64,000 bases of DNA, from the NCBI RefSeq assembly GCF_039596395.1, contig NZ_JBCNJT010000002.1, positions 806,001-870,000 of the forward strand, written 5' to 3'. The notes under the pieces were generated by a model. The model saw only the letters and a list, made by a program, of their open reading frames with translations, was not told the DNA's origin and made no database searches. Below are positions 1 through 64,000 of the stretch, piece by piece; position 1 is the first letter of the stretch, and each line of letters begins with the position of its first letter. The position numbers and the translations under genes were made by a program. This DNA is from Fluviicola sp. GTDB taxonomy: Bacteria; Bacteroidota; Bacteroidia; Flavobacteriales_D; Crocinitomicaceae.

Positions 1-2715
1 GGCAACCGGGTAAGCTGCTTCCTGTGGAGAGTACGGGTAATTCCAGTCTTTGTTGATGATACAGTCTGCTGTGTGCGGAGCGTTCTTCAACAAGTTGTTT
101 TCTCTGTCGGCGTGACCATTCTCGATTTCTTTGATCTCCGCACGGATCTTGATCATCGCTTCGATGAAACGGTCAAGTTCTTCCTTGTCTTCCGATTCTG
201 TCGGTTCAACCATCAAAGTTCCTGCAACCGGGAATGATACCGTTGGTGCGTGGAATCCGAAGTCGATCAAACGTTTTGCCATATCGGCAACTTCTACGTC
301 TGCTGTTTTCTTGAAATCACGGCAATCCAGGATCATTTCGTGCGCTACTGTTCCGTTTTTACCGGTGTACAATACGTCGTAGTGACCTTTCAATTTCGCT
401 GCAATGTAGTTGGCATTCAAAATAGCTGCTTCCGTAGATTGACGCAATCCGTCGGCTCCCAGCATTTTGATGTATCCGTAAGAGATCAATAAGATCAAAG
501 CACTTCCGTAAGGTGCTGCGGAAACTGCGTGGATCGGCGTGCTTCCTCCTGCTGCAACAACCGGGTTGCTTGGTAAGAAAGGAGCCAAATGCGCTGCCAC
601 TCCGATCGGTCCCATTCCAGGGCCACCACCTCCGTGAGGAATCGCAAATGTTTTGTGTAAGTTCAGGTGACAAACGTCTGCACCGATATTTCCCGGATTT
701 GTTAATCCGACCTGTGCGTTCATGTTTGCACCGTCCATGTATACTTGTCCACCGTTTTCGTGGATGATAGACGTAATTTCACGGATACCTTCTTCGTAAA
801 CTCCGTGTGTGGAAGGATAAGTAACCATCAAACCTGCCAATTCGTTCCCGATTTGGTTGGCAACTGTTCTTAATTCTTCGATGTTGATGTTCCCGTTTTC
901 GTCACAACCTGTTACAACCACTTCCATTCCTGCCATGACTGCAGAAGCCGGGTTTGTTCCGTGTGCCGAAGAAGGGATGATCATTTTTGTACGTTGCTTG
1001 TCGCCGCGGCTTTCGTGGTATGCCTTGATAACCATCAATCCTGCATATTCTCCCTGTGCTCCTGAATTCGGCTGCAAAGACATGGCTGCAAATCCTGTGG
1101 ATTCACACAAATCTTTTTCCAGCTGACGGAACATCGCGTGGTAACCTGCTGCCTGCTCCACCGGAGCAAACGGGTGCATGTTTGCGAACTGAGGATTCGT
1201 GATCGGAATCAACTCGGAAGCTGCATTCAGTTTCATGGTACAAGATCCAAGCGGAATCATGGAGTGAACCAATGAAAGATCTTTGTTTTCCAAACGCTTC
1301 AAATAACGCATCATTTTGGATTCAGAATGATATTTATTGAATGTTGCGTGTGTGAAAACGGCATCTGTTCTCAAAACCGAAGCGCTTAAGGAAGATTCTT
1401 CCGTTACTGCACTCGTTCCGAAAATGCTCAAAATGGTTGCTACATCTTCTTTTGTATGTGGCTCACCGAAGCTGATCGTCAATTCAGATTCATTGATGAT
1501 GCGGAAGTTCATTCCTTTTGCTTCAGCAGCAGCTTTGATTTTTGCCGTGTCTACTCCTTTTACCCACACAGTATCAAAGAAAGAATCGGATCCAACCTGG
1601 ATTCCTGCTGCTTTCAATCCCAAAGCGGTAGAAGTTGCCAATGCATTCACATGCTCTGCAATTTCTTTCATTCCCGCAGGACCGTGGTATACTGCATACA
1701 TGGAAGCCATTACTGCCAACAAGGCTTGTGCCGTACAAATATTGGATGTTGCTTTATCTCTTTTAATGTGCTGCTCACGCGTTTGCAAAGCCATACGCAA
1801 AGCCATGTTGTTATCCGCATCTTTCGAAACACCGATGATACGGCCCGGCATGGCGCGTTTGTATTCGTCTTTTGCTGCGAAAAATGCTGCGTGAGGTCCT
1901 CCGTAACCCATTGGAACTCCAAAACGCTGGGAAGAACCGAATACGACATCAGCTCCCAGAGAACCCGGAGATTTCAACAAAACAAGGGACAGGATATCTG
2001 CAGCTACTGCTACGCGCAATCCCTGGTTTCTTCCTATAAATCCTTCCAGATCCGTAATAGTTCCGTGAACATCCGGGTACTGAAGAATCGCACCGAAATA
2101 CGTTCCGTCGTTCGTGAAAGTCGTTTCATCACCTTCTACCAATTCGATTCCCAGATTCAATGCGCGGCCCAATACCACTTCTTTTGTCTGAGGGAAAGCA
2201 TTTTGAGAAATGAAGAATTTATTCACTCCGTCTTTTGCTTCCTGGCGGGAACGTGAATTCCAGAACAGGATCATTGCTTCGGATGCTGCTGTTCCTTCGT
2301 CCAACAAAGATGCGTTAGCGATTTCCATTCCCGACAATTCCATCACCATTGTCTGGAAATTCAACAGCGCCTCCAAACGACCCTGGGAAATTTCAGCCTG
2401 GTAAGGAGTATATGCCGTGTACCATCCCGGATTCTCCAATACGTTACGCAAAATCACGGAAGGAACGATTGTTTCGTTGTATCCTAAACCGATGAAGGAT
2501 TTATATACTTTATTTTGAGCTCCAAGTGCGGTGATGTGCTGCAAATATTCTTGCTCGCTCAACGCATTGTCGATCTTCAATTCTCCCGATAAACGGATGT
2601 GTGAAGGAATGGTCTTATCGATTAATTCTTGGATTGATTTAACACCAATAGCAGCTAACATCTCAGATTTCTCAGCTGAATCAGGGCCAATGTGGCGGGA
2701 TGAAAATGCACTCAT
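1..2715 (-). CDS. gcvP: Glycine dehydrogenase (decarboxylating), P-protein; 3' end outside window
   Basis: P-protein of the glycine cleavage system: a PLP enzyme that decarboxylates glycine and passes the aminomethyl group to lipoylated GcvH. The frame is open from the ATG at 2715 down to base 1, giving 905 codons; the family is about 950 residues, so roughly the last 45-50 are missing. The N-terminus reads MSAFSSRHIGPD, typical of the family. The PLP-lysine motif LNLHKTFAIPHGGGGPG is present, with the lysine codon at 652-654 (residue 688). The single-chain form, with N- and C-terminal halves joined, is seen here. No gcvT or gcvH lies in the window. A -7 box lies 49 nt upstream. Confidence 0.97.
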   Translation of the reverse strand, partial: MSAFSSRHIGPDSAEKSEMLAAIGVKSIQELIDKTIPSHIRLSGELKIDNALSEQEYLQHITALGAQNKVYKSFIGLGYNETIVPSVILRNVLENPGWYTAYTPYQAEISQGRLEALLNFQTMVMELSGMEIANASLLDEGTAASEAMILFWNSRSRQEAKDGVNKFFISQNAFPQTKEVVLGRALNLGIELVEGDETTFTNDGTYFGAILQYPDVHGTITDLEGFIGRNQGLRVAVAADILSLVLLKSPGSLGADVVFGSSQRFGVPMGYGGPHAAFFAAKDEYKRAMPGRIIGVSKDADNNMALRMALQTREQHIKRDKATSNICTAQALLAVMASMYAVYHGPAGMKEIAEHVNALATSTALGLKAAGIQVGSDSFFDTVWVKGVDTAKIKAAAEAKGMNFRIINESELTISFGEPHTKEDVATILSIFGTSAVTEESSLSASVLRTDAVFTHATFNKYHSESKMMRYLKRLENKDLSLVHSMIPLGSCTMKLNAASELIPITNPQFANMHPFAPVEQAAGYHAMFRQLEKDLCESTGFAAMSLQPNSGAQGEYAGLMVIKAYHESRGDKQRTKMIIPSSAHGTNPASAVMAGMEVVVTGCDENGNINIEELRTVANQIGNELAGLMVTYPSTHGVYEEGIREITSIIHENGGQVYMDGANMNAQVGLTNPGNIGADVCHLNLHKTFAIPHGGGGPGMGPIGVAAHLAPFLPSNPVVAAGGSTPIHAVSAAPYGSALILLISYGYIKMLGADGLRQSTEAAILNANYIAAKLKGHYDVLYTGKNGTVAHEMILDCRDFKKTADVEVADMAKRLIDFGFHAPTVSFPVAGTLMVEPTESEDKEELDRFIEAMIKIRAEIKEIENGHADRENNLLKNAPHTADCIINKDWNYPYSPQEAAYPVA

Positions 2716-2764
2716 AAAAATTTCACTTCTTTTTTGATGCCTACCTTTACTGGTAAACAGGTTG

Positions 2765-2772
2765 CAAAGATA
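2765..2772 (-). promoter_or_regulatory. -7 promoter box of gcvP
   Basis: On the minus strand this reads TATCTTTG, a full match to the Bacteroidota -7 consensus TAnnTTTG. No clear -33 TTG is visible. It predicts a leader of about 40 nt before the gcvP ATG. No glycine-riboswitch-like structure was recognised in that leader. Confidence 0.5.
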
Positions 2773-2909
2773 GCGATTTTCGCGTTGTGTTATTTCGATT
2801 TAGTTTGGGAATATTTGTTAAGCCGAAAATGAAGCTTCCGGTAGCCATTCAAGAATGGAATTCAATTCCGCAACCCGGCTGAAATACAGTCGAAAGTGAT
2901 TGTGGCTTC

Positions 2910-3173
2910 CTACTTACAGCTTGCCTTTCTTTCCAGCATTTCAGGGCCGCTCATTTGCTCAAATTCCTTGCATTTAGCCTTCTTGGTTTGAATGAGTTCT
3001 TTTACTTCTTTTTGTCCTTTTTCACTGAGCTTTTTGGTGCGCAACTGATCGTATTTTGCAGTCAGCTCATCACTTGCCCGAATACAGTCACAAATGGAAT
3101 CTTCGCTGCAGGAAGTAATTAAAAGGCTAAAAAATACCGGGAAAGCTAAAAAACGGAGTTTCATCAAGTTCAT
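2910..3173 (-). CDS. Small conserved-looking lipoprotein, function unknown
   Basis: About 87 residues. The N-terminus is a lipoprotein signal peptide with lipobox LITSC (Cys22 if the start is MNLMKLRF), so the protein should be lipidated and membrane-anchored. The mature part is short, lysine/glutamate rich and probably helical, with four cysteines (CDC near the N-terminus, one mid, one near the C-terminus) that could form disulfides. The longer frame to 3209 lacks a signal-like start; an internal ATG at 3164 is an equally possible start. I do not recognise a family. It stands alone between gcvP and a divergent aminotransferase. Confidence 0.7.
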   Translation of the reverse strand: MNLMKLRFLAFPVFFSLLITSCSEDSICDCIRASDELTAKYDQLRTKKLSEKGQKEVKELIQTKKAKCKEFEQMSGPEMLERKASCK

Positions 3174-3260
3174 TTTAAGTGAATTCCCGTTAAATATGCG
3201 TGTTTGCATACCATATAATGCAGGAATGATTTACTTTGCTATTGCAAACAAATGTAATCC

Positions 3261-4391
3261 ATGCAGACAAAACTTCCAAAAGTAGGAACCACCATCTTTA
3301 CGACTATGAGCCAAATGGCCAATCAGTACCAGGCCATTAACCTGTCTCAGGGTTTTCCGAATTTCCCGATTGATCCGATGATCGAGGAGTTATTGGCGAA
3401 GAACAGTAAAGAGAATGTACATCAATATGCTCCGATGGCCGGTCTTCCTGTTTTACTGGAAGGAATTGCTCAAATGATACACCGTGTTTATAACCGGGAA
3501 GTAAATCCGTCGACCGAGATTTTGGTAACATCCGGGGCCACCCAGGGAATTTTTACCACGATCCAGGCATTGGTTCATCCCGGAGACGAAGTAGTAATCC
3601 TGGACCCGGCTTACGATTGTTATAGCCCGGCGGTGCATTTGGCCGGCGGAAAAGCAATTCACATTCCTATGCGGGAAGATTTCACCATCAACTGGCGCGA
3701 ACTCCGTCAAACGGTGAATCAGAAAACGCGCATCCTGATAATTAATAACCCGCACAATCCATCGGGGAAAATGATGGACCAGCAAGATTTTGATGCGCTG
3801 GTACAGTTAATGACGGATCATCCGAACCTGATTTTGTGTTCGGATGAGGTGTATGAATTCATCACTTTTGAAAAAAAGCACTTTTCCGCACATCATCATG
3901 AAATTTTGCGAAACAGAAGCGTTATTGTTTCTTCTTTCGGGAAAACATTTCACCTGACCGGTTGGAAAGTCGGATACATAATAGCCCCGGAATACATTCT
4001 GAAGGAAATCAAAAAAGTGCATCAATATTTGGTGTTCTCCGTGAATAGCGTGGCACAAAAAACACTGGCAGATTATATCTCTTCCACGGATGTAACCACA
4101 CTGGGAAGCTTTTACCAGGACAAGCGTGACCGTTTTAAAGCGTTGATGGCCAAAAGCAAGTTTGAATTCCTTCCAAGTGAGGGAACTTATTTTCAAACGG
4201 TGAGATACAACGCGATTTCCGATCTTCCGGATGTTTCGTTTTGTGAATGGCTGGTGAAAGAAATCGGAGTGGCGGCAATCCCGCTTTCCGTGTTCTACGA
4301 AGAATTAAACGATTATCATACCATCCGGTTCTGTTTTGCAAAAACGGATGAAACCCTTATTCAAGCAGCAGAAAGATTATGCAAGATCTGA
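3261..4391 (+). CDS. ybdL: Methionine/glutamine-type aminotransferase, YbdL family
   Basis: A fold-type I PLP aminotransferase of 376 residues, the usual length. It closely follows Escherichia coli YbdL as I know it (start KLPKVGTTIFTTMSQMA, then INLSQGFPNF). The PLP lysine is K228 in SSFGKTFHLTGWK, with N166 in NNPHNP and D195 in SDEVY. YbdL prefers methionine, and related glutamine transaminases use glutamine as amino donor to salvage 2-oxo-4-methylthiobutyrate. The gene overlaps the downstream omega-amidase by 13 nt, so the two are translationally linked. That fits a pathway in which the 2-oxoglutaramate product is hydrolysed at once. The ATG at 3261 matches the family N-terminus. Confidence 0.93.
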   Translation: MQTKLPKVGTTIFTTMSQMANQYQAINLSQGFPNFPIDPMIEELLAKNSKENVHQYAPMAGLPVLLEGIAQMIHRVYNREVNPSTEILVTSGATQGIFTTIQALVHPGDEVVILDPAYDCYSPAVHLAGGKAIHIPMREDFTINWRELRQTVNQKTRILIINNPHNPSGKMMDQQDFDALVQLMTDHPNLILCSDEVYEFITFEKKHFSAHHHEILRNRSVIVSSFGKTFHLTGWKVGYIIAPEYILKEIKKVHQYLVFSVNSVAQKTLADYISSTDVTTLGSFYQDKRDRFKALMAKSKFEFLPSEGTYFQTVRYNAISDLPDVSFCEWLVKEIGVAAIPLSVFYEELNDYHTIRFCFAKTDETLIQAAERLCKI

Positions 4392-5170
4392 GAATAACGT
4401 TTGTACAGGCCAATCAACTTTGGGAAGACAAAGCGGCCAATTTAAGCCATTACGAAGATTTGTTGAAATCCGTTTCGGACACAGACCTGGTACTTCTGCC
4501 CGAAATGTTCCAGACAGGATTCTCCATGAATGCGGAAAAGCTGGCCGAAAAAATGGAAAACAGTCTTAGTATTTCCTGGTTGAAGCAGCAAGCCCGTGAA
4601 AAGAATGCCGCATTCTACACTTCGCTTATTATAGAAGAGGAAGGAAAGTATTACAACCGCGGTGTATTCGCAGAACCGAACGGAACAATTACCTGTTATG
4701 ACAAACGGAAACTTTTCGGAATGGCCGAAGAATCCGTTCATTTTACCGCGGGTTCAAAAGAAGTGATCGTGAATTATCTGGGCTGGAAGATCAATTTACA
4801 GATTTGTTACGACCTGCGTTTCCCGGAAAACATCCGGAACGGGGAAATCGACGGCCAACCGGTTTACGACCTCTTACTTTACGTAGCAAACTGGCCGGAG
4901 AGAAGAATTCATCACTGGTCGACATTGCTTCCGGCAAGGGCTATTGAAAATCAATGCTATGTTGCCGGTTTGAATCGCGTCGGCGACGATCATTCCGGCT
5001 TGTCTTACAATGGGCAAAGTAAATTATTTAACCTTCTCGGTGAAGAAATTTCCAACCTTTTGCACTCTGAAGGCGTCATTACACAGAGTATTAGTTACCA
5101 TGAAATGGTCCAATTGCGGGAGAAATTACCCTTTTTGAGGGACAGTAATTACCGTTCATTTCGTAATTAG
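4379..5170 (+). CDS. yafV: Omega-amidase (nitrilase superfamily, YafV-like)
   Basis: A carbon-nitrogen hydrolase of 263 residues. The Glu-Lys-Cys triad is visible: E42 in LLPEMFQTGF, K109 in YDKRKLF and C143 in QICYDLRFPE. The FQTGFS context after the glutamate is typical of YafV/Nit2 omega-amidases, which hydrolyse 2-oxoglutaramate and 2-oxosuccinamate to the oxoacid and ammonia. It starts inside the 3' end of the ybdL-like gene (13-nt overlap). I infer a glutamine transaminase-omega-amidase module for methionine salvage. No terminator is obvious after the stop before the next gene at 5244. Confidence 0.92.
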   Translation: MQDLRITFVQANQLWEDKAANLSHYEDLLKSVSDTDLVLLPEMFQTGFSMNAEKLAEKMENSLSISWLKQQAREKNAAFYTSLIIEEEGKYYNRGVFAEPNGTITCYDKRKLFGMAEESVHFTAGSKEVIVNYLGWKINLQICYDLRFPENIRNGEIDGQPVYDLLLYVANWPERRIHHWSTLLPARAIENQCYVAGLNRVGDDHSGLSYNGQSKLFNLLGEEISNLLHSEGVITQSISYHEMVQLREKLPFLRDSNYRSFRN

Positions 5171-5243
5171 TACCGTTTAATAAATAAACAGGCCTTTTAT
5201 GGGTCAAATAATTAAATTTAGAACTTCGTAAATTAAAGAAAAC

Positions 5244-7094
5244 ATGAAAAAACAAATTACACTTTTAGCTTCGGCTTTATTTGTTGCTGGTATTTCCTCG
5301 GCACAGGTAAGCAAAAGCTTCGTTCAAAAGAAACCATTAAAAATTACAACGTCAAAATCAGTGTTGGCTAATGGTTCTGATGAAAAAAATGGAGGAGATG
5401 TGATCTGGTCAAGTGATTTTTCCACTGCCTCAGATTGGACTATGGGTAATGCCGGTACAGGTGTACAAGGTGCTTTCCAAATCGGAGCATATCCTGCAAA
5501 CTTTACACAATATATTACAGGTACAACAACAGGTTTAACTGCACCGATGGCGTTTTTTGACGGTATTCAATACCTTCTTTCAGGGCCGGTTGGAATCCAA
5601 AATGCCTGGATGCAAACACCAACTATTGATTTGTCTGCATCAGAAGTTATCTCTGTAAGCTTCAACCAGATTTACCGTCGTTTCAACCACGATGCACTAT
5701 ACGTTGAAGTAAGTACGGATAACGGTGCTACCTGGACGCTTTCCAAACAAGTAAATACAGATGCTGTTGGAAACGGTCCAACTTTAAGAAATGTTTTAAC
5801 GACAGATTTCTTAATCGGTCCTGGGGTAACTCAAGGAAAAATCCGTGTTCGTTGGGAGTCTTTGACTGCTGATGACAACTTCGGTAGTGGATATGGTTGG
5901 GCAATCGACAACTTCGAGGTTATTGAAGGGTACGAAAACAATATCAAATTGACAGATGCATATTATGCTTACGGGACTCAAAACCTGACAGCTACAATTA
6001 TGCCGGCTACTCAAGCAGCAACTGCTGGAAAAACTTCATTTGGTGCTGAAATCGAAAACGTTGGTTCTGCAACACAACCAATCAGCTTCAATGTAACTTC
6101 AGGAGCATTCACTGCAACAAGTACTCAGGCAGACATCGCTCCTTTCGCAGATGATTCCCTTGATATTTCTTTCGCAAACGGATTCACAATTCCTTCAACT
6201 GTTGGAACATACAACTTCAAATACACTGTATTGTCCGATAGTATCCTTGATTTCGGTATCGATGATACAATCACTACACCATTTGCAGTTTCAAACAATA
6301 TCTATGCAGTTGATACATACACAGGTCCTAACTCAATTACAGGAAGCTTCAACGGATGGGCTACTCAAACGGGAGATCCTCAAATCGGAACTTTGTTCGA
6401 AATTTTCGCTAACGACAATGTAGGTGCGGTTCAAATCGGAATCGGAAACGTAAGTCCTTCTCAACAAGATGATTACATCGGTTTATCTGTATATGCTTCT
6501 ATCTATAAGTGGAATGCAACTTCTGAATCATTTGATTATATCTCCAGATCTGAAGAAGATCATGAGATCGTTGCTGCAGACTTCGGAAAATTGATTATGT
6601 GTTACTTCCCTGATCTTCCGCAATTAACTTCCGGAGGTCTTTACCTTGTAACAGCTGGTTCATACAACGGCGCTGAAGTTCCAATCGCATTCGCTGGTAA
6701 AATTATCGCTGGTAACACAATGGGTTACAACGACGGTGGAATTAGTGCTATCGGTTTAGCTTCTGACGGAGATAAAGTTGAAGCTCCGGTTGTTCGTTTG
6801 GATTTCAACGATTACACAGGAATCAAAGAATTCACTTCTGCAAGTAACGTATCGGTTTACCCTAACCCATTCGTTGGAACAACTGAAGTGAAGTTCGACT
6901 TGAAAGCTGACGCTAGCGTTTCTGCTGTTGTTACAGATCTTTCCGGACGTACAGTTGCTACAGTTCCTGCATCTCAAATGGCTGCTGGTTCTCAAACTAT
7001 CGCTATCGATGGTACTAGCTTCCAGGCTGGAATCTACAACGTAACATTGAAAGTTGGTAACGAAACAACAACAAAACGTATCGTTAAGAAATAA
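5244..7094 (+). CDS. Secreted T9SS cargo protein with C-terminal sorting domain
   Basis: A 616-residue exported protein. Residues 1-20 are a Sec signal peptide (hydrophobic LLASALFVAG, cleavage after SSAQ). An N-terminal beta-sandwich-like region (about 50-230, with the WTMGN and VEVSTDNGATW patterns of jelly-roll adhesion/choice-of-anchor modules) is followed by a Thr/Ser-rich middle. Residues 536-616 are a type A Por sorting domain: VSVYPNPF, then DLSGRTV, ending TTKRIVKK. Such proteins pass the outer membrane by T9SS and are released or anchored on the surface. No enzymatic motif was recognised. Codon use is AT-richer than its neighbours, as in highly expressed surface proteins. A strong terminator follows. 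Confidence 0.88.
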   Translation: MKKQITLLASALFVAGISSAQVSKSFVQKKPLKITTSKSVLANGSDEKNGGDVIWSSDFSTASDWTMGNAGTGVQGAFQIGAYPANFTQYITGTTTGLTAPMAFFDGIQYLLSGPVGIQNAWMQTPTIDLSASEVISVSFNQIYRRFNHDALYVEVSTDNGATWTLSKQVNTDAVGNGPTLRNVLTTDFLIGPGVTQGKIRVRWESLTADDNFGSGYGWAIDNFEVIEGYENNIKLTDAYYAYGTQNLTATIMPATQAATAGKTSFGAEIENVGSATQPISFNVTSGAFTATSTQADIAPFADDSLDISFANGFTIPSTVGTYNFKYTVLSDSILDFGIDDTITTPFAVSNNIYAVDTYTGPNSITGSFNGWATQTGDPQIGTLFEIFANDNVGAVQIGIGNVSPSQQDDYIGLSVYASIYKWNATSESFDYISRSEEDHEIVAADFGKLIMCYFPDLPQLTSGGLYLVTAGSYNGAEVPIAFAGKIIAGNTMGYNDGGISAIGLASDGDKVEAPVVRLDFNDYTGIKEFTSASNVSVYPNPFVGTTEVKFDLKADASVSAVVTDLSGRTVATVPASQMAAGSQTIAIDGTSFQAGIYNVTLKVGNETTTKRIVKK

Positions 7095-7110
7095 TTCTTG
7101 ATAAAGAATG

Positions 7111-7146
7111 AAAATGGGGGTTCACTGCGGTGGATCCCCATTTTTT
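7111..7146 (+). terminator. Intrinsic terminator after T9SS cargo gene
   Basis: A perfect 9-bp stem, AAAATGGGG (7111-7119) with CCCCATTTT (7136-7144), is followed by further T residues. It lies 17 nt after the stop codon at 7094 and separates the gene from yqaA. Confidence 0.8.
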
Positions 7147-7153
7147 GTTTCAG

Positions 7154-7161
7154 TAAATTTG
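7154..7161 (+). promoter_or_regulatory. -7 box predicting a leaderless yqaA transcript
   Basis: TAAATTTG fits TAnnTTTG and ends 4 nt before the ATG at 7166. Transcription would begin at or beside the start codon. It lies directly after the preceding terminator, so it is the likely promoter of the gene. Confidence 0.6.
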
Positions 7162-7165
7162 CAGC

Positions 7166-7579
7166 ATGGTCGAATGGGGTTTGATAGGTTTGTTCGGGAT
7201 GTGCTTTCTGGCATCAACCATCCTTCCGTTCCCTTCAGAGGCTACGTTATTATTCTTCCTGAATTCCGGGAATTATTCTCCCGTTTCCGTTTTACTGGTT
7301 GCCAGTTTGGGAAATTGCCTGGGAGGAAGCACCAACTACCTGCTCGGTTATTACGGCAGAAAAATGCTCGGTAAAAAACATCTGATGCGAAGTGAATACC
7401 TGGTACAGCGTTATGGCTTCTGGACCGCACTTCTTTCCTGGCTTCCCGTTATCGGGGATCCTTTACTCGTTCTACTGGGAATTTACCGGGTGTCGTTTTG
7501 GAAAACCATGGCCTTGATGAGTGCAGGGAAAATTGCGCGTTACCTGGTCATCTTCTGGACCTACCTTACACTTGCTTAA
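7166..7579 (+). CDS. yqaA: YqaA-type small DedA/VTT-domain membrane protein
   Basis: A 137-residue integral membrane protein resembling the E. coli YqaA branch of the DedA/SNARE-associated (VTT) superfamily. Visible features are the N-terminal re-entrant helix with STILPFPSEATLLF, the G-N-x-x-G-x-x-N-Y segment (GNCLGGSTNYLLG), and the WLPVIGDPLLVLLG segment typical of YqaA. Larger members of the superfamily transport or scramble lipids or act in membrane homeostasis, but the substrate of this short branch is unknown. The 3' end overlaps that of convergent dxr by 14 nt. Confidence 0.85.
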   Translation: MVEWGLIGLFGMCFLASTILPFPSEATLLFFLNSGNYSPVSVLLVASLGNCLGGSTNYLLGYYGRKMLGKKHLMRSEYLVQRYGFWTALLSWLPVIGDPLLVLLGIYRVSFWKTMALMSAGKIARYLVIFWTYLTLA

Positions 7580-8717
7580 GGACAATTTCCCGCGCAATGC
7601 GGTCCGTTTCCACGTAATCTTCATAACCCGGTGCAGCAATGAATGGAGTTTGCAACATCACTTGCTCATTGATCCGTGCAATATCCAGGAAGCCGATTTT
7701 TTCTTCCAGGAAAAGTTGGACCGAAATTTCGTTGGCAGCATTCAGTGCACAAGCTGCTGTTCCGCCTTTTTCCAAAACATCATAAGCCAATTGCAGGTTC
7801 CTGAACGTTTCCGGATCAGCCTTTTCAAATGTAAGCTGCGGATAATCCAGGAAATTGAAACGCGGAAAATCGGTTTTGAAACGTTCCGGGTAAGTTAGAG
7901 CAAACTGGATAGGCAATTTCATATCCGGAAGGCCCATTTGTGCTTTCAGGCTGCCATCCTGGAACTGCACCAGGGAATGCACTACCGATTGCGGATGAAC
8001 GATCACGTCGATTTGTTCGTTCTTCAAACCAAACAACCATTTTGCTTCAATCACTTCCAGCCCTTTATTCATCATCGAAGCGGAATCAATAGTAATCTTC
8101 GCTCCCATCGACCAATTCGGGTGTTTCAATGCCTGTGCAGGTGTCACCGATTTCAAAGCATCTGCTTTCCAGCCACGGAATGGTCCGCCCGATGCTGTCA
8201 GGTATACTTTCTCCACCGGATTGTGGAATTCCCCGACCAAACATTGAAAAATAGCTGAATGTTCCGAGTCAACCGGGTAAATGTTAACTCCCTTCGCACG
8301 GGCACGGGCAGTAACCAATTCTCCGGCAACTACCAGCGTTTCCTTGTTTGCCAAAGCAATGTCCTTGCCTGCTTCGATAGCAGCAAGTGTAGGACGAAGG
8401 CCGGCATAACCTACCAAAGCAGTCAATACGATCTGTATTTCATTGAATTCAACCACCTGGCAAAGCGCCTGGTTTCCGGCATACACATGAATATCTTCCG
8501 AAAAAAGGGCGTCCTTTACTTCCTGGTATTTGCTTTCATCGCTGATCACAACCGCATTGGGCTGAAAAAGCTTTGCCTGTTCGATCAATAAGGGTGCATT
8601 GGATTGGGCAGTAATAACTTGCAGGTCAAACTTATCCGGATAAGCCCGGATGACTTCCAAAGTCTGCGTTCCGATCGAACCTGTAGAACCGAGAATAGCA
8701 ACACCTTTTTTCTGCAT
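7566..8717 (-). CDS. dxr: 1-deoxy-D-xylulose 5-phosphate reductoisomerase
   Basis: The second enzyme of the MEP isoprenoid pathway. It converts DXP to 2-C-methyl-D-erythritol 4-phosphate with NADPH and a divalent metal. Its 383 residues are close to the family norm. The NADPH motif GSTGSIG is at residues 10-16. Metal and substrate residues are D150, S151 and E152 (PVDSEHSA) and E221 (NKGLE). The ATG at 8717 gives the canonical N-terminus and lies 4 nt from a -7 box, so the mRNA is probably leaderless. The gene stands alone and converges on yqaA. Confidence 0.97.
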   Translation of the reverse strand: MQKKGVAILGSTGSIGTQTLEVIRAYPDKFDLQVITAQSNAPLLIEQAKLFQPNAVVISDESKYQEVKDALFSEDIHVYAGNQALCQVVEFNEIQIVLTALVGYAGLRPTLAAIEAGKDIALANKETLVVAGELVTARARAKGVNIYPVDSEHSAIFQCLVGEFHNPVEKVYLTASGGPFRGWKADALKSVTPAQALKHPNWSMGAKITIDSASMMNKGLEVIEAKWLFGLKNEQIDVIVHPQSVVHSLVQFQDGSLKAQMGLPDMKLPIQFALTYPERFKTDFPRFNFLDYPQLTFEKADPETFRNLQLAYDVLEKGGTAACALNAANEISVQLFLEEKIGFLDIARINEQVMLQTPFIAAPGYEDYVETDRIAREIVLKQV

Positions 8718-8721
8718 GTAA

Positions 8722-8729
8722 CAAAAATA
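8722..8729 (-). promoter_or_regulatory. -7 box predicting a leaderless dxr transcript
   Basis: The minus strand reads TATTTTTG, matching TAnnTTTG, and ends 4 nt before the dxr ATG. Confidence 0.55.
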
Positions 8730-8804
8730 CCTATTTTAGTCAGATTTGTGCTGTAACCAAAGCTGCATTTCAACTTATTAAACACAAACCTAAAATAATG
8801 CCTC

Positions 8805-9857
8805 ATGAATAAATTACTGCTCTTATTGTTCTTATTACCCGGAATTTCGTTTGCCGCGTTTCGCCCGCATTCAGACGATTATATGTTGAATTATCTCCGT
8901 TGGGGAGCCAGGTATGAATTTGGAAATGCTTTCCAGCAGAACATTTACTACGGCGCAAAACCGGAAATTCTGAAGCAACATCATGTAAGTACGGTAAAAG
9001 CATACCGGGTGAATCAAAAAGGCAAGCAAAAAGAGTGGTACGAACGCAGATACGATACCTCCGGGAGACTCATCCAAATGAAAACAACAGGCGATGTAGT
9101 CGATTACACATTCGCAGATACATTATTACGTGAAGTAAACCGTACCACGAAGAAGCACGCATACAAAACCAAAATTTCCTATGATTCACAATCGCGGATT
9201 ACAAAAACGCAGTCTTTTGAGGATGGAAAATTAACCTCCGAAACCAACTACGGGTATTTCAACGGCCAACAGACTTCCCTGGTGGAAAAGAAACTATACG
9301 GGAAGAAAGAGAAGACTTACCGGCTGGAAACCGACTACGATCAGTTGTCGAAAAAGACTGTGGAATCCCGGTATGTGATCAACGGTGAATTAAAAAAGCG
9401 CTGGACTTACAGCTGCGACGAGAAAGGAAAGATCCAGGAAACAAAAGTCGAAGAAATCACTCAATGCCAATACTTCGATTCGAATAACGATGGCTCCTAC
9501 AGCAGTTATATGCGGACAATTGAAGACGGAAAAGACTATTTGCAGGAAACTTCCTTTAGCAAGGATTCCGTGCTCACCGAATACAAACGCTTCCTCCACG
9601 ATACCATTTTGGTGAATCACAATACCTATTCAAAGGAAAAAGACGTGTTCGAAGGGTATTCCAAAAAAGGAAAACGAAGCTATAAATTGATCGAAGAAAA
9701 GGATGTTAACGGAAATATTGTGAAACGCGTTGACTATTATAAGAAAACAGACAAATCTCCCATTACTACCCTTTCCGTTTATTCGGAAAAGAACCTGATC
9801 CGGGAAGTTACTTACCAGGATAAAAGTAAAACAAAATTTGAGTACACTTATTGGTAG
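8805..9857 (+). CDS. Exported protein with YD/MORN-like short beta repeats
   Basis: A 350-residue protein with a signal peptide (MNKLLLLLFLLPGISFAAF, about residues 1-18). The mature part is a run of short degenerate units with Y-D, G-R/K-I and E-x-x-Y patterns (for example YDTSGRLIQMK, YDSQSRITKTQ and CDEKGKIQETK). These resemble RHS/YD or YwqK-type beta-hairpin repeats seen in many secreted Bacteroidota proteins. It has no sorting domain and no lipobox, so it is probably periplasmic or loosely secreted. No enzymatic motif was found. The ATG was chosen because it begins the signal peptide. Confidence 0.75.
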   Translation: MNKLLLLLFLLPGISFAAFRPHSDDYMLNYLRWGARYEFGNAFQQNIYYGAKPEILKQHHVSTVKAYRVNQKGKQKEWYERRYDTSGRLIQMKTTGDVVDYTFADTLLREVNRTTKKHAYKTKISYDSQSRITKTQSFEDGKLTSETNYGYFNGQQTSLVEKKLYGKKEKTYRLETDYDQLSKKTVESRYVINGELKKRWTYSCDEKGKIQETKVEEITQCQYFDSNNDGSYSSYMRTIEDGKDYLQETSFSKDSVLTEYKRFLHDTILVNHNTYSKEKDVFEGYSKKGKRSYKLIEEKDVNGNIVKRVDYYKKTDKSPITTLSVYSEKNLIREVTYQDKSKTKFEYTYW

Positions 9858-9917
9858 CAAGCGTTTGAATGTGAAACGAAACACCCGTTTTCTGCCTATT
9901 CACACTGAAAAAGATGC

Positions 9918-9925
9918 TACTTTTG
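9918..9925 (+). promoter_or_regulatory. -7 box predicting a leaderless transcript
   Basis: TACTTTTG matches TAnnTTTG and ends 4 nt before the ATG at 9930. Confidence 0.55.
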
Positions 9926-9929
9926 CATT

Positions 9930-10397
9930 ATGAAATACCGCGTTTTATCCGACGAAGAATTGCAGCACCTGGAAGGTGACCTGAAAGCTTTTTTGATTAT
10001 CAATGGCGTTCACGGGGAAGAATGGGCAAAACTGAACCAGGAAGAACCACAGAAAGCGCTGGAACTGGTTGAATTATTTTCCGACCAGGTCATGCAGACC
10101 GTTTATGAAAAGGTAAAATTCCTCGAACACCGCGCCCCGGATTCCTGCATTGTATTTCATTTCGGGGAAAACGAGCAGGAATTGATCGCTATTCAGAAGA
10201 ATCCCGGATCTGTCGTGGATCTTTCGAGCGTGGAAGGAATTCACGAAGCACTGACCAAAACACCCGGTGATCTTTCCTTTTTTACCAGCAAAAAGCATTA
10301 CAACGATTCCCGCGAACTGGAAATTCACCGGTTGATTGAACAGGGAGCCGTTCTTTCAGATGCCGGTTTTTGGAATTCGCTGAAGGAAATTCTTTAG
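9930..10397 (+). CDS. DUF6495-like cytoplasmic protein
   Basis: A soluble 155-residue protein with no signal peptide or membrane segment. Its pattern (start MKYRVLSDEELQ, EWAKLN, VKFLEHRAPDSC, DLSFFTSKKHYNDSRELEIHRLIEQGA) agrees with my memory of the Bacteroidota-restricted family DUF6495, whose function is unknown. The family label rests on recall and was not searched. It is flanked by its own leaderless-type promoter and an unrelated lipoprotein gene. Confidence 0.75.
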   Translation: MKYRVLSDEELQHLEGDLKAFLIINGVHGEEWAKLNQEEPQKALELVELFSDQVMQTVYEKVKFLEHRAPDSCIVFHFGENEQELIAIQKNPGSVVDLSSVEGIHEALTKTPGDLSFFTSKKHYNDSRELEIHRLIEQGAVLSDAGFWNSLKEIL

Positions 10398-10551
10398 AAT
10401 GTTCACGAAATACTAGGAAAGCATAAGTAAATTGCACAGTGAAATCGCACAATTACTCACTCAAAATTTACTTAAATACAATCTACATAAAAAGTAGTTG
10501 ATACTCTACTCAGAAAGCTTAGTTTTACCCAAGCACCCCGGCTTAATTATT

Positions 10552-10953
10552 ATGAAGAATCGCTTTACTTACTTACTATTCGGACTGCTTTTTTTAGTCC
10601 TTTCTGCTTGCTCAAACTCTAACATAGACGATCGACTGGTAAAAAAGTGGACGCTTGTTAAAGTAGACGGTTTCGGTCCCGACAAAGACAAGATCTTAGG
10701 GATCAACAACATTTATTTTGATCTGAAAGACGACGAAACCTTTAAAGGACGTTGGTACGATCAGAACAACATGACGGATTTTATTGAAATGGAGGGAAAA
10801 TGGCTCAGTACCCAATACGACGATAAGATCGATTTATTTTTATTCTACGGTCCCAACCAAAAGAAGTCAATCATTTTCAACATCACGAAAGTGGAAGGAG
10901 ATGATATGACTATGCGCATTTCAGAAATTGATCATTTCTTTAAGGCGAAATAA
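10552..10953 (+). CDS. Lipocalin-like lipoprotein
   Basis: A 133-residue lipoprotein with lipobox LSAC. The start MKNRFTYLLFGL at 10552 was chosen over the in-frame upstream ATG at 10498 because only the former begins a signal peptide. After a short linker the sequence KKWTLVKVDG, alternating strands (FDLKDDETFKGRWYD, MEGKWLS) and an end in FNITKVEGDDMTMRI resemble the lipocalin-like domain common in Bacteroidota lipoproteins. The ligand is unknown. A UUCG-loop terminator follows at once. Confidence 0.75.
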   Translation: MKNRFTYLLFGLLFLVLSACSNSNIDDRLVKKWTLVKVDGFGPDKDKILGINNIYFDLKDDETFKGRWYDQNNMTDFIEMEGKWLSTQYDDKIDLFLFYGPNQKKSIIFNITKVEGDDMTMRISEIDHFFKAK

Positions 10954-10976
10954 ACAATATAAACCAATAACCAATG

Positions 10977-10997
10977 AGGGGCTTCGGCCCCTTTTTT
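10977..10997 (+). terminator. UUCG-tetraloop terminator
   Basis: Stem AGGGGC/GCCCCT (10977-10982 and 10987-10992) closed by the stable loop TTCG, then a T run. It ends the lipocalin-like gene and argues against the next gene starting at the in-frame ATG at 10999. Confidence 0.85.
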
Positions 10998-11045
10998 ATT
11001 GCAGATACTTCCCGAAGGTATATGCAGAAAGCAAGATGGAAGCAC

Positions 11046-11053
11046 TATATTTG
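11046..11053 (+). promoter_or_regulatory. -7 box predicting a leaderless transcript
   Basis: TATATTTG matches TAnnTTTG and ends 5 nt before the ATG at 11059. It supports that start over 10999. Confidence 0.55.
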
Positions 11054-11058
11054 TTCCC

Positions 11059-11673
11059 ATGGAACTGATAAAGGCATTTGAAAACCGTTTTGGAGCTCAC
11101 CGGGTGAAATCTATCCAAAACCCTTTGCACAATGAGCAGGAATTGATACTCCTGTTTCTTGAACTGGATGTTCCTGTAACGGTTGTTATGACGGCTTCTC
11201 TTTCGGAATACCAAATGCCGGTATTGGAGAAATGGGTCGGCAGGGAATTCAACGAGATTTATTTTTGCCTGCCTGCCTACTGGAATTTCGAAGATTATTC
11301 CAATCCGAATTTTTCCTGGATTTATACCTGGCTTTATAAACTGGAGCGTTTTGTAAGGGACAAAAATACGTGGTTCGGGCCGGGCCATACCATTCCAACC
11401 GGAAATCCGGAAGTTCCGATCTCCAACCTGATGAAACAGGAATATTTTATCTTTTTAGATCCGATCCTGCTTCAAAAAGAGCTTAGTCCGGTAAATTCGG
11501 CGGGTAAAACCATTCATTTCCTGAGTGTTGTCCCTATTTTCGGGGATGAACTGGATTTCAAAATGGGTAAAGGCACGCAAAAGTTCGTACGCCGTTTGAT
11601 ACAGCGTAACCTGGATGAAAAATTGGATGATTACCGCAGTTCGGTACTGAACAGTCGTTTGCGGTTCTTCTGA
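11059..11673 (+). CDS. Suppressor-of-fused (SUFU)-like domain protein
   Basis: A cytoplasmic protein of 204 residues from the chosen ATG. The pattern looks like the bacterial SUFU domain: an N-terminal strand-rich part, the segment VGREFNEIYFCLPAYWNFED, then W-x-x-x-x-L-x-x-L-x-R (WIYTWLYKLERFV), WFGPGHTIP, and a late FLSVVPIFGDEL. Bacterial SUFU proteins often occur in polymorphic-toxin immunity contexts, but no toxin gene adjoins this one, so I assign no function. It ends tail to tail with the ArsC-like gene, with no spacing. Confidence 0.65.
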   Translation: MELIKAFENRFGAHRVKSIQNPLHNEQELILLFLELDVPVTVVMTASLSEYQMPVLEKWVGREFNEIYFCLPAYWNFEDYSNPNFSWIYTWLYKLERFVRDKNTWFGPGHTIPTGNPEVPISNLMKQEYFIFLDPILLQKELSPVNSAGKTIHFLSVVPIFGDELDFKMGKGTQKFVRRLIQRNLDEKLDDYRSSVLNSRLRFF

Positions 11674-12033
11674 TTACTTCAGGTTTGCAAAAAACGCCTG
11701 GGCTCCTTCCACTTCTTTCTTCGCATTACCGATCCAGGTATGATCATCGTAGATCACGAACGGACGCTTCAGGAAGGTGTATTCCTCCAACATGTATTTG
11801 CGGTAATCTGCTTCTGTCAGGTTCATTTCATGCAATCCCTGCGAACGGAATTTCATCGCTCTTTTAGAGAACATTCCTTCGTAAGAACCCACTTTCTCCT
11901 TCAGCCAGTCGAGCGTTTTTGCGTCAATATTGGTTTGTTTGATATCAATCAGTTCCACATCTTCCGGCAGGTCCAAAGCTTTCAGGATCTTCTGGCACGT
12001 GTCGCAGGAGCTTAAGTAGTAAAATCTTCTCAT
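11674..12033 (-). CDS. ArsC/Spx-family thioredoxin-fold protein
   Basis: A 119-residue protein of the arsenate reductase-like (ArsC/Spx/YffB) family. It has a redox C-x-x-C at residues 10-13 (SSCDTCQK) near the N-terminus, the family TFLKRPFVIYDD segment with the cis-proline RP, and a typical length. It lacks an arsenic-operon context. Family members include glutaredoxin-type arsenate reductases and RNA-polymerase-binding Spx regulators; the data here do not decide between them. The gene follows the beta-barrel gene by 11 nt on the same strand, so the two may be co-transcribed. Confidence 0.85.
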   Translation of the reverse strand: MRRFYYLSSCDTCQKILKALDLPEDVELIDIKQTNIDAKTLDWLKEKVGSYEGMFSKRAMKFRSQGLHEMNLTEADYRKYMLEEYTFLKRPFVIYDDHTWIGNAKKEVEGAQAFFANLK

Positions 12034-12044
12034 GAAATTAGCTA

Positions 12045-12962
12045 TTAACGGTTTTGCATGTATTCGTCGTTTCTTTTTCGGTCTTCCGGTGTTCCGGTGT
12101 TACAACCGTTCGATTTTTTAGTGAAGTGATGTATCCAGCGGATCTGGAACTGTACCGGCCAGTAATTGCTGGAGAACCATTGGATGGTTGGTCTTGCGTG
12201 GTTCGGTTCATAAATCCCGATAGCCGGAACCAGGAACCCGAATGTAATGTAATCGCCGCGTCGAACGGTTCTGGTGAAGCCCAGATGCAGGTGGAACTGT
12301 GCCATAAAATCCTGCTGGAATTTCACCGGTGCAATGGTAGGAACATACGGAGCTTTCGGTGCAGGAAGCGCATTGAACAGGAAGTTGAATCCCAAACCTG
12401 TTTCCAAATGCCAGCCATCTGCAATCTTCGTAAAACGGTCGATAGTTACCCGTGCCGTCAAATACCCGTTGTAGAACGAACCGGTGCTTTCGTCAAAAGA
12501 AGAAGCTCCCGATCCCGGATTGTATAATTCAAAACGTGTGCGTTCGCTTCCACCGATATAATTAAAGCCAAGCCCCCAATCCAGGCGGTGAAACAAGTTC
12601 GCCCCGATCCATTTGATTTCTCCTTTATCTCCGCGTTTCTTGTACCAGGCATCCAAAATGCGCGATTTTTTCAAGCGGTAATGTGCTGCCCCGATTTCAA
12701 TAAATGCACCGGGTTTCCCAATCGGATCGACCTGCGCCGTAACCGGACGGCCGTTCACGTCTGTTGCGGAATACTCTGTAATCTTCGGATTGGTGAAGGT
12801 GTAATTCGGACCGATGGAAATCTGGATCCCGTCTTTGGTCAGTTGCCGGTAATCCCTTGCTCCACCGAAAAAATCCTTCCGGCTTTTACCGCGAAAATTC
12901 CGCGATTGGGCGAAAGAAGTTCCGGCCAGCATCAAACAAACAATTCCAAGGACAAATTTCAT
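12045..12962 (-). CDS. Predicted outer-membrane beta-barrel protein
   Basis: A 305-residue exported protein. The signal peptide (MKFVLGIVCLMLAGTSFAQ) is followed by alternating amphipathic strands (IQISIGPNYTFT, GAFIEIGAAHYRL, WHLETGLGFNFLF, FHLHLGFTRTVR, VQFQIRWIHHF) with aromatic girdles, typical of a barrel. A short hydrophilic, cysteine-containing tail follows the last strand, so the barrel does not end in the usual terminal aromatic. No plug domain or sorting domain is present. Function is unknown; probable co-transcription with the ArsC-like gene downstream. Confidence 0.75.
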   Translation of the reverse strand: MKFVLGIVCLMLAGTSFAQSRNFRGKSRKDFFGGARDYRQLTKDGIQISIGPNYTFTNPKITEYSATDVNGRPVTAQVDPIGKPGAFIEIGAAHYRLKKSRILDAWYKKRGDKGEIKWIGANLFHRLDWGLGFNYIGGSERTRFELYNPGSGASSFDESTGSFYNGYLTARVTIDRFTKIADGWHLETGLGFNFLFNALPAPKAPYVPTIAPVKFQQDFMAQFHLHLGFTRTVRRGDYITFGFLVPAIGIYEPNHARPTIQWFSSNYWPVQFQIRWIHHFTKKSNGCNTGTPEDRKRNDEYMQNR

Positions 12963-13042
12963 GATCGAATTTTTTTATAAATATGCTAAGTTTCGCGATT
13001 CGTTACGAAATCAGCTTCACTATTTTTTCCATTACGTGTTGT

Positions 13043-13621
13043 TTATTGCGCTTTTTGTTGCCTTTTCAGAAAGAGGAAATATACTATTGCGCTTAACCAC
13101 AATGGCAAGGTAAGCGCCCCATAGAACAATACAAAAACGACTCTTCCGAAAGCTATTTCTCCGAATGGACCGCCGTAAATCATTTGCCAGCCTGTAAGGT
13201 GTTCAACCGGGGCATACACAGGTGCAATTCTGGTGGTACTCTCTCCAATCAAACCTAGAACCTCCTCTATTCTTGAAGTTTGTGTTTTCACCGGAGGCTG
13301 ATAGATAAAATAGTAATCGACGGCTTCATACGCATAAACCAGATGATAACTCACCAATACTAATCCAATAGCAGTAATCGCAAGTTTCCAATAACGAAAT
13401 ACATTCAGTCTTCGTGCAACATATATCAATGCCCAAACCGAAACGCTTATTCGAATGAAATCCCATACTAATGAATGTGCAGTGGCAGCAGCAATTAATT
13501 CTTCCTGACTTTTTCCGGCATTCAATTTCTGCAAAATCACTGACGCGACAATATTCAAGAGCGCAAAGACTCCTCCGAATAGCAAAGTACTCTTTAGAAT
13601 CAATTTGGTGTCTCCCCTCAT
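13043..13621 (-). CDS. Four-helix integral membrane protein, unknown function
   Basis: A 192-residue protein with four predicted membrane helices: about 10-30 (LLFGGVFALLNIVASVIL), 50-68, 78-100 (LAITAIGLVLVSYHLVYAY) and 160-185 (VVFVLFYGALTLPLWLSAIVYFLF). The soluble loop between helices 3 and 4 is about 60 residues. It starts 13 nt after the stop of kmo on the same strand, so it may be expressed with kmo. I recognise no family and see no link to tryptophan catabolism in the sequence itself. Confidence 0.7.
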   Translation of the reverse strand: MRGDTKLILKSTLLFGGVFALLNIVASVILQKLNAGKSQEELIAAATAHSLVWDFIRISVSVWALIYVARRLNVFRYWKLAITAIGLVLVSYHLVYAYEAVDYYFIYQPPVKTQTSRIEEVLGLIGESTTRIAPVYAPVEHLTGWQMIYGGPFGEIAFGRVVFVLFYGALTLPLWLSAIVYFLFLKRQQKAQ

Positions 13622-13634
13622 TGCCCGGTCAGTA

Positions 13635-14972
13635 TCACGAAATCAATTCCAGCATTTTTTCCATCACGAACGGCTCGTCCCATCTTTCGTGGATATTTTC
13701 GATCTTCAGGATTTGCTGCATCAAAGCATCCTGTTTTCTTCCATTTCTCAATGCATCACTGTAACGTGTATTGCTGAAAGTAACCTGCGAATAAAGCGGA
13801 GTCCATTTGTCCGGATGTAAGCGGGAGAATTTCCCTTCAATCTTTTTCTGAAGCAGGAATTCAGGATCTGCGGTTTTATCGCGCATTTCCACATAATTGT
13901 CCAAAGCCAGGTCTAAAATTGCATTCGCATCCGGAACACGCTGATCGGAAAAACGGCCCAGTAAACCGCTCCAATCTCCCTTACTTTCGTCGTACATTTC
14001 ATTGAAAACGGTACAATCTTCAAATCCACAGTTCATTCCTTGTCCGTAGAACGGAACGATAGCGTGTGCGGCGTCACCCAACAGAACGATGTTGTCCTGG
14101 TAATTCCACGGTTCACAGCGAACCATAATCAATGAGCTGGTCGGGTTCCTGAAATAATCATCCAGTAAAGTAGGCATCATTTCAACGGCATCCGGGAACG
14201 TTTTATCAAAAAAGGCTGCTACCTGCTCCCGTGTCTGAAGCGTTGCAAACGACGTTTCTCCTTCCATCGGAAAGAACAACGTGCAGGTAAAGCTTCCGTC
14301 CAGGTTTGCCAGGGCAATCATCATGAATTCACCTCTTGGCCAGATATGCAGGCAATTTTTATCCAATTTATGGCTTCCGTCTGCATTTGCAGGAATGACC
14401 AGTTCTTTGTAACCATGATCCAGGTACTTTTGGGAATAATCGAAAGTCATGGATTTCTGCATGCGCATACGAACCGCCGAATAAGCTCCGTCCGTAGCAA
14501 AGATTTTATCTGCTTCAAACTGCTCTACCTCTTTGGTTTGCTCATTCTGGAACGAAAGCGTATTTGTTTTCAGGTTTACATCCAGGCATTTGCGGTCGAA
14601 GAAGTATTCGATATTCGGGTAATTATCCGCCAGGTTCATCAATTTCTGGTTCAATCCACCGCGCGAAACGGAATAGATTGCTTCGTTGTTTACCCCGTAA
14701 GGCTGATAAGTTAATGTACCATCCAATGCATGCATACAGCGGTTGTACATCGGAATGGCAATGTTGCGGATATCTTCGGCAATGCCGGCAATTTCAAGGG
14801 CTTTCCACCCGCGATCGGAAAGTGCCAGGTTGATCGATTTCCCACCTATCAGGCTCGCTTTTCTTAAATCCGGCCTGCGCTCAAATACGGAAACCTGGTA
14901 ACCTTTCTTCGCCAGTAAAATAGCTTGTAAACTTCCTACAAGTCCTGCTCCTACTACTGCTATTTTCTTCAT
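13635..14972 (-). CDS. kmo: Kynurenine 3-monooxygenase
   Basis: An FAD-dependent aromatic hydroxylase of 445 residues that converts L-kynurenine to 3-hydroxykynurenine with NADPH and O2. The N-terminal Rossmann motif GAGLVG is at residues 8-13. The KMO-specific block GKSINLALSDRGWKAL and the FAD-ribityl motif GDAAHAIVPFYGQGMNCGFED are both present. Bacteroidota use it with kynU for de novo NAD synthesis from tryptophan, and kynU lies just upstream on the same strand. The 80-nt gap between them is AT-rich with no terminator, so an operon is likely. No haaO, tdo or kynA is in the window. Confidence 0.96.
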   Translation of the reverse strand: MKKIAVVGAGLVGSLQAILLAKKGYQVSVFERRPDLRKASLIGGKSINLALSDRGWKALEIAGIAEDIRNIAIPMYNRCMHALDGTLTYQPYGVNNEAIYSVSRGGLNQKLMNLADNYPNIEYFFDRKCLDVNLKTNTLSFQNEQTKEVEQFEADKIFATDGAYSAVRMRMQKSMTFDYSQKYLDHGYKELVIPANADGSHKLDKNCLHIWPRGEFMMIALANLDGSFTCTLFFPMEGETSFATLQTREQVAAFFDKTFPDAVEMMPTLLDDYFRNPTSSLIMVRCEPWNYQDNIVLLGDAAHAIVPFYGQGMNCGFEDCTVFNEMYDESKGDWSGLLGRFSDQRVPDANAILDLALDNYVEMRDKTADPEFLLQKKIEGKFSRLHPDKWTPLYSQVTFSNTRYSDALRNGRKQDALMQQILKIENIHERWDEPFVMEKMLELIS

Positions 14973-15052
14973 AATCTTAATTGAAAATTTATAATTGAAA
15001 ATTGAAAAGAGAGATTCAAATGCTTTTCAATTGAACCATTCTCCATTTTCAA

Positions 15053-16336
15053 TTATTGTTCTAATATCGCTTCTTCCAAATATCTCCCAAGGAAATAAAC
15101 GTCCTCAAAGGAATTGTATAACGGAACAGGTGCCACCCGGATCACATTGGGTTCTCTCCAGTCTGCGACCACTCCTTTTTCAGAAATTGCATCGAAGATT
15201 TGTTTTCCTTTTCCATGTACCAGGATCGACAACTGAGCTCCTCTGCGTTTCGGTTCTTTCGGGGTGATGATCTCAAAACGGCATTTATCCGCATATTTCT
15301 CCGATAGTCCGTCCAGGATGAATTCCAGGTACCCTGTGAGAACTTCGCTTTTCGCTTTGAGCTTGTCCATTCCCACCTCATCGAAAATTTCCAAAGACGC
15401 CCAGTGAGCAGCCATTCCCAGCACAGGTGCGTTACTCAACTGCCACCCTTCTGCTCCTTCCATCGGAACAAATCCGGGCTCCATTTGAAAGCGTGTGCCT
15501 TTATCGTATCCCCACCATCCCGCAAAACGGGGAAGTGAAGCATTTTTTGCGTGTTTTTCATGAACAAACATCCCGGAAACTCCACCCGGACTTGAGTTCA
15601 AATATTTGTACGAGCACCAGGCAGCGAAATCAACTCCCCAATCGTGCAGTTTCACCGGAATATTTCCAGCAGCATGTGCCAGGTCAAACCCCACCATTGC
15701 TCCCACTCCTTTTCCTGCTTTGGTAATTGCTTCCATATCCAGCAATTGGCCGGTGTAGTAATTCACTCCGCCAAACATAACCAGGGCCAGGGAATCTCCC
15801 AATTCCAGGATTTTCGCCAGGATATCTTCGTCTCTCAACGTATGTTCTCCTTCCCGAGGACTCATTCCTACCAAATCCGTTTCCGGATCCAAACCGTGAA
15901 AACGCACCTGCGATTCCAACGCGTATAAATCGCTCGGGAATGCTTTCGCTTCACACAAGATCTTGGTTCTTGTACCTTTAGGCTGATAGAACGAAACCAT
16001 CAACAGGTGCAGGTTTGTAGTCAGGGAATGAGTTACCACCACTTCTTTCGGCAAAGCACCAACTACTCTGGCAGAAGCATCCGTCAGGAATTCGTGGTAC
16101 TTATACCAGGGATTTGTTCCCAGGAAATGTCCTTCTACTCCCCATTTTGCCCAATCATCCAATTCCAGGTTTACTTTTTCACGCGTTGTTTTCGGCTGTA
16201 AACCCAGCGAGTTCCCGGTGAAATATCTCACAGGATTGCTTGTGAAAGTTGGAAAATGGAAACGGTCTCTATAGGATTTCAATGGATCTGCTGCATCCAT
16301 CTGAGTTGCAAATTCGGGAGTAAATTCGTATTTCAT
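15053..16336 (-). CDS. kynU: Kynureninase
   Basis: A PLP hydrolase that cleaves 3-hydroxykynurenine to 3-hydroxyanthranilate and alanine. From the ATG at 16336 it has 427 residues. The frame continues upstream to 16423, but that extension does not match the family start, while MKYEFTPEFA does. The PLP lysine is K244 in CSYKYLNSSPGG, with D218 and H221 in GFDLAHAAGN. It is the first gene of the kynU-kmo unit and has a -7 box about 45 nt upstream, divergent from hemL. Confidence 0.96.
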   Translation of the reverse strand: MKYEFTPEFATQMDAADPLKSYRDRFHFPTFTSNPVRYFTGNSLGLQPKTTREKVNLELDDWAKWGVEGHFLGTNPWYKYHEFLTDASARVVGALPKEVVVTHSLTTNLHLLMVSFYQPKGTRTKILCEAKAFPSDLYALESQVRFHGLDPETDLVGMSPREGEHTLRDEDILAKILELGDSLALVMFGGVNYYTGQLLDMEAITKAGKGVGAMVGFDLAHAAGNIPVKLHDWGVDFAAWCSYKYLNSSPGGVSGMFVHEKHAKNASLPRFAGWWGYDKGTRFQMEPGFVPMEGAEGWQLSNAPVLGMAAHWASLEIFDEVGMDKLKAKSEVLTGYLEFILDGLSEKYADKCRFEIITPKEPKRRGAQLSILVHGKGKQIFDAISEKGVVADWREPNVIRVAPVPLYNSFEDVYFLGRYLEEAILEQ

Positions 16337-16380
16337 CTGATAAATCGATTGTTCTGTTGAGAACGGGTAAAAAACTGCGT

Positions 16381-16388
16381 CAAATATA
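16381..16388 (-). promoter_or_regulatory. -7 box of kynU
   Basis: The minus strand reads TATATTTG, a full -7 match, 44 nt before the kynU ATG. There is no good -33 TTG. It supports the start at 16336, because a start at 16423 would lie upstream of the promoter. Confidence 0.45.
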
Positions 16389-16465
16389 ACCAATCTTCGT
16401 GATTTTCCATGACGTGCAGGCATGCGATTAATCGCGCGCCTACACGTTTTTCAATTCGTAATTCG

Positions 16466-16473
16466 TAATTTTG
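16466..16473 (+). promoter_or_regulatory. -7 box of hemL
   Basis: TAATTTTG matches the consensus 24 nt before the hemL ATG at 16498. The upstream TTG codon at 16471 overlaps this box and is therefore unlikely to be the start. The box follows a short direct repeat of ATTCGTA. Confidence 0.45.
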
Positions 16474-16497
16474 CACCAAATTAAAATCGACGTCACA

Positions 16498-17802
16498 ATG
16501 GCAGCAAATAAACTCAACAGATCAAACTCGGAAGCACTTTATGAAAAAGCGAAAAACTACTTCCCGGGAGGAGTTAATTCACCCGTTAGAGCATTTAAAT
16601 CTGTTGAAGGTTCTCCTTTGTTCATCAAAAAAGGAGACGGAGCTTACATCTGGGACGAAGATGACAATCAATTCATTGATTTTTGCGGAAGCTGGGGGCC
16701 ATTGATCCTGGGCCATAATCACCCGAACGTATATGCCGGAATTGTTGCCGCGTTGGGAAATGGAGCAAGTTTCGGAGCACCGACACGCCTGGAAAACGAA
16801 TTGGCAGAATTGATCCTTTCCAAAAATCCGTTTATTGATAAAATCCGTTTTACGAGTTCCGGAACGGAAGCCGTGATGTCGGCCATCCGTTTGGCAAGAG
16901 GATATACCGGACGAAATAAGATTGTCAAATTTGAAGGGTGTTACCACGGCCACAGCGATTCCTTGTTGGTGAAAGCCGGTTCCGGTCTGGTCACTTTCGG
17001 AAATACTTCCAGTGCCGGAGTACCCGAGGCTTTTGCTAATGAAACTCTCGTGCTTCCTTTAAATGATTCCGAAGCTTTACAAAGCTGTTTCGAACAGTTC
17101 GGAAAAGAGATTGCCTGTGTGATCATCGAACCGATCCCTGCGAATAACGGCTTATTGCTACAGGAGCTAAGCTTTCTGAAAGAATTGCGCGAAACGTGTA
17201 CGAAACATGGAGCTTTATTGTTCTTCGACGAGGTCATTTCAGGATTCCGCGTAGCATTTTCAGGTGCGGCCGAGTATTATGGAATTGCTCCCGATTTGGT
17301 TACCTATGGAAAAATCATCGGTGGTGGTTTGCCTGTGGGAGCTTACGGAGCGAAAAAAGAAATCATGGCAAGCGTTGCTCCCGACGGACCGGTTTACCAG
17401 GCAGGAACATTATCCGGAAACCCTGTTGCGATGGCTGCCGGTCTGGCACAATTGACCGAATTGAGTAAACCCGGGTTTTACGAAGACCAGGAGCGCAGAA
17501 CCAAATTGTTCACGGACCAGATCAATGCACATGCAAAATCAAAAGGATATGCTTTTGAATTAGTAACCATCGGTTCGATTTTCTGGATTTCGTTCGATAA
17601 TTCCAAACACATCCGTGCAGCAGAAGAGATCAATCCGGATATGACAAACTTCAAGCATTTGCACCGTGCATTATTGGAAGAAGGATTCTACATGGGACCA
17701 AGCGGATATGAAGTAGGTTTCATTTCGCAGGCGCATACAGATGAGATTTTGGCAAAAGCGGCGCAATTGTTTACCGCGGCATTGGATCGCATTATGCAAT
17801 AA
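16498..17802 (+). CDS. hemL: Glutamate-1-semialdehyde 2,1-aminomutase
   Basis: A PLP enzyme of the C5 tetrapyrrole route that makes 5-aminolevulinate from glutamate-1-semialdehyde. It has 434 residues, the normal length. The PLP lysine is K272 in TYGKIIGGGLPVGAYG, with D244 in LFFDEVISGFR. N-terminal FPGGVNSPVRAF and RFTSSGTEAVMSAIRLAR are hallmark motifs. It stands alone, divergent from kynU. The ATG was chosen because the first residues MAANKLNRSNSEALYEKAK match the family start. HemJ, a later step of the same pathway, is also in the window at 58127-58675. Confidence 0.97.
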   Translation: MAANKLNRSNSEALYEKAKNYFPGGVNSPVRAFKSVEGSPLFIKKGDGAYIWDEDDNQFIDFCGSWGPLILGHNHPNVYAGIVAALGNGASFGAPTRLENELAELILSKNPFIDKIRFTSSGTEAVMSAIRLARGYTGRNKIVKFEGCYHGHSDSLLVKAGSGLVTFGNTSSAGVPEAFANETLVLPLNDSEALQSCFEQFGKEIACVIIEPIPANNGLLLQELSFLKELRETCTKHGALLFFDEVISGFRVAFSGAAEYYGIAPDLVTYGKIIGGGLPVGAYGAKKEIMASVAPDGPVYQAGTLSGNPVAMAAGLAQLTELSKPGFYEDQERRTKLFTDQINAHAKSKGYAFELVTIGSIFWISFDNSKHIRAAEEINPDMTNFKHLHRALLEEGFYMGPSGYEVGFISQAHTDEILAKAAQLFTAALDRIMQ

Positions 17803-17856
17803 AATGCAACATTTTGCTATTTTTGGTTGAAATATCATCAACCAACCTTAACTTAT

Positions 17857-18477
17857 ATGAAGGTATCTTTTTTTGTTATTGCCCTTATTTTTAGTCTGAA
17901 TGCTTTTGCTCAAGCAGATGAACAACCTCAAGGAACGGAGCAAGATGAAAAATTATTAATCGGAGAGCGAGGCCTGAACCGCTTCTTTCTGGATGGATCC
18001 TTTGCAGTGGTCGTAAGTAATCAGGTATCCGGAAAAACCAATGAAATAATAGGGGGAGCTACAATCAATTTTAGGATCGGAAACAATTTCTATTTCGGAA
18101 AAGGCCTCAAACCTGTTATTTTAAGATTGACCTACTTTCGATCAGGTATCTTGTTCGCTGATCCTTTTGGTTTTTATAATGTTTTTCCTTCCGTCGGCCT
18201 TGGAAAACACTTTAACAACAAGGTTAAGAAAGCTAATTCCATTGAACCCATGCTCCATGCGGGAGTTATTGCGGCAGTGGCTGATATTATAAATTACGAC
18301 TTAGAATTTTACCCCTATTTTTCCGGAGAAGTAAAATTCAATTTCAGAAAATTCGCCTTCGGTATTGAGCTATCTACCAAAAAATTTAAACACTCCGCAT
18401 CTAACTATTCGCAAGGCTATTATGTAGGATTTAGTTTTGGATTACGTTTCGGAAAAGGGCTGCGTTTTTCTAACTAA
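17857..18477 (+). CDS. Small outer-membrane beta-barrel-like exported protein
   Basis: About 206 residues from the chosen ATG, which begins a signal peptide (MKVSFFVIALIFSLNAFAQ). The mature protein alternates polar and hydrophobic/aromatic residues (FFLDGSFAVVVSN, ATINFRIGNNFYFG, VILRLTYFRSG, YPYFSGEVKFNF, YYVGFSFGLRFG). This suits an eight-strand OM barrel. Function unknown. The 3' end precedes the next gene's ATG by only 16 nt, so the two may form an operon after hemL, although the TPR gene also has a near-consensus promoter. Confidence 0.7.
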   Translation: MKVSFFVIALIFSLNAFAQADEQPQGTEQDEKLLIGERGLNRFFLDGSFAVVVSNQVSGKTNEIIGGATINFRIGNNFYFGKGLKPVILRLTYFRSGILFADPFGFYNVFPSVGLGKHFNNKVKKANSIEPMLHAGVIAAVADIINYDLEFYPYFSGEVKFNFRKFAFGIELSTKKFKHSASNYSQGYYVGFSFGLRFGKGLRFSN

Positions 18478-18493
18478 TCTGTATCTTTCCGCT

Positions 18494-19054
18494 ATGAAAT
18501 CTGCCCTGGAGATATTGCCCATAGGAACGTACTTTTACTTTCGTAAGGACTCGCTTTATTATTTGTTCCAGCTATTGGAAATTTCCCCGAACCAAATTCT
18601 GGTGCAAACGTTCTGGTCCACGACCAATGTTCCTTCCATGGACAGGTTTTACCAATTCGATGTGAAAAGTGCCTGCTCGGAATTTGATGAGCAATTCGAT
18701 GAACTGATTGAGATCGGAAGAGCAGAAATTACCACGGAGCAACAGAAAGAAATTGCTCAGTTCCTGAAAATTAAAGCCAGCAAAATTGCCCGTGAAGCCG
18801 GATTTCTGACGCTTAAAAGAGAAGCATTGGAAGCTTTTGAAAAAGGAGAATACCGGGAAGCCGTACGCCTGTTCTCGTTGGCAGCACCTTATTCCAAGTA
18901 CGATATCGAACTCTACGAAAAACGCGGACTATCATACCTGCAACTCGGACAGTATTCAGACGCCCTGGCTGATTTCGATTACTACCTCATCCACGATCCG
19001 GAGAACGAAATTGTTCGGGCTGCATACCAAAAGGCATTTGCAAAAAATAAGTAG
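18494..19054 (+). CDS. Tetratricopeptide-repeat protein
   Basis: A soluble 186-residue protein from MKSALEILPIG. The upstream in-frame ATG at 18437 lies inside the previous gene and is rejected. Residues 1-90 form an unrecognised N-terminal domain. Residues 110-175 hold about two TPR units, with ALEAFEKGEYREAVRLFSLA and GLSYLQLGQYSDALADFDYYL. TPRs mediate protein contacts; the partner is unknown. TATCTTTC, one base off the -7 consensus, ends 4 nt before the ATG. The stop codon lies inside a perfect palindromic terminator. Confidence 0.75.
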   Translation: MKSALEILPIGTYFYFRKDSLYYLFQLLEISPNQILVQTFWSTTNVPSMDRFYQFDVKSACSEFDEQFDELIEIGRAEITTEQQKEIAQFLKIKASKIAREAGFLTLKREALEAFEKGEYREAVRLFSLAAPYSKYDIELYEKRGLSYLQLGQYSDALADFDYYLIHDPENEIVRAAYQKAFAKNK

Positions 19055-19080
19055 GGCCGAAAAATTTTTCGGCCCTACTT
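19049..19080. terminator. Bidirectional terminator, perfect 32-bp palindrome
   Basis: Positions 19049-19064 and 19065-19080 are exact reverse complements (AAGTAGGGCCGAAAAA on one arm). Each strand therefore gives a GC-rich stem followed by T residues. It sits between two convergent genes and includes the stop codon of the TPR gene. Confidence 0.85.
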
Positions 19081-19626
19081 TTACATCCAGTCTTTCGTTA
19101 CCTTCTTCGCCAGTTTCTTGCGAAATTTTCGCAATACTTTATCGCGTGAGTTGATTCCGCCGATTTTCAGCAAATCCGTATAAACCAATTTTCCATCTCT
19201 GTAAAAATGGAATTCGAAGGTTACCGAAACAATGTCTTCTTTGTAGATTGGGAACAGGTTATCTGCTGCGAGGTCTTCTGCCAAAGTCATATTTCCGGTA
19301 GAAGGTCTGAAGCGATTGTCAAAACCACGAACCGAAACCAGCATCAGGGTATTGATTCCCTTTGCCTTCAAAAGTTGCGTCAAAGAATCGGTCATTAACA
19401 CCTGCGGATCTCCTCCGGCTTTCAAAACGTTTAACGAAACGGTGTTCTTGATCTTTGCTCTTGAAAGCACATCCGACACGGCAATTTCCAATGAAAACTG
19501 ATCCGATTCCTTATCCAGGTGACTAACAACTAACGCATTATTCAGTTTCAAAGGCGGAAATTTTGCCTGTGAAAATCCAAGCAAACAAGCACTTAAAAAA
19601 AGGAAACTTAAAAGTGATTTTTTCAT
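19081..19626 (-). CDS. Exported protein of unknown function
   Basis: A 181-residue protein with a signal peptide (MKKSLLSFLFLSACLLGFSQ). LSAC is inside the hydrophobic stretch, but the Q-A cleavage site that follows favours a soluble periplasmic product. The mature part has mixed alpha/beta character (QVLMTDSLTQLLKAKGINTLMLVSVRG) and a basic C-terminus (KVLRKFRKKLAKKV). No family recognised. It starts 2 nt after the stop of metF on the same strand, so it is probably co-transcribed with it. Confidence 0.7.
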   Translation of the reverse strand: MKKSLLSFLFLSACLLGFSQAKFPPLKLNNALVVSHLDKESDQFSLEIAVSDVLSRAKIKNTVSLNVLKAGGDPQVLMTDSLTQLLKAKGINTLMLVSVRGFDNRFRPSTGNMTLAEDLAADNLFPIYKEDIVSVTFEFHFYRDGKLVYTDLLKIGGINSRDKVLRKFRKKLAKKVTKDWM

Positions 19627-19628
19627 AA

Positions 19629-20579
19629 TTAGAATATTTGTTCTGCAATCGTCTTAACGCTTTCAGAGGTTGACATCGTATAATAATGGATTCCGGGCAC
19701 TTTCGCTTTTTTCAGTTCCTGCGACTGGTGGATTCCCCAGGCAACACCTACTTCAAAAACGTCTTTGTTGCTTTTGCATTTGATCAGGTCTTTGCTCAAT
19801 TCCTCCGGAAGGTCAATGTGGAATACTTTCGGAAGGAAGGAAATATGGTTCAGCGTGGTGATCGGCTTGATTCCCGGGATAATCGGAACAGTAATCCCGA
19901 TGGCACGGCAAGCGTCCACAAAATCGAAGTATTTTTGATTGTTGAAGAACATCTGGGTTACGATGTACTCAGCACCTGCATCCACTTTTGCTTTCAGGTA
20001 TTGCAGGTCGGTGCTCAGGTTCATGGCTTCGAAATGCTTTTCCGGGTAACCGGCCGCACCGATACAGAAATCAGTCGGGGCAAGCTGAATGTCATCCACC
20101 AGGTAATTTCCCTTGTTCATTTCGGAAATCTGGTTGATCAGTTCCACCGCGTATTTATGCCCTTCCGGATCCGGTTTGAACGTAGATTCTGTTTTGATAG
20201 AATCGCCGCGCAATGCCAATACGTTGTCAATTCCAAGGAACTGCAAGTCGATTAAAGCATTTTCGGTTTCCTCGCGGGAAAATCCGCCGCAAATCAAATG
20301 CGGAACGGCATCTACGTAGTATTTGTTCATAATTGCCGCACAAATACCAACCGTTCCCGGTCTTTTGCGGATAGCGATTTTTTCAAGCAATCCTTTTTCG
20401 CGTTCTTTGTAGATGAATTCTTCGCGGTGATAGGTTACATTGATGTACTTCGGTTTGAATTCCATTAGGGGGTCAATTCCGTCGTAAATGGATTGAATAT
20501 TCGCTCCTTTTAGCGGAGGGAGAATTTCAAATGAAAATAGCGTGTCTTTCGCTGCGTTTAAATGATCGATAACTTTCAT
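19629..20579 (-). CDS. metF: Methylenetetrahydrofolate reductase
   Basis: A flavoprotein that reduces 5,10-methylene-THF to 5-methyl-THF for methionine synthesis. It has 316 residues and a TIM-barrel fold. It shows the N-terminal FSFEILPPLKG, a family variant of the FE-PP motif, with FNVTYHREE-like YINVTYHREEF. Also present are LALRGDS in the folate/FAD site, and IVTQMFFNNQKYFDFVDACR with IPIIPGIKPI. It needs methionine synthase, which is not in the window. A -7 box lies 32 nt upstream, and no SAM riboswitch was recognised in the short leader. Confidence 0.95.
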   Translation of the reverse strand: MKVIDHLNAAKDTLFSFEILPPLKGANIQSIYDGIDPLMEFKPKYINVTYHREEFIYKEREKGLLEKIAIRKRPGTVGICAAIMNKYYVDAVPHLICGGFSREETENALIDLQFLGIDNVLALRGDSIKTESTFKPDPEGHKYAVELINQISEMNKGNYLVDDIQLAPTDFCIGAAGYPEKHFEAMNLSTDLQYLKAKVDAGAEYIVTQMFFNNQKYFDFVDACRAIGITVPIIPGIKPITTLNHISFLPKVFHIDLPEELSKDLIKCKSNKDVFEVGVAWGIHQSQELKKAKVPGIHYYTMSTSESVKTIAEQIF

Positions 20580-20611
20580 GCCTTCAGAGAGGATATATTA
20601 TAATTCGTCGC

Positions 20612-20619
20612 CAAAGATA
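20612..20619 (-). promoter_or_regulatory. -7 box of metF
   Basis: The minus strand reads TATCTTTG, a full match 32 nt before the metF ATG. It leaves too short a leader for a SAM riboswitch. Confidence 0.5.
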
Positions 20620-20718
20620 CATGAAATCTTATCTTAAGTGCCTATTTCACTAAATTTCCCGATTTGCAAATAATGTTAAAAAGAACTTAGTTATGAAACA
20701 AAATCGAAATGTGTCCGT

Positions 20719-20726
20719 TATCTTTG
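20719..20726 (+). promoter_or_regulatory. -7 box for candidate small RNA 1
   Basis: TATCTTTG is a full consensus match on the plus strand in a gene-free region, about 95 nt upstream of a strong terminator. A 19-codon ORF overlaps the box but would not be on the predicted transcript. Confidence 0.5.
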
Positions 20727-20730
20727 TATA

Positions 20731-20858
20731 CGCTAATATCAGAAGCAAATAAATACTTTGGTACATTATTTGCACTGATTTTAGAGGTTAGTTTTCATAA
20801 GTAGTAGTAGTTTAGGTTGGAACAAGAGAGGAGCGCCTGCTTCTCTCTTGTTGTTTTT
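20731..20858 (+). ncRNA. Candidate small RNA 1, with terminator
   Basis: A gene-free interval between divergent metF and the 3' end of the gene at 21226. A -7 box (20719-20726) predicts a start near 20731. The unit ends in an intrinsic terminator: a 14-bp stem (20821-20834 with 20839-20852, one G-T pair, loop GCCT), then a T run to 20858. It contains the segment ATAAGTAGTAGTAGTTTAGG (20797-20816) that recurs in candidate 2. No ORF of reasonable length is present. It cannot be a 5' leader, because the next gene is on the other strand. It could belong to a Bacteroidota Rfam family such as flavo-1; I cannot test this. Confidence 0.55.
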
Positions 20859-20980
20859 AGGAACTTCGTGAAAATCCTCTTTCTTTTTTCATTTATTTTT
20901 TGCAATTCAATACAATATCTATAAATAGTCGGGTAACAATAAGCATATCAATGTTTTATTGTTTTTCAACCGGGAAAATT

Positions 20981-21017
20981 ACGTCTTTTATCTCCTATAA
21001 GATTAGTTAAAAGACGT
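20981..21017. repeat. 9-bp inverted repeat between the two candidate small RNAs
   Basis: ACGTCTTTT (20981-20989) and AAAAGACGT (21009-21017) are exact reverse complements, 19 nt apart. It may be an operator for, or the 5' hairpin of, candidate RNA 2. No T run follows. Confidence 0.4.
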
Positions 21018-21057
21018 TAATTCCACCATCTTCATGTACCAAACGGCAAAAACATGC

Positions 21058-21145
21058 GTTAGTAGAAGTATAAGTAGTAGTAGTTAGGTTTAGTTAGGTA
21101 GCGTGTGAAGAGAGATCTTATTTCCGGTCTCTCTTCTTCTTTTTA
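21058..21145 (+). ncRNA. Candidate small RNA 2, with terminator
   Basis: The second unit of the same architecture. The core GTTAG, 7 nt, then ATAAGTAGTAGTAGTTAGGT (21070-21089) aligns with candidate 1. It is followed by an intrinsic terminator with an 11-bp stem (21107-21117 with 21126-21136, one T-G pair) and a TTCTTTTT tail. The 5' end is not determined: no full -7 match was found upstream, so the boundary given is only the start of the shared core. Terminator stems differ in sequence between the two units while the core is kept, which suggests the core is functional. Confidence 0.5.
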
Positions 21146-21146
21146 T

Positions 21147-21180
21147 GAAAGTTGGTTTCGACTCCGCTCAGCCAACTTTC
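21147..21180. repeat. REP-like hairpin carrying TTCGACTCCGCTCAG
   Basis: A perfect 9-bp stem (GAAAGTTGG 21147-21155 with CCAACTTTC 21172-21180) encloses TTCGACTCCGCTCAG (21157-21171). The same 15-mer or a near copy occurs at 50817, 52222, 52272 and, inverted, 52323. Confidence 0.7.
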
Positions 21181-21225
21181 GCTTTCTAGATTAAAGGATA
21201 CTGAATCCTCAAGATTCGGGAAAGT

Positions 21226-22836
21226 CTATTCCTTCACCAAAGCACCGGACAAATCCACCAAATACGATTCATTATTTCCCAGGTTTTCCCAAACGAGTTT
21301 GATTCGCTTTGTGTTGATATAATCCACCCGGTAAGCAATTCCCAGGTTTTCAAAGAAATGTGCATCCAGTTCCTTAAACGGAAGTTCGCCGAACTGAGCG
21401 TTGGCAGGAACCTTATTTCCCGGCAAAACAAACAGGTATTCCCCGATGTTGATCTTCCACTCCGAAAGGGTTTCTGCAGCTACATAGGATGTGTAGACCG
21501 GTTCTTTTTTATTGTTCTGAAAAACCACGATCAACACCATCCGGTCCGTTTCATTGTGTAGTTCCACGGCAATCTCCCCGGTTTTTTTGTCCAGGTCCTT
21601 CGTTTTGATGTAGGGTTTCCCGTAGGGTTTCCCCTGCGTGAAGAATTTGGTAAACGGAACGGAATCGTTATTCCCCCAGTTTTGGTACAGCTTGTTGAAC
21701 AATTCATTGCTCCACTCGCGTTTCTGAACGAGGTCAATTCCAACGAAAGGCAGATTGGAATCCAATTGCGCATCATTGACCATGCGCTCTTCGCTTTTAA
21801 TTTCCGTGATCAGTGAATCGAGCTTGAGACGTTCTTCCTTACTGAATTCCATGTAAGCCGTTTTTTCCTGCAATAGATCTGTTTCCGGATCGGCTTCCAC
21901 AAAGAACAGCGCTATAATTCCCGCAACACACAGCAATAGAATCGCGATAATCAGGCTCAGACGCAGCCACGAAACACGCGTAGATTCCACCACGATTTTC
22001 CCTCGTTTTACATCTGTTCCGAAATTGCTCAGCTGCTTTCTGTGTTCGTCCGTGAATTTGATCTCCAGTAATTTATTAGTGAGATACATCAGGAAACGGG
22101 TGGAACTTTTCGGGTGATAGGCCAAACTCATGAAGAATTCCAGTAATTGAGTCTTTACGCGGTAATGGTTTACATTCAACAAGTCCAGAGCCGTGATCAT
22201 GTTCTGATTCAGGAATGAATCGATCAAACGGTGCAAATCCGTGTCCTTTCGCGCTTTATTGATTGCCAGGCTCAGTTCTTCCTTTTGTTTGAAGATCCAG
22301 TCCGATAAGGAATCCTGCACCAGATTCTGCTGATAATCCGGCAGCAGCACGGAATAACTCATGAAGAAATGGACATTCTTTACAGAAACGGAAGAAAACT
22401 GTGCAGTGAAAATCGGGAATAAGTACAATTCGAGAAAGACTTTGTATTCTCCGAAAAGCGCATGTTCCTGCAGTTTAGAGGAATCCACGAACAACTCTGA
22501 AAAAGTTCCTTTTTGCAGCGTATGGAACAGGCTGCTGTTTTCTTCGGTCCAAGACGCAAAAATGACTCCTTTCGGATTCGAACAAATGCTCAAAAACTGT
22601 ACTTCATCCAATTCGGATGCGTCCGGAAAAAGTCTTTTAAATGTTTGCAGGAACTCTTCCTTCTGATCTTCAGAAACCGGGAATTGCAAGTTCGGATTTT
22701 CCTTTTTTACAGCACCTAATGGGAGATACTTCATGTTGTCTGATTGATGGATTGAAAGTACTACTTTTTCAGGAATTAAACCTTCCTCCTGGAAGCTAAT
22801 CTTATTCAAGATATTGGAAATCAATTTATTTTCCAT
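21226..22836 (-). CDS. Single-pass membrane protein of unknown function
   Basis: A 536-residue protein with no signal peptide. A long N-terminal part (1-285), rich in Leu/Phe/Glu and predicted helical, is followed by one membrane helix at about 293-312 (LSLIIAILLLCVAGIIALFF) and a 220-residue C-terminal part with beta character (EIAVELHNETDRMVLIVVFQ). This suggests an inner-membrane protein with one soluble domain on each side. I recognise no family. It is divergent from the T9SS copper protein (28 nt between starts) and its stop is about 80 nt from the small-RNA pair. Confidence 0.75.
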   Translation of the reverse strand: MENKLISNILNKISFQEEGLIPEKVVLSIHQSDNMKYLPLGAVKKENPNLQFPVSEDQKEEFLQTFKRLFPDASELDEVQFLSICSNPKGVIFASWTEENSSLFHTLQKGTFSELFVDSSKLQEHALFGEYKVFLELYLFPIFTAQFSSVSVKNVHFFMSYSVLLPDYQQNLVQDSLSDWIFKQKEELSLAINKARKDTDLHRLIDSFLNQNMITALDLLNVNHYRVKTQLLEFFMSLAYHPKSSTRFLMYLTNKLLEIKFTDEHRKQLSNFGTDVKRGKIVVESTRVSWLRLSLIIAILLLCVAGIIALFFVEADPETDLLQEKTAYMEFSKEERLKLDSLITEIKSEERMVNDAQLDSNLPFVGIDLVQKREWSNELFNKLYQNWGNNDSVPFTKFFTQGKPYGKPYIKTKDLDKKTGEIAVELHNETDRMVLIVVFQNNKKEPVYTSYVAAETLSEWKINIGEYLFVLPGNKVPANAQFGELPFKELDAHFFENLGIAYRVDYINTKRIKLVWENLGNNESYLVDLSGALVKE

Positions 22837-22842
22837 TAGATT

Positions 22843-22850
22843 TAATTTTG
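22843..22850 (+). promoter_or_regulatory. -7 box of the T9SS copper/haem protein gene
   Basis: TAATTTTG matches TAnnTTTG 14 nt before the ATG at 22865 and supports that start over the in-frame upstream codon at 22814. Confidence 0.5.
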
Positions 22851-22864
22851 AAAACTACTGTACT

Positions 22865-24421
22865 ATGAAACAACTGTTCCTTTTGATTCTTTTGGTAAGT
22901 TCCACCGCATGGGGACAAACCTGGAGTGACAACACCGCAGCGATTGTCTATAATAAATGTGCATCCTGTCATCATCCCGGAGGAATTGCTCCTTTTTCGC
23001 TGATGAGTTATGCAGAAGTAAGCCCGATGGCTGTTGCTATTCAGGATGCAATTTCGAATGACGAAATGCCACCCTGGCCGCCTAATGAGAATTATCAGCA
23101 ATACAGTCATTCCCGCGCCCTGAGTGCAACCGATAAAAGCACCATGCTTAGCTGGCTTGCAAATGGCGCTCCGGAAGGAAATCCGGCTAATGCACCTGCC
23201 CCTCCGGTATTTAATTCGGGAAGTATTTTAGGAAACGGTGACCTGATGCTGCAAATTCCTGTATATCAAAGTAAAGCTCAGGGCGGACAAGATGATTATG
23301 TTTGTTTCAGCTTGCCTACCGGGTTAACACAGAACCGCTATGTCCGTGCCATGGAAATCGTTCCGGGAAACCGGGAAATCGTGCACCATGCACTGATCTA
23401 CATAGACCCAACCGGATCTTACCAGGGCGATACTGTCGGTGGTAATTGCGGCGGCCCTCCTCAAAGCTCCACCATGATCGGAGGCTATACTCCGGGATCT
23501 TCCCCGCTGATTTTCCCTTCTGCCAGCGGATTCAAACTCGGAATGTCAATTCCGGCAAACAGCAATCTTGTATTTGCGATGCATTACCCGGAAGGTAGTT
23601 ACGGGCAGTTCGACAGCACCAAAGTAATTCTGCACTTTTACCCACCAGGGGAAACCGGTATCCGGGAGGTGTATGCTGCTCCGGTCTTGCAAAACTGGTC
23701 ACTTTCCATTCCGCCCAATCAAATAACATCCTTTACGGCACACTACCCTTCCTCAGGCGGGGTTCCGACTAATTATAGTGTTTTAAGTGTCTTCCCACAC
23801 ATGCACCTGCTGGGAAAAAGCATTCGTGCTTACGCAGTAACTCCCACCAACGATACCGTTAAATTTGCAGATATTCCGCACTGGGATTTCCATTGGCAGG
23901 ATTTTTATTTCTTCAAATTCCTGCAGAAGGTCCCAACAGGATCAGTCATGAAAGGAGAGGCAATCTATGATAACACCATCAATAATGAGCACAATCCGAG
24001 CAATCCGCCTGTTTGGGTTTTTGCTGGAGAAAGCACCACGGATGAAATGTTCCTGGTTTACTTCCACTTTTTGCAATACCAACCCGGCGATGAGCTGATC
24101 GATCTTGAAAGTTTGCTTTCTTTGGGTACACAAGAATTGATCTCAGACGACGACTGGAAAATTTACCCGGTTCCCTTCACGGAAAGTATTTCCATCAAAC
24201 CCAACCAATTGAAAACAGGAGATCTCGTTTCCGTAGCTATTTATGATTACCAGGGAAGACTTGTCCGGACATTATGCGATAAACAAACCATCCAACCGTT
24301 GTTTAGCGGGTTTGAATGGGATGGGAAGTCTGATAACGGAACTGATGTCGTGTCCGGAACTTATTTTATTTCAATGAATTGCAACGGATTAACAAGTTCC
24401 CATCCGATTATTAAACGGTAG
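22865..24421 (+). CDS. T9SS-secreted protein with haem-binding CxxCH and type II copper monooxygenase-like fold
   Basis: A 518-residue protein. Residues 1-18 are a signal peptide. C-x-x-C-H at residues 32-36 (KCASCHHPGG) is a c-type haem site in a short cytochrome-like domain (about 20-105). The next 300 residues carry histidine motifs like those of PHM/DBH ascorbate-dependent copper monooxygenases: H174-H175 (REIVHHALIY), H240 (FAMHYPEG), and H312 and H314 (FPHMHLLGK). The C-terminus (from about 430) is a T9SS sorting domain of FlgD-like type: YPVPFTESI, VAIYDYQGRLVRTL, FEWDGKSDNGTDVVSGTYF. A surface oxidoreductase is inferred; the substrate is unknown. Confidence 0.85.
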   Translation: MKQLFLLILLVSSTAWGQTWSDNTAAIVYNKCASCHHPGGIAPFSLMSYAEVSPMAVAIQDAISNDEMPPWPPNENYQQYSHSRALSATDKSTMLSWLANGAPEGNPANAPAPPVFNSGSILGNGDLMLQIPVYQSKAQGGQDDYVCFSLPTGLTQNRYVRAMEIVPGNREIVHHALIYIDPTGSYQGDTVGGNCGGPPQSSTMIGGYTPGSSPLIFPSASGFKLGMSIPANSNLVFAMHYPEGSYGQFDSTKVILHFYPPGETGIREVYAAPVLQNWSLSIPPNQITSFTAHYPSSGGVPTNYSVLSVFPHMHLLGKSIRAYAVTPTNDTVKFADIPHWDFHWQDFYFFKFLQKVPTGSVMKGEAIYDNTINNEHNPSNPPVWVFAGESTTDEMFLVYFHFLQYQPGDELIDLESLLSLGTQELISDDDWKIYPVPFTESISIKPNQLKTGDLVSVAIYDYQGRLVRTLCDKQTIQPLFSGFEWDGKSDNGTDVVSGTYFISMNCNGLTSSHPIIKR

Positions 24422-24424
24422 TGA

Positions 24425-25996
24425 TCAGCGCTTGAGTATTTCAAGCGCTTTTTGCACTTCTTTATCGTAAGACGCAACTATGAAGAAATAACCTTCTTCA
24501 ATAAACAGCTGACGGGCAATTTCTGCTTTCATCACCTGTTTGATCAATCCTTCGCTACGTTTATAATCTCTTGCGTCGTAAGGGATCTTCAATTTTTCCC
24601 CTTCCGCGATCAACTTTTGCAAAAGTGGTTTCGGCGTCTCGAATGTTTGGGTAAATTCCTGCACGGATGCCCATTCGGTTCGTTTATTCGCCACAAAATC
24701 AAAAGCAACCTGCTGGAATGCCCCGGAATAACGCAATGTCAAATAATAAATCGTGGAATTGGATGTATCCAGCGGAACAAAAATATCCGGGCTGATTCCC
24801 CCGCCGTCGTAAACAGTTCTTCCTTTCAGGGTCTTGAATTTATTCGCATTCTTGAAAACGGTGGAATCCGGTGTGAAATATTCTCCGTTGTCTCTTCGTT
24901 TTTCATTGCTGTGGTAATAATCCTCGTAGCTCTCTCCGAAAGGTTTCTGGATACAACGCCCGGAAGGAGTATAATAACGTGCGATCGTCAATCTCAGGTC
25001 ACTTTTGTCAGACAGGGAGAAATCCTGCTGCACCAATCCTTTTCCGAAAGATCTTCTTCCGATGATCATTCCGCGGTCGTTGTCCTGGATAGCACCGGCT
25101 ACAATCTCGGAAGCGGATGCAGAATTTTCGTTGATCAGCACCACCAATTCCGTTTTTTCGAGCAATCCGCCGGCTCTTGCATAGCGGGTCGTATTCAGGA
25201 ACTTCTTCCCTTTGATCATCACAATTTTCTGACCTTCCGGTAAAAATTCGTCGGCAATTTTAACCGCCCCGTCCAACACTCCTCCTCCGTTGTCACGCAA
25301 ATCGAAGATCAGTTTTTTCATTCCTTCGGCTTTCAATTTGCGGGCAGCCAAAAAGAATTCCTGCGCGCTTGTTACCGAGAAATTGTCCAGGCGGATATAG
25401 CCGGTGTTTTTGTCCAGCATCTGTGCACATACGATAGATGGAATCGGAATCACTCCGCGAACGATCGTTTTCTCGATTTTCTTTTTATCGCGGTAAAGCT
25501 GGATTTTCACTTTTGTATTCGGTTCGCCTTTCAGCTTGCCCATTACATCATCGTTTTTGATCTTTTTGCGTGCAACGTTCTTTCCGTCGATCATCAAAAT
25601 CTTATCTCCGGCCAAAACTCCGGAACCAAAAGAAGGTGAATTCGGAATGACATTCGTGACACACAAGGTATCGCGGATAATTGCAAAGCGGATTCCGATC
25701 CCACCGAATTTCCCGTCGATTTGCTCATTCATTGCCTGCAAATCTTCATACGGAATGTAATTCGAATGCGGGTCCAGTTCGTGAAGCATATCCGTGATCG
25801 TTTTTTCAAACAACTTCTTACTTTCGATCGAATCTACGTATTCACGGTCGAGCAGGGTGATAATTTCCTGCATTTTGGAATAATTCCCGGAAACGGGCTG
25901 CTGGGCAGGTTGATTTAATTTGGATCCGAGCAACAAACCGATGGCCAGAAAAACCATCAGCAGGATCGGATAAACAAAGGCATATTTTCTATTCAT
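24425..25996 (-). CDS. ctpA: C-terminal processing peptidase, S41 family
   Basis: A 523-residue protease anchored by an N-terminal helix (residues 8-25). A PDZ domain at about 90-175 is followed by the S41 catalytic domain: the Ser cluster SASAS at 292-296 (INENSASASEIVAGA) and the general-base Lys319 in RRSFGKGLVQ. Such enzymes cleave C-termini of envelope proteins in the periplasm. The start MNRKYAFVYP at 25996 overlaps the dCMP deaminase stop by 8 nt, so the two are translationally coupled. The longer frame to 26026 lacks the membrane-anchor start. Confidence 0.94.
   Translation of the reverse strand: MNRKYAFVYPILLMVFLAIGLLLGSKLNQPAQQPVSGNYSKMQEIITLLDREYVDSIESKKLFEKTITDMLHELDPHSNYIPYEDLQAMNEQIDGKFGGIGIRFAIIRDTLCVTNVIPNSPSFGSGVLAGDKILMIDGKNVARKKIKNDDVMGKLKGEPNTKVKIQLYRDKKKIEKTIVRGVIPIPSIVCAQMLDKNTGYIRLDNFSVTSAQEFFLAARKLKAEGMKKLIFDLRDNGGGVLDGAVKIADEFLPEGQKIVMIKGKKFLNTTRYARAGGLLEKTELVVLINENSASASEIVAGAIQDNDRGMIIGRRSFGKGLVQQDFSLSDKSDLRLTIARYYTPSGRCIQKPFGESYEDYYHSNEKRRDNGEYFTPDSTVFKNANKFKTLKGRTVYDGGGISPDIFVPLDTSNSTIYYLTLRYSGAFQQVAFDFVANKRTEWASVQEFTQTFETPKPLLQKLIAEGEKLKIPYDARDYKRSEGLIKQVMKAEIARQLFIEEGYFFIVASYDKEVQKALEILKR
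24427..24453 (+). terminator. Terminator of the T9SS copper protein gene
   Basis: Stem AGCGCTTGA (24427-24435) with TCAAGCGCT (24441-24449), then TTTT. It lies 5 nt after the plus-strand stop and inside the 3' end of convergent ctpA. Confidence 0.75.
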
Positions 25997-26444
25997 TTGG
26001 ATCTGGGATATGGACCACTTCAACACCGGCGCTTTTTAAGAAATCAACGCCCATAGTGTCTTTATATTCCGTCATGTAAACAACTCTTTTGATTCCGGCC
26101 TGGAGCACCAGTTTGCTGCAATCCTTGCACGGTGATAAGGTGATGAATAAAGTTGCACCGCTGCAATCGTTTGTAGAACGCGCCACTTTTAAGATCGCAT
26201 TTGCTTCTGCATGCAATACATACCATTCGGTTTCGCCCTGCTGATTTTCGCAGCAATTGGGAAAACCGGCCGGTGTTCCGTTATAGCCGTCAGAAATAAT
26301 TCGCCCGTCGCGCACGATCAGCGCACCTACTTTTTTTCGTTCACAATGCGACAGTTCCGCCCAGGTTTGAGCCATTCTCAAATAGGCTTTATCGTAACGC
26401 AGTCTTTTTTCTTCTGTTATTTCTCTGTCAAGTTCTACAACCAT
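25989..26444 (-). CDS. dCMP deaminase (ComEB-type)
   Basis: A zinc deaminase of 151 residues that converts dCMP to dUMP for thymidylate synthesis. The zinc and catalytic motifs are H78-A-E80 and P105-C106-x-x-C109. YNGTPAGFPNCC is typical of the dCMP deaminase/ComE branch. It is the first gene of a two-gene unit with ctpA, an arrangement common in Flavobacteriales as far as I recall. The ATG lies 4 nt from a -7 box, which predicts a leaderless mRNA. Confidence 0.94.
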   Translation of the reverse strand: MVVELDREITEEKRLRYDKAYLRMAQTWAELSHCERKKVGALIVRDGRIISDGYNGTPAGFPNCCENQQGETEWYVLHAEANAILKVARSTNDCSGATLFITLSPCKDCSKLVLQAGIKRVVYMTEYKDTMGVDFLKSAGVEVVHIPDPNE

Positions 26445-26448
26445 GTTG

Positions 26449-26456
26449 CAAAGATA
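26449..26456 (-). promoter_or_regulatory. -7 box predicting a leaderless deaminase-ctpA transcript
   Basis: The minus strand reads TATCTTTG and ends 4 nt before the ATG at 26444. It overlaps the end of the response regulator gene's 3' flank. Confidence 0.6.
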
Positions 26457-26459
26457 GGA

Positions 26460-27152
26460 TTAATCAGGTAAGGTAAATTTATATCCGACTCCGCGGATCG
26501 AATGAAAAAATTGCGGATTCCTGGGATCTTCCTCAAACAATTTCCGGAAGCTAAGGATGTAATTATCAATGGTTCTTCCCGTCGGGAACTGATCGTTTGT
26601 CCACAAGGTATTCAGGATTTCGTCGCGGGAAACTACTTCATCCTTTCGGGAAAAGAACAGCTGAATAAGCTCCATTTCGCGCTTGCTTAATTCCTGCTTC
26701 TCTCCCGAAACCAGGCTTTCCACTTCGAATGAAGCAGGCAGAACGCGGTAATTCCCGATTTTTATCTCGGAAGGAATGTGAACCTGTTTTTTATTCGGCT
26801 GAACCAAAACCGAACAGCGCAAAATGAATTCTTCCAGGTCAAAAGGTTTGGGCAAATAATCATTCGCTCCCAATTTCAATCCGGCAATCCGGTCGATGGT
26901 ATTTCCTTTGGCAGAAATAAAAATAATCGGAACAGAAGATACCTCCCGGAAAGCACGGCAAATATCCAACCCGCTTACTTCCGGAAGCATCACGTCTAAA
27001 ATCACCAGGTCGTAATTATCCAATTGATTTTTCATCGAAAGCGCATCTCTTCCGTTGTTCACAGTCGTCACGGAATAGCCCTCCAATTCCAGGTTAAATT
27101 GAATAATTTCGAGCAAACTCTGCTCATCTTCGATGACTAGAACTTTATTCAT
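26460..27152 (-). CDS. OmpR/PhoB-family response regulator
   Basis: A 230-residue two-domain regulator. The receiver domain has acidic residues E8 and D9, phospho-acceptor D53 (LVILDVMLPEVSG), S80 and K102 (PKPFD). The C-terminal winged helix (from about 130) carries LSKREMELIQLFF and IRGVGYKFTL. No histidine kinase gene adjoins it in the window, so it is an orphan here. It probably acts as a DNA-binding regulator dimer; targets are unknown. The 16-nt gap before the deaminase gene holds that gene's promoter, so the two are probably separate units. Confidence 0.93.
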   Translation of the reverse strand: MNKVLVIEDEQSLLEIIQFNLELEGYSVTTVNNGRDALSMKNQLDNYDLVILDVMLPEVSGLDICRAFREVSSVPIIFISAKGNTIDRIAGLKLGANDYLPKPFDLEEFILRCSVLVQPNKKQVHIPSEIKIGNYRVLPASFEVESLVSGEKQELSKREMELIQLFFSRKDEVVSRDEILNTLWTNDQFPTGRTIDNYILSFRKLFEEDPRNPQFFHSIRGVGYKFTLPD

Positions 27153-27184
27153 TCGACAAACTTCTATAAAAAAGCGTTTTCAAG

Positions 27185-27216
27185 TTGGTATCTTGTGTTA
27201 AAAGAGTGTAATTTTG
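27185..27216 (+). promoter_or_regulatory. -33/-7 promoter of the T9SS endopeptidase gene
   Basis: TTG at 27185-27187 and TAATTTTG at 27209-27216 are separated by 21 nt, fitting the Bacteroidota consensus. The ATG at 27244 lies 27 nt downstream. Confidence 0.6.
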
Positions 27217-27243
27217 AGAAAACTACACATAAATATAAGCACA

Positions 27244-29718
27244 ATGCTAAAATATCTTTTAATGCTCGGCATATTCCTGTCGCTAGGTACGGCATTAAAT
27301 GCACAGGTCAGTGAGGGCGGAATTCCGGTAGGGTTACAGAAAGTGGCTACTAGCGGTGTTGCTCCGTTCCAATACGCTCCTGCTGTTTATGTACTTGGCA
27401 AGCCGAATGTGATCGCTGCCAAAAACGAAGATGCGGCAAACGATTCGAAAGGTGCTTATCGTGTGGGACTGAATGTTCCCGTTTCCATTTCCATGACGAA
27501 TTCCGGAAGCTGGACTTTATTACCCGACGGAACAAAGGTCTGGAGACTGGTTATTTCCGGAAAAGGGGCGCTTGCCCTCGGGTTGTATTTCTCGGAAGCA
27601 GTTCAAATCCCGGCAGGCGGAAAATTATTTGCATATAACGAAAACGGAAGACAAATACTGGGCGCTTACACTTCCGCAACGGATGATTTCCAGGCAATGG
27701 AAATGGTTCAGGGCGAAAACATGTACCTGGAATACAGCTCTCCGTCATGGGTGCAGGAACCTCCTGTTTTTTCTATCAATGAAGTAGTTTATTTCTACCG
27801 CGGCGTGGAAGAACACGTGGATGCCTTTGTTTCCCCGGAACAATCTCATGAAAAAGCCGGAAATTGTGAAGTAGACGTGGCTTGTTCGGAAGGAAATACC
27901 TGGACGAACCAGATCAAATCGGTTGTTCATTACACCTTTAACGACGGAACAGGAACTTACGTGTGCTCTGCTTCTACAATCAACAATACGGCAAACGACT
28001 GTAAACCTTATATTCTGACAGCCTGGCATTGCGGTGAGCGGGTAGCCGGACAATCCATTGCGACATGGGTTTGGTACTGGAAATACCAGAAAACAACCTG
28101 TTCCGCAGGCTCCGGAAACTACACAGACCCTTCCAAAGGTTCCAAAACAATGACCGGCGGAACTGTAAGAGCATCCGCAGGAAACGGAACGCTGAATAAT
28201 CCTCCGGGATCTTACGAAGTCGCCGGATCTGATTTTTACCTGGTCGAACTGAGTTCCCAGCCTCCTTCTTCCTACGACGTTTATTATGCCGGTTGGGACA
28301 GAACCAATTATGCATCAACGAGCGGTGTGGGAATCCATCATCCGGCGGGAAGTGCGAAGAAAATCTCTACTTACACGGAAGATTTGGATTCCGAAACATA
28401 TAATGGCGGGGCTTCCAATGCGCATTGGAAAGTTTACTGGGCCGCGACCACTAATGGTCACGGTGTTACAGAAGGCGGATCTTCCGGTTCCCCCATTTTT
28501 AATTCGGCAGGAAAAATTGTCGGACAACTTTCAGGCGGCCGTTCTGCTTGTTCAAACAGCGGACAAACCGGTCCGGATATGCCCGATTTATACGGTAAAT
28601 TTTCTTACGACTGGGACCAAAACGGCTCTACGGCGAATGCACAGTTAAAACCATGGCTGGACCCAATCAGTACCGGCGCCACGTCCCTGAACGGAACATC
28701 CGCACCGTGTGTCGTTACCAGTTTGCCTGTTGCGGAATTTGTTGCCAATCCTACAACCGTAAGTGTGGGCGGAACTTCCCAATTAACAGATCAGTCAACC
28801 GGAATTCCAACAAGCTGGTCGTGGGTAATCACTCCTGCAACAGGTTGGGCTTTTACCGGAGGAACAACTGCCAATTCCCAAAATCCGCAAGTGACTTTTA
28901 TCACTGCAGGATCCTATACGGTGGAACTGACTGTTTCCAATTCAGCAGGATCGGACTCAGAACTTAAAACGGATTACATCTATGTAACCACAGCAACATC
29001 TCCGTGTACAGCCACATCTTCTTACTGCGACGAATTTATTCAACGCGTAATCCTGGAAACCATCGACAATGAAAGCGAATGCACCAATTACACCGATTAT
29101 AATTTAGGAGCTTCATTAATCAAAGGTGAGGCTTACGACATCACGATCATTCCTCAAATCACGGGAGGCCCTCCGGGAAGTGCTTATACCGGTGACGAAA
29201 TTGCTGCATGGATCGATTTTAACGGCGATTTTGATTTCGATGATGTCAATGAACGGATCGCTTTCGTATCCATCGTTGCAGGATCTTCCCTGGTTTTCAA
29301 TTTTACCGTTCCTTCCAATGCAGTTACCGGTGTGGTTAAAATGCGTACGCGCATTGTCTTCAACCCGTCACAGGGAGGCGAAGGCCCGATTCAGCCATGC
29401 GGGAATACGAATTACGGGGAGGTGGAAGACTACAACATCATGCTTTCCAACCCGCTGGGGCTGGAACAAAATCACCTGGATGCGGTTTCCATTTACCCGA
29501 ATCCGGCACTGGATGAAGTGAAGATCGATTTTTCGGGTATCGTTGGTGAAAACCTTTCTCTCGAATTGCTGGACATGACCGGAAAAATAATCCGCGCGCA
29601 GCACACTATTTCAGGAAGCGTTGCCGTTTTTGATTTGAGCAGCATTGCAAAAGGAAGTTATCAAATCCGTATTTCCGACGGAACTATTCAGCGCATTGCC
29701 CGCATCGTAAAATTGTAG
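27244..29718 (+). CDS. T9SS-secreted lysyl-endopeptidase-like serine protease with PKD and GEVED domains
   Basis: An 824-residue secreted protease. The signal peptide (MLKYLLMLGIFLSLGTALNAQ) is followed by a propeptide-like region to about 205. The trypsin-fold domain has H262 (AWHCGE), D330 (GSDFYLVEL) and S414 (EGGSSGSPIF), plus many cysteines, as in Achromobacter lysyl endopeptidase. A PKD domain follows at about 500-590 (FVANPTTVSVGG, GSYTVELTVSNSAGSD), then a GEVED domain at about 620-745 (AWIDFNGDFDFDD, NYGEVEDYNI). Residues 748-824 are the Por sorting domain (VSIYPNPALDEV, LLDMTGKII). The start was chosen at the signal peptide; the upstream TTG at 27214 overlaps the promoter. Confidence 0.92.
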   Translation: MLKYLLMLGIFLSLGTALNAQVSEGGIPVGLQKVATSGVAPFQYAPAVYVLGKPNVIAAKNEDAANDSKGAYRVGLNVPVSISMTNSGSWTLLPDGTKVWRLVISGKGALALGLYFSEAVQIPAGGKLFAYNENGRQILGAYTSATDDFQAMEMVQGENMYLEYSSPSWVQEPPVFSINEVVYFYRGVEEHVDAFVSPEQSHEKAGNCEVDVACSEGNTWTNQIKSVVHYTFNDGTGTYVCSASTINNTANDCKPYILTAWHCGERVAGQSIATWVWYWKYQKTTCSAGSGNYTDPSKGSKTMTGGTVRASAGNGTLNNPPGSYEVAGSDFYLVELSSQPPSSYDVYYAGWDRTNYASTSGVGIHHPAGSAKKISTYTEDLDSETYNGGASNAHWKVYWAATTNGHGVTEGGSSGSPIFNSAGKIVGQLSGGRSACSNSGQTGPDMPDLYGKFSYDWDQNGSTANAQLKPWLDPISTGATSLNGTSAPCVVTSLPVAEFVANPTTVSVGGTSQLTDQSTGIPTSWSWVITPATGWAFTGGTTANSQNPQVTFITAGSYTVELTVSNSAGSDSELKTDYIYVTTATSPCTATSSYCDEFIQRVILETIDNESECTNYTDYNLGASLIKGEAYDITIIPQITGGPPGSAYTGDEIAAWIDFNGDFDFDDVNERIAFVSIVAGSSLVFNFTVPSNAVTGVVKMRTRIVFNPSQGGEGPIQPCGNTNYGEVEDYNIMLSNPLGLEQNHLDAVSIYPNPALDEVKIDFSGIVGENLSLELLDMTGKIIRAQHTISGSVAVFDLSSIAKGSYQIRISDGTIQRIARIVKL

Positions 29719-29719
29719 T

Positions 29720-30844
29720 TTGAAGAAACCAAAAGTTATCGTCAGTGTGATCAATGATTTGAATACCGATCAGCGTGTTCACAAGGTTTGTTCATTCATC
29801 GAAAATCAAGGATACGATGTACTGCTGGTTGGCCGGAAACTCAAGTCCAGTCAGGAAATGGAATGCCGCAATTACCGCACCAAACGGTTTAGCATGTACT
29901 ACGAAAAAGGCGCTTTATTTTACGCCTGGTTCAACTTTCGCTTGTTTTGGTTTTTGCTTTTTCGTTCTTCAGACATATTGGTTTCGAACGATCTCGACAC
30001 CTTACTTCCGAATTACCTCGTTTCAAAATTGAAAGGCAAGAAACTGGTATACGATTCCCACGAATATTTCACGGAAGTTCCCGAGTTGATCAGCCGGCCC
30101 AAAGTAAAAGCGGTTTGGGAGCGGATTGAACGTTTCATTTTCCCGAAGCTTAACTATGTGAGCACGGTCAATCAATCCATCGCTGAAAAATACCGGGAGA
30201 AATACGGCGTTTCACTGAAAGTAGTCCGCAATGTTTCACCTCTTTGGAATCCGTCGCATATTCGCTCTAAAAAAGAATTGGGAATTCCGGAAGGGAAGCA
30301 TATTTTGATCATGCAGGGAGCAGGATTGAATGTCGACAGGGGCGTTGAAGAAGCCATCCGGATGATGCCTTTCTTAGATAATGCAGTATTAATTATTGTG
30401 GGTCACGGCGACATTATCCCGGAAATGAAACAGCTGGTAGAGCGGGAAAACTGGCAGGAAAAAGTTTTGTTTTTCGGAAAACGTCCTTATGCGGAATTGC
30501 TTCAGTTCACGCAGCAGGCCGACCTGGGTTTGAGCTTTGATCAGCCCACCAATCCGAATTATTTGTTTTCACTGCCCAATAAGATTTTCGATTACATCCA
30601 TACTTCCACTCCGATCATCTGCTCCGACCTGGTGGAAGTTTCAAAGCTCGTAAAGGGTTATGCTGTTGGGGAAATCGTCACGGATTTTGCTCCTGAACAC
30701 CTTGCCCGGCAAATCCAGGCGGTTTTGAATAATCCCGGATTGATGGAGCAGTGGAAAAACAACTGTAAAATTGCTGCATTGAAAGAAAATTGGGAAGTAG
30801 AAGTACAGCAGCTCAACGAATTCTATCCGAAAGTCCATGCATAA
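29720..30844 (+). CDS. Glycosyltransferase, GT4 (GT-B fold)
   Basis: A 374-residue glycosyltransferase. The N-terminal Rossmann half begins KPKVIVSVINDLNTDQRVHKVC and contains LVYDSHEYFTEVPEL. The C-terminal half has GAGLNVDRGVEEAIRMM and the nucleotide-sugar region with SLPNKIFDYIHTSTPII, as in family 4. The start codon is TTG at 29720, one base after the previous stop; no ATG fits the family N-terminus. It overlaps the next glycosyltransferase gene by 8 nt. Donor and acceptor are unknown; surface polysaccharide or protein glycosylation is inferred. Confidence 0.85.
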   Translation: MKKPKVIVSVINDLNTDQRVHKVCSFIENQGYDVLLVGRKLKSSQEMECRNYRTKRFSMYYEKGALFYAWFNFRLFWFLLFRSSDILVSNDLDTLLPNYLVSKLKGKKLVYDSHEYFTEVPELISRPKVKAVWERIERFIFPKLNYVSTVNQSIAEKYREKYGVSLKVVRNVSPLWNPSHIRSKKELGIPEGKHILIMQGAGLNVDRGVEEAIRMMPFLDNAVLIIVGHGDIIPEMKQLVERENWQEKVLFFGKRPYAELLQFTQQADLGLSFDQPTNPNYLFSLPNKIFDYIHTSTPIICSDLVEVSKLVKGYAVGEIVTDFAPEHLARQIQAVLNNPGLMEQWKNNCKIAALKENWEVEVQQLNEFYPKVHA

Positions 30845-31940
30845 AAAAATCCATGTTGTTTCTTTTGACGTTCCGCTTCCGCCCGATTACGGCGGTGTGC
30901 TGGATGTATTCCTCAGAGCTAAGGGATTAAAGGAACTGGGATATTACGTGATCCTTCATTGCTACGAATACGGGCGTGGGAGAAATCATGATTTTTCGGA
31001 GATTGCAGATGAGATTTACTATTACGACCGTATAAACGGGATAAAATCGGTTTTTTCAAATCTCCCTTACATTGTAAAAAGCAGGAATTCGGAAGAGTTG
31101 CTCAAACGCTTGCTTGCAAACGATGCTCCTGTTTTACTGGAAGGACAGCACTGCACGTTTTGGGCTCAGGAATTGGCTAAAAACAACCGGAAAGTGGCTA
31201 TTCGCATGCACAACATCGAGTGGCAGTATTACCGCGACCTGGCACAGGATGCAAAAACTACTTCCGAGCGTTTGTTCTTCAGCCTGGAATCGCGTAAACT
31301 GAAAAAACAGGAACGGAAGCTGAAGGATATTTCGCTTTTGTGTATCTCGGAAAGCGACCGGGATTATTACCGGGGACTTGGTTTTCACGCATCGTATTTA
31401 CCGGTAACCATCAACTCCGATTTGGTTTTAGAACCATTGGAATCAGAACCTTTTGGATTATACCACGGGAATCTGTCCGTACCGGAAAACATAGAAGCAG
31501 TCAACAAACTGATACAGGAAAACCAACGGGAGAAAATAGAACTTCCTATTGTTATTGCCGGGAAAAACCCAGGCGTAGCACTTGTAAAGAAAATCGAGGC
31601 ACAGGGCTGGCTCTGCATTGCCAATCCAGGCGATCAGGAACTAAATGACCTGATGAGAAGCTGTTCGCTGCACTTGTTGATCGGCTTCAAATCCAGCGGG
31701 ATCAAATTGAAAGTAATCCGTGCACTGCTCACCGGCCTGACGTGCATTTCCACCAAAGAAATGACCGGAACAAGTGGCCTGGAAAAACACTGTGAGATCT
31801 GGGATCCCGTTTTGCCTTTAGCTGGAAAAATCAAGCAGGTATTATCGATCAATCATACCTCTGAAAACCGCTTAGAGGAACTGGAAGACGAGTTCGGAAT
31901 TGAAAAGTTGAAAGTTGCTCTCCAGGAAATCGGATTTTAA
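30837..31940 (+). CDS. Glycosyltransferase-like protein (GT-B fold)
   Basis: A 367-residue protein that starts within the end of the preceding glycosyltransferase gene, so the two form a unit. The N-terminus IHVVSFDVPLPPDYGGVLDVFLRAKGL is typical of GT4-like enzymes (a PPDYGG loop). IRMHNIEWQYYRDLA and the C-terminal GIKLKVIRALLTGLTCISTKEM, with its LK-x-x-R-A-L segment, support the fold. The conserved E-x7-E of classical GT4 enzymes is not obvious, so the activity is less certain. It may act with its neighbour on the same glycan. The 3' end overlaps that of convergent hxlR by 4 nt. Confidence 0.78.
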   Translation: MHKKIHVVSFDVPLPPDYGGVLDVFLRAKGLKELGYYVILHCYEYGRGRNHDFSEIADEIYYYDRINGIKSVFSNLPYIVKSRNSEELLKRLLANDAPVLLEGQHCTFWAQELAKNNRKVAIRMHNIEWQYYRDLAQDAKTTSERLFFSLESRKLKKQERKLKDISLLCISESDRDYYRGLGFHASYLPVTINSDLVLEPLESEPFGLYHGNLSVPENIEAVNKLIQENQREKIELPIVIAGKNPGVALVKKIEAQGWLCIANPGDQELNDLMRSCSLHLLIGFKSSGIKLKVIRALLTGLTCISTKEMTGTSGLEKHCEIWDPVLPLAGKIKQVLSINHTSENRLEELEDEFGIEKLKVALQEIGF

Positions 31941-32350
31941 ATACTTTGTTGCAGTTTAAGCGTTGTAGCTGCCAAAAATCCTGCTTTGTCCTTTTTTACT
32001 TCTTTCAAGAAGGCTTGATGTTGCCCGGAAAGTTCAAAATACTTTTCTCCCCAAAGGTAAATTTCCATTAAAACCGGTAAAAGGTCTATTCCTTTTTGTG
32101 TGAGTTTGTAAAGCACTTTCGATTTGCTTTCAGGGTGTCCGGATTTACTGATAATTCCTGTTTCTTCCAACGTTTCCAATCTCGAAGCCAGGATATTCGT
32201 GGCTATTTTTTCCTCCGATTTCAGGAAATCACCATACGTACAGCTTTTGGCATACATCAAATCACGGATAATCAATAACGACCACTTATCGCCCCATAAA
32301 TCCAACGAACTGCTAACCGGGCAGCCCGATCTTTTTTTGATTTCTTTCAT
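31937..32350 (-). CDS. HxlR-family winged-helix regulator
   Basis: A 137-residue MarR/HxlR-type DNA-binding regulator from MKEIKKRSGC. C10 is at the conserved N-terminal cysteine position (KRSGCPVSSSLDLWGDKWSLLII) used for thiol-based sensing in YodB/HypR-like members. The winged helix spans about 20-95, with FLKSEEKIATNILASRLETLEETGII. It is divergent from an alpha/beta hydrolase gene across a region with two 15-bp elements that are exact inverse copies. I infer that it represses that hydrolase/enoyl-CoA-hydratase pair and itself. The longer frame to 32431 would run through the operator. Confidence 0.88.
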   Translation of the reverse strand: MKEIKKRSGCPVSSSLDLWGDKWSLLIIRDLMYAKSCTYGDFLKSEEKIATNILASRLETLEETGIISKSGHPESKSKVLYKLTQKGIDLLPVLMEIYLWGEKYFELSGQHQAFLKEVKKDKAGFLAATTLKLQQSI

Positions 32351-32362
32351 AAAATTTAATTC

Positions 32363-32421
32363 ACTTGCATTTTGCAAGTAATATTTTATACATTTGCACT
32401 TGCAAAATGCAAGCAAAGTTA
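32363..32421. promoter_or_regulatory. Divergent promoters with inverted operator pair (HxlR/hydrolase)
   Basis: CTTGCATTTTGCAAG (32364-32378) and CTTGCAAAATGCAAG (32399-32413) are exact reverse complements, and each is itself a dyad (ACTTGCA-N3-TGCAAGT at 32363-32379). Between them is TACATTTG (32389-32396), a plus-strand -7 box with a TTG (32365-32367) 21 nt upstream inside the left dyad. The minus-strand -7 box TAACTTTG (32414-32421) abuts the right dyad. A repressor bound here would cover both promoters. Confidence 0.75.
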
Positions 32422-32456
32422 CAACATCCAAATTATTAATACTAAAACAACTGGTA

Positions 32457-33293
32457 ATGAAAACTAATTTTTCTTCGTCTGAAACAAATTACACGACAAT
32501 CAACAACTGGAAAATTGCATACAGACAATTCGGGCAGGGAACACCCATCCTATTCTTCAACCGTTTTCGCGGGATTCTCGATACCTGGGACCCTTTGTTC
32601 TTAGATTCTTTGGCTGTCAATTACAGCATCGTATTATTTGACTATCCGGGAATCGGCGATTCGGAAGGAGAACTTTCTGCAAACCTGGAAGAAGTTGCCT
32701 CAATCGGAATTCAATTGATGGATGAATTGAGTTATGAATCCTTTCACGTTGCCGGCTGGTCTTACGGAGGATTGGTTGCCCAGGCAGCGTTGTTCTTAAA
32801 CAAAGACCGGGTGAAAAAAGGCGTATTCATCGGAACGAATCCTCCCGGAAACAACGAAGTTCCGTTTGAGCCCAGCTTTTTTGAGCATGCCCTGAAACCA
32901 ACCAATGATTTGGAAGATGAAACGGTCATTTTCTTTGAACCCAAGTCAGCAGCTAGTCGTGCTGCAGCCAAAGCTTCCCACGAACGCATCTCCAAACGGC
33001 TGGACCGTGCTAAAATTCCTGCGACGCAAGAGCAGTTTCAAAAATACTTCGGCGGCTCTGCTTACATGAAAGCCGATGCGCAACAGTTCAGAGAGCAGTA
33101 TAAAACCATTGAAAATCCTGTTTTGGTTATTTCTTCCGATCATGACAACAGCTTTGCCGTTGAGAATTGGTTCCCGCTTTTAAGAAATGCACCGACCATG
33201 CAGCATATTATTATCAACGACACGGGACACGGATTGCAGCATCAGCACCCGGAACTGGTTGCCGGTTACATGCACCTTTTTCTTTCAAAATAG
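32457..33293 (+). CDS. Alpha/beta hydrolase
   Basis: A 278-residue hydrolase without a signal peptide. The nucleophile elbow is G-W-S102-Y-G-G (HVAGWSYGGLVAQ). The acid is likely in ISSDHDNSF and the base is the His in NDTGHGLQHQHPE. In the oxyanion region, the usual HG is replaced by FFNRFRG. The substrate is unknown. It is the target side of the HxlR divergent promoter and precedes an enoyl-CoA hydratase-family gene by 21 nt. The upstream frame to 32394 is rejected, because it overlaps the promoter. Confidence 0.85.
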   Translation: MKTNFSSSETNYTTINNWKIAYRQFGQGTPILFFNRFRGILDTWDPLFLDSLAVNYSIVLFDYPGIGDSEGELSANLEEVASIGIQLMDELSYESFHVAGWSYGGLVAQAALFLNKDRVKKGVFIGTNPPGNNEVPFEPSFFEHALKPTNDLEDETVIFFEPKSAASRAAAKASHERISKRLDRAKIPATQEQFQKYFGGSAYMKADAQQFREQYKTIENPVLVISSDHDNSFAVENWFPLLRNAPTMQHIIINDTGHGLQHQHPELVAGYMHLFLSK

Positions 33294-33314
33294 TTTCACT
33301 AAAAACACAACAAC

Positions 33315-34118
33315 ATGATTTTAACAACACAAAAAATCAGCGCTCATTATTGGAAAGTGATTATCAATAATCCGCCTATCAACCTGTTCGGACCCGAGTT
33401 TTCTTTGGAACTCATGGACCTGATGGATGAACTGGAAGCCAACGAAGAATTGAAAGTAGTCGTTTTCGAAAGTGCCAATCCGGATTTTTTCATTGCACAC
33501 CTGGATGTTTTGGGCGCTTCCAATTTCCCGAAAGGCGAAGGAAAAACCGGGCTTTCCAAATCCTGGCCGGATATTGCCAAACGGTTTGAACAAGCACCTT
33601 TTGCAAGCATCGCCTCCATCAGAGGAAGAGCAAGAGGATTGGGAAGCGAATTCGCACAAGCTATGGACATGCGTTTTGCAAGCAAGGAAAAAGCCCTGTT
33701 TGCGCAGGTAGAAATCGGGATCGGGGCATTTCCGGGCGGCGGCGGAATGGAACGTTTACACCTGCTTACCGGCAAAGCAAGAGCTTTGGAAATTTTATTG
33801 AGCGGAAATGATTACGATGCGGAAACTGCTGCTGCTTACGGTTGGGTAAACCGCGCCATTGCAGATGCCGACTTAGACACATTCGTAGATAACCTGGCGC
33901 GGAAAATTGCTTCCTTTGACAAGAAAGTGATCGCTACCATTAAATCCATTATCAACGAACGGGCGGTAAATCCGAAGAACGAACACATCATGGAAACCCA
34001 AACCCGCTTTTTTGAAACACTGGCTCAACCGGAAGCCGGTGCAAGATTAAAAAACCTGTTTGAAAAAGGATTGCAGCAACACGGCGATCTGGAATTAAAC
34101 CTGGGAAGCAGAATTTAA
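33315..34118 (+). CDS. Enoyl-CoA hydratase/isomerase-family protein
   Basis: A crotonase-fold protein of 267 residues. Both catalytic-type glutamates are visible: E112 (GLGSEFAQAMDMR) and E133 (QVEIGIGAFPGGGGMERL). The oxyanion-hole segment FFIAHLDV is variant compared with the usual AGADIKE. This suggests a divergent substrate or a non-CoA role, as seen in stress-linked crotonase relatives. It is probably co-transcribed with the hydrolase upstream under the HxlR regulator. A bidirectional terminator follows. Confidence 0.82.
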   Translation: MILTTQKISAHYWKVIINNPPINLFGPEFSLELMDLMDELEANEELKVVVFESANPDFFIAHLDVLGASNFPKGEGKTGLSKSWPDIAKRFEQAPFASIASIRGRARGLGSEFAQAMDMRFASKEKALFAQVEIGIGAFPGGGGMERLHLLTGKARALEILLSGNDYDAETAAAYGWVNRAIADADLDTFVDNLARKIASFDKKVIATIKSIINERAVNPKNEHIMETQTRFFETLAQPEAGARLKNLFEKGLQQHGDLELNLGSRI

Positions 34119-34135
34119 TAGCGATTCCACCTCAT

Positions 34136-34174
34136 AAAAAATCCCGGTCCTGTGCTTACGGATCGGGATTTTTT
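34136..34174. terminator. Bidirectional intrinsic terminator
   Basis: A 15-bp stem (34136-34150 with 34160-34174, one G-T pair) with A residues on the left arm and T residues on the right. It can end both the plus-strand enoyl-CoA hydratase gene and the minus-strand NTF2-like gene. Confidence 0.85.
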
Positions 34175-34184
34175 AGTTGAAATA

Positions 34185-34520
34185 TTAGAGCAAATCTGCT
34201 TTGGTGGCAGCAATTTTTCCGCCCCGGAAGGTTAGATCAAACATGCCTCCGATTCTTCCGCCCGGAAATTCGCCGGTAAATTCCACTTCCAGGTGAACTT
34301 CATCTGAGGATATCGTTTCCAGCTTCACCAGCCGGGTTTGGGTTTTGTAACCGATGAAGTACTCCTCAAAATAGTTCCGGATTCCGGAATGTCCTTTGAA
34401 AACATGCCCGACCGACGGATCATCCAGTACGGCATCCGTGTGCCAGAAGTCTAAAAATGCAGATGTGTCAAATGCGTTGGCCGCTTTCAGCCAATCCGCT
34501 ATAAATTGTTCGCTATTCAT
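34185..34520 (-). CDS. SnoaL/NTF2-like protein
   Basis: A 111-residue cone-fold protein from MNSEQFIADWLKAANAFD. It has the typical pattern of FLDFWHTDAVLDDP, GHSGIRNYFEEY and alternating strands ending GMFDLTFRGGKI. SnoaL-like proteins bind or isomerise small hydrophobic molecules; the substrate is unknown here. It begins 4 nt after the AraC regulator's stop codon, so it belongs to that regulator's unit. The longer frame to 34607 lies within the araC gene and is rejected. Confidence 0.8.
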   Translation of the reverse strand: MNSEQFIADWLKAANAFDTSAFLDFWHTDAVLDDPSVGHVFKGHSGIRNYFEEYFIGYKTQTRLVKLETISSDEVHLEVEFTGEFPGGRIGGMFDLTFRGGKIAATKADLL

Positions 34521-34524
34521 GTGC

Positions 34525-35442
34525 TTAATTAAATGATTGTTTGAATGCAATCGGGGTGAGATTCGTTTTCTTCTTGAAGATCTTATTGAACGATTGCGGG
34601 TGTTCAAAACCCAATTGATATGCGATTTCGGAAACGGATAGGTTAGTGGTCGTTAAGTATTCCTTCGCTTTTTCGATCAATTTTTCATGAATGTGCTGCT
34701 GCGCATTTTGACCGGTTAGCGACCGGAGCAGATCGCTCAGATAACGAGGCGAAACCGCCAATTCTCCGGCAAGGTATTCTACCGTAGGAAGTCCGCTTTT
34801 CAACGGTTCCTGGCTGTCGAAATACGTATCCAACAACTGTTCCATGCGCACGAGAATATCCTCGTTCATTGCCTTTCGTGTAATGAATTGCCGGCTGTAA
34901 AACCGGTTGCTGTAATTGAGCAACACTTCAATTTGGGAAACCAACAGATCCTGGCTGAAATGATCGATCGAATGGTTGAGTTCTTCTTTGATTCCTTCAA
35001 ATACCGCTGAGATTGTCTGCCTTTCTTTTTCCGATAAATGCAACGCTTCATTAGCCGCGTAAGAGAAAAAACCATAGGTTTTCATTTTGGCTGCAAGCGG
35101 GTAATTGCGGAGCAAATCCGGATGAACCAATAGCGTATACCCCGAATAATCTTTTTCCTCCTCCGAACCTGAAATGACTTGATTGGGAGAGAAAAATGAC
35201 AAGCCGCCTTCATCAAAATCATAATAATTCTGGCCGTATTTGATTTTTCCTGTCAGGTTTTTCTTGTACGAGATTTTGTAAAAACCAAGCAACAGCGATT
35301 GAGGTAACTCATCGGCCGGAGTTTGGATATCTGCATAATCGACCAGGCTCACCAAGGGATGCAGCGGTTTCGGAAAGCCCAGTGCTTTGTGCAATTCCGA
35401 AATGGAATGGAATTTTTCCGGGGTTTTATCCGCTTTTTTCAT
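34525..35442 (-). CDS. AraC-family transcriptional regulator
   Basis: A 305-residue regulator from the ATG at 35442 (the GTG two codons upstream overlaps the -7 box). The N-terminal cupin-like effector domain (1-190) contains DEGGLSFFSPNQV. The C-terminal AraC/XylS domain has two helix-turn-helix motifs (VEYLAGELAVSPRYLSDLLR and SVSEIAYQLGFEHPQSFNKIF) and ends in FKKKTNLTPIAFK. The promoter sits directly after the SDR stop, and the ATG is 5 nt from the -7 box. A direct repeat before the upstream SDR gene is a candidate binding site. Confidence 0.92.
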   Translation of the reverse strand: MKKADKTPEKFHSISELHKALGFPKPLHPLVSLVDYADIQTPADELPQSLLLGFYKISYKKNLTGKIKYGQNYYDFDEGGLSFFSPNQVISGSEEEKDYSGYTLLVHPDLLRNYPLAAKMKTYGFFSYAANEALHLSEKERQTISAVFEGIKEELNHSIDHFSQDLLVSQIEVLLNYSNRFYSRQFITRKAMNEDILVRMEQLLDTYFDSQEPLKSGLPTVEYLAGELAVSPRYLSDLLRSLTGQNAQQHIHEKLIEKAKEYLTTTNLSVSEIAYQLGFEHPQSFNKIFKKKTNLTPIAFKQSFN

Positions 35443-35447
35443 CGCCA

Positions 35448-35455
35448 CAAAGGTA
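35448..35455 (-). promoter_or_regulatory. -7 box predicting a leaderless araC-type transcript
   Basis: The minus strand reads TACCTTTG and ends 5 nt before the ATG at 35442. It abuts the upstream SDR stop codon (35456). Confidence 0.55.
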
Positions 35456-36277
35456 TTAAATGTGAAAAGGATTTTCGAGATGAAGTGCTTCCCGCAAATC
35501 CTTTCTAAAGTTTTCGCTTCCTTTTTCTTGTCGTTGTTGTGCGGTTCTTACGGCATCAATCCCAGCCAAATAGCGCAATTGATCTTTCCCATCCGTTGCT
35601 GCTTCAAAAACAACTGCTGCAATTTCGTCCACTTCATTGAATCGGAAAAGGGATTCATTTTGAATCAATGCACCCATCGAATCATTCAAAATCCGGTATT
35701 CCTCATGTGTGACAAACTGCGCCGCGTTCACAAAATTGCTCTTGATTCCGCCCGGAGCAACGGTTTTGATCCCGATATTGAACAAAGCCAAATCGTACGA
35801 AATGCTTTCGCTGAAACCTTCCAGCGCCCATTTGGTAGCATTGTACACACTCGACATCGGACAGGAAGAATAGCCGAAAATGGAAGTTGTTGTGATAAAC
35901 AATCCGCTTCTTTGCTTTTTGAAATAAGGAATGAAGGCTTTCGTCATCCGGATTACTCCTGTGAGATTGGTTTCGATTTGCTGCACGATCTGTGCGTCGG
36001 AAGCGTGTTCCAACGGTCCTGCCAAACCATAACCCGCATTATTGAAAACGACATCTATTTCTTGTTTCGAAGTGATTTCTGCAACGGCTTTGGTAATCTG
36101 TTCCGGGTTGGTAACATCCAGCGCAAGCAAAGTCACGTTTTCGAGGGTTGAAAGTTCGGTTTCCTTTTCAGGATTGCGCATCGTCGCAATGACGTTCCAG
36201 CCTTTCGACTGGAATAATTTGGCCGTTGCCTTTCCCAATCCGGCAGATGCACCCGTAATTAAAATTGTTTTCTGCAT
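35456..36277 (-). CDS. Short-chain dehydrogenase/reductase
   Basis: A classical SDR of 273 residues. The NAD(P) motif TGASAGLG begins near residue 8, NNAGYG is present, a catalytic Ser lies in ITTTSIFG, and Y-x-x-x-K is in SSVYNATKWALEG. An Arg in the ATMRNPEK segment after strand 2 suggests NADP. The substrate is unknown. It is the first of four SDR genes in this island, upstream of an AraC gene. Its own promoter region carries two TCATTTTGGC direct repeats spaced as an AraC-type operator. Confidence 0.9.
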   Translation of the reverse strand: MQKTILITGASAGLGKATAKLFQSKGWNVIATMRNPEKETELSTLENVTLLALDVTNPEQITKAVAEITSKQEIDVVFNNAGYGLAGPLEHASDAQIVQQIETNLTGVIRMTKAFIPYFKKQRSGLFITTTSIFGYSSCPMSSVYNATKWALEGFSESISYDLALFNIGIKTVAPGGIKSNFVNAAQFVTHEEYRILNDSMGALIQNESLFRFNEVDEIAAVVFEAATDGKDQLRYLAGIDAVRTAQQRQEKGSENFRKDLREALHLENPFHI

Positions 36278-36302
36278 TTGAAATGTGTTTGATTATCTGA
36301 TG

Positions 36303-36365
36303 CAAAGATCAATCGTAACAGCCGGGCGCATGTTGCCAAAATGAGTTGGATTGTAGCCAAAATGA
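36303..36365 (-). promoter_or_regulatory. SDR promoter with AraC-type direct-repeat operator
   Basis: On the minus strand TCATTTTGGC occurs twice (36356-36365 and 36335-36344) with a 21-bp period, two helical turns, as AraC activators prefer. A near-consensus -7 box GATCTTTG (36303-36310) follows 24 nt downstream, and the ATG at 36277 is 25 nt further. The operator position suits an activator. Confidence 0.6.
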
Positions 36366-36367
36366 CC

Positions 36368-36838
36368 TCACCGCTTGGCCGCTTTTTCAAAGATCGCGTC
36401 AAAGTCCTTCGTATCTAAAAACGCGGTCACTTTCACGATTTTTCCTTTGTCCAGCTGCATGAACCAGGCGTAACTCACGTTGTAAGGATCACCGTTGAAA
36501 GCTGTTGCTTTTCCGTCCCAAATGACGATGACGGTATTTCCGTCTGCGTAGATTTCGCGCACTGTTGGCACAATTTTCTGAGTAAGCAATTCGTTCAGTG
36601 GAACAATGACCTCGTCCAGCAATTGCTGTTTGGAAGTATAAGTTTTAGACAAGGCCGCACTTCCTGAAATGGTCCAGCTGGCATCTTCGGCAAGCAGGTC
36701 GAAAAAGCTACCTGTTCCTGCAGCCCAGCGATCGAAACCGTCGCGGATGAGTTGTTTGTTTGCTGCTTCGGTTTGACTAAATGCATTCATTCCAAACAAA
36801 CTAAAAAGAGTAAATGCTGTGAGTTTAAACGTTTTCAT
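36368..36838 (-). CDS. Exported NTF2-like protein
   Basis: A 156-residue protein with a signal peptide (MKTFKLTAFTLFSLFGMNAFSQ) followed by a SnoaL/NTF2-like domain: IRDGFDRWAAGTGSFFDLLAEDASWTI, YTSKQQLLDEVIVPL, VIVIWDGKATAFNG and AWFMQLDKGKIVKVTAFLD. It is a periplasmic relative of ketosteroid-isomerase-like proteins. The substrate is unknown. It starts 12 nt after the SDR gene at 36851-37690 ends, so the two form an operon. Confidence 0.85.
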   Translation of the reverse strand: MKTFKLTAFTLFSLFGMNAFSQTEAANKQLIRDGFDRWAAGTGSFFDLLAEDASWTISGSAALSKTYTSKQQLLDEVIVPLNELLTQKIVPTVREIYADGNTVIVIWDGKATAFNGDPYNVSYAWFMQLDKGKIVKVTAFLDTKDFDAIFEKAAKR

Positions 36839-36850
36839 GATTTCCCCGAT

Positions 36851-37690
36851 TTAGTTGTTTGAAAAACCGGATGCAAGCGTCATATATTTCATGCGCTCGA
36901 TTTCGGCTTGCATATCCAGCAATTTTGCAACCACGCGGTTGTAAGCATCTTCGCCCAACATTAAGCGCAGCGGCGGATTTTCCATTTCGGAGATCTCGAA
37001 AATGTACTCGGCCGCCTTTTCCGGGTTACCGATTTGTTTACCATTGTTTGCGTGAAGCATGTTTTTGAAGTTGCCCGCCGTGGCGTCGTAATCTGCAATG
37101 GTAGTTTGCGCTACAGCCAGCGAGTTATCTAAAAAATTGGTGCGGAATGCTCCGGGTTCAATCAGCGTGACTTTGATTCCCAAATCTTTCACTTCGTAAT
37201 ACAAAGCTTCTGAAAATCCCTCAACCGCATATTTGGAAGCATTGTAAATCCCGAATCCCGGTGTGCTCGCTAATCCTGCAACGGAAGAGAAATTGATGAT
37301 GTGCCCGTTTCGTGCCTGGCGCATAAAAGGCAATACGCAGCGCGTCATACGCAAAGCAGCTTCTACATTGATCGCAAGCACTTTTTGGATCTCTGCTTCG
37401 CTTGCTTCTTCGATGGCTCCGGCAAATCCGAACCCGGCATTGTTGATCAACAGATCAATTTTTCCGTATTTCTCCGCTACATAAGCTACTGCGTTTCGAA
37501 CGGCGTCTTCGTTGGTCAAATCCAAATCTATGACTTCCAGTTGCGGATGATTTTTCAATGTTGCATCAAACTTTTTCGCGTCGCGTGTAGTTGCAATGAC
37601 TTGCTGGTCTTTCGACAACAGGTATTTTACCGTTGCCAGGCCAATTCCTTGTGAGGCTCCTGTGATGAGCCATGTTTTTCTATTTTCCAT
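36851..37690 (-). CDS. Short-chain dehydrogenase/reductase
   Basis: An SDR of 279 residues from MENRKTWLITGASQGIG. TGASQGIG, NNAGFG, a catalytic Ser (INFSSVAGL) and Y-x-x-x-K (IYNASKYAVEG) are all visible, with Arg after strand 2 (TTRDAKKF). A C-terminal extension (LLDMQAEIERMKYM) is typical of the oxidoreductase subgroup common next to AraC regulators. It forms an operon with the exported NTF2-like gene. The frame upstream of 37690 is rejected because it does not match the family start. Confidence 0.9.
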   Translation of the reverse strand: MENRKTWLITGASQGIGLATVKYLLSKDQQVIATTRDAKKFDATLKNHPQLEVIDLDLTNEDAVRNAVAYVAEKYGKIDLLINNAGFGFAGAIEEASEAEIQKVLAINVEAALRMTRCVLPFMRQARNGHIINFSSVAGLASTPGFGIYNASKYAVEGFSEALYYEVKDLGIKVTLIEPGAFRTNFLDNSLAVAQTTIADYDATAGNFKNMLHANNGKQIGNPEKAAEYIFEISEMENPPLRLMLGEDAYNRVVAKLLDMQAEIERMKYMTLASGFSNN

Positions 37691-37784
37691 GATTGTTATT
37701 TTTGATTTGAATTCTGACAGCATTGAAGATCTGTGAACTTTTATCTGGTTACACCAAAGACAGGTTTTTAAAGTGTATCCGGCC

Positions 37785-37858
37785 CTTTGCGTTCTTTGTT
37801 TCTCTGCGGTTTATAAATAGGATCTTATTTTAACCGCAAAGAGTGAAAGAGCGCAAAG
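37785..37858. repeat. Imperfect inverted repeat of the CGCAAAG intergenic type
   Basis: Two 27-nt arms (37785-37811 and 37832-37858) are imperfect reverse complements containing GCGCAAAG and AACCGCAAAGA. Related pieces lie at 38736-38762, 38900-38926 and 44929-44956. This repeat type is widespread between genes in Bacteroidota as I recall. Function unknown. Confidence 0.55.
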
Positions 37859-37920
37859 ATTTAGAGATTACCAGTATTAAGTAACTTCTTCCTCTTTTGT
37901 CAAGGTTTTGCTTTTTATAC

Positions 37921-38574
37921 TTATTGTTTGTACTCAACTGCGGTTCTTTCGCTGTAGATTTTCCAAAACAAGTCTGCTAAAACATCCGGCGAATGCGTGG
38001 CGCTGTCGGGAGTAATGAAACCTGCAACGGTTAGCAAGCCAACGTAAATTCCGTCGTCTTTCAAACGTTCATGCAACTGGTAAGCGAGGCTTCTGATTCC
38101 TGCTTTTCCAATAGATAATGAGCCGTAGGAAGGATGCGGATTGATGGCCAAACCACCACCGGTTATAAGAAATGCGCCCTGCTTTTGTTTCAATCCGTCG
38201 TGAGTTGCCTGCAAAGCGTGTAAGGCATTGGCCACGTTGATTGTGAATTCTTGCGTAAGACTTTCCGATGTTTCTTCCAGGATGTCTTTTTCTTTCAGAA
38301 CTGCTGCGTTGTAAAGCACTACATCGAACCCATCGTTCCAGTTGCATAATTCGCGGATGGCTTTTCCCAGTTCTTCCGTGTTCCCGGCATCTGCCAGGGC
38401 GTAATCCACCTGGATTCCTTTCGAGTTAAGGTGTTCTTTCAATCGTTCCAGGTTTCCCCTGTTGCGGCTGATCAGGTTAATGGCGAATCCTTCGGCTGCG
38501 AACTTCTCCGCAACTCCCCGGCTTAGCCCTTGACCTGCTCCGATAATTAATACTGATTTTTTCATTTCACTCAT
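37921..38574 (-). CDS. Short-chain dehydrogenase, atypical
   Basis: A 217-residue SDR-like protein. The cofactor motif is GAGQGLSRG (residues about 11-19) rather than TGxxxGIG, and SRNRGNLERL suggests NADP. The active site is atypical: ITGGGLAINPHPSYGSLSIGKAGIRSLA has Y-x-x-x-x-x-G-K spacing instead of Y-x-x-x-K. The protein may therefore have an altered mechanism. Its promoter carries the 18-bp box/43-bp/-7 architecture shared with the GlcG-like and VOC genes, and its leader holds a 23-nt hairpin repeat also found before osmC. Confidence 0.8.
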   Translation of the reverse strand: MSEMKKSVLIIGAGQGLSRGVAEKFAAEGFAINLISRNRGNLERLKEHLNSKGIQVDYALADAGNTEELGKAIRELCNWNDGFDVVLYNAAVLKEKDILEETSESLTQEFTINVANALHALQATHDGLKQKQGAFLITGGGLAINPHPSYGSLSIGKAGIRSLAYQLHERLKDDGIYVGLLTVAGFITPDSATHSPDVLADLFWKIYSERTAVEYKQ

Positions 38575-38587
38575 TTTTTAATTTTAA

Positions 38588-38610
38588 ATCCCGACATTCA
38601 TCGTCGGGGT
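38588..38610 (-). repeat. 23-nt hairpin repeat, copy 1, in the SDR leader
   Basis: Identical over 23 nt to 42903-42925. It folds with a 6-bp stem, CCCGAC (38590-38595) and GTCGGG (38603-38608). It lies 14 nt upstream of the SDR start codon and downstream of the -7 box, so it would be on the mRNA. Confidence 0.7.
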
Positions 38611-38622
38611 AATTTGATACAA

Positions 38623-38690
38623 CAAAGTTCCGGATAAAGCGGTGCCTGCTTCATAGCGATTGCAAAGCACGGATTATGAATATCAAAGAT
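38623..38690 (-). promoter_or_regulatory. Shared-architecture promoter, copy 1 (SDR)
   Basis: On the minus strand: ATCTTTGATATTCATAAT (38690-38673), exactly 43 nt, then AACTTTG (38629-38623) and GTATCAAATTA. Within the 43 nt the block CTTTGCAATCGCTATGA matches the other two copies. The -7 box is GAACTTTG, one base off TAnnTTTG at each of the first positions. Confidence 0.7.
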
Positions 38691-38962
38691 TGGGAAGTAG
38701 AAACCAACTTAACGGTGAGAGTGGTTATTTTTATGAACCGCTAAGAGAAGAAGAGCGCAAAGAGTTTTTCCTTAATGAAGGATTGAGAAAGTAGATGTAA
38801 TGGAAGAACTTTATTACCAAAGAAAAGTCTCCCCAATTAACAGGAAGACTTCAATATATCTCATTATTCTTTCTACAAGAACCCGGTGATCAATTATTCT
38901 CTGCGTCCTTCTTTTCTTTGCGGTGAAAAATAAAAAGTGGTGTATTGACAGAGATCTCTGCG
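38691..38962. other. Gene-free stretch with repeat remnants
   Basis: Together with the promoter above this is a gap of almost 390 nt between two minus-strand genes. It holds two remnants of the CGCAAAG-type repeat in inverted orientation (38736-38762 and 38900-38926). I see no ORF, tRNA or terminator of quality. Confidence 0.5.
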
Positions 38963-39901
38963 TTAAAAACTTCGTCTGAATTCAGCCGGTGTGAAACCGG
39001 TATTCTTTTTAAAGAACTGGCTAAAGTTGGGCTGCTCGGCAAAACCAACGCTGTAGCTGATGTCCTGTAAACTCCAGTCGGTTTGAACCAGCAAAGCTTT
39101 GGCTTCGTCCAAAATCCGGTTACGGATATGTGTGCTGGCATTTTGGCCGGTATGTTTCTTTAGAACTGCATTCAAGTAATTCGGGTGCATTTGCAGGTCG
39201 TTTGCAAATTCTTTAGCGGTTTTGATCCGGATCGGATTGGCATAATTGATCCCGGAAGTTTCTCTCTCCAGCAGATCGAAGAATTGGTGAATGTTCGAGT
39301 AGTCTTCCGTTACCTCATCGGGTTTCGGGAAACGCGCCACTTTCATGCTTTCCACCATCAGCAGCTGCAAGAAAGCCTGCATGGAATCTTCCCGGAATTC
39401 GCTGGTCTCGTCCTGCTCTTCTTCCTGCATTTTTTCAAAGTACTGGCTGATGCGCGGGACTTCGCTTTCCGTCAAACGGATCACGCTTTTGCTTTTGTCC
39501 GAAAATAACCCATACTTGTCAATAATAGCTTTCAGCTGTAAATGCTTGCTGATAAAAGACTTTTTGAAGAGCACGTAAAAGCCTCCGGACTCTTCCGAGA
39601 GGTTTTTCCAGGAAATAATATCGTTCGGATGAATGAACAACAGTGTCGGCTCATCGATGTAATAGGTGTTCAGGCCCATAGTGAAAACACCGGTTCCTTT
39701 TGTGATCAACAAAGCTTTGTAAAATTCCCTTCTGTTTGGCGACAAATAATTCCGGCATTCGTGCTGCTCGCGGTTAAACACCCGGATGGCCCAGTCTTCA
39801 AAGAATTCGCGAAAAACCGGGATCATATCCGGCAAATCCCGGAGGGTGTTGATTTCCTTGCTGTCAAGAGTTTCTCTGATCATCTGCATACTGATTGGCA
39901 T
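38963..39901 (-). CDS. AraC-family transcriptional regulator
   Basis: A regulator of about 312 residues from the ATG at 39901 (MPISMQMIRETLDSKE). An N-terminal cupin-like domain contains the ITKGTGVFTMGLNTYYIDEPTLLFIHPNDIISW pattern. Two C-terminal helix-turn-helix motifs follow: AKEFANDLQMHPNYLNAVLKKHTG and SLQDISYSVGFAEQPNFSQFFKK, ending in TGFTPAEFRRSF. It is the regulator nearest to two of the three shared-architecture promoters, so it is the leading candidate to bind them. The frame extends to 39946, and the exact start is uncertain. Confidence 0.9.
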   Translation of the reverse strand: MPISMQMIRETLDSKEINTLRDLPDMIPVFREFFEDWAIRVFNREQHECRNYLSPNRREFYKALLITKGTGVFTMGLNTYYIDEPTLLFIHPNDIISWKNLSEESGGFYVLFKKSFISKHLQLKAIIDKYGLFSDKSKSVIRLTESEVPRISQYFEKMQEEEQDETSEFREDSMQAFLQLLMVESMKVARFPKPDEVTEDYSNIHQFFDLLERETSGINYANPIRIKTAKEFANDLQMHPNYLNAVLKKHTGQNASTHIRNRILDEAKALLVQTDWSLQDISYSVGFAEQPNFSQFFKKNTGFTPAEFRRSF

Positions 39902-39980
39902 TATAAAATTAAACTTTTCGGAATTAAATTCAAACGGACGACCCATTTGCCGTCCGTTTAGAAAGTTGACTGCCTGCCAA

Positions 39981-40790
39981 TTAGATTTGGTTTTCCCAGG
40001 CTTTCAATTGGTGTTCTTTCAACATGTCTTCCACGAATTGCGGAACCACGTTTCTGAATTTACCGGTATCGGAAGGTACAATCTCGATCATGGCATCGAT
40101 CATTTCCTGCGGATCCAATCTTCCTTCAGGTGTTCCTAACAAGGAGTCGAAATTGGCTTTCATATCGGCACGTTTGGTGAAGTTTTTCTCATCGTCCAAC
40201 CAACGGAAAGCGTTCTCAGCCATTGTTTCGTTGAAACCTGTCAGGTATGCTCCCGGATTGATTGTCTGGATCTGGATTCCGTATACTTTCAACTCATCTG
40301 CCAATGCTTCTGCGATTGCTTCCAGCGCGTGTTTGGTTGAAACGTAAATCCCGTAACCGGAAGGTGTGAACAAACCACCCATGGAAGAAGTGAAAACGAT
40401 TTTTCCTTTTTTACCTTCTTTGATCCATTTGGAACTGAAGCCCTGAGCCAGTTCAAGCGGTGCAAACACATTGGTTTCGTAATTTCCGCGCACCAAATCC
40501 AATGGAATTTCGAATGCCGGTCCGCTTTCACCGATTCCTGCGTTGCTGAAGAACACATCGATATCCAGTTTCAAGGCATTTCTTACATCGTACTTATCCA
40601 GGATATCCAGTTTGATCACTTCGATGTTGTCCTGAAGTCCGAGTTCTGCTACTTTTTGACGCATACTTGTCAATTGCGGCGCGATTTGCACTCCTGCGAT
40701 TACTTTGTGGCCCAATTTAGCCAAACCGATTGCTGTTCCTTCTCCAAATCCGGAAGCTGCTCCGGTGATTAAAATTGTTTTTGTTTTCAT
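39981..40790 (-). CDS. Short-chain dehydrogenase/reductase
   Basis: An SDR of 269 residues: ITGAASGFGEG at 7-17, SNAGIGESGP, a catalytic Ser in IVFTSSMGGLF, and Y-x-x-x-K in YGIYVSTKHALEA. The GASGFG variant and the acceptor loop are typical of the AraC-linked SDR subgroup. It lies 80 nt downstream of the GlcG-like gene without a terminator, so it may belong to the same unit, under the second shared-architecture promoter. The substrate is unknown. Confidence 0.9.
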   Translation of the reverse strand: MKTKTILITGAASGFGEGTAIGLAKLGHKVIAGVQIAPQLTSMRQKVAELGLQDNIEVIKLDILDKYDVRNALKLDIDVFFSNAGIGESGPAFEIPLDLVRGNYETNVFAPLELAQGFSSKWIKEGKKGKIVFTSSMGGLFTPSGYGIYVSTKHALEAIAEALADELKVYGIQIQTINPGAYLTGFNETMAENAFRWLDDEKNFTKRADMKANFDSLLGTPEGRLDPQEMIDAMIEIVPSDTGKFRNVVPQFVEDMLKEHQLKAWENQI

Positions 40791-40870
40791 GATACTTAAT
40801 TTTTGATTGTTTATTTATTTGTTATTAGTCATCTGCCGAAGCAGACATTTTTTGATTGTTTACTTGTTTT

Positions 40871-41269
40871 TTATAGCTGGCTTCCAGCCGTTGCGATTTC
40901 AAAATCCTGGTCCGGACTTCCACCTGAAACTCCGATGTAGGCTACGATTTGATTTCCTTCCGTGACCGGAACCCCGCCTTTAAATCCTACGAGTCCGCCA
41001 TTCGTGTTCACCATTCCATAAGTGCCGTTTGCCGGGTTTAAGAATTCGCCTACAGATTCGGAATTCATTCTAAAAAGCATCGCTGTTTTTGCTTTTCCCA
41101 TCGCGATATCGATTGATCCGAGGTAGGCATCATCCATTCTTACGAATGCTTTCAGGTAACCTGTTGTGTCCAAAATGGCGATGTTTGCATTGACCCCCAA
41201 TTCGTTTGCTTTATTCACCGCTTTCTCGAGTGATGCAAAAGCTTGTTTTTGTGTTGTTTCCATGTTCAT
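40871..41269 (-). CDS. GlcG/HbpS-like (DUF336) protein
   Basis: About 132 residues from MNMETTQKQ (an ATG two codons downstream is also possible). The pattern of ANIAILDTTGYLKAFVRMDDAYLGSIDIAMGKAKTA, then GGLVGFKGGVPV and IGVSGGSPDQDFEIATAG, is that of the GlcG/HbpS family. Some HbpS members bind haem and sense oxidative stress; others are small-molecule-binding subunits. No export signal is present. It has the second shared-architecture promoter and a gene for an SDR follows. Confidence 0.87.
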   Translation of the reverse strand: MNMETTQKQAFASLEKAVNKANELGVNANIAILDTTGYLKAFVRMDDAYLGSIDIAMGKAKTAMLFRMNSESVGEFLNPANGTYGMVNTNGGLVGFKGGVPVTEGNQIVAYIGVSGGSPDQDFEIATAGSQL

Positions 41270-41294
41270 TTTCTTTTTGTGAATTTCTATGACA

Positions 41295-41362
41295 CAAAGG
41301 TGCAGCGTTTGCAGGCGGGGCATTATACGGATAACACAGGCTTTATTATGAAAATCAAAGAT
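41295..41362 (-). promoter_or_regulatory. Shared-architecture promoter, copy 2 (GlcG-like)
   Basis: On the minus strand: ATCTTTGATTTTCATAAT (41362-41345), exactly 43 nt, then ACCTTTG (41301-41295). The second block inside the 43 nt is CTGTGTTATCCGTATAA. The -7 box would be CACCTTTG. The ATG at 41269 is 25 nt away. Confidence 0.7.
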
Positions 41363-41587
41363 GCCGGCAGAAAAGTTCGATTTTGCCCTCTTTTCAGGCT
41401 TATTTCATGAGTTTGTACAAAAATCAGGTGATCAATTTACCACAGATGCACAGATTATTTGTGGCGCTTACCAGACGCCACTCGAGTGAGTGCGGTAGCC
41501 GAGCTAAAATCTGTGCATCTTGGGAAAGACAAAAAGATGCCTGCTAGCAGGCGCTTTTCATACTTATATAAGTTTATTCCACAAAAA
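41363..41587. other. Gene-free stretch between the GlcG-like promoter and a terminator
   Basis: I see no convincing gene. It holds a GCCTGCTAGCAGGC palindrome (about 41538-41551) and short imperfect inverted segments, possibly degraded repeats. Part of a dispersed CACAGATGCACAG-type motif is at about 41440-41455. Confidence 0.4.
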
Positions 41588-41612
41588 AACTCCGGCATCA
41601 GATGCCGGAGTT
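41588..41612 (-). terminator. Terminator of the osmC-hydrolase unit
   Basis: An 11-bp perfect stem (AACTCCGGCAT 41588-41598 with 41602-41612, loop of 3). On the minus strand it is followed by seven T residues. It lies 31 nt after the hydrolase stop codon. Confidence 0.85.
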
Positions 41613-41642
41613 CCTTCTGTAACTCGTTTTTATATAAGATCC

Positions 41643-42428
41643 TTATAACTTGATCTCTGTAGCGGCTTTGATGATCACATCGGCAACCGCCTTTGGCTGT
41701 GAAATGAAAACGACATGGCTTCCTTTTATTTCGGTGATCTTTGTATTGGATCTTTTGTACATGTTTCGCTCAATTTCAGGTGCGATCGATTTATCCTCTG
41801 TAGCCACAATCCCGTAAGCAGGTTTTGTTTTCCAGGCAGCATTGCTTACCGTTGCAGTGAGCGTACTTACATGAAGTGCACCCTGGGATGCGTACATAAA
41901 ATCGGCGTCTTTCTTACTCAGGTCCGCACAAAACCCAGCGTGGTATTTTGCCTGGTCGTAATAAACGATTCCTTTGTCGTTCGGAGGCAATACACCGTTT
42001 TCAGGAGCCGGCGGAGCAGTTTGCAACCATTGAAGGGCGGTTTCTCCTTTGTCGGGCTGAAGTGCGGCAACATATACCAGGCCGGCTGCTTTCGGATGAT
42101 TTCCGGCTTCGGTAATCACCACGCCTCCCCAGGAATGGCCAACCAGAATCGCGGGGCCATCCTGCATATCCAAAGCATTCAGGGTTGCAGTCACATCGTC
42201 TTCAAGCGATGTTAAGGGATTTTGAACGACTGTGACATGATACCCTTTTGCGGTTAATACTTCGTAGAGATTCTTCCAGCCTGAACCGTCAGCAAAAGCT
42301 CCGTGAACCAGTACCACATTTTTGATACCTGCGGGTGTTGTTTGTGCATTAGCGCTTGTAAATCCGATGAAAAGGAATGCTATTGCCAACAGGAAATAAC
42401 GATTTAATTGTGTCTTTAAAGTTTTCAT
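41643..42428 (-). CDS. Exported alpha/beta hydrolase
   Basis: A 261-residue hydrolase with a signal peptide (about residues 1-29, ending SANAQ). The HG oxyanion motif is VHGAFADGSGW, the nucleophile elbow is G-H-S99-W-G-G, and the base is likely in IKGSHVVFISQP. It is close to the EstC/salicylate-esterase-like group with a GHSWGG elbow. It is periplasmic and the substrate is unknown. It begins 29 nt after osmC ends and shares its transcription unit, which suggests a role in oxidant or organic-peroxide response. Confidence 0.87.
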   Translation of the reverse strand: MKTLKTQLNRYFLLAIAFLFIGFTSANAQTTPAGIKNVVLVHGAFADGSGWKNLYEVLTAKGYHVTVVQNPLTSLEDDVTATLNALDMQDGPAILVGHSWGGVVITEAGNHPKAAGLVYVAALQPDKGETALQWLQTAPPAPENGVLPPNDKGIVYYDQAKYHAGFCADLSKKDADFMYASQGALHVSTLTATVSNAAWKTKPAYGIVATEDKSIAPEIERNMYKRSNTKITEIKGSHVVFISQPKAVADVIIKAATEIKL

Positions 42429-42457
42429 GTTCTTTTTAGTTTTTCGGTGAATGAATT

Positions 42458-42880
42458 TTAGTTATTAGTCAGTTCAACAGAAAGCGTGATTTCAGCTTTC
42501 AGTAATTTGGAAACCGGACAAACTTCTTTTGCTTTTTGTGCCAGTTCGATAAATTGTGCTTCTGAAATGTTCGGAACGTTTCCTGTTGTATTTAAGTGAA
42601 TCGTTGTAATGGTCCCATCTTCAAAAGTCACTTTTGCGGATGTGTTCAAATCTTCGGCTGTGAATCCTGCTTCATTTAATAAGAAGCTCAACTGCATGGT
42701 AAAACATCCGGAATGTGCTGCTGCCAATAATTCTTCCGGGTTTGTTCCTACTCCTTCTGCGAAGCGGGTCTTAAACGATAATTGTGCATTGTTCAAAGTC
42801 GTGCTTTGAGTACTGATTGTACCTGTTCCTTCCATTCCGGTACCTTTCCAATTTGCGTTTGCTGTTCTTGAGAATTTCAT
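42458..42880 (-). CDS. osmC: OsmC-type organic hydroperoxide reductase
   Basis: A 140-residue OsmC-family thiol peroxidase. The peroxidatic Cys59 is in AAHSGCFTMQLSF and the resolving Cys121 in AKEVCPVSKLL; E49 or E50 precedes in NPEELLAAAH. Start TANANWKGTGMEGTG fits E. coli OsmC rather than Ohr. It reduces organic hydroperoxides with dihydrolipoyl or similar thiols. It is divergent from an OxyR gene whose redox cysteines are intact, so peroxide control by OxyR is likely. The 23-nt hairpin repeat lies in its leader. Confidence 0.93.
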   Translation of the reverse strand: MKFSRTANANWKGTGMEGTGTISTQSTTLNNAQLSFKTRFAEGVGTNPEELLAAAHSGCFTMQLSFLLNEAGFTAEDLNTSAKVTFEDGTITTIHLNTTGNVPNISEAQFIELAQKAKEVCPVSKLLKAEITLSVELTNN

Positions 42881-42902
42881 AATCTGTTTTTTTAATTGTT
42901 AC

Positions 42903-42925
42903 ATCCCGACATTCATCGTCGGGGT
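42903..42925 (-). repeat. 23-nt hairpin repeat, copy 2, in the osmC leader
   Basis: Identical to 38588-38610. The 6-bp stem is at 42905-42910 and 42918-42923. It lies 22 nt upstream of the osmC ATG, downstream of the promoter, so it would be transcribed. Confidence 0.7.
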
Positions 42926-42969
42926 TAATACTTGTTTTCTTCAACCGGCTTATCCGATGTTTGATGAGA

Positions 42970-43000
42970 CAAATTTAGGGCGGGTGTTTTCATAAATCAA
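42970..43000 (-). promoter_or_regulatory. -33/-7 promoter of osmC
   Basis: On the minus strand TTG (43000-42998) and TAAATTTG (42977-42970) are 20 nt apart, a good Bacteroidota promoter. It predicts a leader of about 80 nt containing the hairpin repeat. Confidence 0.6.
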
Positions 43001-43039
43001 ATCAATAATTTTTTACCTTTATAAATAAAAATTATAATC

Positions 43040-44008
43040 ATGACGATTCAGCAATTAAAATATATCGTGGCTTTGGACGAAGAACGCCATTTTGCAAGGG
43101 CTGCGGAAGTATGCATGATCTCCCAGCCGGGGCTCACCATCCAATTAAAAAATTTAGAAGAAGAAATCGGAATAAAAATTTTTGACCGGAATAAAGTGCC
43201 GCTTACTCCGACTAAATTGGGTGTGGAAATCATTCACCGTGCTAAAAAGATCCTGCGTGAAACGAATGAGATCCGCGATTTTGTCATTAACGAGAAGAAC
43301 CTGCTGGAAGGGGAAGTAAGAGTGGGTGTGATTTCAACTTTGTCTCCGTATCTGATTCCGAAATTTATCAAAGCCATGCGCGAAGCTGCGCCGAAAGTAA
43401 ACTTTATCATCCGGGAAGGATATACCGGGCAATTAATGGCAGAGGTGGAAAACGGTACGCTGGATATCGCCATTATGGCCACGCCGACCGGCAGACCGAA
43501 TTTGGTGGAACACCCGATTTTTATGGAACCGTTCATTGCATATCTGCCACCGGATCATCCCATGGCCGGCGATCCGTTTTATAAACTACAGCCGAAAGAC
43601 AGGCCCGAACTCTTGCTGCTTCATCACGAATATTGTTACAATGCACAGTTGCTGGACATTTGCGAACTGAAAGAACCGGGTAAAATCAAAGATCAGTTTC
43701 AGTACGATATTACTTCCATTGAGACCCTTAAAAATTTGGTACGTGCCCAGTTGGGATTTGCAATCATTCCGATGCTTTCGGTAAACAATGAAAAAGACCG
43801 GACGTTGTTTAAGCCATTTGCAGATCCGAAGCCGGTTCGTGAAATAAGCTTTGTAGTAGCCGATACCTTCTCCAAAAAATTATTGCTGGAGAAGATGAAC
43901 GAGGCCATCTACCAGTGTTTGCCGGAAGAATTAAAGGCAGATTTCAGTTATAAAAAGATCCGGTGGAACGATTCGCCATACTTTATAGATGCCGTGAGTA
44001 AATTGTGA
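43040..44008 (+). CDS. oxyR: Hydrogen peroxide-sensing LysR regulator OxyR
   Basis: A LysR-family regulator of 322 residues. The N-terminal winged helix (TIQQLKYIVALDEERHFARAAEV) and LysR effector domain are intact. The redox pair is C199 and C208 (EYCYNAQLLDICEL), the same numbering and x8 spacing as E. coli OxyR, in which these cysteines form the H2O2-induced disulfide. It faces osmC divergently. The ATG at 43040 follows an AT-rich region with TACCTTTA at 43014-43021, one base from -7 consensus. Confidence 0.95.
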   Translation: MTIQQLKYIVALDEERHFARAAEVCMISQPGLTIQLKNLEEEIGIKIFDRNKVPLTPTKLGVEIIHRAKKILRETNEIRDFVINEKNLLEGEVRVGVISTLSPYLIPKFIKAMREAAPKVNFIIREGYTGQLMAEVENGTLDIAIMATPTGRPNLVEHPIFMEPFIAYLPPDHPMAGDPFYKLQPKDRPELLLLHHEYCYNAQLLDICELKEPGKIKDQFQYDITSIETLKNLVRAQLGFAIIPMLSVNNEKDRTLFKPFADPKPVREISFVVADTFSKKLLLEKMNEAIYQCLPEELKADFSYKKIRWNDSPYFIDAVSKL

Positions 44009-44125
44009 GTCACTCTCAGGATTTATTTGCACGCAGATCGCGCGGATTTACGCAGATATGGTTGAGGTATAACCTCTGCTCTTCGCTTGATCGGAGCAAA
44101 TTGTGCGAAAATGCATAGTTGATCA

Positions 44126-44193
44126 ATCTTTGATTTTCATAATGATCGCTGTGCAATGACTATAAGAAACCGGGGTGTTTGCCCGCAACTTTG
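44126..44193 (+). promoter_or_regulatory. Shared-architecture promoter, copy 3 (VOC)
   Basis: ATCTTTGATTTTCATAAT (44126-44143), exactly 43 nt, then AACTTTG (44187-44193) and GTATCAAATTA. The inner block is CTGTGCAATGACTATAA. The ATG at 44230 is 36 nt downstream. It is on the opposite strand to copies 1 and 2, but in the same orientation relative to its gene. Confidence 0.7.
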
Positions 44194-44229
44194 TGGTATC
44201 AAATTATTCAACACAAAAATTTAGAAATC

Positions 44230-44769
44230 ATGAAAAGAGCAATTAAAAACACCTTGATGGTCATCGGTTTATTCGCAGCAACTGCAGTAAACGCACAAAC
44301 ACACAATCACGAAACAGGATTTGATATGCCTGCTTTGAACCCGAAAAGCCCCTTGGCAGAATTGGTAGGAAACCATGTTGGAATTCGCGTTCCTGATTAT
44401 GACGCAGCTATTAAATGGTATACCGAAAAACTGGATTTCCGTGTGATTCACGAATGGCCTTATGCCGATGAAAAACTGGCTTACCTGGCTCCGCCGAATA
44501 CCAATGATTTTTGGGTAGAAATTCTTGCCGGAGGTAAATTATCCAAGCCGGTTATTTATTCCGATTTGGGTAAAAGTCTGGAAGAAGCAGGTTTCCACCA
44601 CATTTGTATGGATGTTTCCAACGTAGACCAAATCGTTGCAGAATTGAAAAAGCGCGGAGTAACGATTGTTGGTGAAACATTCTACCTGGAAGCAATCGGC
44701 CGCAAGCTGGCATTTTTCCAGGACCCATGGGGAAATATGATCGAACTATCCGAAGTGGTAAAGAAGTAA
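44230..44769 (+). CDS. Exported VOC-superfamily (glyoxalase-like) protein
   Basis: A 179-residue protein from MKRAIKNTLM with a signal peptide (about 1-23, ending AVNAQ). The VOC fold has a complete candidate metal set: H49 (GNHVGIRV), E97 (FWVEILAG), H123 or H124 (GFHHICMDV) and E172 (GNMIELSE). Most VOC enzymes are cytoplasmic, so the signal peptide is unusual. It is the third gene with the shared-architecture promoter. The substrate is unknown. The upstream frame to 44179 is rejected, because it overlaps the promoter. Confidence 0.88.
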   Translation: MKRAIKNTLMVIGLFAATAVNAQTHNHETGFDMPALNPKSPLAELVGNHVGIRVPDYDAAIKWYTEKLDFRVIHEWPYADEKLAYLAPPNTNDFWVEILAGGKLSKPVIYSDLGKSLEEAGFHHICMDVSNVDQIVAELKKRGVTIVGETFYLEAIGRKLAFFQDPWGNMIELSEVVKK

Positions 44770-44792
44770 TTTATTTTCACCAACAAATTCAC

Positions 44793-44819
44793 AAGGGAGA
44801 CAGTTTGTTTCCCTTTTTT
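44793..44819 (+). terminator. Terminator of the VOC gene
   Basis: A 10-bp stem (44793-44802 with 44806-44815, one G-T pair, loop GTT), then TTTT. It lies 24 nt after the stop codon. Confidence 0.75.
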
Positions 44820-44928
44820 CATTAAACGAAGTATTAAAAAACGAGAGCGGAGTGAAACAACAAATCATCAACTTGAAATATCATTAACCTCATCAAATCA
44901 GTCTTTAGATAACAACCAACGTAAAATT

Positions 44929-44956
44929 CCTTGTGCTCTTCGTGTCCTTTGTGGTG
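44929..44956. repeat. CGCAAAG/GTGTCCTTTGTGG-type repeat remnant
   Basis: A TTGTGCTCTTCGTGTCCTTT stretch and flanks match the style of the repeats at 37785-37858. It lies in the 237-nt gap between the VOC gene and the FtsE-like gene, where no ORF is seen. Confidence 0.4.
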
Positions 44957-45006
44957 AAAAAGCAGCGAAGCTGCCAATCAGTGTATCGAACTAATCTATG
45001 TGGTTT

Positions 45007-45720
45007 TCAATCAAACAGCGGCTGGAACGGATCAAAGCGATGCATCGTGTCCAGGGCCTTCATTTCGCGGTTTTCCACTTTGTAAACTCTTCCCGGGAAT
45101 TTCTCGATCAAAGACATGTCGTGTGTTGCCATGATTACCGCCGCTTTTTCTTCTTTCGCCACGGCAACGATCAGGTGCATAATTTCGGTGGATGTTTCCG
45201 GGTCTAAATTCCCTGTCGGCTCATCGGCAATGATTACTTTCGGGTGATTGATCAACGCACGTGCAATGGCTACACGCTGCTGTTCTCCTCCCGAAAGACG
45301 ATGCGGCTGAATGTGTTCTTTTCCTTCCAGTCCGACCATCGACAAAACGGTGCGGATACGGTTGTCCATTTCACGTTTGTCTTTCCAGCCTGTTGCCTTC
45401 ATCACAAAGCGCAGGTTGTCAGTGATTGACCGATCGGAAAGTAACTGGAAATCCTGGAATACCACTCCTAATTTACGGCGCAAATTTGGGATTTGGCGTT
45501 TCGAAAGCCGTTTCAGGTCGAATTCCACCATCGAACCCGAACCGTCACTCAATTCCAATTCTCCGTAAAGCACTTTCAGCAAGCTGCTTTTCCCCGAACC
45601 TGTTTTCCCGATCAGGAAAACCAACTCATCCGATTCCACCTCGAAATTGATGTTGTCAAGAACTGTTTGACCCAACTGGTCAATTCTTCCGTTTTGAATG
45701 CGAATAACTTTCTCCACCAC
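45007..45720 (-). CDS. ftsE: FtsE-like ABC transporter ATP-binding protein
   Basis: A 237-residue ATPase. Walker A is GKTGSGKSS (38-46), the signature LSGGEQQR (142-149), and Walker B VIIADEP (162-168), followed by TGNLDPE. FtsE with membrane partner FtsX controls periplasmic cell-wall hydrolases at division; no ftsX adjoins it in the window. The start is GTG at 45720 with no in-frame ATG nearby. MacB/LolD-type ATPases are an alternative, but the length and VLDNINFEVESDELVFLIGKTGSGKSS favour FtsE. Confidence 0.85.
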   Translation of the reverse strand: MVEKVIRIQNGRIDQLGQTVLDNINFEVESDELVFLIGKTGSGKSSLLKVLYGELELSDGSGSMVEFDLKRLSKRQIPNLRRKLGVVFQDFQLLSDRSITDNLRFVMKATGWKDKREMDNRIRTVLSMVGLEGKEHIQPHRLSGGEQQRVAIARALINHPKVIIADEPTGNLDPETSTEIMHLIVAVAKEEKAAVIMATHDMSLIEKFPGRVYKVENREMKALDTMHRFDPFQPLFD

Positions 45721-45802
45721 TTTTGAGTTTAATAATGTTCAAACAGGTTCAATCTTCTTCGCTCTTAGAGCTCCGAAGGTTCAAAAGAGTTTAAACAGTT
45801 CA

Positions 45803-45862
45803 ATTTGAACATTTGAACATTTGAACATTTGAACATTTGAACATTTGAACATTTGAACATTT
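45803..45862 (+). repeat. 8-bp tandem repeat array
   Basis: Seven exact tandem copies of ATTTGAAC (45803-45858) plus a half copy, in the 286-nt gap between divergent ftsE and the TPR gene. Flanking degenerate copies (GTTCAAACAGGTTCAA at about 45737) suggest an older, larger array. It is not CRISPR: the unit is too short and there are no spacers. Confidence 0.9.
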
Positions 45863-46006
45863 TCACTTGTAAAATTCAGAATTCCAATTCGTAAAATTCC
45901 CGTGTAACGAGATTATCTCTTAACAGTTATACGTTTAAAACTTTTGAACGCGCGCGCCCTTTCTCCCTAAGGGACTACTTAATTTTAGGATCTTAAAATA
46001 GTTGTA

Positions 46007-49000
46007 ATGCGTTTTCTTTTTATCCTTTTTCTACTTGTTGCAAGCTCTTCGGCATGGTCCCAGGCAAGTGAGAAATATCATTCTCCGCTGAGTGGGTTCT
46101 ACAAAGCAGAAGATTTGTTTGAGAAAGAACAATACAGTGCCGCACGCAAAGAATTCCGCCTGTTTATTACTGATTACAAAGGTTCCAAAAACGATTCATA
46201 CTACATCAAAGCCTTGTATTATGAAGGTCTTTCCGCATTGGAACTCTTCAACAACGACGCTATTGATCTGCTGGAAACTTTCAACCGGGAATATCCTGAA
46301 AGCATTTACCGGAGCAATATCCTTTTCCAGATCGGCCGTTACTATTATCAGAAAAAGGATTACAAAAAGTCCATTGAATACTTCAAGCAACTAAGCCGGT
46401 CATCGGTAGACAAAGAGAACCAGGAAGAATATTACTTCAAATTGGGATATGCCTACTTTGACGAAAAACAATACCCGGAATCCAAACTGGCTTTCTATGA
46501 AGTAAAAGATTCTACCAGTCAGTACGGAGCACCGAGTTTGTATTACTACTCGCACATCTGCTACCTGGACAGTTCCTACCAGACGGCTTTGGAAGGATTT
46601 GAGAAATTATTGACCGACAACCGTTTCAACCGCGTTGTTCCTTATTACATCACTCAGATTTATTACATTCAGCACAAATACCAGGAGGTAGTAGATTTTG
46701 CGCCGGGTAAAGTCGACAGTTTGAAACCGGCTGAGCAGGTCGAGATCAGTCACATTATCGGGGACAGTTATTTCCACCTGGAAAAGTACGACGAAGCGCT
46801 TCCTTACCTGGAATTATACAATTCGAAATCGAATACCACCCGCGACGACGATTATGCACTTGCTTTGGCTTATTCACGTACTTCGAACTGTACGAAAGCC
46901 GTGAAGTATTTTGACCGCGTTGCCCGTGAAAAAGACGTTCTGGGCCAGATTGCCCTGTACCATGCCGGAGAGTGTTATACCAACCTGGGAGAACTGGTTT
47001 ATGCCCGCACAGCCTTCGAAGCAGCCAGTCAACTCGATATGGACAAAATGATCCAGGAAGATGCTTTGTACAATTACGCATTGCTTTCCTACAAACTGGA
47101 CATGAATGCTTATGACGAAGCAGTGGAAGCTTTCAAATTGTACCTGGAGAAATACCCGGATTCCAAACGCAAACCGGTGATTTACCAATATTTGGTGAAC
47201 GTGTATACTTCTACCAAGAATTACCAGAAAGCACTGGAGTCTTTGGATCAGTTGACCAACAAGGACATCAAACTGAAATCCGCTTACCAGTTGATCGCTT
47301 TCAACCGGGGTGTGGAATTGTTCCAGAAATCGGAATACACTAATGCCATCCAGGCTTTTGAATTGGTAGACAAATACCCGATCAGCCCGGAAATCAGTGC
47401 AAAAGCCGTTTACTGGACTGCAGACGCGCTATTCTATCTGAAAAAATACCCGGAAGCAATCAAGAAATACACGCAATTCATGGGAATGGCCGGTTCTCAG
47501 ATGAGCGGCTTGCGAAACGATGCTATTTACAACAAAGGATATGCTTACCTGGCCACGGGCGAATACAAACAGGTCGAACAAACTTTCAGAGAATACCTGA
47601 GCCAGCCGAATCTGACGGAACTCAACAAGAAAGCGGATGCACACATGCGTTTGGCTGACGAGTACTACCGGAATTCACAGGCCGACCAGACCATCAACAA
47701 ACTGGCGGTAGACAATTACAAAGCTGCTTACAACCTGAAACAGGGATACGACGATCAGGCTTTGTACTACATGGCCCGTACCTATAATTTCATGGACAAA
47801 CAGAACGAGCGCATTCAAAGCTTAACGGACCTCATCAACAATTATCCGAAATCCCGTTACATGCAACGCGCTATTCTGGATATTGCCCGGGCCTATTTTG
47901 AGGAAGAAAACCTGGACAAATCGGAACGTTATTACAAACAGATCATTTCTGATTATCCGTCCAGCAACACGGTGAAAGATGCTTATCACTACCTCGGAGA
48001 TATTGCTTTCAAGCGCAATAATTTCAACCAGGCGGAAACGTATTACACGAAAGTCCTGAATGAATTCACGATCAACGATACGATCTGTGAACGCGAAGTA
48101 AGTTCCTTGGTTTCCGTATACCGTGCACAGCGCTTATTGAACAAAATTGAAACGCTGGCGGGGAAATACAGTTGTGTGGATTCACTGACCAACCAGGTGG
48201 AAGATGAATATTACCGGTTGGCATTCGATCAGTACGAAAAGTCGGAATGGGAAGCATCCATCAAGGAATTCGATAAATACCTGAATAAATACCCGAACGG
48301 TAAATTCTACCGCGATGCCATGAACCAGAAAGCGGACGCTTTGTATCGCCTGAAGCGTGAAGCAGATGCTATTGCGATCTATCAGATTACACTTGCCGGT
48401 CCAAATGACGATTACACGGAACTGGCTTCGGTACGAACCGCCAAGTTCTTGTTTAACGGAAACCAGAAAGAAGCTGCACTTCCATACTATAAACGCACGG
48501 AAGAAATCAGTTCCAACCCCGAATACCTGAACAATGCCCGGATCGGATTGATGCGCTGTCACTTCTTGTTGGAGAACTACGCCAATGCGGTTGAATACGC
48601 TCAAAAAGTACTGGGTGTTCAGCAAACCACGCAAGTGAAACTGGAAGCGGAATACATCAAAGGAATTTCACTTTCGAAGGAAAAACGCTATGCCGAAGCG
48701 CAACTGTCTTTGGATTACGTCATCAAAAACGCAACAACTGCGTGGGCGGCAGAATCCAAGTTTACCCTGGCTCAGAATGCATTTGAGCAGGCAGATTATA
48801 CCAAAACAGAAACTATTATCCGGGAATTGCTGAAAATGAAACCTGGTTACGATTACTGGATCGCGAAAGGATTGATCCTTCAAACGAAGGTATTGCTTCA
48901 GAAAAAAGATTTGTTCCAGGCAGAAAACACGATCAAGTCCGTTATTGACCATTACCCGGTGAAAGACGACGGAATTCTGCAGGAAGCAGGTGAACTGTAC

Positions 49001-49093
49001 AACGAGATCATGCAATTGAAAACACAACCAAAAACTTTGACGAACCCAAGCGAGCCTACGGTGATTGAAGTGGATGAAAAAACAGGGAAATAA
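46007..49093 (+). CDS. Large tetratricopeptide-repeat envelope protein
   Basis: A 1028-residue exported protein: signal peptide 1-19 (MRFLFILFLLVASSSAWSQ), then TPR and TPR-like (outer-membrane lipoprotein BamD/YbgF-type) repeats along nearly the whole chain, for example FEKEQYSAARKEFRLFI, KSIEYFKQLSRSS, ALESLDQLTNKDIKLKSAYQ and AQLSLDYVIKNATTAWAAESKF. No lipobox is present. It is probably periplasmic and a scaffold. Its TAA overlaps the ATG of the beta-barrel gene (TAATG), so the two products should be made together and may form a complex. Confidence 0.88.
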   Translation: MRFLFILFLLVASSSAWSQASEKYHSPLSGFYKAEDLFEKEQYSAARKEFRLFITDYKGSKNDSYYIKALYYEGLSALELFNNDAIDLLETFNREYPESIYRSNILFQIGRYYYQKKDYKKSIEYFKQLSRSSVDKENQEEYYFKLGYAYFDEKQYPESKLAFYEVKDSTSQYGAPSLYYYSHICYLDSSYQTALEGFEKLLTDNRFNRVVPYYITQIYYIQHKYQEVVDFAPGKVDSLKPAEQVEISHIIGDSYFHLEKYDEALPYLELYNSKSNTTRDDDYALALAYSRTSNCTKAVKYFDRVAREKDVLGQIALYHAGECYTNLGELVYARTAFEAASQLDMDKMIQEDALYNYALLSYKLDMNAYDEAVEAFKLYLEKYPDSKRKPVIYQYLVNVYTSTKNYQKALESLDQLTNKDIKLKSAYQLIAFNRGVELFQKSEYTNAIQAFELVDKYPISPEISAKAVYWTADALFYLKKYPEAIKKYTQFMGMAGSQMSGLRNDAIYNKGYAYLATGEYKQVEQTFREYLSQPNLTELNKKADAHMRLADEYYRNSQADQTINKLAVDNYKAAYNLKQGYDDQALYYMARTYNFMDKQNERIQSLTDLINNYPKSRYMQRAILDIARAYFEEENLDKSERYYKQIISDYPSSNTVKDAYHYLGDIAFKRNNFNQAETYYTKVLNEFTINDTICEREVSSLVSVYRAQRLLNKIETLAGKYSCVDSLTNQVEDEYYRLAFDQYEKSEWEASIKEFDKYLNKYPNGKFYRDAMNQKADALYRLKREADAIAIYQITLAGPNDDYTELASVRTAKFLFNGNQKEAALPYYKRTEEISSNPEYLNNARIGLMRCHFLLENYANAVEYAQKVLGVQQTTQVKLEAEYIKGISLSKEKRYAEAQLSLDYVIKNATTAWAAESKFTLAQNAFEQADYTKTETIIRELLKMKPGYDYWIAKGLILQTKVLLQKKDLFQAENTIKSVIDHYPVKDDGILQEAGELYNEIMQLKTQPKTLTNPSEPTVIEVDEKTGK

Positions 49094-50814
49094 TGAAGAG
49101 AAGTACACACATATTATCACTTTTAAGTGCGCTGTTCATTGGATCTTTTTCGAATGTGTCCGGGCAAAATGACATTACGATCAATGTTACGGGAAACCGT
49201 ACGGTTGAGGAAGCTCACCGCCTGAATTCACAGCCCAAGGTTTTGGATACGGTTTTCCCTATTCCAACGACTTCTTTTCCGCTGCTTTCCATCAATTACG
49301 AACCCACTTTTGAGATTCCGAAAATCGAACCGGCGAAAGTAAACCTGCAGCAAAAATTGCCGCAATTGTACAATGGATATGCACGAATCGGGATCGGTTC
49401 TTTATTGATGCCGCTTGCTGAAGTTTACTACAACAACGGTCGCAGCCGTAAAATGAACTATGGCGGAAACATTCAGCATTTGAGTTCTTTCGGGAAGATG
49501 CGCAATGTTGCACCGGCCAATTTCGACCGCACGAATGTACGCGCATTTGTAGGCGTAAACGAAAAGAAATACAGCTGGGATGCCGAATCTTATTACCGCA
49601 ACCAGGGACTTCATTTCTACGGTTTCCCGAATGAAGATGCGGATAAAGACAGCATTGCCCAGCGTTTCAATACCTTCGGACTGAAAGGAGGCTTCCATTC
49701 CCATGCCAAAGACAGCTTGGGCCTGAATTGGAAACTCGGACTGGAATACCGTCATTTCAACGATAAAAAACCAAAGGCAGATTCTTTGAACGACTGGAAT
49801 GCCCGCGAGAATTTCTTCGCCATCCGCACCGGTGCCGAATACAAATGGGGAACAGAGATTTTTGCTGCCGACCTGGATATCCTTCACAATTCCTACAAAT
49901 ACGGGGTCATGAACGATACCATGCCCGGATTCCTCAATACCGGACTGGAAAATAAGAACACGATTATCAGTTTAAAACCAAGCATCAGTACTTATTCCAA
50001 AAACCGGAAACTGAAAGCGAAGGTCGGAGTGGACCTGACTGCAAGTTTGGGAACAAAAGACAAGGTTTACCTCTACCCGATCGCCGAAGTCAAATATTCA
50101 TTGTTCAATGACATCCTGATTCCTTACGTGGGTGTAACCGGAGGTTTGACACAACAGTCCTTCAAGCGCATCACGGATGAAAATGAATTCGCTTTATCGA
50201 ATGTTACGCTGCAGAATGAGCACAAAGCAGCAGACGGCTACATCGGGATCAAAGGAACATTGTCCAAACGTATCGGGTTTAATGCCTTTGCAAGTTTTTC
50301 GCATGTAAAGGGCAAAGCGCTCTTCGTAACCGACACGGTTTATTCGGGCAGAAACCGCTTCAACGTCATCTACGATACGATAAACATTACCAAACTGGAA
50401 GCATCGATCTATTATCAGCTGAAGGAAAAAGTGAAGATCGACGTGATCGGAAGATACTATTCCTACAATGCACGGAACAACATTTTTGCATGGAACCTTC
50501 CTCAATTCCAGATTGTTTTGAGAGGAACTTACAACCTGTATGACAAGTTTATCTTAACGGTTGACGCGAACCTGGAAGGCGGAAGAAGAGCACAGGTATT
50601 TGCTCCGGGGAAAGATGTACTGGAAGAAAACCAGCAATACGCTTTAAAATTAGGTTTCCTGGCAGATGCAAATATTGGGTTGGAATACCGGTATAACAAG
50701 CGCGTTTCCGGGTTCATTAATTTGAATAACGTGGCTGCGCAGCGTTATAAAAGATGGTACAACTATCCGGTTCAGGGATTCCAGGCGATGATCGGGGTAA
50801 CGATCCGTTTTTAA
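49093..50814 (+). CDS. Outer-membrane beta-barrel partner of the TPR protein
   Basis: A 573-residue exported protein. The signal peptide (1-24) is followed by a short Pro-rich segment (FPLLSINYEPTFEIPKIEPAKVN), then about 480 residues of alternating amphipathic strands ending in F, the typical terminal aromatic (MIGVTIRF). It resembles TonB-receptor barrels but has no plug domain or TonB box. Translationally coupled to the large TPR gene, so a complex is inferred. Function is unknown; comparable TPR/barrel pairs are common in Bacteroidota as I recall. Confidence 0.85.
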   Translation: MKRSTHILSLLSALFIGSFSNVSGQNDITINVTGNRTVEEAHRLNSQPKVLDTVFPIPTTSFPLLSINYEPTFEIPKIEPAKVNLQQKLPQLYNGYARIGIGSLLMPLAEVYYNNGRSRKMNYGGNIQHLSSFGKMRNVAPANFDRTNVRAFVGVNEKKYSWDAESYYRNQGLHFYGFPNEDADKDSIAQRFNTFGLKGGFHSHAKDSLGLNWKLGLEYRHFNDKKPKADSLNDWNARENFFAIRTGAEYKWGTEIFAADLDILHNSYKYGVMNDTMPGFLNTGLENKNTIISLKPSISTYSKNRKLKAKVGVDLTASLGTKDKVYLYPIAEVKYSLFNDILIPYVGVTGGLTQQSFKRITDENEFALSNVTLQNEHKAADGYIGIKGTLSKRIGFNAFASFSHVKGKALFVTDTVYSGRNRFNVIYDTINITKLEASIYYQLKEKVKIDVIGRYYSYNARNNIFAWNLPQFQIVLRGTYNLYDKFILTVDANLEGGRRAQVFAPGKDVLEENQQYALKLGFLADANIGLEYRYNKRVSGFINLNNVAAQRYKRWYNYPVQGFQAMIGVTIRF

Positions 50815-50816
50815 AC

Positions 50817-50831
50817 TTCGACTCCGCTCAG
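50817..50831. repeat. REP-like 15-mer TTCGACTCCGCTCAG
   Basis: An exact copy of the element at 21157-21171, 2 nt after the barrel gene's stop. No flanking stem here; a T run follows. Confidence 0.7.
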
Positions 50832-50902
50832 TTTACTTTTTTTAAAAAATTGAAAATATGTGGGCACGCAATGCTTTGCGTCCCTACGTTATTTCAATTT
50901 TT

Positions 50903-50934
50903 TTGCATTCTACGATTTGATTTTCATACCTTTG
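50903..50934 (+). promoter_or_regulatory. -33/-7 promoter predicting a leaderless lipoprotein transcript
   Basis: TTG (50903-50905) and TACCTTTG (50927-50934) are 21 nt apart. The -7 box ends 4 nt before the ATG at 50939. This is the best-formed leaderless-type promoter in the window. Confidence 0.65.
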
Positions 50935-50938
50935 GCGC

Positions 50939-51352
50939 ATGAAGAACTTTCTGCCTTTTATTGCTCTTTTGCTCATTCTTGCTTCCTGTAAGGACCCCAG
51001 CGTTAAATACAACCAGGTTATTCAAAACGATTCTGATTACGATGTTTGGATTCGCGTGTATGAACGCACGGATTCTGCTGCAACGGTATTCTTCACGGTA
51101 GACAGTTTCTTTGTTGCCAAGAAAAGCGAAACCATTATCCTGGAAAGAAACGGGCATAAGAACATGGACAGCTTCAAACCCTGCAGGATGTACGTAGATT
51201 CCATTACCGGAAGAGCTGCGGATACTTCACTGGTTGTGGGCCTGAACCTGAACAGTGATACCAACTACGTGTTCAACGAAGTGGAACGAAACAAAAAGAA
51301 CGGTGGTACTTGTGAATGCCGCGTTGTTTTCAAAAACATTCATTTACAGTAA
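50939..51352 (+). CDS. Small lipoprotein, unknown function
   Basis: A 137-residue lipoprotein with lipobox LASC (MKNFLPFIALLLILASCKD). The mature domain is beta-rich (VIQNDSDYDVWIRVYER, ATVFFTVDSFFVAKKSETIILER) with cysteines in CEC near the C-terminus (GGTCECRVVF). No family recognised. Its 3' end is 1 nt from that of the convergent HxlR gene. Confidence 0.75.
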   Translation: MKNFLPFIALLLILASCKDPSVKYNQVIQNDSDYDVWIRVYERTDSAATVFFTVDSFFVAKKSETIILERNGHKNMDSFKPCRMYVDSITGRAADTSLVVGLNLNSDTNYVFNEVERNKKNGGTCECRVVFKNIHLQ

Positions 51353-51353
51353 A

Positions 51354-51719
51354 TCAGCTCTTACTGAATAAGTGCTTACGGTGATTGGATCCCCAAACAG
51401 CTAATTCTGCAATGATGGGTTCCAGCGTTAATCCGTAAGGGGTGATCTTGTATTCCACCGTAATGGGTTTCGTATCGCAAACCGTGCGCGTGATCAATTG
51501 ATTCACTTCCAGTTCCTGCAATTCCTTGGAAAGCATTTTGGCCCCGATTCCCGGAATATTCCGTTTCAATTCCATAAACTTCATGGAATTCTCGAAAATC
51601 AGGGTTCCAATGATCTGAATTTTCCACTTTCCGGAAAGCAATTCCAGCGTGTCACGGATCGCCAGCATTCTTCCTGCGCAGGCTGCCGGCTCATGTATCA
51701 TTTTCTTTTTCATTACCAT
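51354..51719 (-). CDS. HxlR-family winged-helix regulator
   Basis: About 121 residues from MVMKKKMIHE (start supported by the -7 box 4 nt upstream; the longer frame to 51785 overlaps the operator). It carries the conserved N-terminal cysteine C14 (HEPAACAGRMLAI), LLSGKWKIQIIGTLIF, and the wing GIGAKMLSKELQELEVNQLI. HxlR/YodB proteins repress genes for quinone and electrophile detoxification through this cysteine. It is divergent from a DoxX-family gene across a perfect palindrome, so it is the likely regulator of it. Confidence 0.88.
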   Translation of the reverse strand: MVMKKKMIHEPAACAGRMLAIRDTLELLSGKWKIQIIGTLIFENSMKFMELKRNIPGIGAKMLSKELQELEVNQLITRTVCDTKPITVEYKITPYGLTLEPIIAELAVWGSNHRKHLFSKS

Positions 51720-51723
51720 ACCA

Positions 51724-51829
51724 CAAAAATACGACGTTATACGATCGATTTTACAATTAGTTTCTTGGTGGAAACTAGTTTCCAAAAGGAAATACAGGCA
51801 AAAAGTAAACCGGGTATCCTATAGCTTTG
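51724..51829. promoter_or_regulatory. Divergent HxlR/DoxX promoter region with palindromic operator
   Basis: The minus-strand -7 box TATTTTTG (51724-51731) predicts a leaderless hxlR mRNA. The plus-strand -7 box TAGCTTTG (51822-51829) serves doxX. Between them lies the perfect 14-bp palindrome GGAAACTAGTTTCC (51770-51783), and TAGTTTC-N6-GAAACTA (51758-51777) overlaps it. TTTCC-N4-GGAAA follows. These are strong candidate HxlR binding sites. Confidence 0.75.
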
Positions 51830-51846
51830 CCAAAAAAATAAATTCC

Positions 51847-52218
51847 ATGAAAAAGAACAACATTATTTATTGGTCAACAACAGGCTTATTTTCACTTATG
51901 ATGCTATTCTCCGGATCCATGTATTTCGCATCCCCGGAAGTCCAGGCAGGTTTTATCAAAATGGGTTTCCAGGATGCATTCCGCATTGAATTGGGAATTG
52001 CGAAGATTATCGGAGCGCTGGTTCTGCTGATTCCGTTTTTTAAAGGATCTGTCAAAGAATGGGCTTATGCAGGTTTCGGTATTACCCTGATTTCAGCAAG
52101 TATTCTTCATGCCTCTATCGGTGATCCGGCAGCGAAAATCATTTCCCCGCTTATTTTTCTTGGAGTATTAGCCGTTTCGCATATTTTTTGGAAAAAGCGT
52201 TTGCAGGCAGTAAATTGA
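51847..52218 (+). CDS. DoxX-family membrane protein
   Basis: A 123-residue four-helix membrane protein: helices at about 10-27, 47-66 (IAKIIGALVLLIPFF), 74-92 and 98-115. The conserved pattern FSLMMLFSGSMYFASPEVQAGFIKMGF and ELGIAKIIGALVLL is that of the DoxX-like family (DUF6790/DoxX-like). Such proteins are often controlled by HxlR or MarR repressors and linked to thiol or quinone stress. The start is at 51847; the longer frame to 51649 runs through the operator. Confidence 0.85.
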   Translation: MKKNNIIYWSTTGLFSLMMLFSGSMYFASPEVQAGFIKMGFQDAFRIELGIAKIIGALVLLIPFFKGSVKEWAYAGFGITLISASILHASIGDPAAKIISPLIFLGVLAVSHIFWKKRLQAVN

Positions 52219-52221
52219 TCC

Positions 52222-52337
52222 TTCGACTCCGCTCAGTCTCCTAATTGATTTCAGATAAATGAACCTGTCTTTTCGACTTTGCTCAGTTCCTATTGATCTT
52301 AGGTATTTCATTGAAAAGGTCATTGAGCGGAGTCGAA
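52222..52337. repeat. Cluster of three REP-like elements
   Basis: TTCGACTCCGCTCAG at 52222-52236, a variant TTCGACTTTGCTCAG at 52272-52286, and the inverted form TTGAGCGGAGTCGAA at 52323-52337. The last two can pair into a hairpin. They lie between convergent genes (doxX and the HU-SPOR gene), which suits a terminator or REP role. Confidence 0.7.
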
Positions 52338-52349
52338 ATGCCTTTTCAA

Positions 52350-53561
52350 TTATTTTAAGATCCACGGAGCAATTCCCAAAGCTTTCAACTTCGGTTCAAG
52401 CTGTGAAAACTGGGAAGCATTTCCAGCAGTCACACGAATTTTTCCATTCGTTTCCATGATCTGCCCGCTCATTCCGTTTGTTTTCAATAACTGGATCAGT
52501 TCTTCGGCATTTTTCTTATCGGAATAACTTCCGACAATGATTTGCCCTCCTTTCGGCGCAGCAGGTACCGGATTGGTTTTCGGCTGTTCAACCACTTTTT
52601 TGGGTATTTCAGCAACAACCTCAGGCTGCTTTCCTTCTGCTTCAGGAGTTTCTGCTTTCACAACTGCTTTTTGCTTTTTCAAAGAAACCGGAACGTAGGT
52701 GTCTTCATCCATTTCGTAGGAAAACGTTTCTACGTTGCGTGGTAAATTTTCCAATTGTTTCTTCACCGTTCTCTTTTGGAAACTATAGTTCGATTCCGGA
52801 AGGGTGTACGTTCCTTTTTTGGTTGCATGGAACGGGTTAAAATCGGAAAATGAAACCACTCCGGACTCCAGCACATCTGTTTTCACAGGAATCCAGAACG
52901 AATAAAAAGCAACCGGAAGCAAGCAGGCAGCAGCTACATATCTCCAGGTATTTGATTTCTTCTTAACAGGAAGTGCCGTTGGCTGAATATGCTCTTCATG
53001 TACTACTTCCAGCACCGGAACAATCGGCTCTTCGTTCAGAACGAAAGACGGCTCAGATGTCGGTGTCAATTGTTTTTGCTCTATTTCAACCGCTTTTACC
53101 ACATGCAAAATAGCCTGGTGGGATTCCTGTGCCTGGGCATCTGCAACGGAAACAAAATGAACGGAACTCAATCCGAAAGACTCCAGTAATAAATTGTAGA
53201 AGCGGTCTTGTTCAAAACACAAATTGCGCTCCTGGTCGTAAAACAGGTTTCCCACACGGTCAATGGTGATTCTTCCACCCATTTGCAATCTGGCTTCCCA
53301 TTCATGGATATGTGCCTGAACTTCTTCTGCAGCTTCTGAATAAGGAATGGAATTAGCCTGGGAAAGTGCCGCGATCAGCAACCCGTCATTATTGATCAGC
53401 TGTTTATTGAATAACACGGATTTTTTCGGAGGAATAATCACTCCTTTCGCCGAATCAATTTTTGCAGACGTACGCTGTGCCACAAAACCTCCGAAAGAAG
53501 GAACGATCACACAATTGTGCTGCAATAATAAATCACCGATAAGCTGTTCAACTGTCAACAT
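52350..53561 (-). CDS. HU (CCDC81-like)-transmembrane-SPOR protein
   Basis: A 403-residue protein. Residues 1-70 and about 72-135 look like the paired prokaryotic CCDC81/HU-like domains (TVEQLIGDLLLQHNCVIVPSFGGFVAQ). A membrane helix is at about 206-224 (WRYVAAACLLPVAFYSFW). A Pro/Lys/Glu-rich linker leads to a C-terminal SPOR domain (330-403, IIVGSYSDKKNAEELIQLLKTNG) that binds denuded septal peptidoglycan. This architecture is characteristic of Bacteroidota and links a cytoplasmic DNA-binding-like domain with the cell wall. The ATG lies 4 nt from a -7 box. Confidence 0.92.
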   Translation of the reverse strand: MLTVEQLIGDLLLQHNCVIVPSFGGFVAQRTSAKIDSAKGVIIPPKKSVLFNKQLINNDGLLIAALSQANSIPYSEAAEEVQAHIHEWEARLQMGGRITIDRVGNLFYDQERNLCFEQDRFYNLLLESFGLSSVHFVSVADAQAQESHQAILHVVKAVEIEQKQLTPTSEPSFVLNEEPIVPVLEVVHEEHIQPTALPVKKKSNTWRYVAAACLLPVAFYSFWIPVKTDVLESGVVSFSDFNPFHATKKGTYTLPESNYSFQKRTVKKQLENLPRNVETFSYEMDEDTYVPVSLKKQKAVVKAETPEAEGKQPEVVAEIPKKVVEQPKTNPVPAAPKGGQIIVGSYSDKKNAEELIQLLKTNGMSGQIMETNGKIRVTAGNASQFSQLEPKLKALGIAPWILK

Positions 53562-53565
53562 GTCA

Positions 53566-53573
53566 CAAAGTTA
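53566..53573 (-). promoter_or_regulatory. -7 box predicting a leaderless HU-SPOR transcript
   Basis: The minus strand reads TAACTTTG and ends 4 nt before the ATG at 53561. Confidence 0.55.
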
Positions 53574-53612
53574 TGAAAATCACACCATCTATACGCAATA
53601 ATCGAAAAAGAG

Positions 53613-53643
53613 TTGCACGTTTATATGTAAAGGATTAGTTTTG
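53613..53643 (+). promoter_or_regulatory. -33/-7 promoter of the SprB-repeat protein gene
   Basis: TTG (53613-53615), 20 nt, then TAGTTTTG (53636-53643). It supports the ATG at 53659 over the TTG at 53641, which lies inside the -7 box. Confidence 0.6.
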
Positions 53644-53658
53644 GGCAAAACTAAACTT

Positions 53659-55719
53659 ATGAAACACCTTTACTCACTTGTTTTTGTGTTTGTTACATGG
53701 ACAAGTTTAAGCCTAAGTATGGCTCAAACGATAATCCCTACAAATGCTTCCGCCCCGGGAGTTTGTGACGGATCGGTAACTTTCGCGGATGCTGCATCTT
53801 ATTCCACATGCACCTGGACCTGGTACCAGGACACCGCTACCGTTGTTGGAACAAACGTACAAACCGTTTCAAATCTATGTGCAGGAAACTACATTTTTGT
53901 GATTGATTCCGCAGGTGTATCCATGACTGCCATCTTTACGATCGGTGATCCTTGTTCAAACCTGGTTCTTTCAGCTTCTACGTTAACAAATTGTACTCCG
54001 GGAAATTGCGACGGAGCAGTACAGCTTACAGTAACAGGCGGATCCGGGCCTTATGTCTTTTCCGCATCGGGAGCAGGTACTCAGCCGCAAGCCTTATTTT
54101 CCGGTTTATGTCCCGGAGCATACATGTTTAGCGTGATGGACGTAAATGGTTGTTCAACAACCGCTACAGCCGTGGTCGTTGACCCTTCCATGAATCCCAT
54201 TGTTCCCAGTTTAACTGTTACAAATGATTCCACAGGAACATGTTCGGGATCCGCATCCGTTTCGCCAACCGGTGGAACGGCTCCATATACTATTACCTGG
54301 AGCAACGGTGCTATAGGAAATTCGGTATATAATCTGTGTGCAGGAAATTATTCAGTGGCAATTTGGGATTCGAACGGAGATTCGTCCGTTTCGTCTTTTA
54401 CCATCAATAGTCCGTGCAATAATATTGCTTTAACTGCTTCTGTTACCAACTGCACTCCCGGAAACTGTGACGGAGCCATTCAGGCGAATGCGACCGGCGG
54501 AACTGCTCCCTATACCTTTTCCGTATCAGGTGCTCCTCAATCACCGGTATCATTTATAGCCAATTTGTGCCCGGGAACATATTCCATTATTTGCATGGAT
54601 GCCGTTGGTTGTTCAACAGCTCCGTTAACCGTTACTGTTGCAGATACTTCATTGAATTCCTGTTCCGGTTTTACAGGAAACTTCACTTCCTCAACAGCTA
54701 TTAACGGAACGTGCACCGGAACAATAAGCGGTACTGTTTCCGGAGGAACTCCTTCTTATATTTATGCTGTTGATGGCGGACTCACCTTTGGTACAGCTAA
54801 TACTTTTAGCGGACTTTGTCCTGGTTCTTATACGGTAGTTGCGCTGGATGCAAACGGATGTACATTCAGCCAGCTGGTTACGGTCGGTGATTCCATGATA
54901 ACCATCAATCTTGCTGCAAACCTCACATCGACGGATGACCTGACGAATAACTGCAGCGGTTCTGCTTCCGTTTCACCAAGCGGCGGAATTGCCCCTTATG
55001 CTATTGCATGGAGTAACGGTGTAATGGGAAATACGGTTTCAAACCTGTGTGCGGGAATTTATTCAGTAACTGTTTGGGACCAGGGAAATGATTCTACAAC
55101 CGTAAACTTTGTCATTGCAGATTCTGCTTCCACTTACACTAATAATCCTTACCCGAACGGTGCTATCAATGATACGTTGTATACCGATTTGGTTTCGAAC
55201 TGCGTGATCGATTACAACGCGATCGATTCGGCTGCTTTGTACCAGGCCGTTTACAGTTCCAGCAATCAAAGTTTGTATGTAACCTGGGCGGTTTATTCCC
55301 CAACAGACACGGTTTACATCAGTGATACACTTGCTTTGATCGGAAACCCGGGATATTATAACCTGACGATCTCCGTTTACTGTCCGAATAAATCCGGAAA
55401 CGATTTCTTCAAAATTGAACAGGTAATCTATTTCGACGGAACAACTGTTTACTTCTCGACACTTGGCGTTGATGAACATCTTTTGGAGCAGGTATCTGTT
55501 TACCCGAATCCGTTTAACCATTCAATTTCCATAAATAACAAAGAAGGTGTGGTCCGATCCCTGAAATTGGTGGATTTGAACGGACGCATTCTTTCCGAAA
55601 TGAAGCAGGTAAATTCCGGGTTGGTTGAAATGGACCAATTGGAAAAAATTTCCAGCGGAACTTATTTATTGATCCTTTCAGGATCGACTGGTTCTAAAAC
55701 GTATCAAGTAATCAAGTAA
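53659..55719 (+). CDS. T9SS-secreted SprB-repeat adhesin-like protein
   Basis: A 686-residue secreted protein. The signal peptide (MKHLYSLVFVFVTWTSLSLSMAQ) is followed by at least five SprB-type repeats (about 75-420), each with C-x-G-x-A/I-x-x-x-x-x-GG-x-x-P-Y and a C-P/A-G-x-Y end (for example NCDGAVQLTVTGGSGPYVF with LCPGAYMFSVMD). A cysteine-poor domain comes before the Por sorting domain (from about 610: VSVYPNPFNHSI, VDLNGRILSEM). SprB repeats build gliding adhesins and cell-surface filaments in Flavobacterium; this one is short and probably a surface protein. Confidence 0.9.
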   Translation: MKHLYSLVFVFVTWTSLSLSMAQTIIPTNASAPGVCDGSVTFADAASYSTCTWTWYQDTATVVGTNVQTVSNLCAGNYIFVIDSAGVSMTAIFTIGDPCSNLVLSASTLTNCTPGNCDGAVQLTVTGGSGPYVFSASGAGTQPQALFSGLCPGAYMFSVMDVNGCSTTATAVVVDPSMNPIVPSLTVTNDSTGTCSGSASVSPTGGTAPYTITWSNGAIGNSVYNLCAGNYSVAIWDSNGDSSVSSFTINSPCNNIALTASVTNCTPGNCDGAIQANATGGTAPYTFSVSGAPQSPVSFIANLCPGTYSIICMDAVGCSTAPLTVTVADTSLNSCSGFTGNFTSSTAINGTCTGTISGTVSGGTPSYIYAVDGGLTFGTANTFSGLCPGSYTVVALDANGCTFSQLVTVGDSMITINLAANLTSTDDLTNNCSGSASVSPSGGIAPYAIAWSNGVMGNTVSNLCAGIYSVTVWDQGNDSTTVNFVIADSASTYTNNPYPNGAINDTLYTDLVSNCVIDYNAIDSAALYQAVYSSSNQSLYVTWAVYSPTDTVYISDTLALIGNPGYYNLTISVYCPNKSGNDFFKIEQVIYFDGTTVYFSTLGVDEHLLEQVSVYPNPFNHSISINNKEGVVRSLKLVDLNGRILSEMKQVNSGLVEMDQLEKISSGTYLLILSGSTGSKTYQVIK

Positions 55720-55782
55720 GAGATCCGCCGCCGCGGATTGATTTGATCGCCGTTTGTAGACGGGAGAAACCCTTATTAAAGT

Positions 55783-55813
55783 CCCGTTCGTCAGCAGATG
55801 GACGGGTTTTTTT
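55783..55813 (+). terminator. Terminator of the SprB-repeat protein gene
   Basis: Stem CCCGTTC with GGACGGG (55783-55789 and 55800-55806, one T-G pair), then seven T residues. It overlaps the last base pairs of the convergent flippase stop. Confidence 0.7.
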
Positions 55814-57275
55814 ATTTCCTGCGCAGTGCCGAAAGTTTGATTCCTTCTACCGACATTACGATGTAAATGAAGAAAATGATCAGCAGATTGTTCAATACAA
55901 ACCGGATGATTCCGTGATCCCCGTAAGGAATTTTGGTGGAAATAAAATAGATCAGAATACTCAATCCCAGGTACAGGAAAAACTTGCGCAGGTTGTACTT
56001 GATCGGGAAGTGTTTTTGTCCCCAGAAATACGAAACCACCATTTGGAATGCATAAACAATCAATGTTGCCCACGCACTGGCTTTGTATCCGTATTCGGGA
56101 ATAAACAGGTAGTTAATGGTGATTGTAAGCATGGCTCCCATGATGGAAATATACGCCCCGAATTTGGTTTGATTCGTCAGCTTGTACCAGATGCTTTGGT
56201 TGAAATAAATTCCGAGGAAAACGTTTGCCAGCAACAGAACCGGCACAATGGAAAGCCCTTTCCAATAGGCTTTGGTGGAAATGAAAAATTTGAAAATATC
56301 CAGGTTCATGGAAACCACCAAAAACACAATGCAGACCATTGCAACAAAGTAGTTCATCAGTTTGACGTACAATTTATTGCGGTCCTGGTTCTTCATTTGG
56401 TTAAAGAAAAACGGTTCGGCAGCATAACGATACGCCTGCAAAAGGATCGTAACCAACATGGCTAGTTTGTAGCAGGCGCTGTAAATACCGATTTCCGCAT
56501 CCGCCATTTTCGCCGTAAAACCGTTGGCAGGATCGTACAGCATTTGCTTCAGCATGATCCGGTCGATCGTTTCGTTGATAATTCCTGCAAACCCTGCAAT
56601 TACAATCGGGATGGCGTAAACCAGCATTTGCTTTAGCAGCGCAGGATCAATCTTAAAGGTAATTTGGGTGAAATCCTTGCGAAGCATAACCGGTTTAACC
56701 AGGCTTGAAACCAGGTTGGCGGCCAGGATATACATCACTCCTTTTGAAGGGTCTTGCTTATCGAAAAACAACAGCAGCAAAACTACATTCAACAGGATGT
56801 TTACTCCTATTGACGAAAATTGAATGATGGCAAATTTCCGGGCATTTTCCTCTGCCCGCAATTTCGCCAGGGGCAAGCTGGATGAAGCATCAATCACTAC
56901 AATGGCGCACATCAGGATGATGTATTCCGGATGGTCGCTGAAAAGCAGCAGGTCCGCAATCCCGCGGTTGAAAAAGAACATCCCGAAAAAAAACGCGACG
57001 TTCAGCAAAATGACTGTGAGAAAGCTGTTCCGAAAAATCCGCTGACGGTCTTCGTGATCCTGGATGAACCTGAAATAGGTCGTCTCCATTCCGAAAGTCA
57101 GCAGGACCATTAAAAAAGCTACAAAGGCATACAGTTGGGAAACCACTCCATAATCCGAAGGTTCTTTAAAAACCAATGTATAAAGCGGAACCAATAAGTA
57201 GTTCAGGGTTCTGCCGAGTATACTCGACAACCCGTAAACAGCCGTTTGCCCTAGCAGTTTTTTAAGCGGATTCAA
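55812..57275 (-). CDS. Polysaccharide/oligosaccharide flippase (MOP superfamily)
   Basis: A 487-residue integral membrane protein with about 14 helices. It has the Wzx-like N-terminus (LGQTAVYGLSSILGRTLNYLLVPLYTLVF) and YGVVSQLYAFVAFLMVLLTFGMETTYFRF typical of Bacteroidota lipid-linked oligosaccharide flippases. It moves undecaprenyl-linked sugar units across the inner membrane. The start codon is TTG at 57275, directly after the stop codon of the upstream enoyl-CoA hydratase gene. The two glycosyltransferase genes are far away, at 29720-31940, so it does not sit in a visible glycan cluster. Confidence 0.88.
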   Translation of the reverse strand: MNPLKKLLGQTAVYGLSSILGRTLNYLLVPLYTLVFKEPSDYGVVSQLYAFVAFLMVLLTFGMETTYFRFIQDHEDRQRIFRNSFLTVILLNVAFFFGMFFFNRGIADLLLFSDHPEYIILMCAIVVIDASSSLPLAKLRAEENARKFAIIQFSSIGVNILLNVVLLLLFFDKQDPSKGVMYILAANLVSSLVKPVMLRKDFTQITFKIDPALLKQMLVYAIPIVIAGFAGIINETIDRIMLKQMLYDPANGFTAKMADAEIGIYSACYKLAMLVTILLQAYRYAAEPFFFNQMKNQDRNKLYVKLMNYFVAMVCIVFLVVSMNLDIFKFFISTKAYWKGLSIVPVLLLANVFLGIYFNQSIWYKLTNQTKFGAYISIMGAMLTITINYLFIPEYGYKASAWATLIVYAFQMVVSYFWGQKHFPIKYNLRKFFLYLGLSILIYFISTKIPYGDHGIIRFVLNNLLIIFFIYIVMSVEGIKLSALRRK

Positions 57276-58058
57276 TTATCCTCTGAAGTTTGGTTTTCTT
57301 TTTTCGATGAATGCTGTGGTTCCTTCCTTGAAATCAGCTGTTCCGAAACACAGGCCGAATTCCTCCACTTCTTTATCAAAGCCTTTTTGTCCGCCCTCAC
57401 TGTACAAAGCATTTACCGCACGGATAGCCGAAGCGATAGCAGTTCCGGAGTTTTTCAGGATTTTTCCGGCCAATTCATTTGCCAGGTCCATCAACTCTTC
57501 CGGCTCGCAAACGTGATTTACCAGGCCCCAGGATTTTGCTTCATCCGCACCGATCATTCCGGCAGTAAAAATTAATTCGTTTGCTTTTCCGCGACCTACC
57601 AATTGTGCCAAACGCTGTGTTCCACCGTATCCCGGAATTACCCCCAACGAAACTTCAGGTAGTCCCATTTTTGCATTTGCCGAAGCAATGCGGATGTGAG
57701 AAGCCATCGCCAACTCCAATCCGCCACCTAATGCAAACCCGTTTACGGCAGCAATAACCGGCGTAGTCATGTTCTCAATAAAAGAGAATAACAACTGTTG
57801 TCCCTGAGCAGCCAGTTCACGGCCTTTTTCAATGGAAAAATCTGCAAATTCTTTGATATCCGCACCTGCAACAAATGCTTTTTCACCCGATCCTGTAAGA
57901 ATGACAACTCCTGTTCCTGCATCTTCGTTTGCTGCACTCAGGGCGTAATTCAATTCGGTAATGGTTTGTTTGTTTAGCGCATTTAATTGGCTTGGACGAT
58001 TAATCGTAATGGTTTGGACGTGTCCGTTTTGTGACACTAAGATATTTTCGTAAGTCAT
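57276..58058 (-). CDS. Enoyl-CoA hydratase (crotonase)
   Basis: A crotonase-fold hydratase of 260 residues from MTYENILVSQ. Both catalytic glutamates are present, E115 (GGGLELAMASHIRIA) and E135 (LPEVSLGVIPGYGGTQRL), with the oxyanion motif AGADIKEF at 65-71. It likely hydrates trans-2-enoyl-CoA in beta-oxidation or degrades branched acids, or acts as a 3-hydroxybutyryl-CoA dehydratase. It is directly followed by the flippase gene. The TTG two codons upstream is less likely as a start than the ATG at 58058. Confidence 0.93.
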   Translation of the reverse strand: MTYENILVSQNGHVQTITINRPSQLNALNKQTITELNYALSAANEDAGTGVVILTGSGEKAFVAGADIKEFADFSIEKGRELAAQGQQLLFSFIENMTTPVIAAVNGFALGGGLELAMASHIRIASANAKMGLPEVSLGVIPGYGGTQRLAQLVGRGKANELIFTAGMIGADEAKSWGLVNHVCEPEELMDLANELAGKILKNSGTAIASAIRAVNALYSEGGQKGFDKEVEEFGLCFGTADFKEGTTAFIEKRKPNFRG

Positions 58059-58126
58059 TTTCAAGTCTTTTTGTAAAGGTATTCTTTTTTGGATTTAAAT
58101 TTTCGGTATGCAATTCAAAAACCGCT

Positions 58127-58675
58127 TCAATTCTTCCGCAATTTCTTATACAACCTGATTCCCATCATCAGGGCAATTCCCACTCCGAAGAATCCGATGA
58201 CTCCGCCGAGCCAGCCTAAGCTTGTTTTCAGGATAACGAGGAAAACGATCGCCACCAAAAGCAAGGTTGCTACTTCATTCCACATACGCAAATGCCCGGA
58301 AGTCCATTTGGAAGAACCATTCTTCAGGCGGTTCATAATTCCCTGGCAGATAAAATGATAAACCAATAAAACCGCAACGAAAGTCAGTTTGATATGCATC
58401 CAGGGCATTTTCAATAACGCAGGATTCGCTGTAAGCATGAGTGTTCCGAAAAGAACCGTACCAATCATAGCCGGAGTAGTGATGATGTACCACAAGCGGT
58501 TTTGCATGATGTTGAATTGATCCTGCAACACCCGTTTTTCATCCTCCGGTCTTGTATTGGCTTCCGTATGATAGATAAACAATCGTACCATGTAGAACAA
58601 CCCGGCAAACCAGCTCACCACAAAAATGATGTGCAGTGCTTTCCAAACGGAGTAATGTTCAATTAAAAAATTCAT
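58127..58675 (-). CDS. hemJ: Protoporphyrinogen oxidase HemJ
   Basis: A 182-residue, four-helix membrane protein of the HemJ (CopD-like, UPF0093) family. It performs the late haem step protoporphyrinogen IX to protoporphyrin IX. It has H15 (WKALHIIFVVSWFAGLFYMVRLFIYH) and the MHIKLT segment (H94, K96), the conserved His/Lys type of the family. The ATG at 58675 is set by a -7 box 5 nt upstream; the frame to 58705 starts before that promoter. HemL of the same pathway is in the window at 16498-17802. Confidence 0.92.
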   Translation of the reverse strand: MNFLIEHYSVWKALHIIFVVSWFAGLFYMVRLFIYHTEANTRPEDEKRVLQDQFNIMQNRLWYIITTPAMIGTVLFGTLMLTANPALLKMPWMHIKLTFVAVLLVYHFICQGIMNRLKNGSSKWTSGHLRMWNEVATLLLVAIVFLVILKTSLGWLGGVIGFFGVGIALMMGIRLYKKLRKN

Positions 58676-58680
58676 CCCTG

Positions 58681-58688
58681 CAAAGTTA
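58681..58688 (-). promoter_or_regulatory. -7 box predicting a leaderless hemJ transcript
   Basis: The minus strand reads TAACTTTG and ends 5 nt before the ATG at 58675, directly after the terminator of the upstream lipoprotein gene. Confidence 0.55.
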
Positions 58689-58694
58689 AAAAGA

Positions 58695-58721
58695 AACGGG
58701 AACACAAATTGTGTTCCCGTT
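58695..58721 (-). terminator. Terminator of the lipoprotein gene at 58744
   Basis: A perfect 12-bp stem (AACGGGAACACA 58695-58706 with 58710-58721, loop of 3). On the minus strand it is followed by a T-rich TTCTTTTT tract. Confidence 0.85.
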
Positions 58722-58743
58722 CCCGATATCTGATTCTTTGTTG

Positions 58744-59274
58744 TTAAACTTTCATTCCTTTAACAACGCGGTCTTTACGTTTTGTCTTCTGAAGTTTTTT
58801 CAAACGAACCTGTAAAAATGCGCTGCTTCCTCCTGAAGCAATGGTATAAGTTTCACCACCATATTCCATGGTTCCTCCGTTGTTTTTCCAATCTGCAACC
58901 AGGTAGTATTTACCACTTGTCTGAGTTGCACGTGTTGCGAACTTCACTACACGGCCGGAACCAACTTCAAAACGAACAACTACTTCGTTGTTTGCTCCCA
59001 TTTTTTCAAAAACTCCTCTTGTATTTGTAGGAATAATCACACGATCCTGTGTTTTGGATGAACTAACAACCAATTCCCCCGAACTTCCCGTTCCCTGGTT
59101 TCCGGAAGACTGATTTTTCTCCAGAATAATGTTCGAAGAAGTATAAAACTGAACCTTCGTCATATTTTCCGGTGTTAAATCAAAATCCTGTTTTACCTGG
59201 TCTGTGTAAGGAATTTTTTGAGCACAACTCGCAAGAAGAAGTGTCAAAACAGCAAAAGCAAAAATTCGTTTCAT
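58744..59274 (-). CDS. Lipoprotein, unknown function
   Basis: A 176-residue lipoprotein (lipobox LASC in MKRIFAFAVLTLLLASCAQ). A variable Ser/Gly/Gln-rich middle (residues 52-68) follows an N-terminal region, then a beta-rich domain (VIIPTNTRGVFEK, VVVRFEVGSGRVVKFA, YYLVADWKNNG) and a basic C-terminus (LKKLQKTKRKDRVVKGMKV). No family recognised. It is a single gene with its own terminator. Confidence 0.75.
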   Translation of the reverse strand: MKRIFAFAVLTLLLASCAQKIPYTDQVKQDFDLTPENMTKVQFYTSSNIILEKNQSSGNQGTGSSGELVVSSSKTQDRVIIPTNTRGVFEKMGANNEVVVRFEVGSGRVVKFATRATQTSGKYYLVADWKNNGGTMEYGGETYTIASGGSSAFLQVRLKKLQKTKRKDRVVKGMKV

Positions 59275-59346
59275 GTTTAAAAAATTTGTCGTTTTGAGAC
59301 ACCAAAAATAGCGCCATTTTTTAATTTCTAAGCAAATATAGTTTTT

Positions 59347-60114
59347 TTAATCCTCTGCATTCCGATGAAGCGGAAACAAAACCGGCCTGCTCGGCGTTGC
59401 ATCATTTACGAAAGGTGCCGTTTGAAGGTTCAACATGTATTCACCATCCGGAACATCGTCAGGAATATAAATCATTTCCGTAATGGTCCGGTCGAATCGC
59501 TGATTGTCGGGAACACCCCAATATCCATGATGAAAAGCCAGTTCACCGCCGTCTTTTTCACGATCAACAGATGGCGTGTCTATCAACAAATGAATGATTC
59601 CCAACTCATCTAAAAGAGGCAAAATATCCACATCACAATAAGCCGGATTCGTATCCGAATAATTCAGGTGCATTTTCCCGGCTTCATTCGGAAGCGTGCG
59701 AATCAGCAAGGCCTCACTTTTCAGTCCCTTCAACAAACCGGAAACAGTTGCAGCAGTAATCACACGATCAACGGATCCGTCGGCTTGTACACGGATTTCC
59801 GGTGCAACGGTAATCACAACCGCGTGGTAAAGCAGTTTATCGACGATCCCGTTTACAGAATGCACTTCGGAAGTAATGTGGCCCAAACATTCCGTGTGTG
59901 TACCATGGCCATGCGGATTGAATTGAATGGAGCGAAAATTCACACTTCCGCCTTCCGCAACTGCTCCTACCCAACCGTTCTCGCGAACAGGTTCGATTAC
60001 AGGTGGTGATACATACCAGGCACGGACATTTTGTTCCGATCCTTCCAACGGAATAGAACAATCTATTCCTTCATTCGTTAAAACATAGGTTCCGTTTCCG
60101 AGAAATAACTGCAT
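59347..60114 (-). CDS. Cyclase/kynurenine formamidase-family hydrolase
   Basis: A metal-dependent cyclase-family (PF04199-type) protein of 255 residues from MQLFLGNGTY. The metal motif H-G-H-G-T-H is at 68-73 (NPHGHGTHTECLGHI) and H79 follows. Members include bacterial kynurenine formamidase (KynB), which would supply kynurenine to kmo and kynU, but the gene is not beside them and the family also contains other hydrolases. I therefore leave the substrate open. It begins 4 nt after the M48 protease stop codon, so the two are likely co-transcribed. Confidence 0.8.
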   Translation of the reverse strand: MQLFLGNGTYVLTNEGIDCSIPLEGSEQNVRAWYVSPPVIEPVRENGWVGAVAEGGSVNFRSIQFNPHGHGTHTECLGHITSEVHSVNGIVDKLLYHAVVITVAPEIRVQADGSVDRVITAATVSGLLKGLKSEALLIRTLPNEAGKMHLNYSDTNPAYCDVDILPLLDELGIIHLLIDTPSVDREKDGGELAFHHGYWGVPDNQRFDRTITEMIYIPDDVPDGEYMLNLQTAPFVNDATPSRPVLFPLHRNAED

Positions 60115-60118
60115 AAAT

Positions 60119-60925
60119 CTATTTAGGTAATTTAGCAATGACCTTCTTGTATTCTGAAGCAAAATCATTCACTCCCTGACAGGCCATTTCTATTCTGTAA
60201 TTTTTAAAATTCTCAATTCGATTTTCCGGGTTCGGGTGTGTGCTCAGGAATTCAGGTGTGCGCGAACCTCCGGCAGCATTGATCTTTTCAAAGAACCCCG
60301 CTCCGCCGTCTGCAGCATAAACCGTCGGACAAAGGTAAGTTACCGAACCTTTATCTGCTTCCGATTCGTGGTTACGAGAGAATTTCAAACCAACCAATCC
60401 GGCAGTGATCTGCGACAATTGCTGATGATTTCCTGCAACAATCGCAAGCAATACTTCCACTCCGTACATCTGCGTCATCTGTCGTGTGGAATGGCGGAAA
60501 TCAGCATGTGCAATTTCGTGACCCAATACGCCCGCCAATTGAGCTTCGTTGTCCAGGTATTTCAAAATTCCGGTGTAAACATAAATGTATCCTCCGGGAG
60601 TACAAAATGCATTCAGAGTACTGTCATCCTTGATAATGCGCAATCTCCATGCAAAATCGTCTTTGTGCTTTACCTGGCCTGAATTCAGGATGGTATTGCG
60701 GATTTTGTACAAATACTGGTATACTTCTCTATTGGAAGCTGAATCCAATAACGGATATTCTTTCGGATTTCCGTCGATTTCAGCTGCTACCTGCGCTCCC
60801 AGCTGCTTGTCTTGTTCCATGGGGAACAGATTGATCCCCGATCCCAATTTTTTGGACCCGTTACAGTTCATCAAAAAACTTGCTCCGGCAACTAATAATA
60901 AAGAAAATACAATTGCTCTTTTCAT
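60119..60925 (-). CDS. M48-family lipoprotein metalloprotease
   Basis: A 268-residue zinc protease. The lipobox LMNC gives lipidated Cys21. The zinc motif is H-E-I-A-H at 136-140, with the third ligand among E187/E189 (NHESEADKGS). FCTPGGYIYVYTG precedes it, as in BepA/LoiP/HtpX-like envelope proteases that degrade misfolded outer-membrane proteins. A -7 box lies 16 nt upstream. It shares a unit with the cyclase-family gene. Confidence 0.93.
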   Translation of the reverse strand: MKRAIVFSLLLVAGASFLMNCNGSKKLGSGINLFPMEQDKQLGAQVAAEIDGNPKEYPLLDSASNREVYQYLYKIRNTILNSGQVKHKDDFAWRLRIIKDDSTLNAFCTPGGYIYVYTGILKYLDNEAQLAGVLGHEIAHADFRHSTRQMTQMYGVEVLLAIVAGNHQQLSQITAGLVGLKFSRNHESEADKGSVTYLCPTVYAADGGAGFFEKINAAGGSRTPEFLSTHPNPENRIENFKNYRIEMACQGVNDFASEYKKVIAKLPK

Positions 60926-60941
60926 ACCATTGACATTTATA

Positions 60942-60949
60942 CAAAAATA
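60942..60949 (-). promoter_or_regulatory. -7 box of the M48 protease gene
   Basis: The minus strand reads TATTTTTG, matching TAnnTTTG, 16 nt before the ATG at 60925. Confidence 0.5.
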
Positions 60950-61036
60950 GACTAATTCCCAAAACTTCCACTGTCAAGCGTTTATTTATAAACACCGCAT
61001 ATCCCGATTTTCACACTTCTTGTTTAACTTTACATA

Positions 61037-62839
61037 GTGGATGATAAAAAAATAGATATCGGATTAAAACTGAAAACACTTCCCGATAAGCCGGGTGTGT
61101 ATCAGTATTTCGATAAAAACGGGACCATTCTTTACGTGGGAAAAGCGAAGAACCTGAAAAAACGGGTTTCTTCCTATTTCAAAAAAAACCACGAACAGGC
61201 AAAAACGTACCTGCTTGTCAGGAAGATTGCCGATATCCAATACATCGTGGTGGAGTCGGAAATGGATGCGCTTTTGCTGGAAAACAACCTCATCAAGAAA
61301 TACCTTCCGAAATACAATATCCAGTTAAAAGACGATAAAACCTATCCCTGGATTTGTGTCAAAAAAGAACCGTTTCCGCGGGTTTTTTCTACGCGCATTC
61401 TTGTAAAGGACGGTTCGCGTTATTACGGCCCGTATCCAAGCGGAAGAGTCATGCACACACTTTTGGACCTGATCCGGGATTTGTTCCCGCTGCGCACCTG
61501 TGCGCTGGATCTTTCAGCCAATAAGATCGAAAAAAATGCCTACAAGGTTTGCCTGGAATACCACATCGGAAAATGCAAAGGTCCGTGTGAAGGAAAACAA
61601 AAAGCTTCCGAATACAATGGGATGATCGAACAGATCGAAGGAATTCTGAAAGGGAATATTTCCAGTGTGATTCAGAACCTGAAGCAACTCATGAACCAGG
61701 CTTCGGCTGATTTCCGGTTTGAGGAAGCGCACGATATCAAAACGCGCATTGAGATCCTGGAAAAATACAAGGCCAAATCAACGGTTGTTTCCCCGACGAT
61801 TCACCATGTAGATGTGGTTTCCATGGTGGAAGACAACGACCTGTTTTTCGTGAATTACCTGGTGATCAGTCACGGGGCGATTATTCATGGAATTACGGTA
61901 GAAGTCAAGCGGAAGCTTGATGAAACGCAGGCAGATATCATCACTTTTGTGCTTCCGGAATTGCGGGAGCGTTTTCAGAGTGAAGCAAAAGAAATTCTGG
62001 TTGAAAACGACGTGGACTGGGAGATGGAAGGTGTTCGCTTTTTCGCTCCGCAGCGTGGAGATAAAAAAGCTTTGATTGATTTGTCCCTTCGAAATGCCCG
62101 GTCTTACCGCATGGAGAAGATCAAACAGGAAAAGATCAAAGATCCGGAAAAACACACCAACCGCATCCTGGAAACCATGAAAACGGACCTGCGTTTGAAA
62201 GAACTTCCCGTTCATATCGAATGTTTCGATAACTCGAATATCCAGGGAACGAACCCGGTTTCGGCCTGTGTTGTTTTCAAAGATGCAAAACCCAGCAAAA
62301 AGGATTACCGCCATTTCAATGTACAAACAGTAGAAGGACCGGACGATTTTGCCACCATGCGGGAAGCCGTTTACCGCCGCTACAGAAGATTATTGGAAGA
62401 AGATCAACCCTTGCCTCAATTGATCATTATTGACGGTGGAAAAGGACAATTAGGGGCAGCACTGGAATCTCTGGAAAAGTTAGGTCTTCGCGGAAAAATT
62501 GCCATTATAGGTATCGCGAAACGGTTGGAAGAACTATTCTATCCGGGCGATAGCCTGCCGCTTTACCTCGACAAACGTTCAGAAACCCTGAAAGTCATTC
62601 AGCACCTGCGAAACGAAGCGCACCGTTTTGGGATTACGCATCACCGCAACCGCAGAAGCAAAAGTGCCTTGAATAACGAATTGGAAACCATTCCGGGAAT
62701 CGGGGAAAAAACGGTTCAGGACCTGATCCGGACTTTCAAATCCGTTAAGCGCGTGAAAGAACAAAGCGAAGAAAGTTTAGCTTCTGTTGTTGGAAAAGCA
62801 AAAGCGAAGGTGATCAAGCAGTTTTTCGGAGCTAGTTAA
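61037..62839 (+). CDS. uvrC: UvrABC excision nuclease subunit C
   Basis: A 600-residue nucleotide-excision-repair nuclease. An N-terminal GIY-YIG domain (PGVYQYFDKNGTILYVGKAKNLKKRV) makes the 3' incision. A UVR motif (about 200-240, ADFRFEEAHDIKTRIEIL) binds UvrB. The RNase H-like domain makes the 5' incision (HIECFDNSNIQGTNPVSACVVF, IIDGGKGQLGAAL), and two helix-hairpin-helix units close the chain (LETIPGIGEKTVQDLI). The start is GTG at 61037; an ATG at 61041 is out of frame. It overlaps the convergent lipoprotein gene by 4 nt. Confidence 0.96.
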   Translation: MDDKKIDIGLKLKTLPDKPGVYQYFDKNGTILYVGKAKNLKKRVSSYFKKNHEQAKTYLLVRKIADIQYIVVESEMDALLLENNLIKKYLPKYNIQLKDDKTYPWICVKKEPFPRVFSTRILVKDGSRYYGPYPSGRVMHTLLDLIRDLFPLRTCALDLSANKIEKNAYKVCLEYHIGKCKGPCEGKQKASEYNGMIEQIEGILKGNISSVIQNLKQLMNQASADFRFEEAHDIKTRIEILEKYKAKSTVVSPTIHHVDVVSMVEDNDLFFVNYLVISHGAIIHGITVEVKRKLDETQADIITFVLPELRERFQSEAKEILVENDVDWEMEGVRFFAPQRGDKKALIDLSLRNARSYRMEKIKQEKIKDPEKHTNRILETMKTDLRLKELPVHIECFDNSNIQGTNPVSACVVFKDAKPSKKDYRHFNVQTVEGPDDFATMREAVYRRYRRLLEEDQPLPQLIIIDGGKGQLGAALESLEKLGLRGKIAIIGIAKRLEELFYPGDSLPLYLDKRSETLKVIQHLRNEAHRFGITHHRNRRSKSALNNELETIPGIGEKTVQDLIRTFKSVKRVKEQSEESLASVVGKAKAKVIKQFFGAS

Positions 62840-63522
62840 TAACTAATTCCGTATCCTCCTCCAAGAAAAAGTAGTAACCCTGCAAGGGCTATTCCACCAA
62901 ATACAATAGCTGGTATTGCAAAACCATAAGTCAATCCTTTAAATCCGTACTTTTCAGGATGCTTGCGCAGAGCACGGATTACAATGATTGCAAAAATCAT
63001 CGCGATGAAAAAACCGAGTCCGACACCTATTAAAGCTTCCGCATAAAAAGTCACAAAGAACATACAGGCAATCGCGATACTCCACATCGCCCAAATTCCC
63101 CACATCAAGGGATGCATTCCCGATCTCGGCTCTTCTTCTGTCTCATCATCGGTTTCTTTCGTTACTTTGGATTTGCTCCTGTTGATTTCCCGACTCGTCT
63201 GAATTTTTATTTCGGATTTTAACGAGGATTCTTTCTCTTCGTCTTCGACCAATTGTTCCACTTCAGTCACAGGTACTAAAGTAACGACAAGTTGCTCATG
63301 ACTTTCAGGTATATCTGTCAGCAAAGATTCCGGTTCAAGCGTGTCTTTCTGCACGGCGCTAATGTCCGTCGATTTCTTTCCCCTGCTTTCCTCTTCCGGA
63401 TCAGGTGATGTTTTGATTTTCCGGTTCCATTCCACATGGTATCCAGTTCCAAAATGGCGTTTTGTAATGGTGCAGGAACATACAAGCATTCCGCAGATGA
63501 GAAAAAATAAGCGCTTTTTCAT
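62836..63522 (-). CDS. Lipoprotein-like membrane protein, unknown function
   Basis: A 228-residue protein with a lipobox LVCSC at its N-terminus. A highly charged, low-complexity region (50-130, with VEQLVEDEEKESSLK and EETDDETEEEPRSG-like runs) leads to three C-terminal membrane helices: WGIWAMWSIAIACMFFVTFY, ALIGVGLGFFIAMIFAIIVI and GFAIPAIVFGGIALAGLLLF. A lipobox combined with several membrane helices is unusual. No family recognised. It is convergent on uvrC. Confidence 0.75.
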   Translation of the reverse strand: MKKRLFFLICGMLVCSCTITKRHFGTGYHVEWNRKIKTSPDPEEESRGKKSTDISAVQKDTLEPESLLTDIPESHEQLVVTLVPVTEVEQLVEDEEKESSLKSEIKIQTSREINRSKSKVTKETDDETEEEPRSGMHPLMWGIWAMWSIAIACMFFVTFYAEALIGVGLGFFIAMIFAIIVIRALRKHPEKYGFKGLTYGFAIPAIVFGGIALAGLLLFLGGGYGISY

Positions 63523-63655
63523 CCTGTAAGTTTGTGCTCCAAAGAAACAAACTGCTCATTAAAAACAAGTTGCGATTTTCCGTACTTAGGTTCTTAATTG
63601 TATGGTTTGTTCCTATTAAGATTTTGAACCTTTGATCTTTAAACTTTGAACTTTC

Positions 63656-64000
63656 CTACAGCTTATAACTCAACTGCAACATGAAGCTTCTCGAAGCCTG
63701 GATATCTCCCGGCCGGGTCATGTATTCCGCATTTGCAATGTTGTTCACGATAAACGCAATTTTGTACTTCTCCTTGTAGCAATAACCGATACGCGCATCA
63801 AAAACGATGGAAACCCCGTTGTGTTCAGAGCGGTAATTTTTCAGTCCCGGAAGGATTTCCTGGCCCAAAAACCCGTTTTCAAAAATCGCGTCGATGTTCT
63901 TCATGTAGCTGTTCATACGCATTGATCCTCCGATACTGATTCCTTTGTACTCCAGTTGGATATCTGCTTTCGCCAAGTGGTTGAAACGGTATTTCAACAT
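63656..64000 (-). CDS. C-terminal end of an outer-membrane receptor (TonB-dependent type); 5' part outside window
   Basis: The last 114 or more codons of an open frame that continues past the right edge. Alternating strands (KADIQLEYKGISIGGSMRMN, YKIAFIVNNIANAEYMTRPG) end in FMLQLSYKL. NNIANAEYMTRPG resembles the final strands of TonB-dependent receptors, where N-L-x-N-x-E-Y is common. Without the plug domain the ligand cannot be told. Confidence 0.75.
   Translation of the reverse strand: MLKYRFNHLAKADIQLEYKGISIGGSMRMNSYMKNIDAIFENGFLGQEILPGLKNYRSEHNGVSIVFDARIGYCYKEKYKIAFIVNNIANAEYMTRPGDIQASRSFMLQLSYKL

Follow-up and report, generated by a model that had tools for sequence, protein, structure and literature searches.

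The analysed window, 64,000 nucleotides of a Fluviicola sp. contig, contains three promoters with a common architecture in the neighbourhood of a gene for an AraC-family regulator. The features are listed below by position in the window:

36303-36368, minus strand: putative paralogous operator with matching geometry, half-sites TCATTTTGGCTACA and TCATTTTGGCAACA at a 21-bp step followed by TTTG (36306-36303)
37921-38574, minus strand: SDR-family oxidoreductase SDRa, predicted target 1 (Pfam adh_short)
38622-38629, minus strand: -7 element AACTTTGT of the SDRa promoter, TTTG at 38626-38623 (alignment, composite search)
38651-38667, minus strand: second half-site of the SDRa promoter, 21 bp downstream of the first, at the would-be -33 position (alignment, 21-bp self-similarity of the profile)
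38673-38690, minus strand: upstream half-site box of the SDRa promoter (exact match, column profile)
38963-39901, minus strand: AraC-family regulator with a cupin domain and two HTH, predicted operator reader (Pfam, co-occurrence, fold)
39981-40790, minus strand: SDR-family oxidoreductase SDRb (Pfam)
40871-41269, minus strand: GlcG/HbpS-like protein, predicted target 2, first gene of a probable operon with araC last (Pfam HbpS-like)
41294-41301, minus strand: -7 element ACCTTTGT of the GlcG-operon promoter, TTTG at 41298-41295 (alignment, composite search)
41323-41339, minus strand: second half-site of the GlcG-operon promoter (alignment, profile)
41345-41362, minus strand: upstream half-site box of the GlcG-operon promoter (exact match)
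44126-44143, plus strand: upstream half-site box of the VOC promoter (exact match)
44149-44165, plus strand: second half-site of the VOC promoter (alignment, profile)
44187-44194, plus strand: -7 element AACTTTGT of the VOC promoter, TTTG at 44190-44193 (alignment, composite search)
44230-44769, plus strand: VOC/glyoxalase-fold protein, predicted target 3 (Pfam Glyoxalase), with a signal-like N-terminus read from the sequence

SDRb is probably co-transcribed within GlcG-SDRb-AraC, a gene order that is kept in relatives, and its own upstream gap contains no operator site. No site was found at the neighbouring SDRd, ABH and OsmC genes. The paralogous operator precedes another SDR gene (35456-36277) and a second AraC-type gene, AraC2 (34525-35448).

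The first-pass annotation had described an 18-bp box in three copies, each followed after exactly 43 bases by A(A/C)CTTTGT. This description holds. All three boxes match exactly, and the promoters align without a gap from the box through the -7 element. The alignment also contains the reported inner block CTkTGywATnnsTATrA within the 43 bases and, in two of the three copies, GTATCAAATTA downstream of the -7 element. No further box with up to three mismatches occurs in the 64-kb window, and none of 100 shuffled sequences contained three box matches. Across the 4.6-Mb genome, a search for the composite pattern that allowed up to three mismatches found just these three promoters, all of them without a mismatch; the reversed pattern, used as a control, gave 1 match. 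A genome-wide scan with profile R1, which was trained on 55 sites including these three, scored them at 57.8, 56.1 and 52.9 bits, and the runner-up at 18.6 bits. The box by itself is found at 35 places in the genome with up to three mismatches, as opposed to 9 for the reversed control; we take most of these places for chance matches. The best of them outside the window (C5:140700, 1 mismatch) is not followed by TTTG at the correct position.

What the first-pass annotation had missed is that the box and the inner block together form a single 21-bp direct repeat, each being one half of it. This repeat emerges from a profile of 61 sites, defined as matches at 25 or more of 33 positions in the window and in 41 of 59 AraC-relative loci (reversed control: 0). 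When shifted against itself by 5 to 31 bp, the profile matches solely at 21 bp. The TTTG of the -7 element comes 41 bp after the start of the second half-site and occupies the same column in 59 of the 61 sites. A query with the core of box 1 alone gave 90 matches, 64 of which have TTTG where it is expected. In the 61 sites, no TTG begins anywhere in columns 32-40. One does begin at column 31 in 21 of them, a position that we consider too distant to serve as a -33 element at the usual promoter spacing. The -7 element begins with TA in only 5 of the 61 sites.

The operator follows the AraC gene across genomes. Among 49 loci with an AraC homologue of at least 48% identity, 41 contain a site at a cut where the reversed control gives 0. 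Six of the eight loci that lack a site at this strict cut score 23-24, and two (L083, L097) contain nothing of 22 or above. Two loci with partial AraC matches (L111, 52%; L119, 72%) have no site. In 222 genomes of one family, a sample that includes related genomes, sites at E<=1e-3 were found in 28/28 AraC-positive genomes, defined by a close homologue, and 17/194 AraC-negative genomes; at 1e-5, these numbers were 23/28 and 3/194. One of the 17 AraC-negative genomes (G171) contains a strong site (E 6.2e-10). In 26 of the 28 AraC-positive genomes a site lies within 5 kb of the AraC gene, and in the other two (G260, G261) the sites are off the AraC contig. The order GlcG-SDRb-AraC-SDRa is retained in three Flavobacterium loci (L061, L062, L095), and in a Dyadobacter locus (L064) with one additional SDR inside. 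Flavobacterium terrisoli is among the organisms that contain this cluster. Co-occurrence, synteny and geometry thus support the earlier suggestion of one regulator and one regulon, with the AraC protein 38963-39901 as the best candidate. The best AraC match across most of the protein in 13 genomes of the same genus is 35%, and a Flavobacterium protein matches at 90%. From this gene distribution only, GC along the cluster showing nothing unusual, the cluster seems to be horizontally shared.

The candidate regulator has a C-terminal double HTH (Pfam HTH_18, 8.9e-21; two HTH helix sets in the predicted model) that matches solved AraC-type DNA-binding domains by sequence and fold. Its N-terminal cupin passes the Pfam AraC_binding cut-off narrowly (21.2 bits, cut-off 21.1), and the regulatory domain resembles that of RhaR with a TM score of 0.77 by target length. 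ToxT and Rns lead the full-length structure matches by E-value, yet with TM scores of 0.31-0.42, so that the domain arrangement is tentative. The double HTH, the cupin and a direct-repeat operator of about 21 bp by the core promoter, all of them seen here, are features of AraC/XylS proteins. We propose this protein as the reader of the operator because the two co-occur.

Another AraC paralogue of the same genome, for example AraC2, might read the site instead. The genome contains 29 AraC-like matches, the candidate included; relatives have paralogues with similar half-sites, and AraC2 homologues are present in some of the same clusters. However, AraC2 has a repeat of its own with different letters, and homologues above 40% occur in 8 of the 59 loci, compared to 49 for AraC 38963-39901. 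On these grounds we rejected AraC2, and we regard a paralogous reader as unlikely.

The LysR/OxyR-like gene at 43040-44008, which had been named as the other candidate, is a still weaker choice. LysR proteins bind T-N11-A-like boxes near -65. The gene adjoins the VOC target and matches the NCBIfam OxyR model (4.4e-57; 193.7 bits, below the model's cut-off of 329), and an imperfect TGA-N3-TCA dyad can be read inside the box. On the other hand, the profile of 61 sites contains no inverted repeat above cut-off, T-N11-A included. A close LysR homologue (71-72%) occurs in 2 of the 28 site-bearing genomes, on other contigs, and the remainder contain 30-39% matches only. At E<=1e-15 and half length, LysR is found in 1 of the 59 AraC loci (26% match, L101). 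We rejected this regulator because the operator neither tracks its gene nor shows an inverted repeat above cut-off, and consider it very improbable.

We find it equally hard to sustain the other earlier reading, that each CTTTG block is a -7 element of tandem promoters. The commonest readings of box 1 and of the -7 element in the 61-site profile, CATCTTTG and CAACTTTG, speak for it. Tandem promoters predict no fixed step between box and -7 element, whereas the step is constant in 59 of 61 sites. Furthermore, TTCATAA downstream of the CATCTTTG block is nearly invariant, and in a diverged clade the upstream half-site of the sites in L102, L105 and L107 has lost TTTG but retains TTTTCATAAAAA; L101 of the same clade retains the TTTG. 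We rejected tandem promoters on these three observations. Finally, a mobile repeat or duplicated promoter without a regulator, which the apparent horizontal sharing of the cluster could suggest, is the least credible explanation and was rejected, because the sequence between the conserved blocks varies, the sites precede non-homologous genes at constant distance to the -7 element, and they track AraC across genomes.

The three promoters are therefore, with high probability, the local regulon of AraC 38963-39901, probably under AraC-type activation. From the observed site, its spacing, the absence of TTG at the -33 columns and the co-occurrence with AraC, we infer binding, activation and the operon. 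Two AraC subunits would sit on one face of the helix, bound to CTTTGAWWTTCATAA-like half-sites that are directly repeated at 21 bp. The second half-site would occupy the position of the Bacteroidota -33 element, with a weak -7 element (CA/GA-nn-TTTG) at a set distance, its TTTG 41 bp past the start of this half-site; for this reason AraC probably substitutes for the missing -33 contact and so activates transcription. Since the GlcG promoter probably transcribes araC too, the system would be self-activating.

By family, the targets may include carbonyl-reducing enzymes. In other loci, predicted targets include SDR, zinc ADH, Oxidored_FMN, aldo/keto reductase and VOC proteins, and also cupin and DinB_2 proteins. 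The regulated genes are likely to encode carbonyl- or electrophile-handling enzymes. The most speculative step, one that we hold with less than even confidence, is that a reactive carbonyl or other electrophile is the signal, perhaps sensed via Cys49. This residue is conserved in 50/50 aligned homologue sequences, and is replaced by Val in three 35-39% paralogues examined, whose promoters are similar.

The same geometry with other letters is present at 13 of 21 AraC-paralogue regions of this genome. We tentatively propose, at slightly under even odds, that Bacteroidota AraC activators share a rigid grammar: two half-sites at a 21-bp step, of which the second takes the place of -33, and TTTG 37-42 bp after its start. 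The half-site letters would name the regulator and the geometry the class, and AraC 38963-39901 would be an electrophile switch, shared horizontally, that acts via one cysteine. A weak test at 29 AraC loci from other genomes does not extend the rule beyond this genome. With a threshold of 11 of 16 matches the expected cell contained 13/29 loci, other offsets of the 21-bp spacing contained up to 14, and another spacing contained 12. With a threshold of 12 of 16 the expected cell contained 3/29 and other cells up to 5. If the rule is true, operators of many uncharacterised AraC proteins could be read straight from sequence. It suggests candidate operators at the 13 paralogue regions of this one genome, and would render the large AraC repertoire of Bacteroidota testable from sequence. 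An uncharacterised, widely shared regulator also gains a precise predicted operator and regulon.

The arrangement resembles that of E. coli AraC, where the half-sites araI1 and araI2 follow a 21-bp geometry. Both systems place adjacent half-sites beside the polymerase, and the regulatory-domain folds are alike (TM 0.67 by target length) at 14-15% identity in the aligned domain. E. coli AraC differs in its sigma-70 promoter, its response to arabinose and its DNA loop. The araI1-araI2 sites are named in the available text of PMC6018408. E. coli YqhC, an AraC/XylS activator of yqhD and yqhE, likewise adjoins carbonyl-reducing enzymes, but the direction of yqhC is away from the genes that it controls, unlike that of the present araC (PMC5297802). 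Neither the present regulon nor a constant AraC-to-minus-7 distance for Bacteroidota turned up in the accessible open-licence literature. The Bacteroides AraC-family regulator RhaR controls rhamnose genes, unlike the present targets; the available text calls its motif unique and does not mention a distance to -7 (PMC3870299). The Bacteroides hybrid two-component regulators, HTCS, share an AraC-type DNA-binding domain and direct repeats averaging 21 bp apart, for which a dimer on one DNA face was proposed. Unlike the present regulator, they are membrane-bound sensor hybrids for polysaccharides, and the terms 'promoter element' and 'transcription start' are absent from the available text (PMC3878776). 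A 21-bp repeat is already known from AraC-type regulators in Bacteroides, and the present regulon is an added member.

The three 18-bp boxes reported in the first-pass annotation are present exactly where it placed them, each followed after 43 bp by a -7 element, A(A/C)CTTTGT:

38690-38673, minus strand, box before the SDR gene SDRa (37921-38574)
41362-41345, minus strand, box before the GlcG gene (40871-41269)
44126-44143, plus strand, box before the VOC gene (44230-44769)

They are the only matches in the window at up to three mismatches, and three matches in one shuffled window occurred in 0 of 100 shuffles. The proposed fixed architecture holds as well, since the three promoters align gap-free from box to -7. 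Across the genome (4,635,315 bases) the composite box-N43-AMCTTTGT at up to three mismatches returns these three places alone, all with 0 mismatches; the reversed pattern returns one match. R1, a sequence-only profile of the site trained on 55 of 61 collected sites, the three window sites included, scores these promoters at 57.8, 56.1 and 52.9 bits, and the next place in the genome at 18.6 bits.

The remaining 58 of the 61 sites came from loci encoding homologues of the AraC-family protein (AraC, 38963-39901, minus strand). Fifty-nine loci were fetched with this protein from a one-genome-per-species collection by a non-exhaustive search seeded with six peptide patterns. Identity to AraC is 90% for the homologue of Flavobacterium terrisoli, 82-84% for those of the closest Dyadobacter and Mucilaginibacter, and falls to 69-71% among several Chitinophaga and 48-49% among several Spirosoma. 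Scanning with the 33 positions that are fixed in the box and the inner block, leaving out the -7 element, detected 58 sites at ≥25 positions in 41 loci; the reversed sequences contained none, with a best score of 24. All 41 loci fall among the 49 (L061-L109) with a near full-length homologue of ≥48%. The eight others of this group lack a site at ≥25: six (L072, L084, L101, L104, L106, L108) score 23-24, a range also reached by the reversed control, and L083 and L097 contain nothing at ≥22, L097 having only 932 bases before the AraC match. No site at ≥25 was found in the ten loci L110-L119, even in L111 and L119, which match AraC in part (52% and 72%).

Judged from the aligned sites, the box reported first and the inner block are the first and second halves of a 21-bp direct repeat, because the column profile of the 61 sites is self-similar only when shifted by 21 (shifts 5 to 31 tried) and contains no inverted repeat above the cut-off. 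The 15-base core of the box alone, at up to two mismatches, gave 90 matches vs 15 in the reversed control; TTTG stands at the expected offset in 64 of the 90, and 45 have CTnTG 21 bp downstream. The TTTG of the -7 element occupies an identical column in 59 of 61 sites, one being shifted by one base and one reading TTTA. Bacteroidota promoters have the consensus TTG at -33 and TAnnTTTG at -7. Among our 61 sites the -7 element begins with CA in 37, GA in 18 and TA in 5, and TTG begins at columns 32 to 40, where from the usual spacing we would place a -33 element, in 0 of 61 and at column 31 in 21 of 61. The transcription start may lie at columns 71-72, where the profile has a pyrimidine-purine bump.

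At most of the 61 sites the next gene encodes an SDR, GlcG or VOC protein. Other targets, the last two at sites found later, are:

zinc alcohol dehydrogenase (L093, and apparently L094 too)
Oxidored_FMN protein (L103)
aldo/keto reductase (L092, at the site with TTTG one base off)
cupin protein (L102)
DinB_2 protein (L096)
aldo/keto reductase (L191)
cupin protein (L198, a 30% AraC system)

In the window, GlcG, SDRb (39981-40790, minus strand) and AraC are co-directional, spaced by 80 and 79 bases, and no site was found between them, so that araC is probably transcribed from the GlcG promoter. The same order recurs in L061, L062, L066, L095, L099 and L109, and in L064 with an extra SDR between SDRb and AraC. 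Separately, one hairpin-like stretch, CCCGACATTCATCGTCGGGG, is found in the leaders of both SDRa (38590-38609) and OsmC (42905-42924).

AraC had been named as the best candidate regulator, and co-occurrence supports this choice. The family of Dyadobacter endophyticus was sampled with 222 genomes, and R1 reaches E ≤ 1e-3 in 45 of them; this search used stricter filters, which lose weak matches, and its E-values are rough. An AraC homologue of ≥49% (E ≤ 2e-94) occurs in 28 genomes, among at most ten candidates scored per genome. Sites at E ≤ 1e-3 are found in 28/28 of these AraC-positive genomes vs 17/194 AraC-negative ones, a class that includes ten genomes with only 33-40% AraC matches. At E ≤ 1e-5 the counts are 23/28 vs 3/194, and at E ≤ 1e-8, 17/28 vs 1/194. 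By hand count, training sites came from nine of the 28 AraC-positive genomes and none from the other 19. Because the genomes are related, Fisher values overstate this evidence. In 26 of the 28, a site and the AraC gene are no more than 5 kb apart, and in G260 and G261 the sites are on contigs other than that of AraC. In G266 a VOC target lies >3 Mb from a 68% homologue, and a 50% homologue is ~0.18 Mb away. The other proposed regulator, the OxyR-like product of the LysR gene (43040-44008), fares poorly: matches at E ≤ 1e-30 occur in 28/28 searched site-bearing genomes, mostly OxyR-like proteins of 30-39%, close homologues (71-72%) in 2/28, on contigs other than the site's, and at E ≤ 1e-15 over half the length only one of the 59 AraC loci has a match (L101, 26%).

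The AraC-negative genomes contribute 21 sites in 17 genomes, of which 19 were fetched and scanned with an ungapped matrix at a 14-bit cut. Six have a scoring site adjoining an AraC gene of 30-39% (L167, L170, L174, L176, L177, L178), four an AraC match with no site at 14 bits (L168, L169, L172, L173), two a site without a full AraC match (L165, L166) and seven neither (L171, L175, L179-L183). Downstream of the strong site around 5219 in L165 (G171) we found no homologue of known targets; by eye, we had the impression of SDR and VOC gene remnants. One AraC-positive genome has an additional site (L188, around 5012), which precedes an 18-residue match to SDRa, in DNA that looks by eye like gene remnants with no intact known target.

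Pfam assigns AraC an HTH_18 and a marginal AraC_binding domain, making it an AraC/XylS family member by domain content. A structure model built from 27 sequences (mean pLDDT 80.5, below 50 for residues 1-34) shows two HTH units as well as cupin strands. In a Foldseek search the top-ranked structures are full-length ToxT and Rns (TM 0.31-0.42); the regulatory domain, by target length, matches RhaR (TM 0.77) and E. coli AraC (TM 0.67). Cys49, between strands 39-43 and 51-55, is present in 50/50 aligned sequences, the window's AraC included, and no other cysteine is seen in 21 of the 50, the first residues not always being covered. At this position three paralogues of 35-39% carry Val, and Cys occurs in 3 of the 19 paralogues compared. 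Because of this pattern, a role as thiol or electrophile sensor is plausible.

The same geometry recurs at AraC paralogues of this genome. Of 29 AraC-like matches, with AraC itself left out and seven others outside the set, 21 regions (20 fetched, plus the window's AraC2, 34525-35448) were searched for direct repeats (≥11/16) followed by TTTG, all spacings from 15 to 30 being tried. Within non-coding sequence, 13/21 have a 21-bp repeat whose second half begins 37-42 bp before TTTG; the spacing was taken from the AraC operator, and the TTTG range, which began as that operator's offset, was widened after results were seen and is partly fitted. Any other spacing occurs in at most 2/21. Control regions of this genome gave 3/37 for the 21-bp geometry and at best 5/37 for another spacing, two controls overlapping AraC regions (L029; window 28801-33600) and some one another. 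Without the coding filter the counts are 17/21 vs 5/37. Half-sites vary by system, for example TTTCGGCTAAA (L218), TCATTTTGGCWACA (AraC2) and GAAATYCTCACCA (L224). The window's second operator has other letters:

36303-36368, minus strand, TCATTTTGGCTACA/TCATTTTGGCAACA at a 21-bp spacing followed by TTTG, ahead of SDR 35456-36277 and AraC2

The twelve further regions, each with its own half-site, are L205-L210, L214-L216, L218, L222 and L224. Outside this genome the signal is weak, as judged from 29 AraC loci. In L206 (C1:249440), a 31% paralogue region, a two-mismatch box lies ~24 bp beyond the end of the AraC match.

In the open-licence literature we found neither this AraC regulon nor its operator or fixed step to -7. 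The regulator would work like an AraC-type activator adjoining polymerase, with activation as the predicted outcome. The 21-bp repeat itself is already known, since two reports describe a direct-repeat periodicity of 21 bp for Bacteroides RhaR motifs (PMC3870299) and an average of 21 bp between tandem sites for HTCS motifs (PMC3878776).
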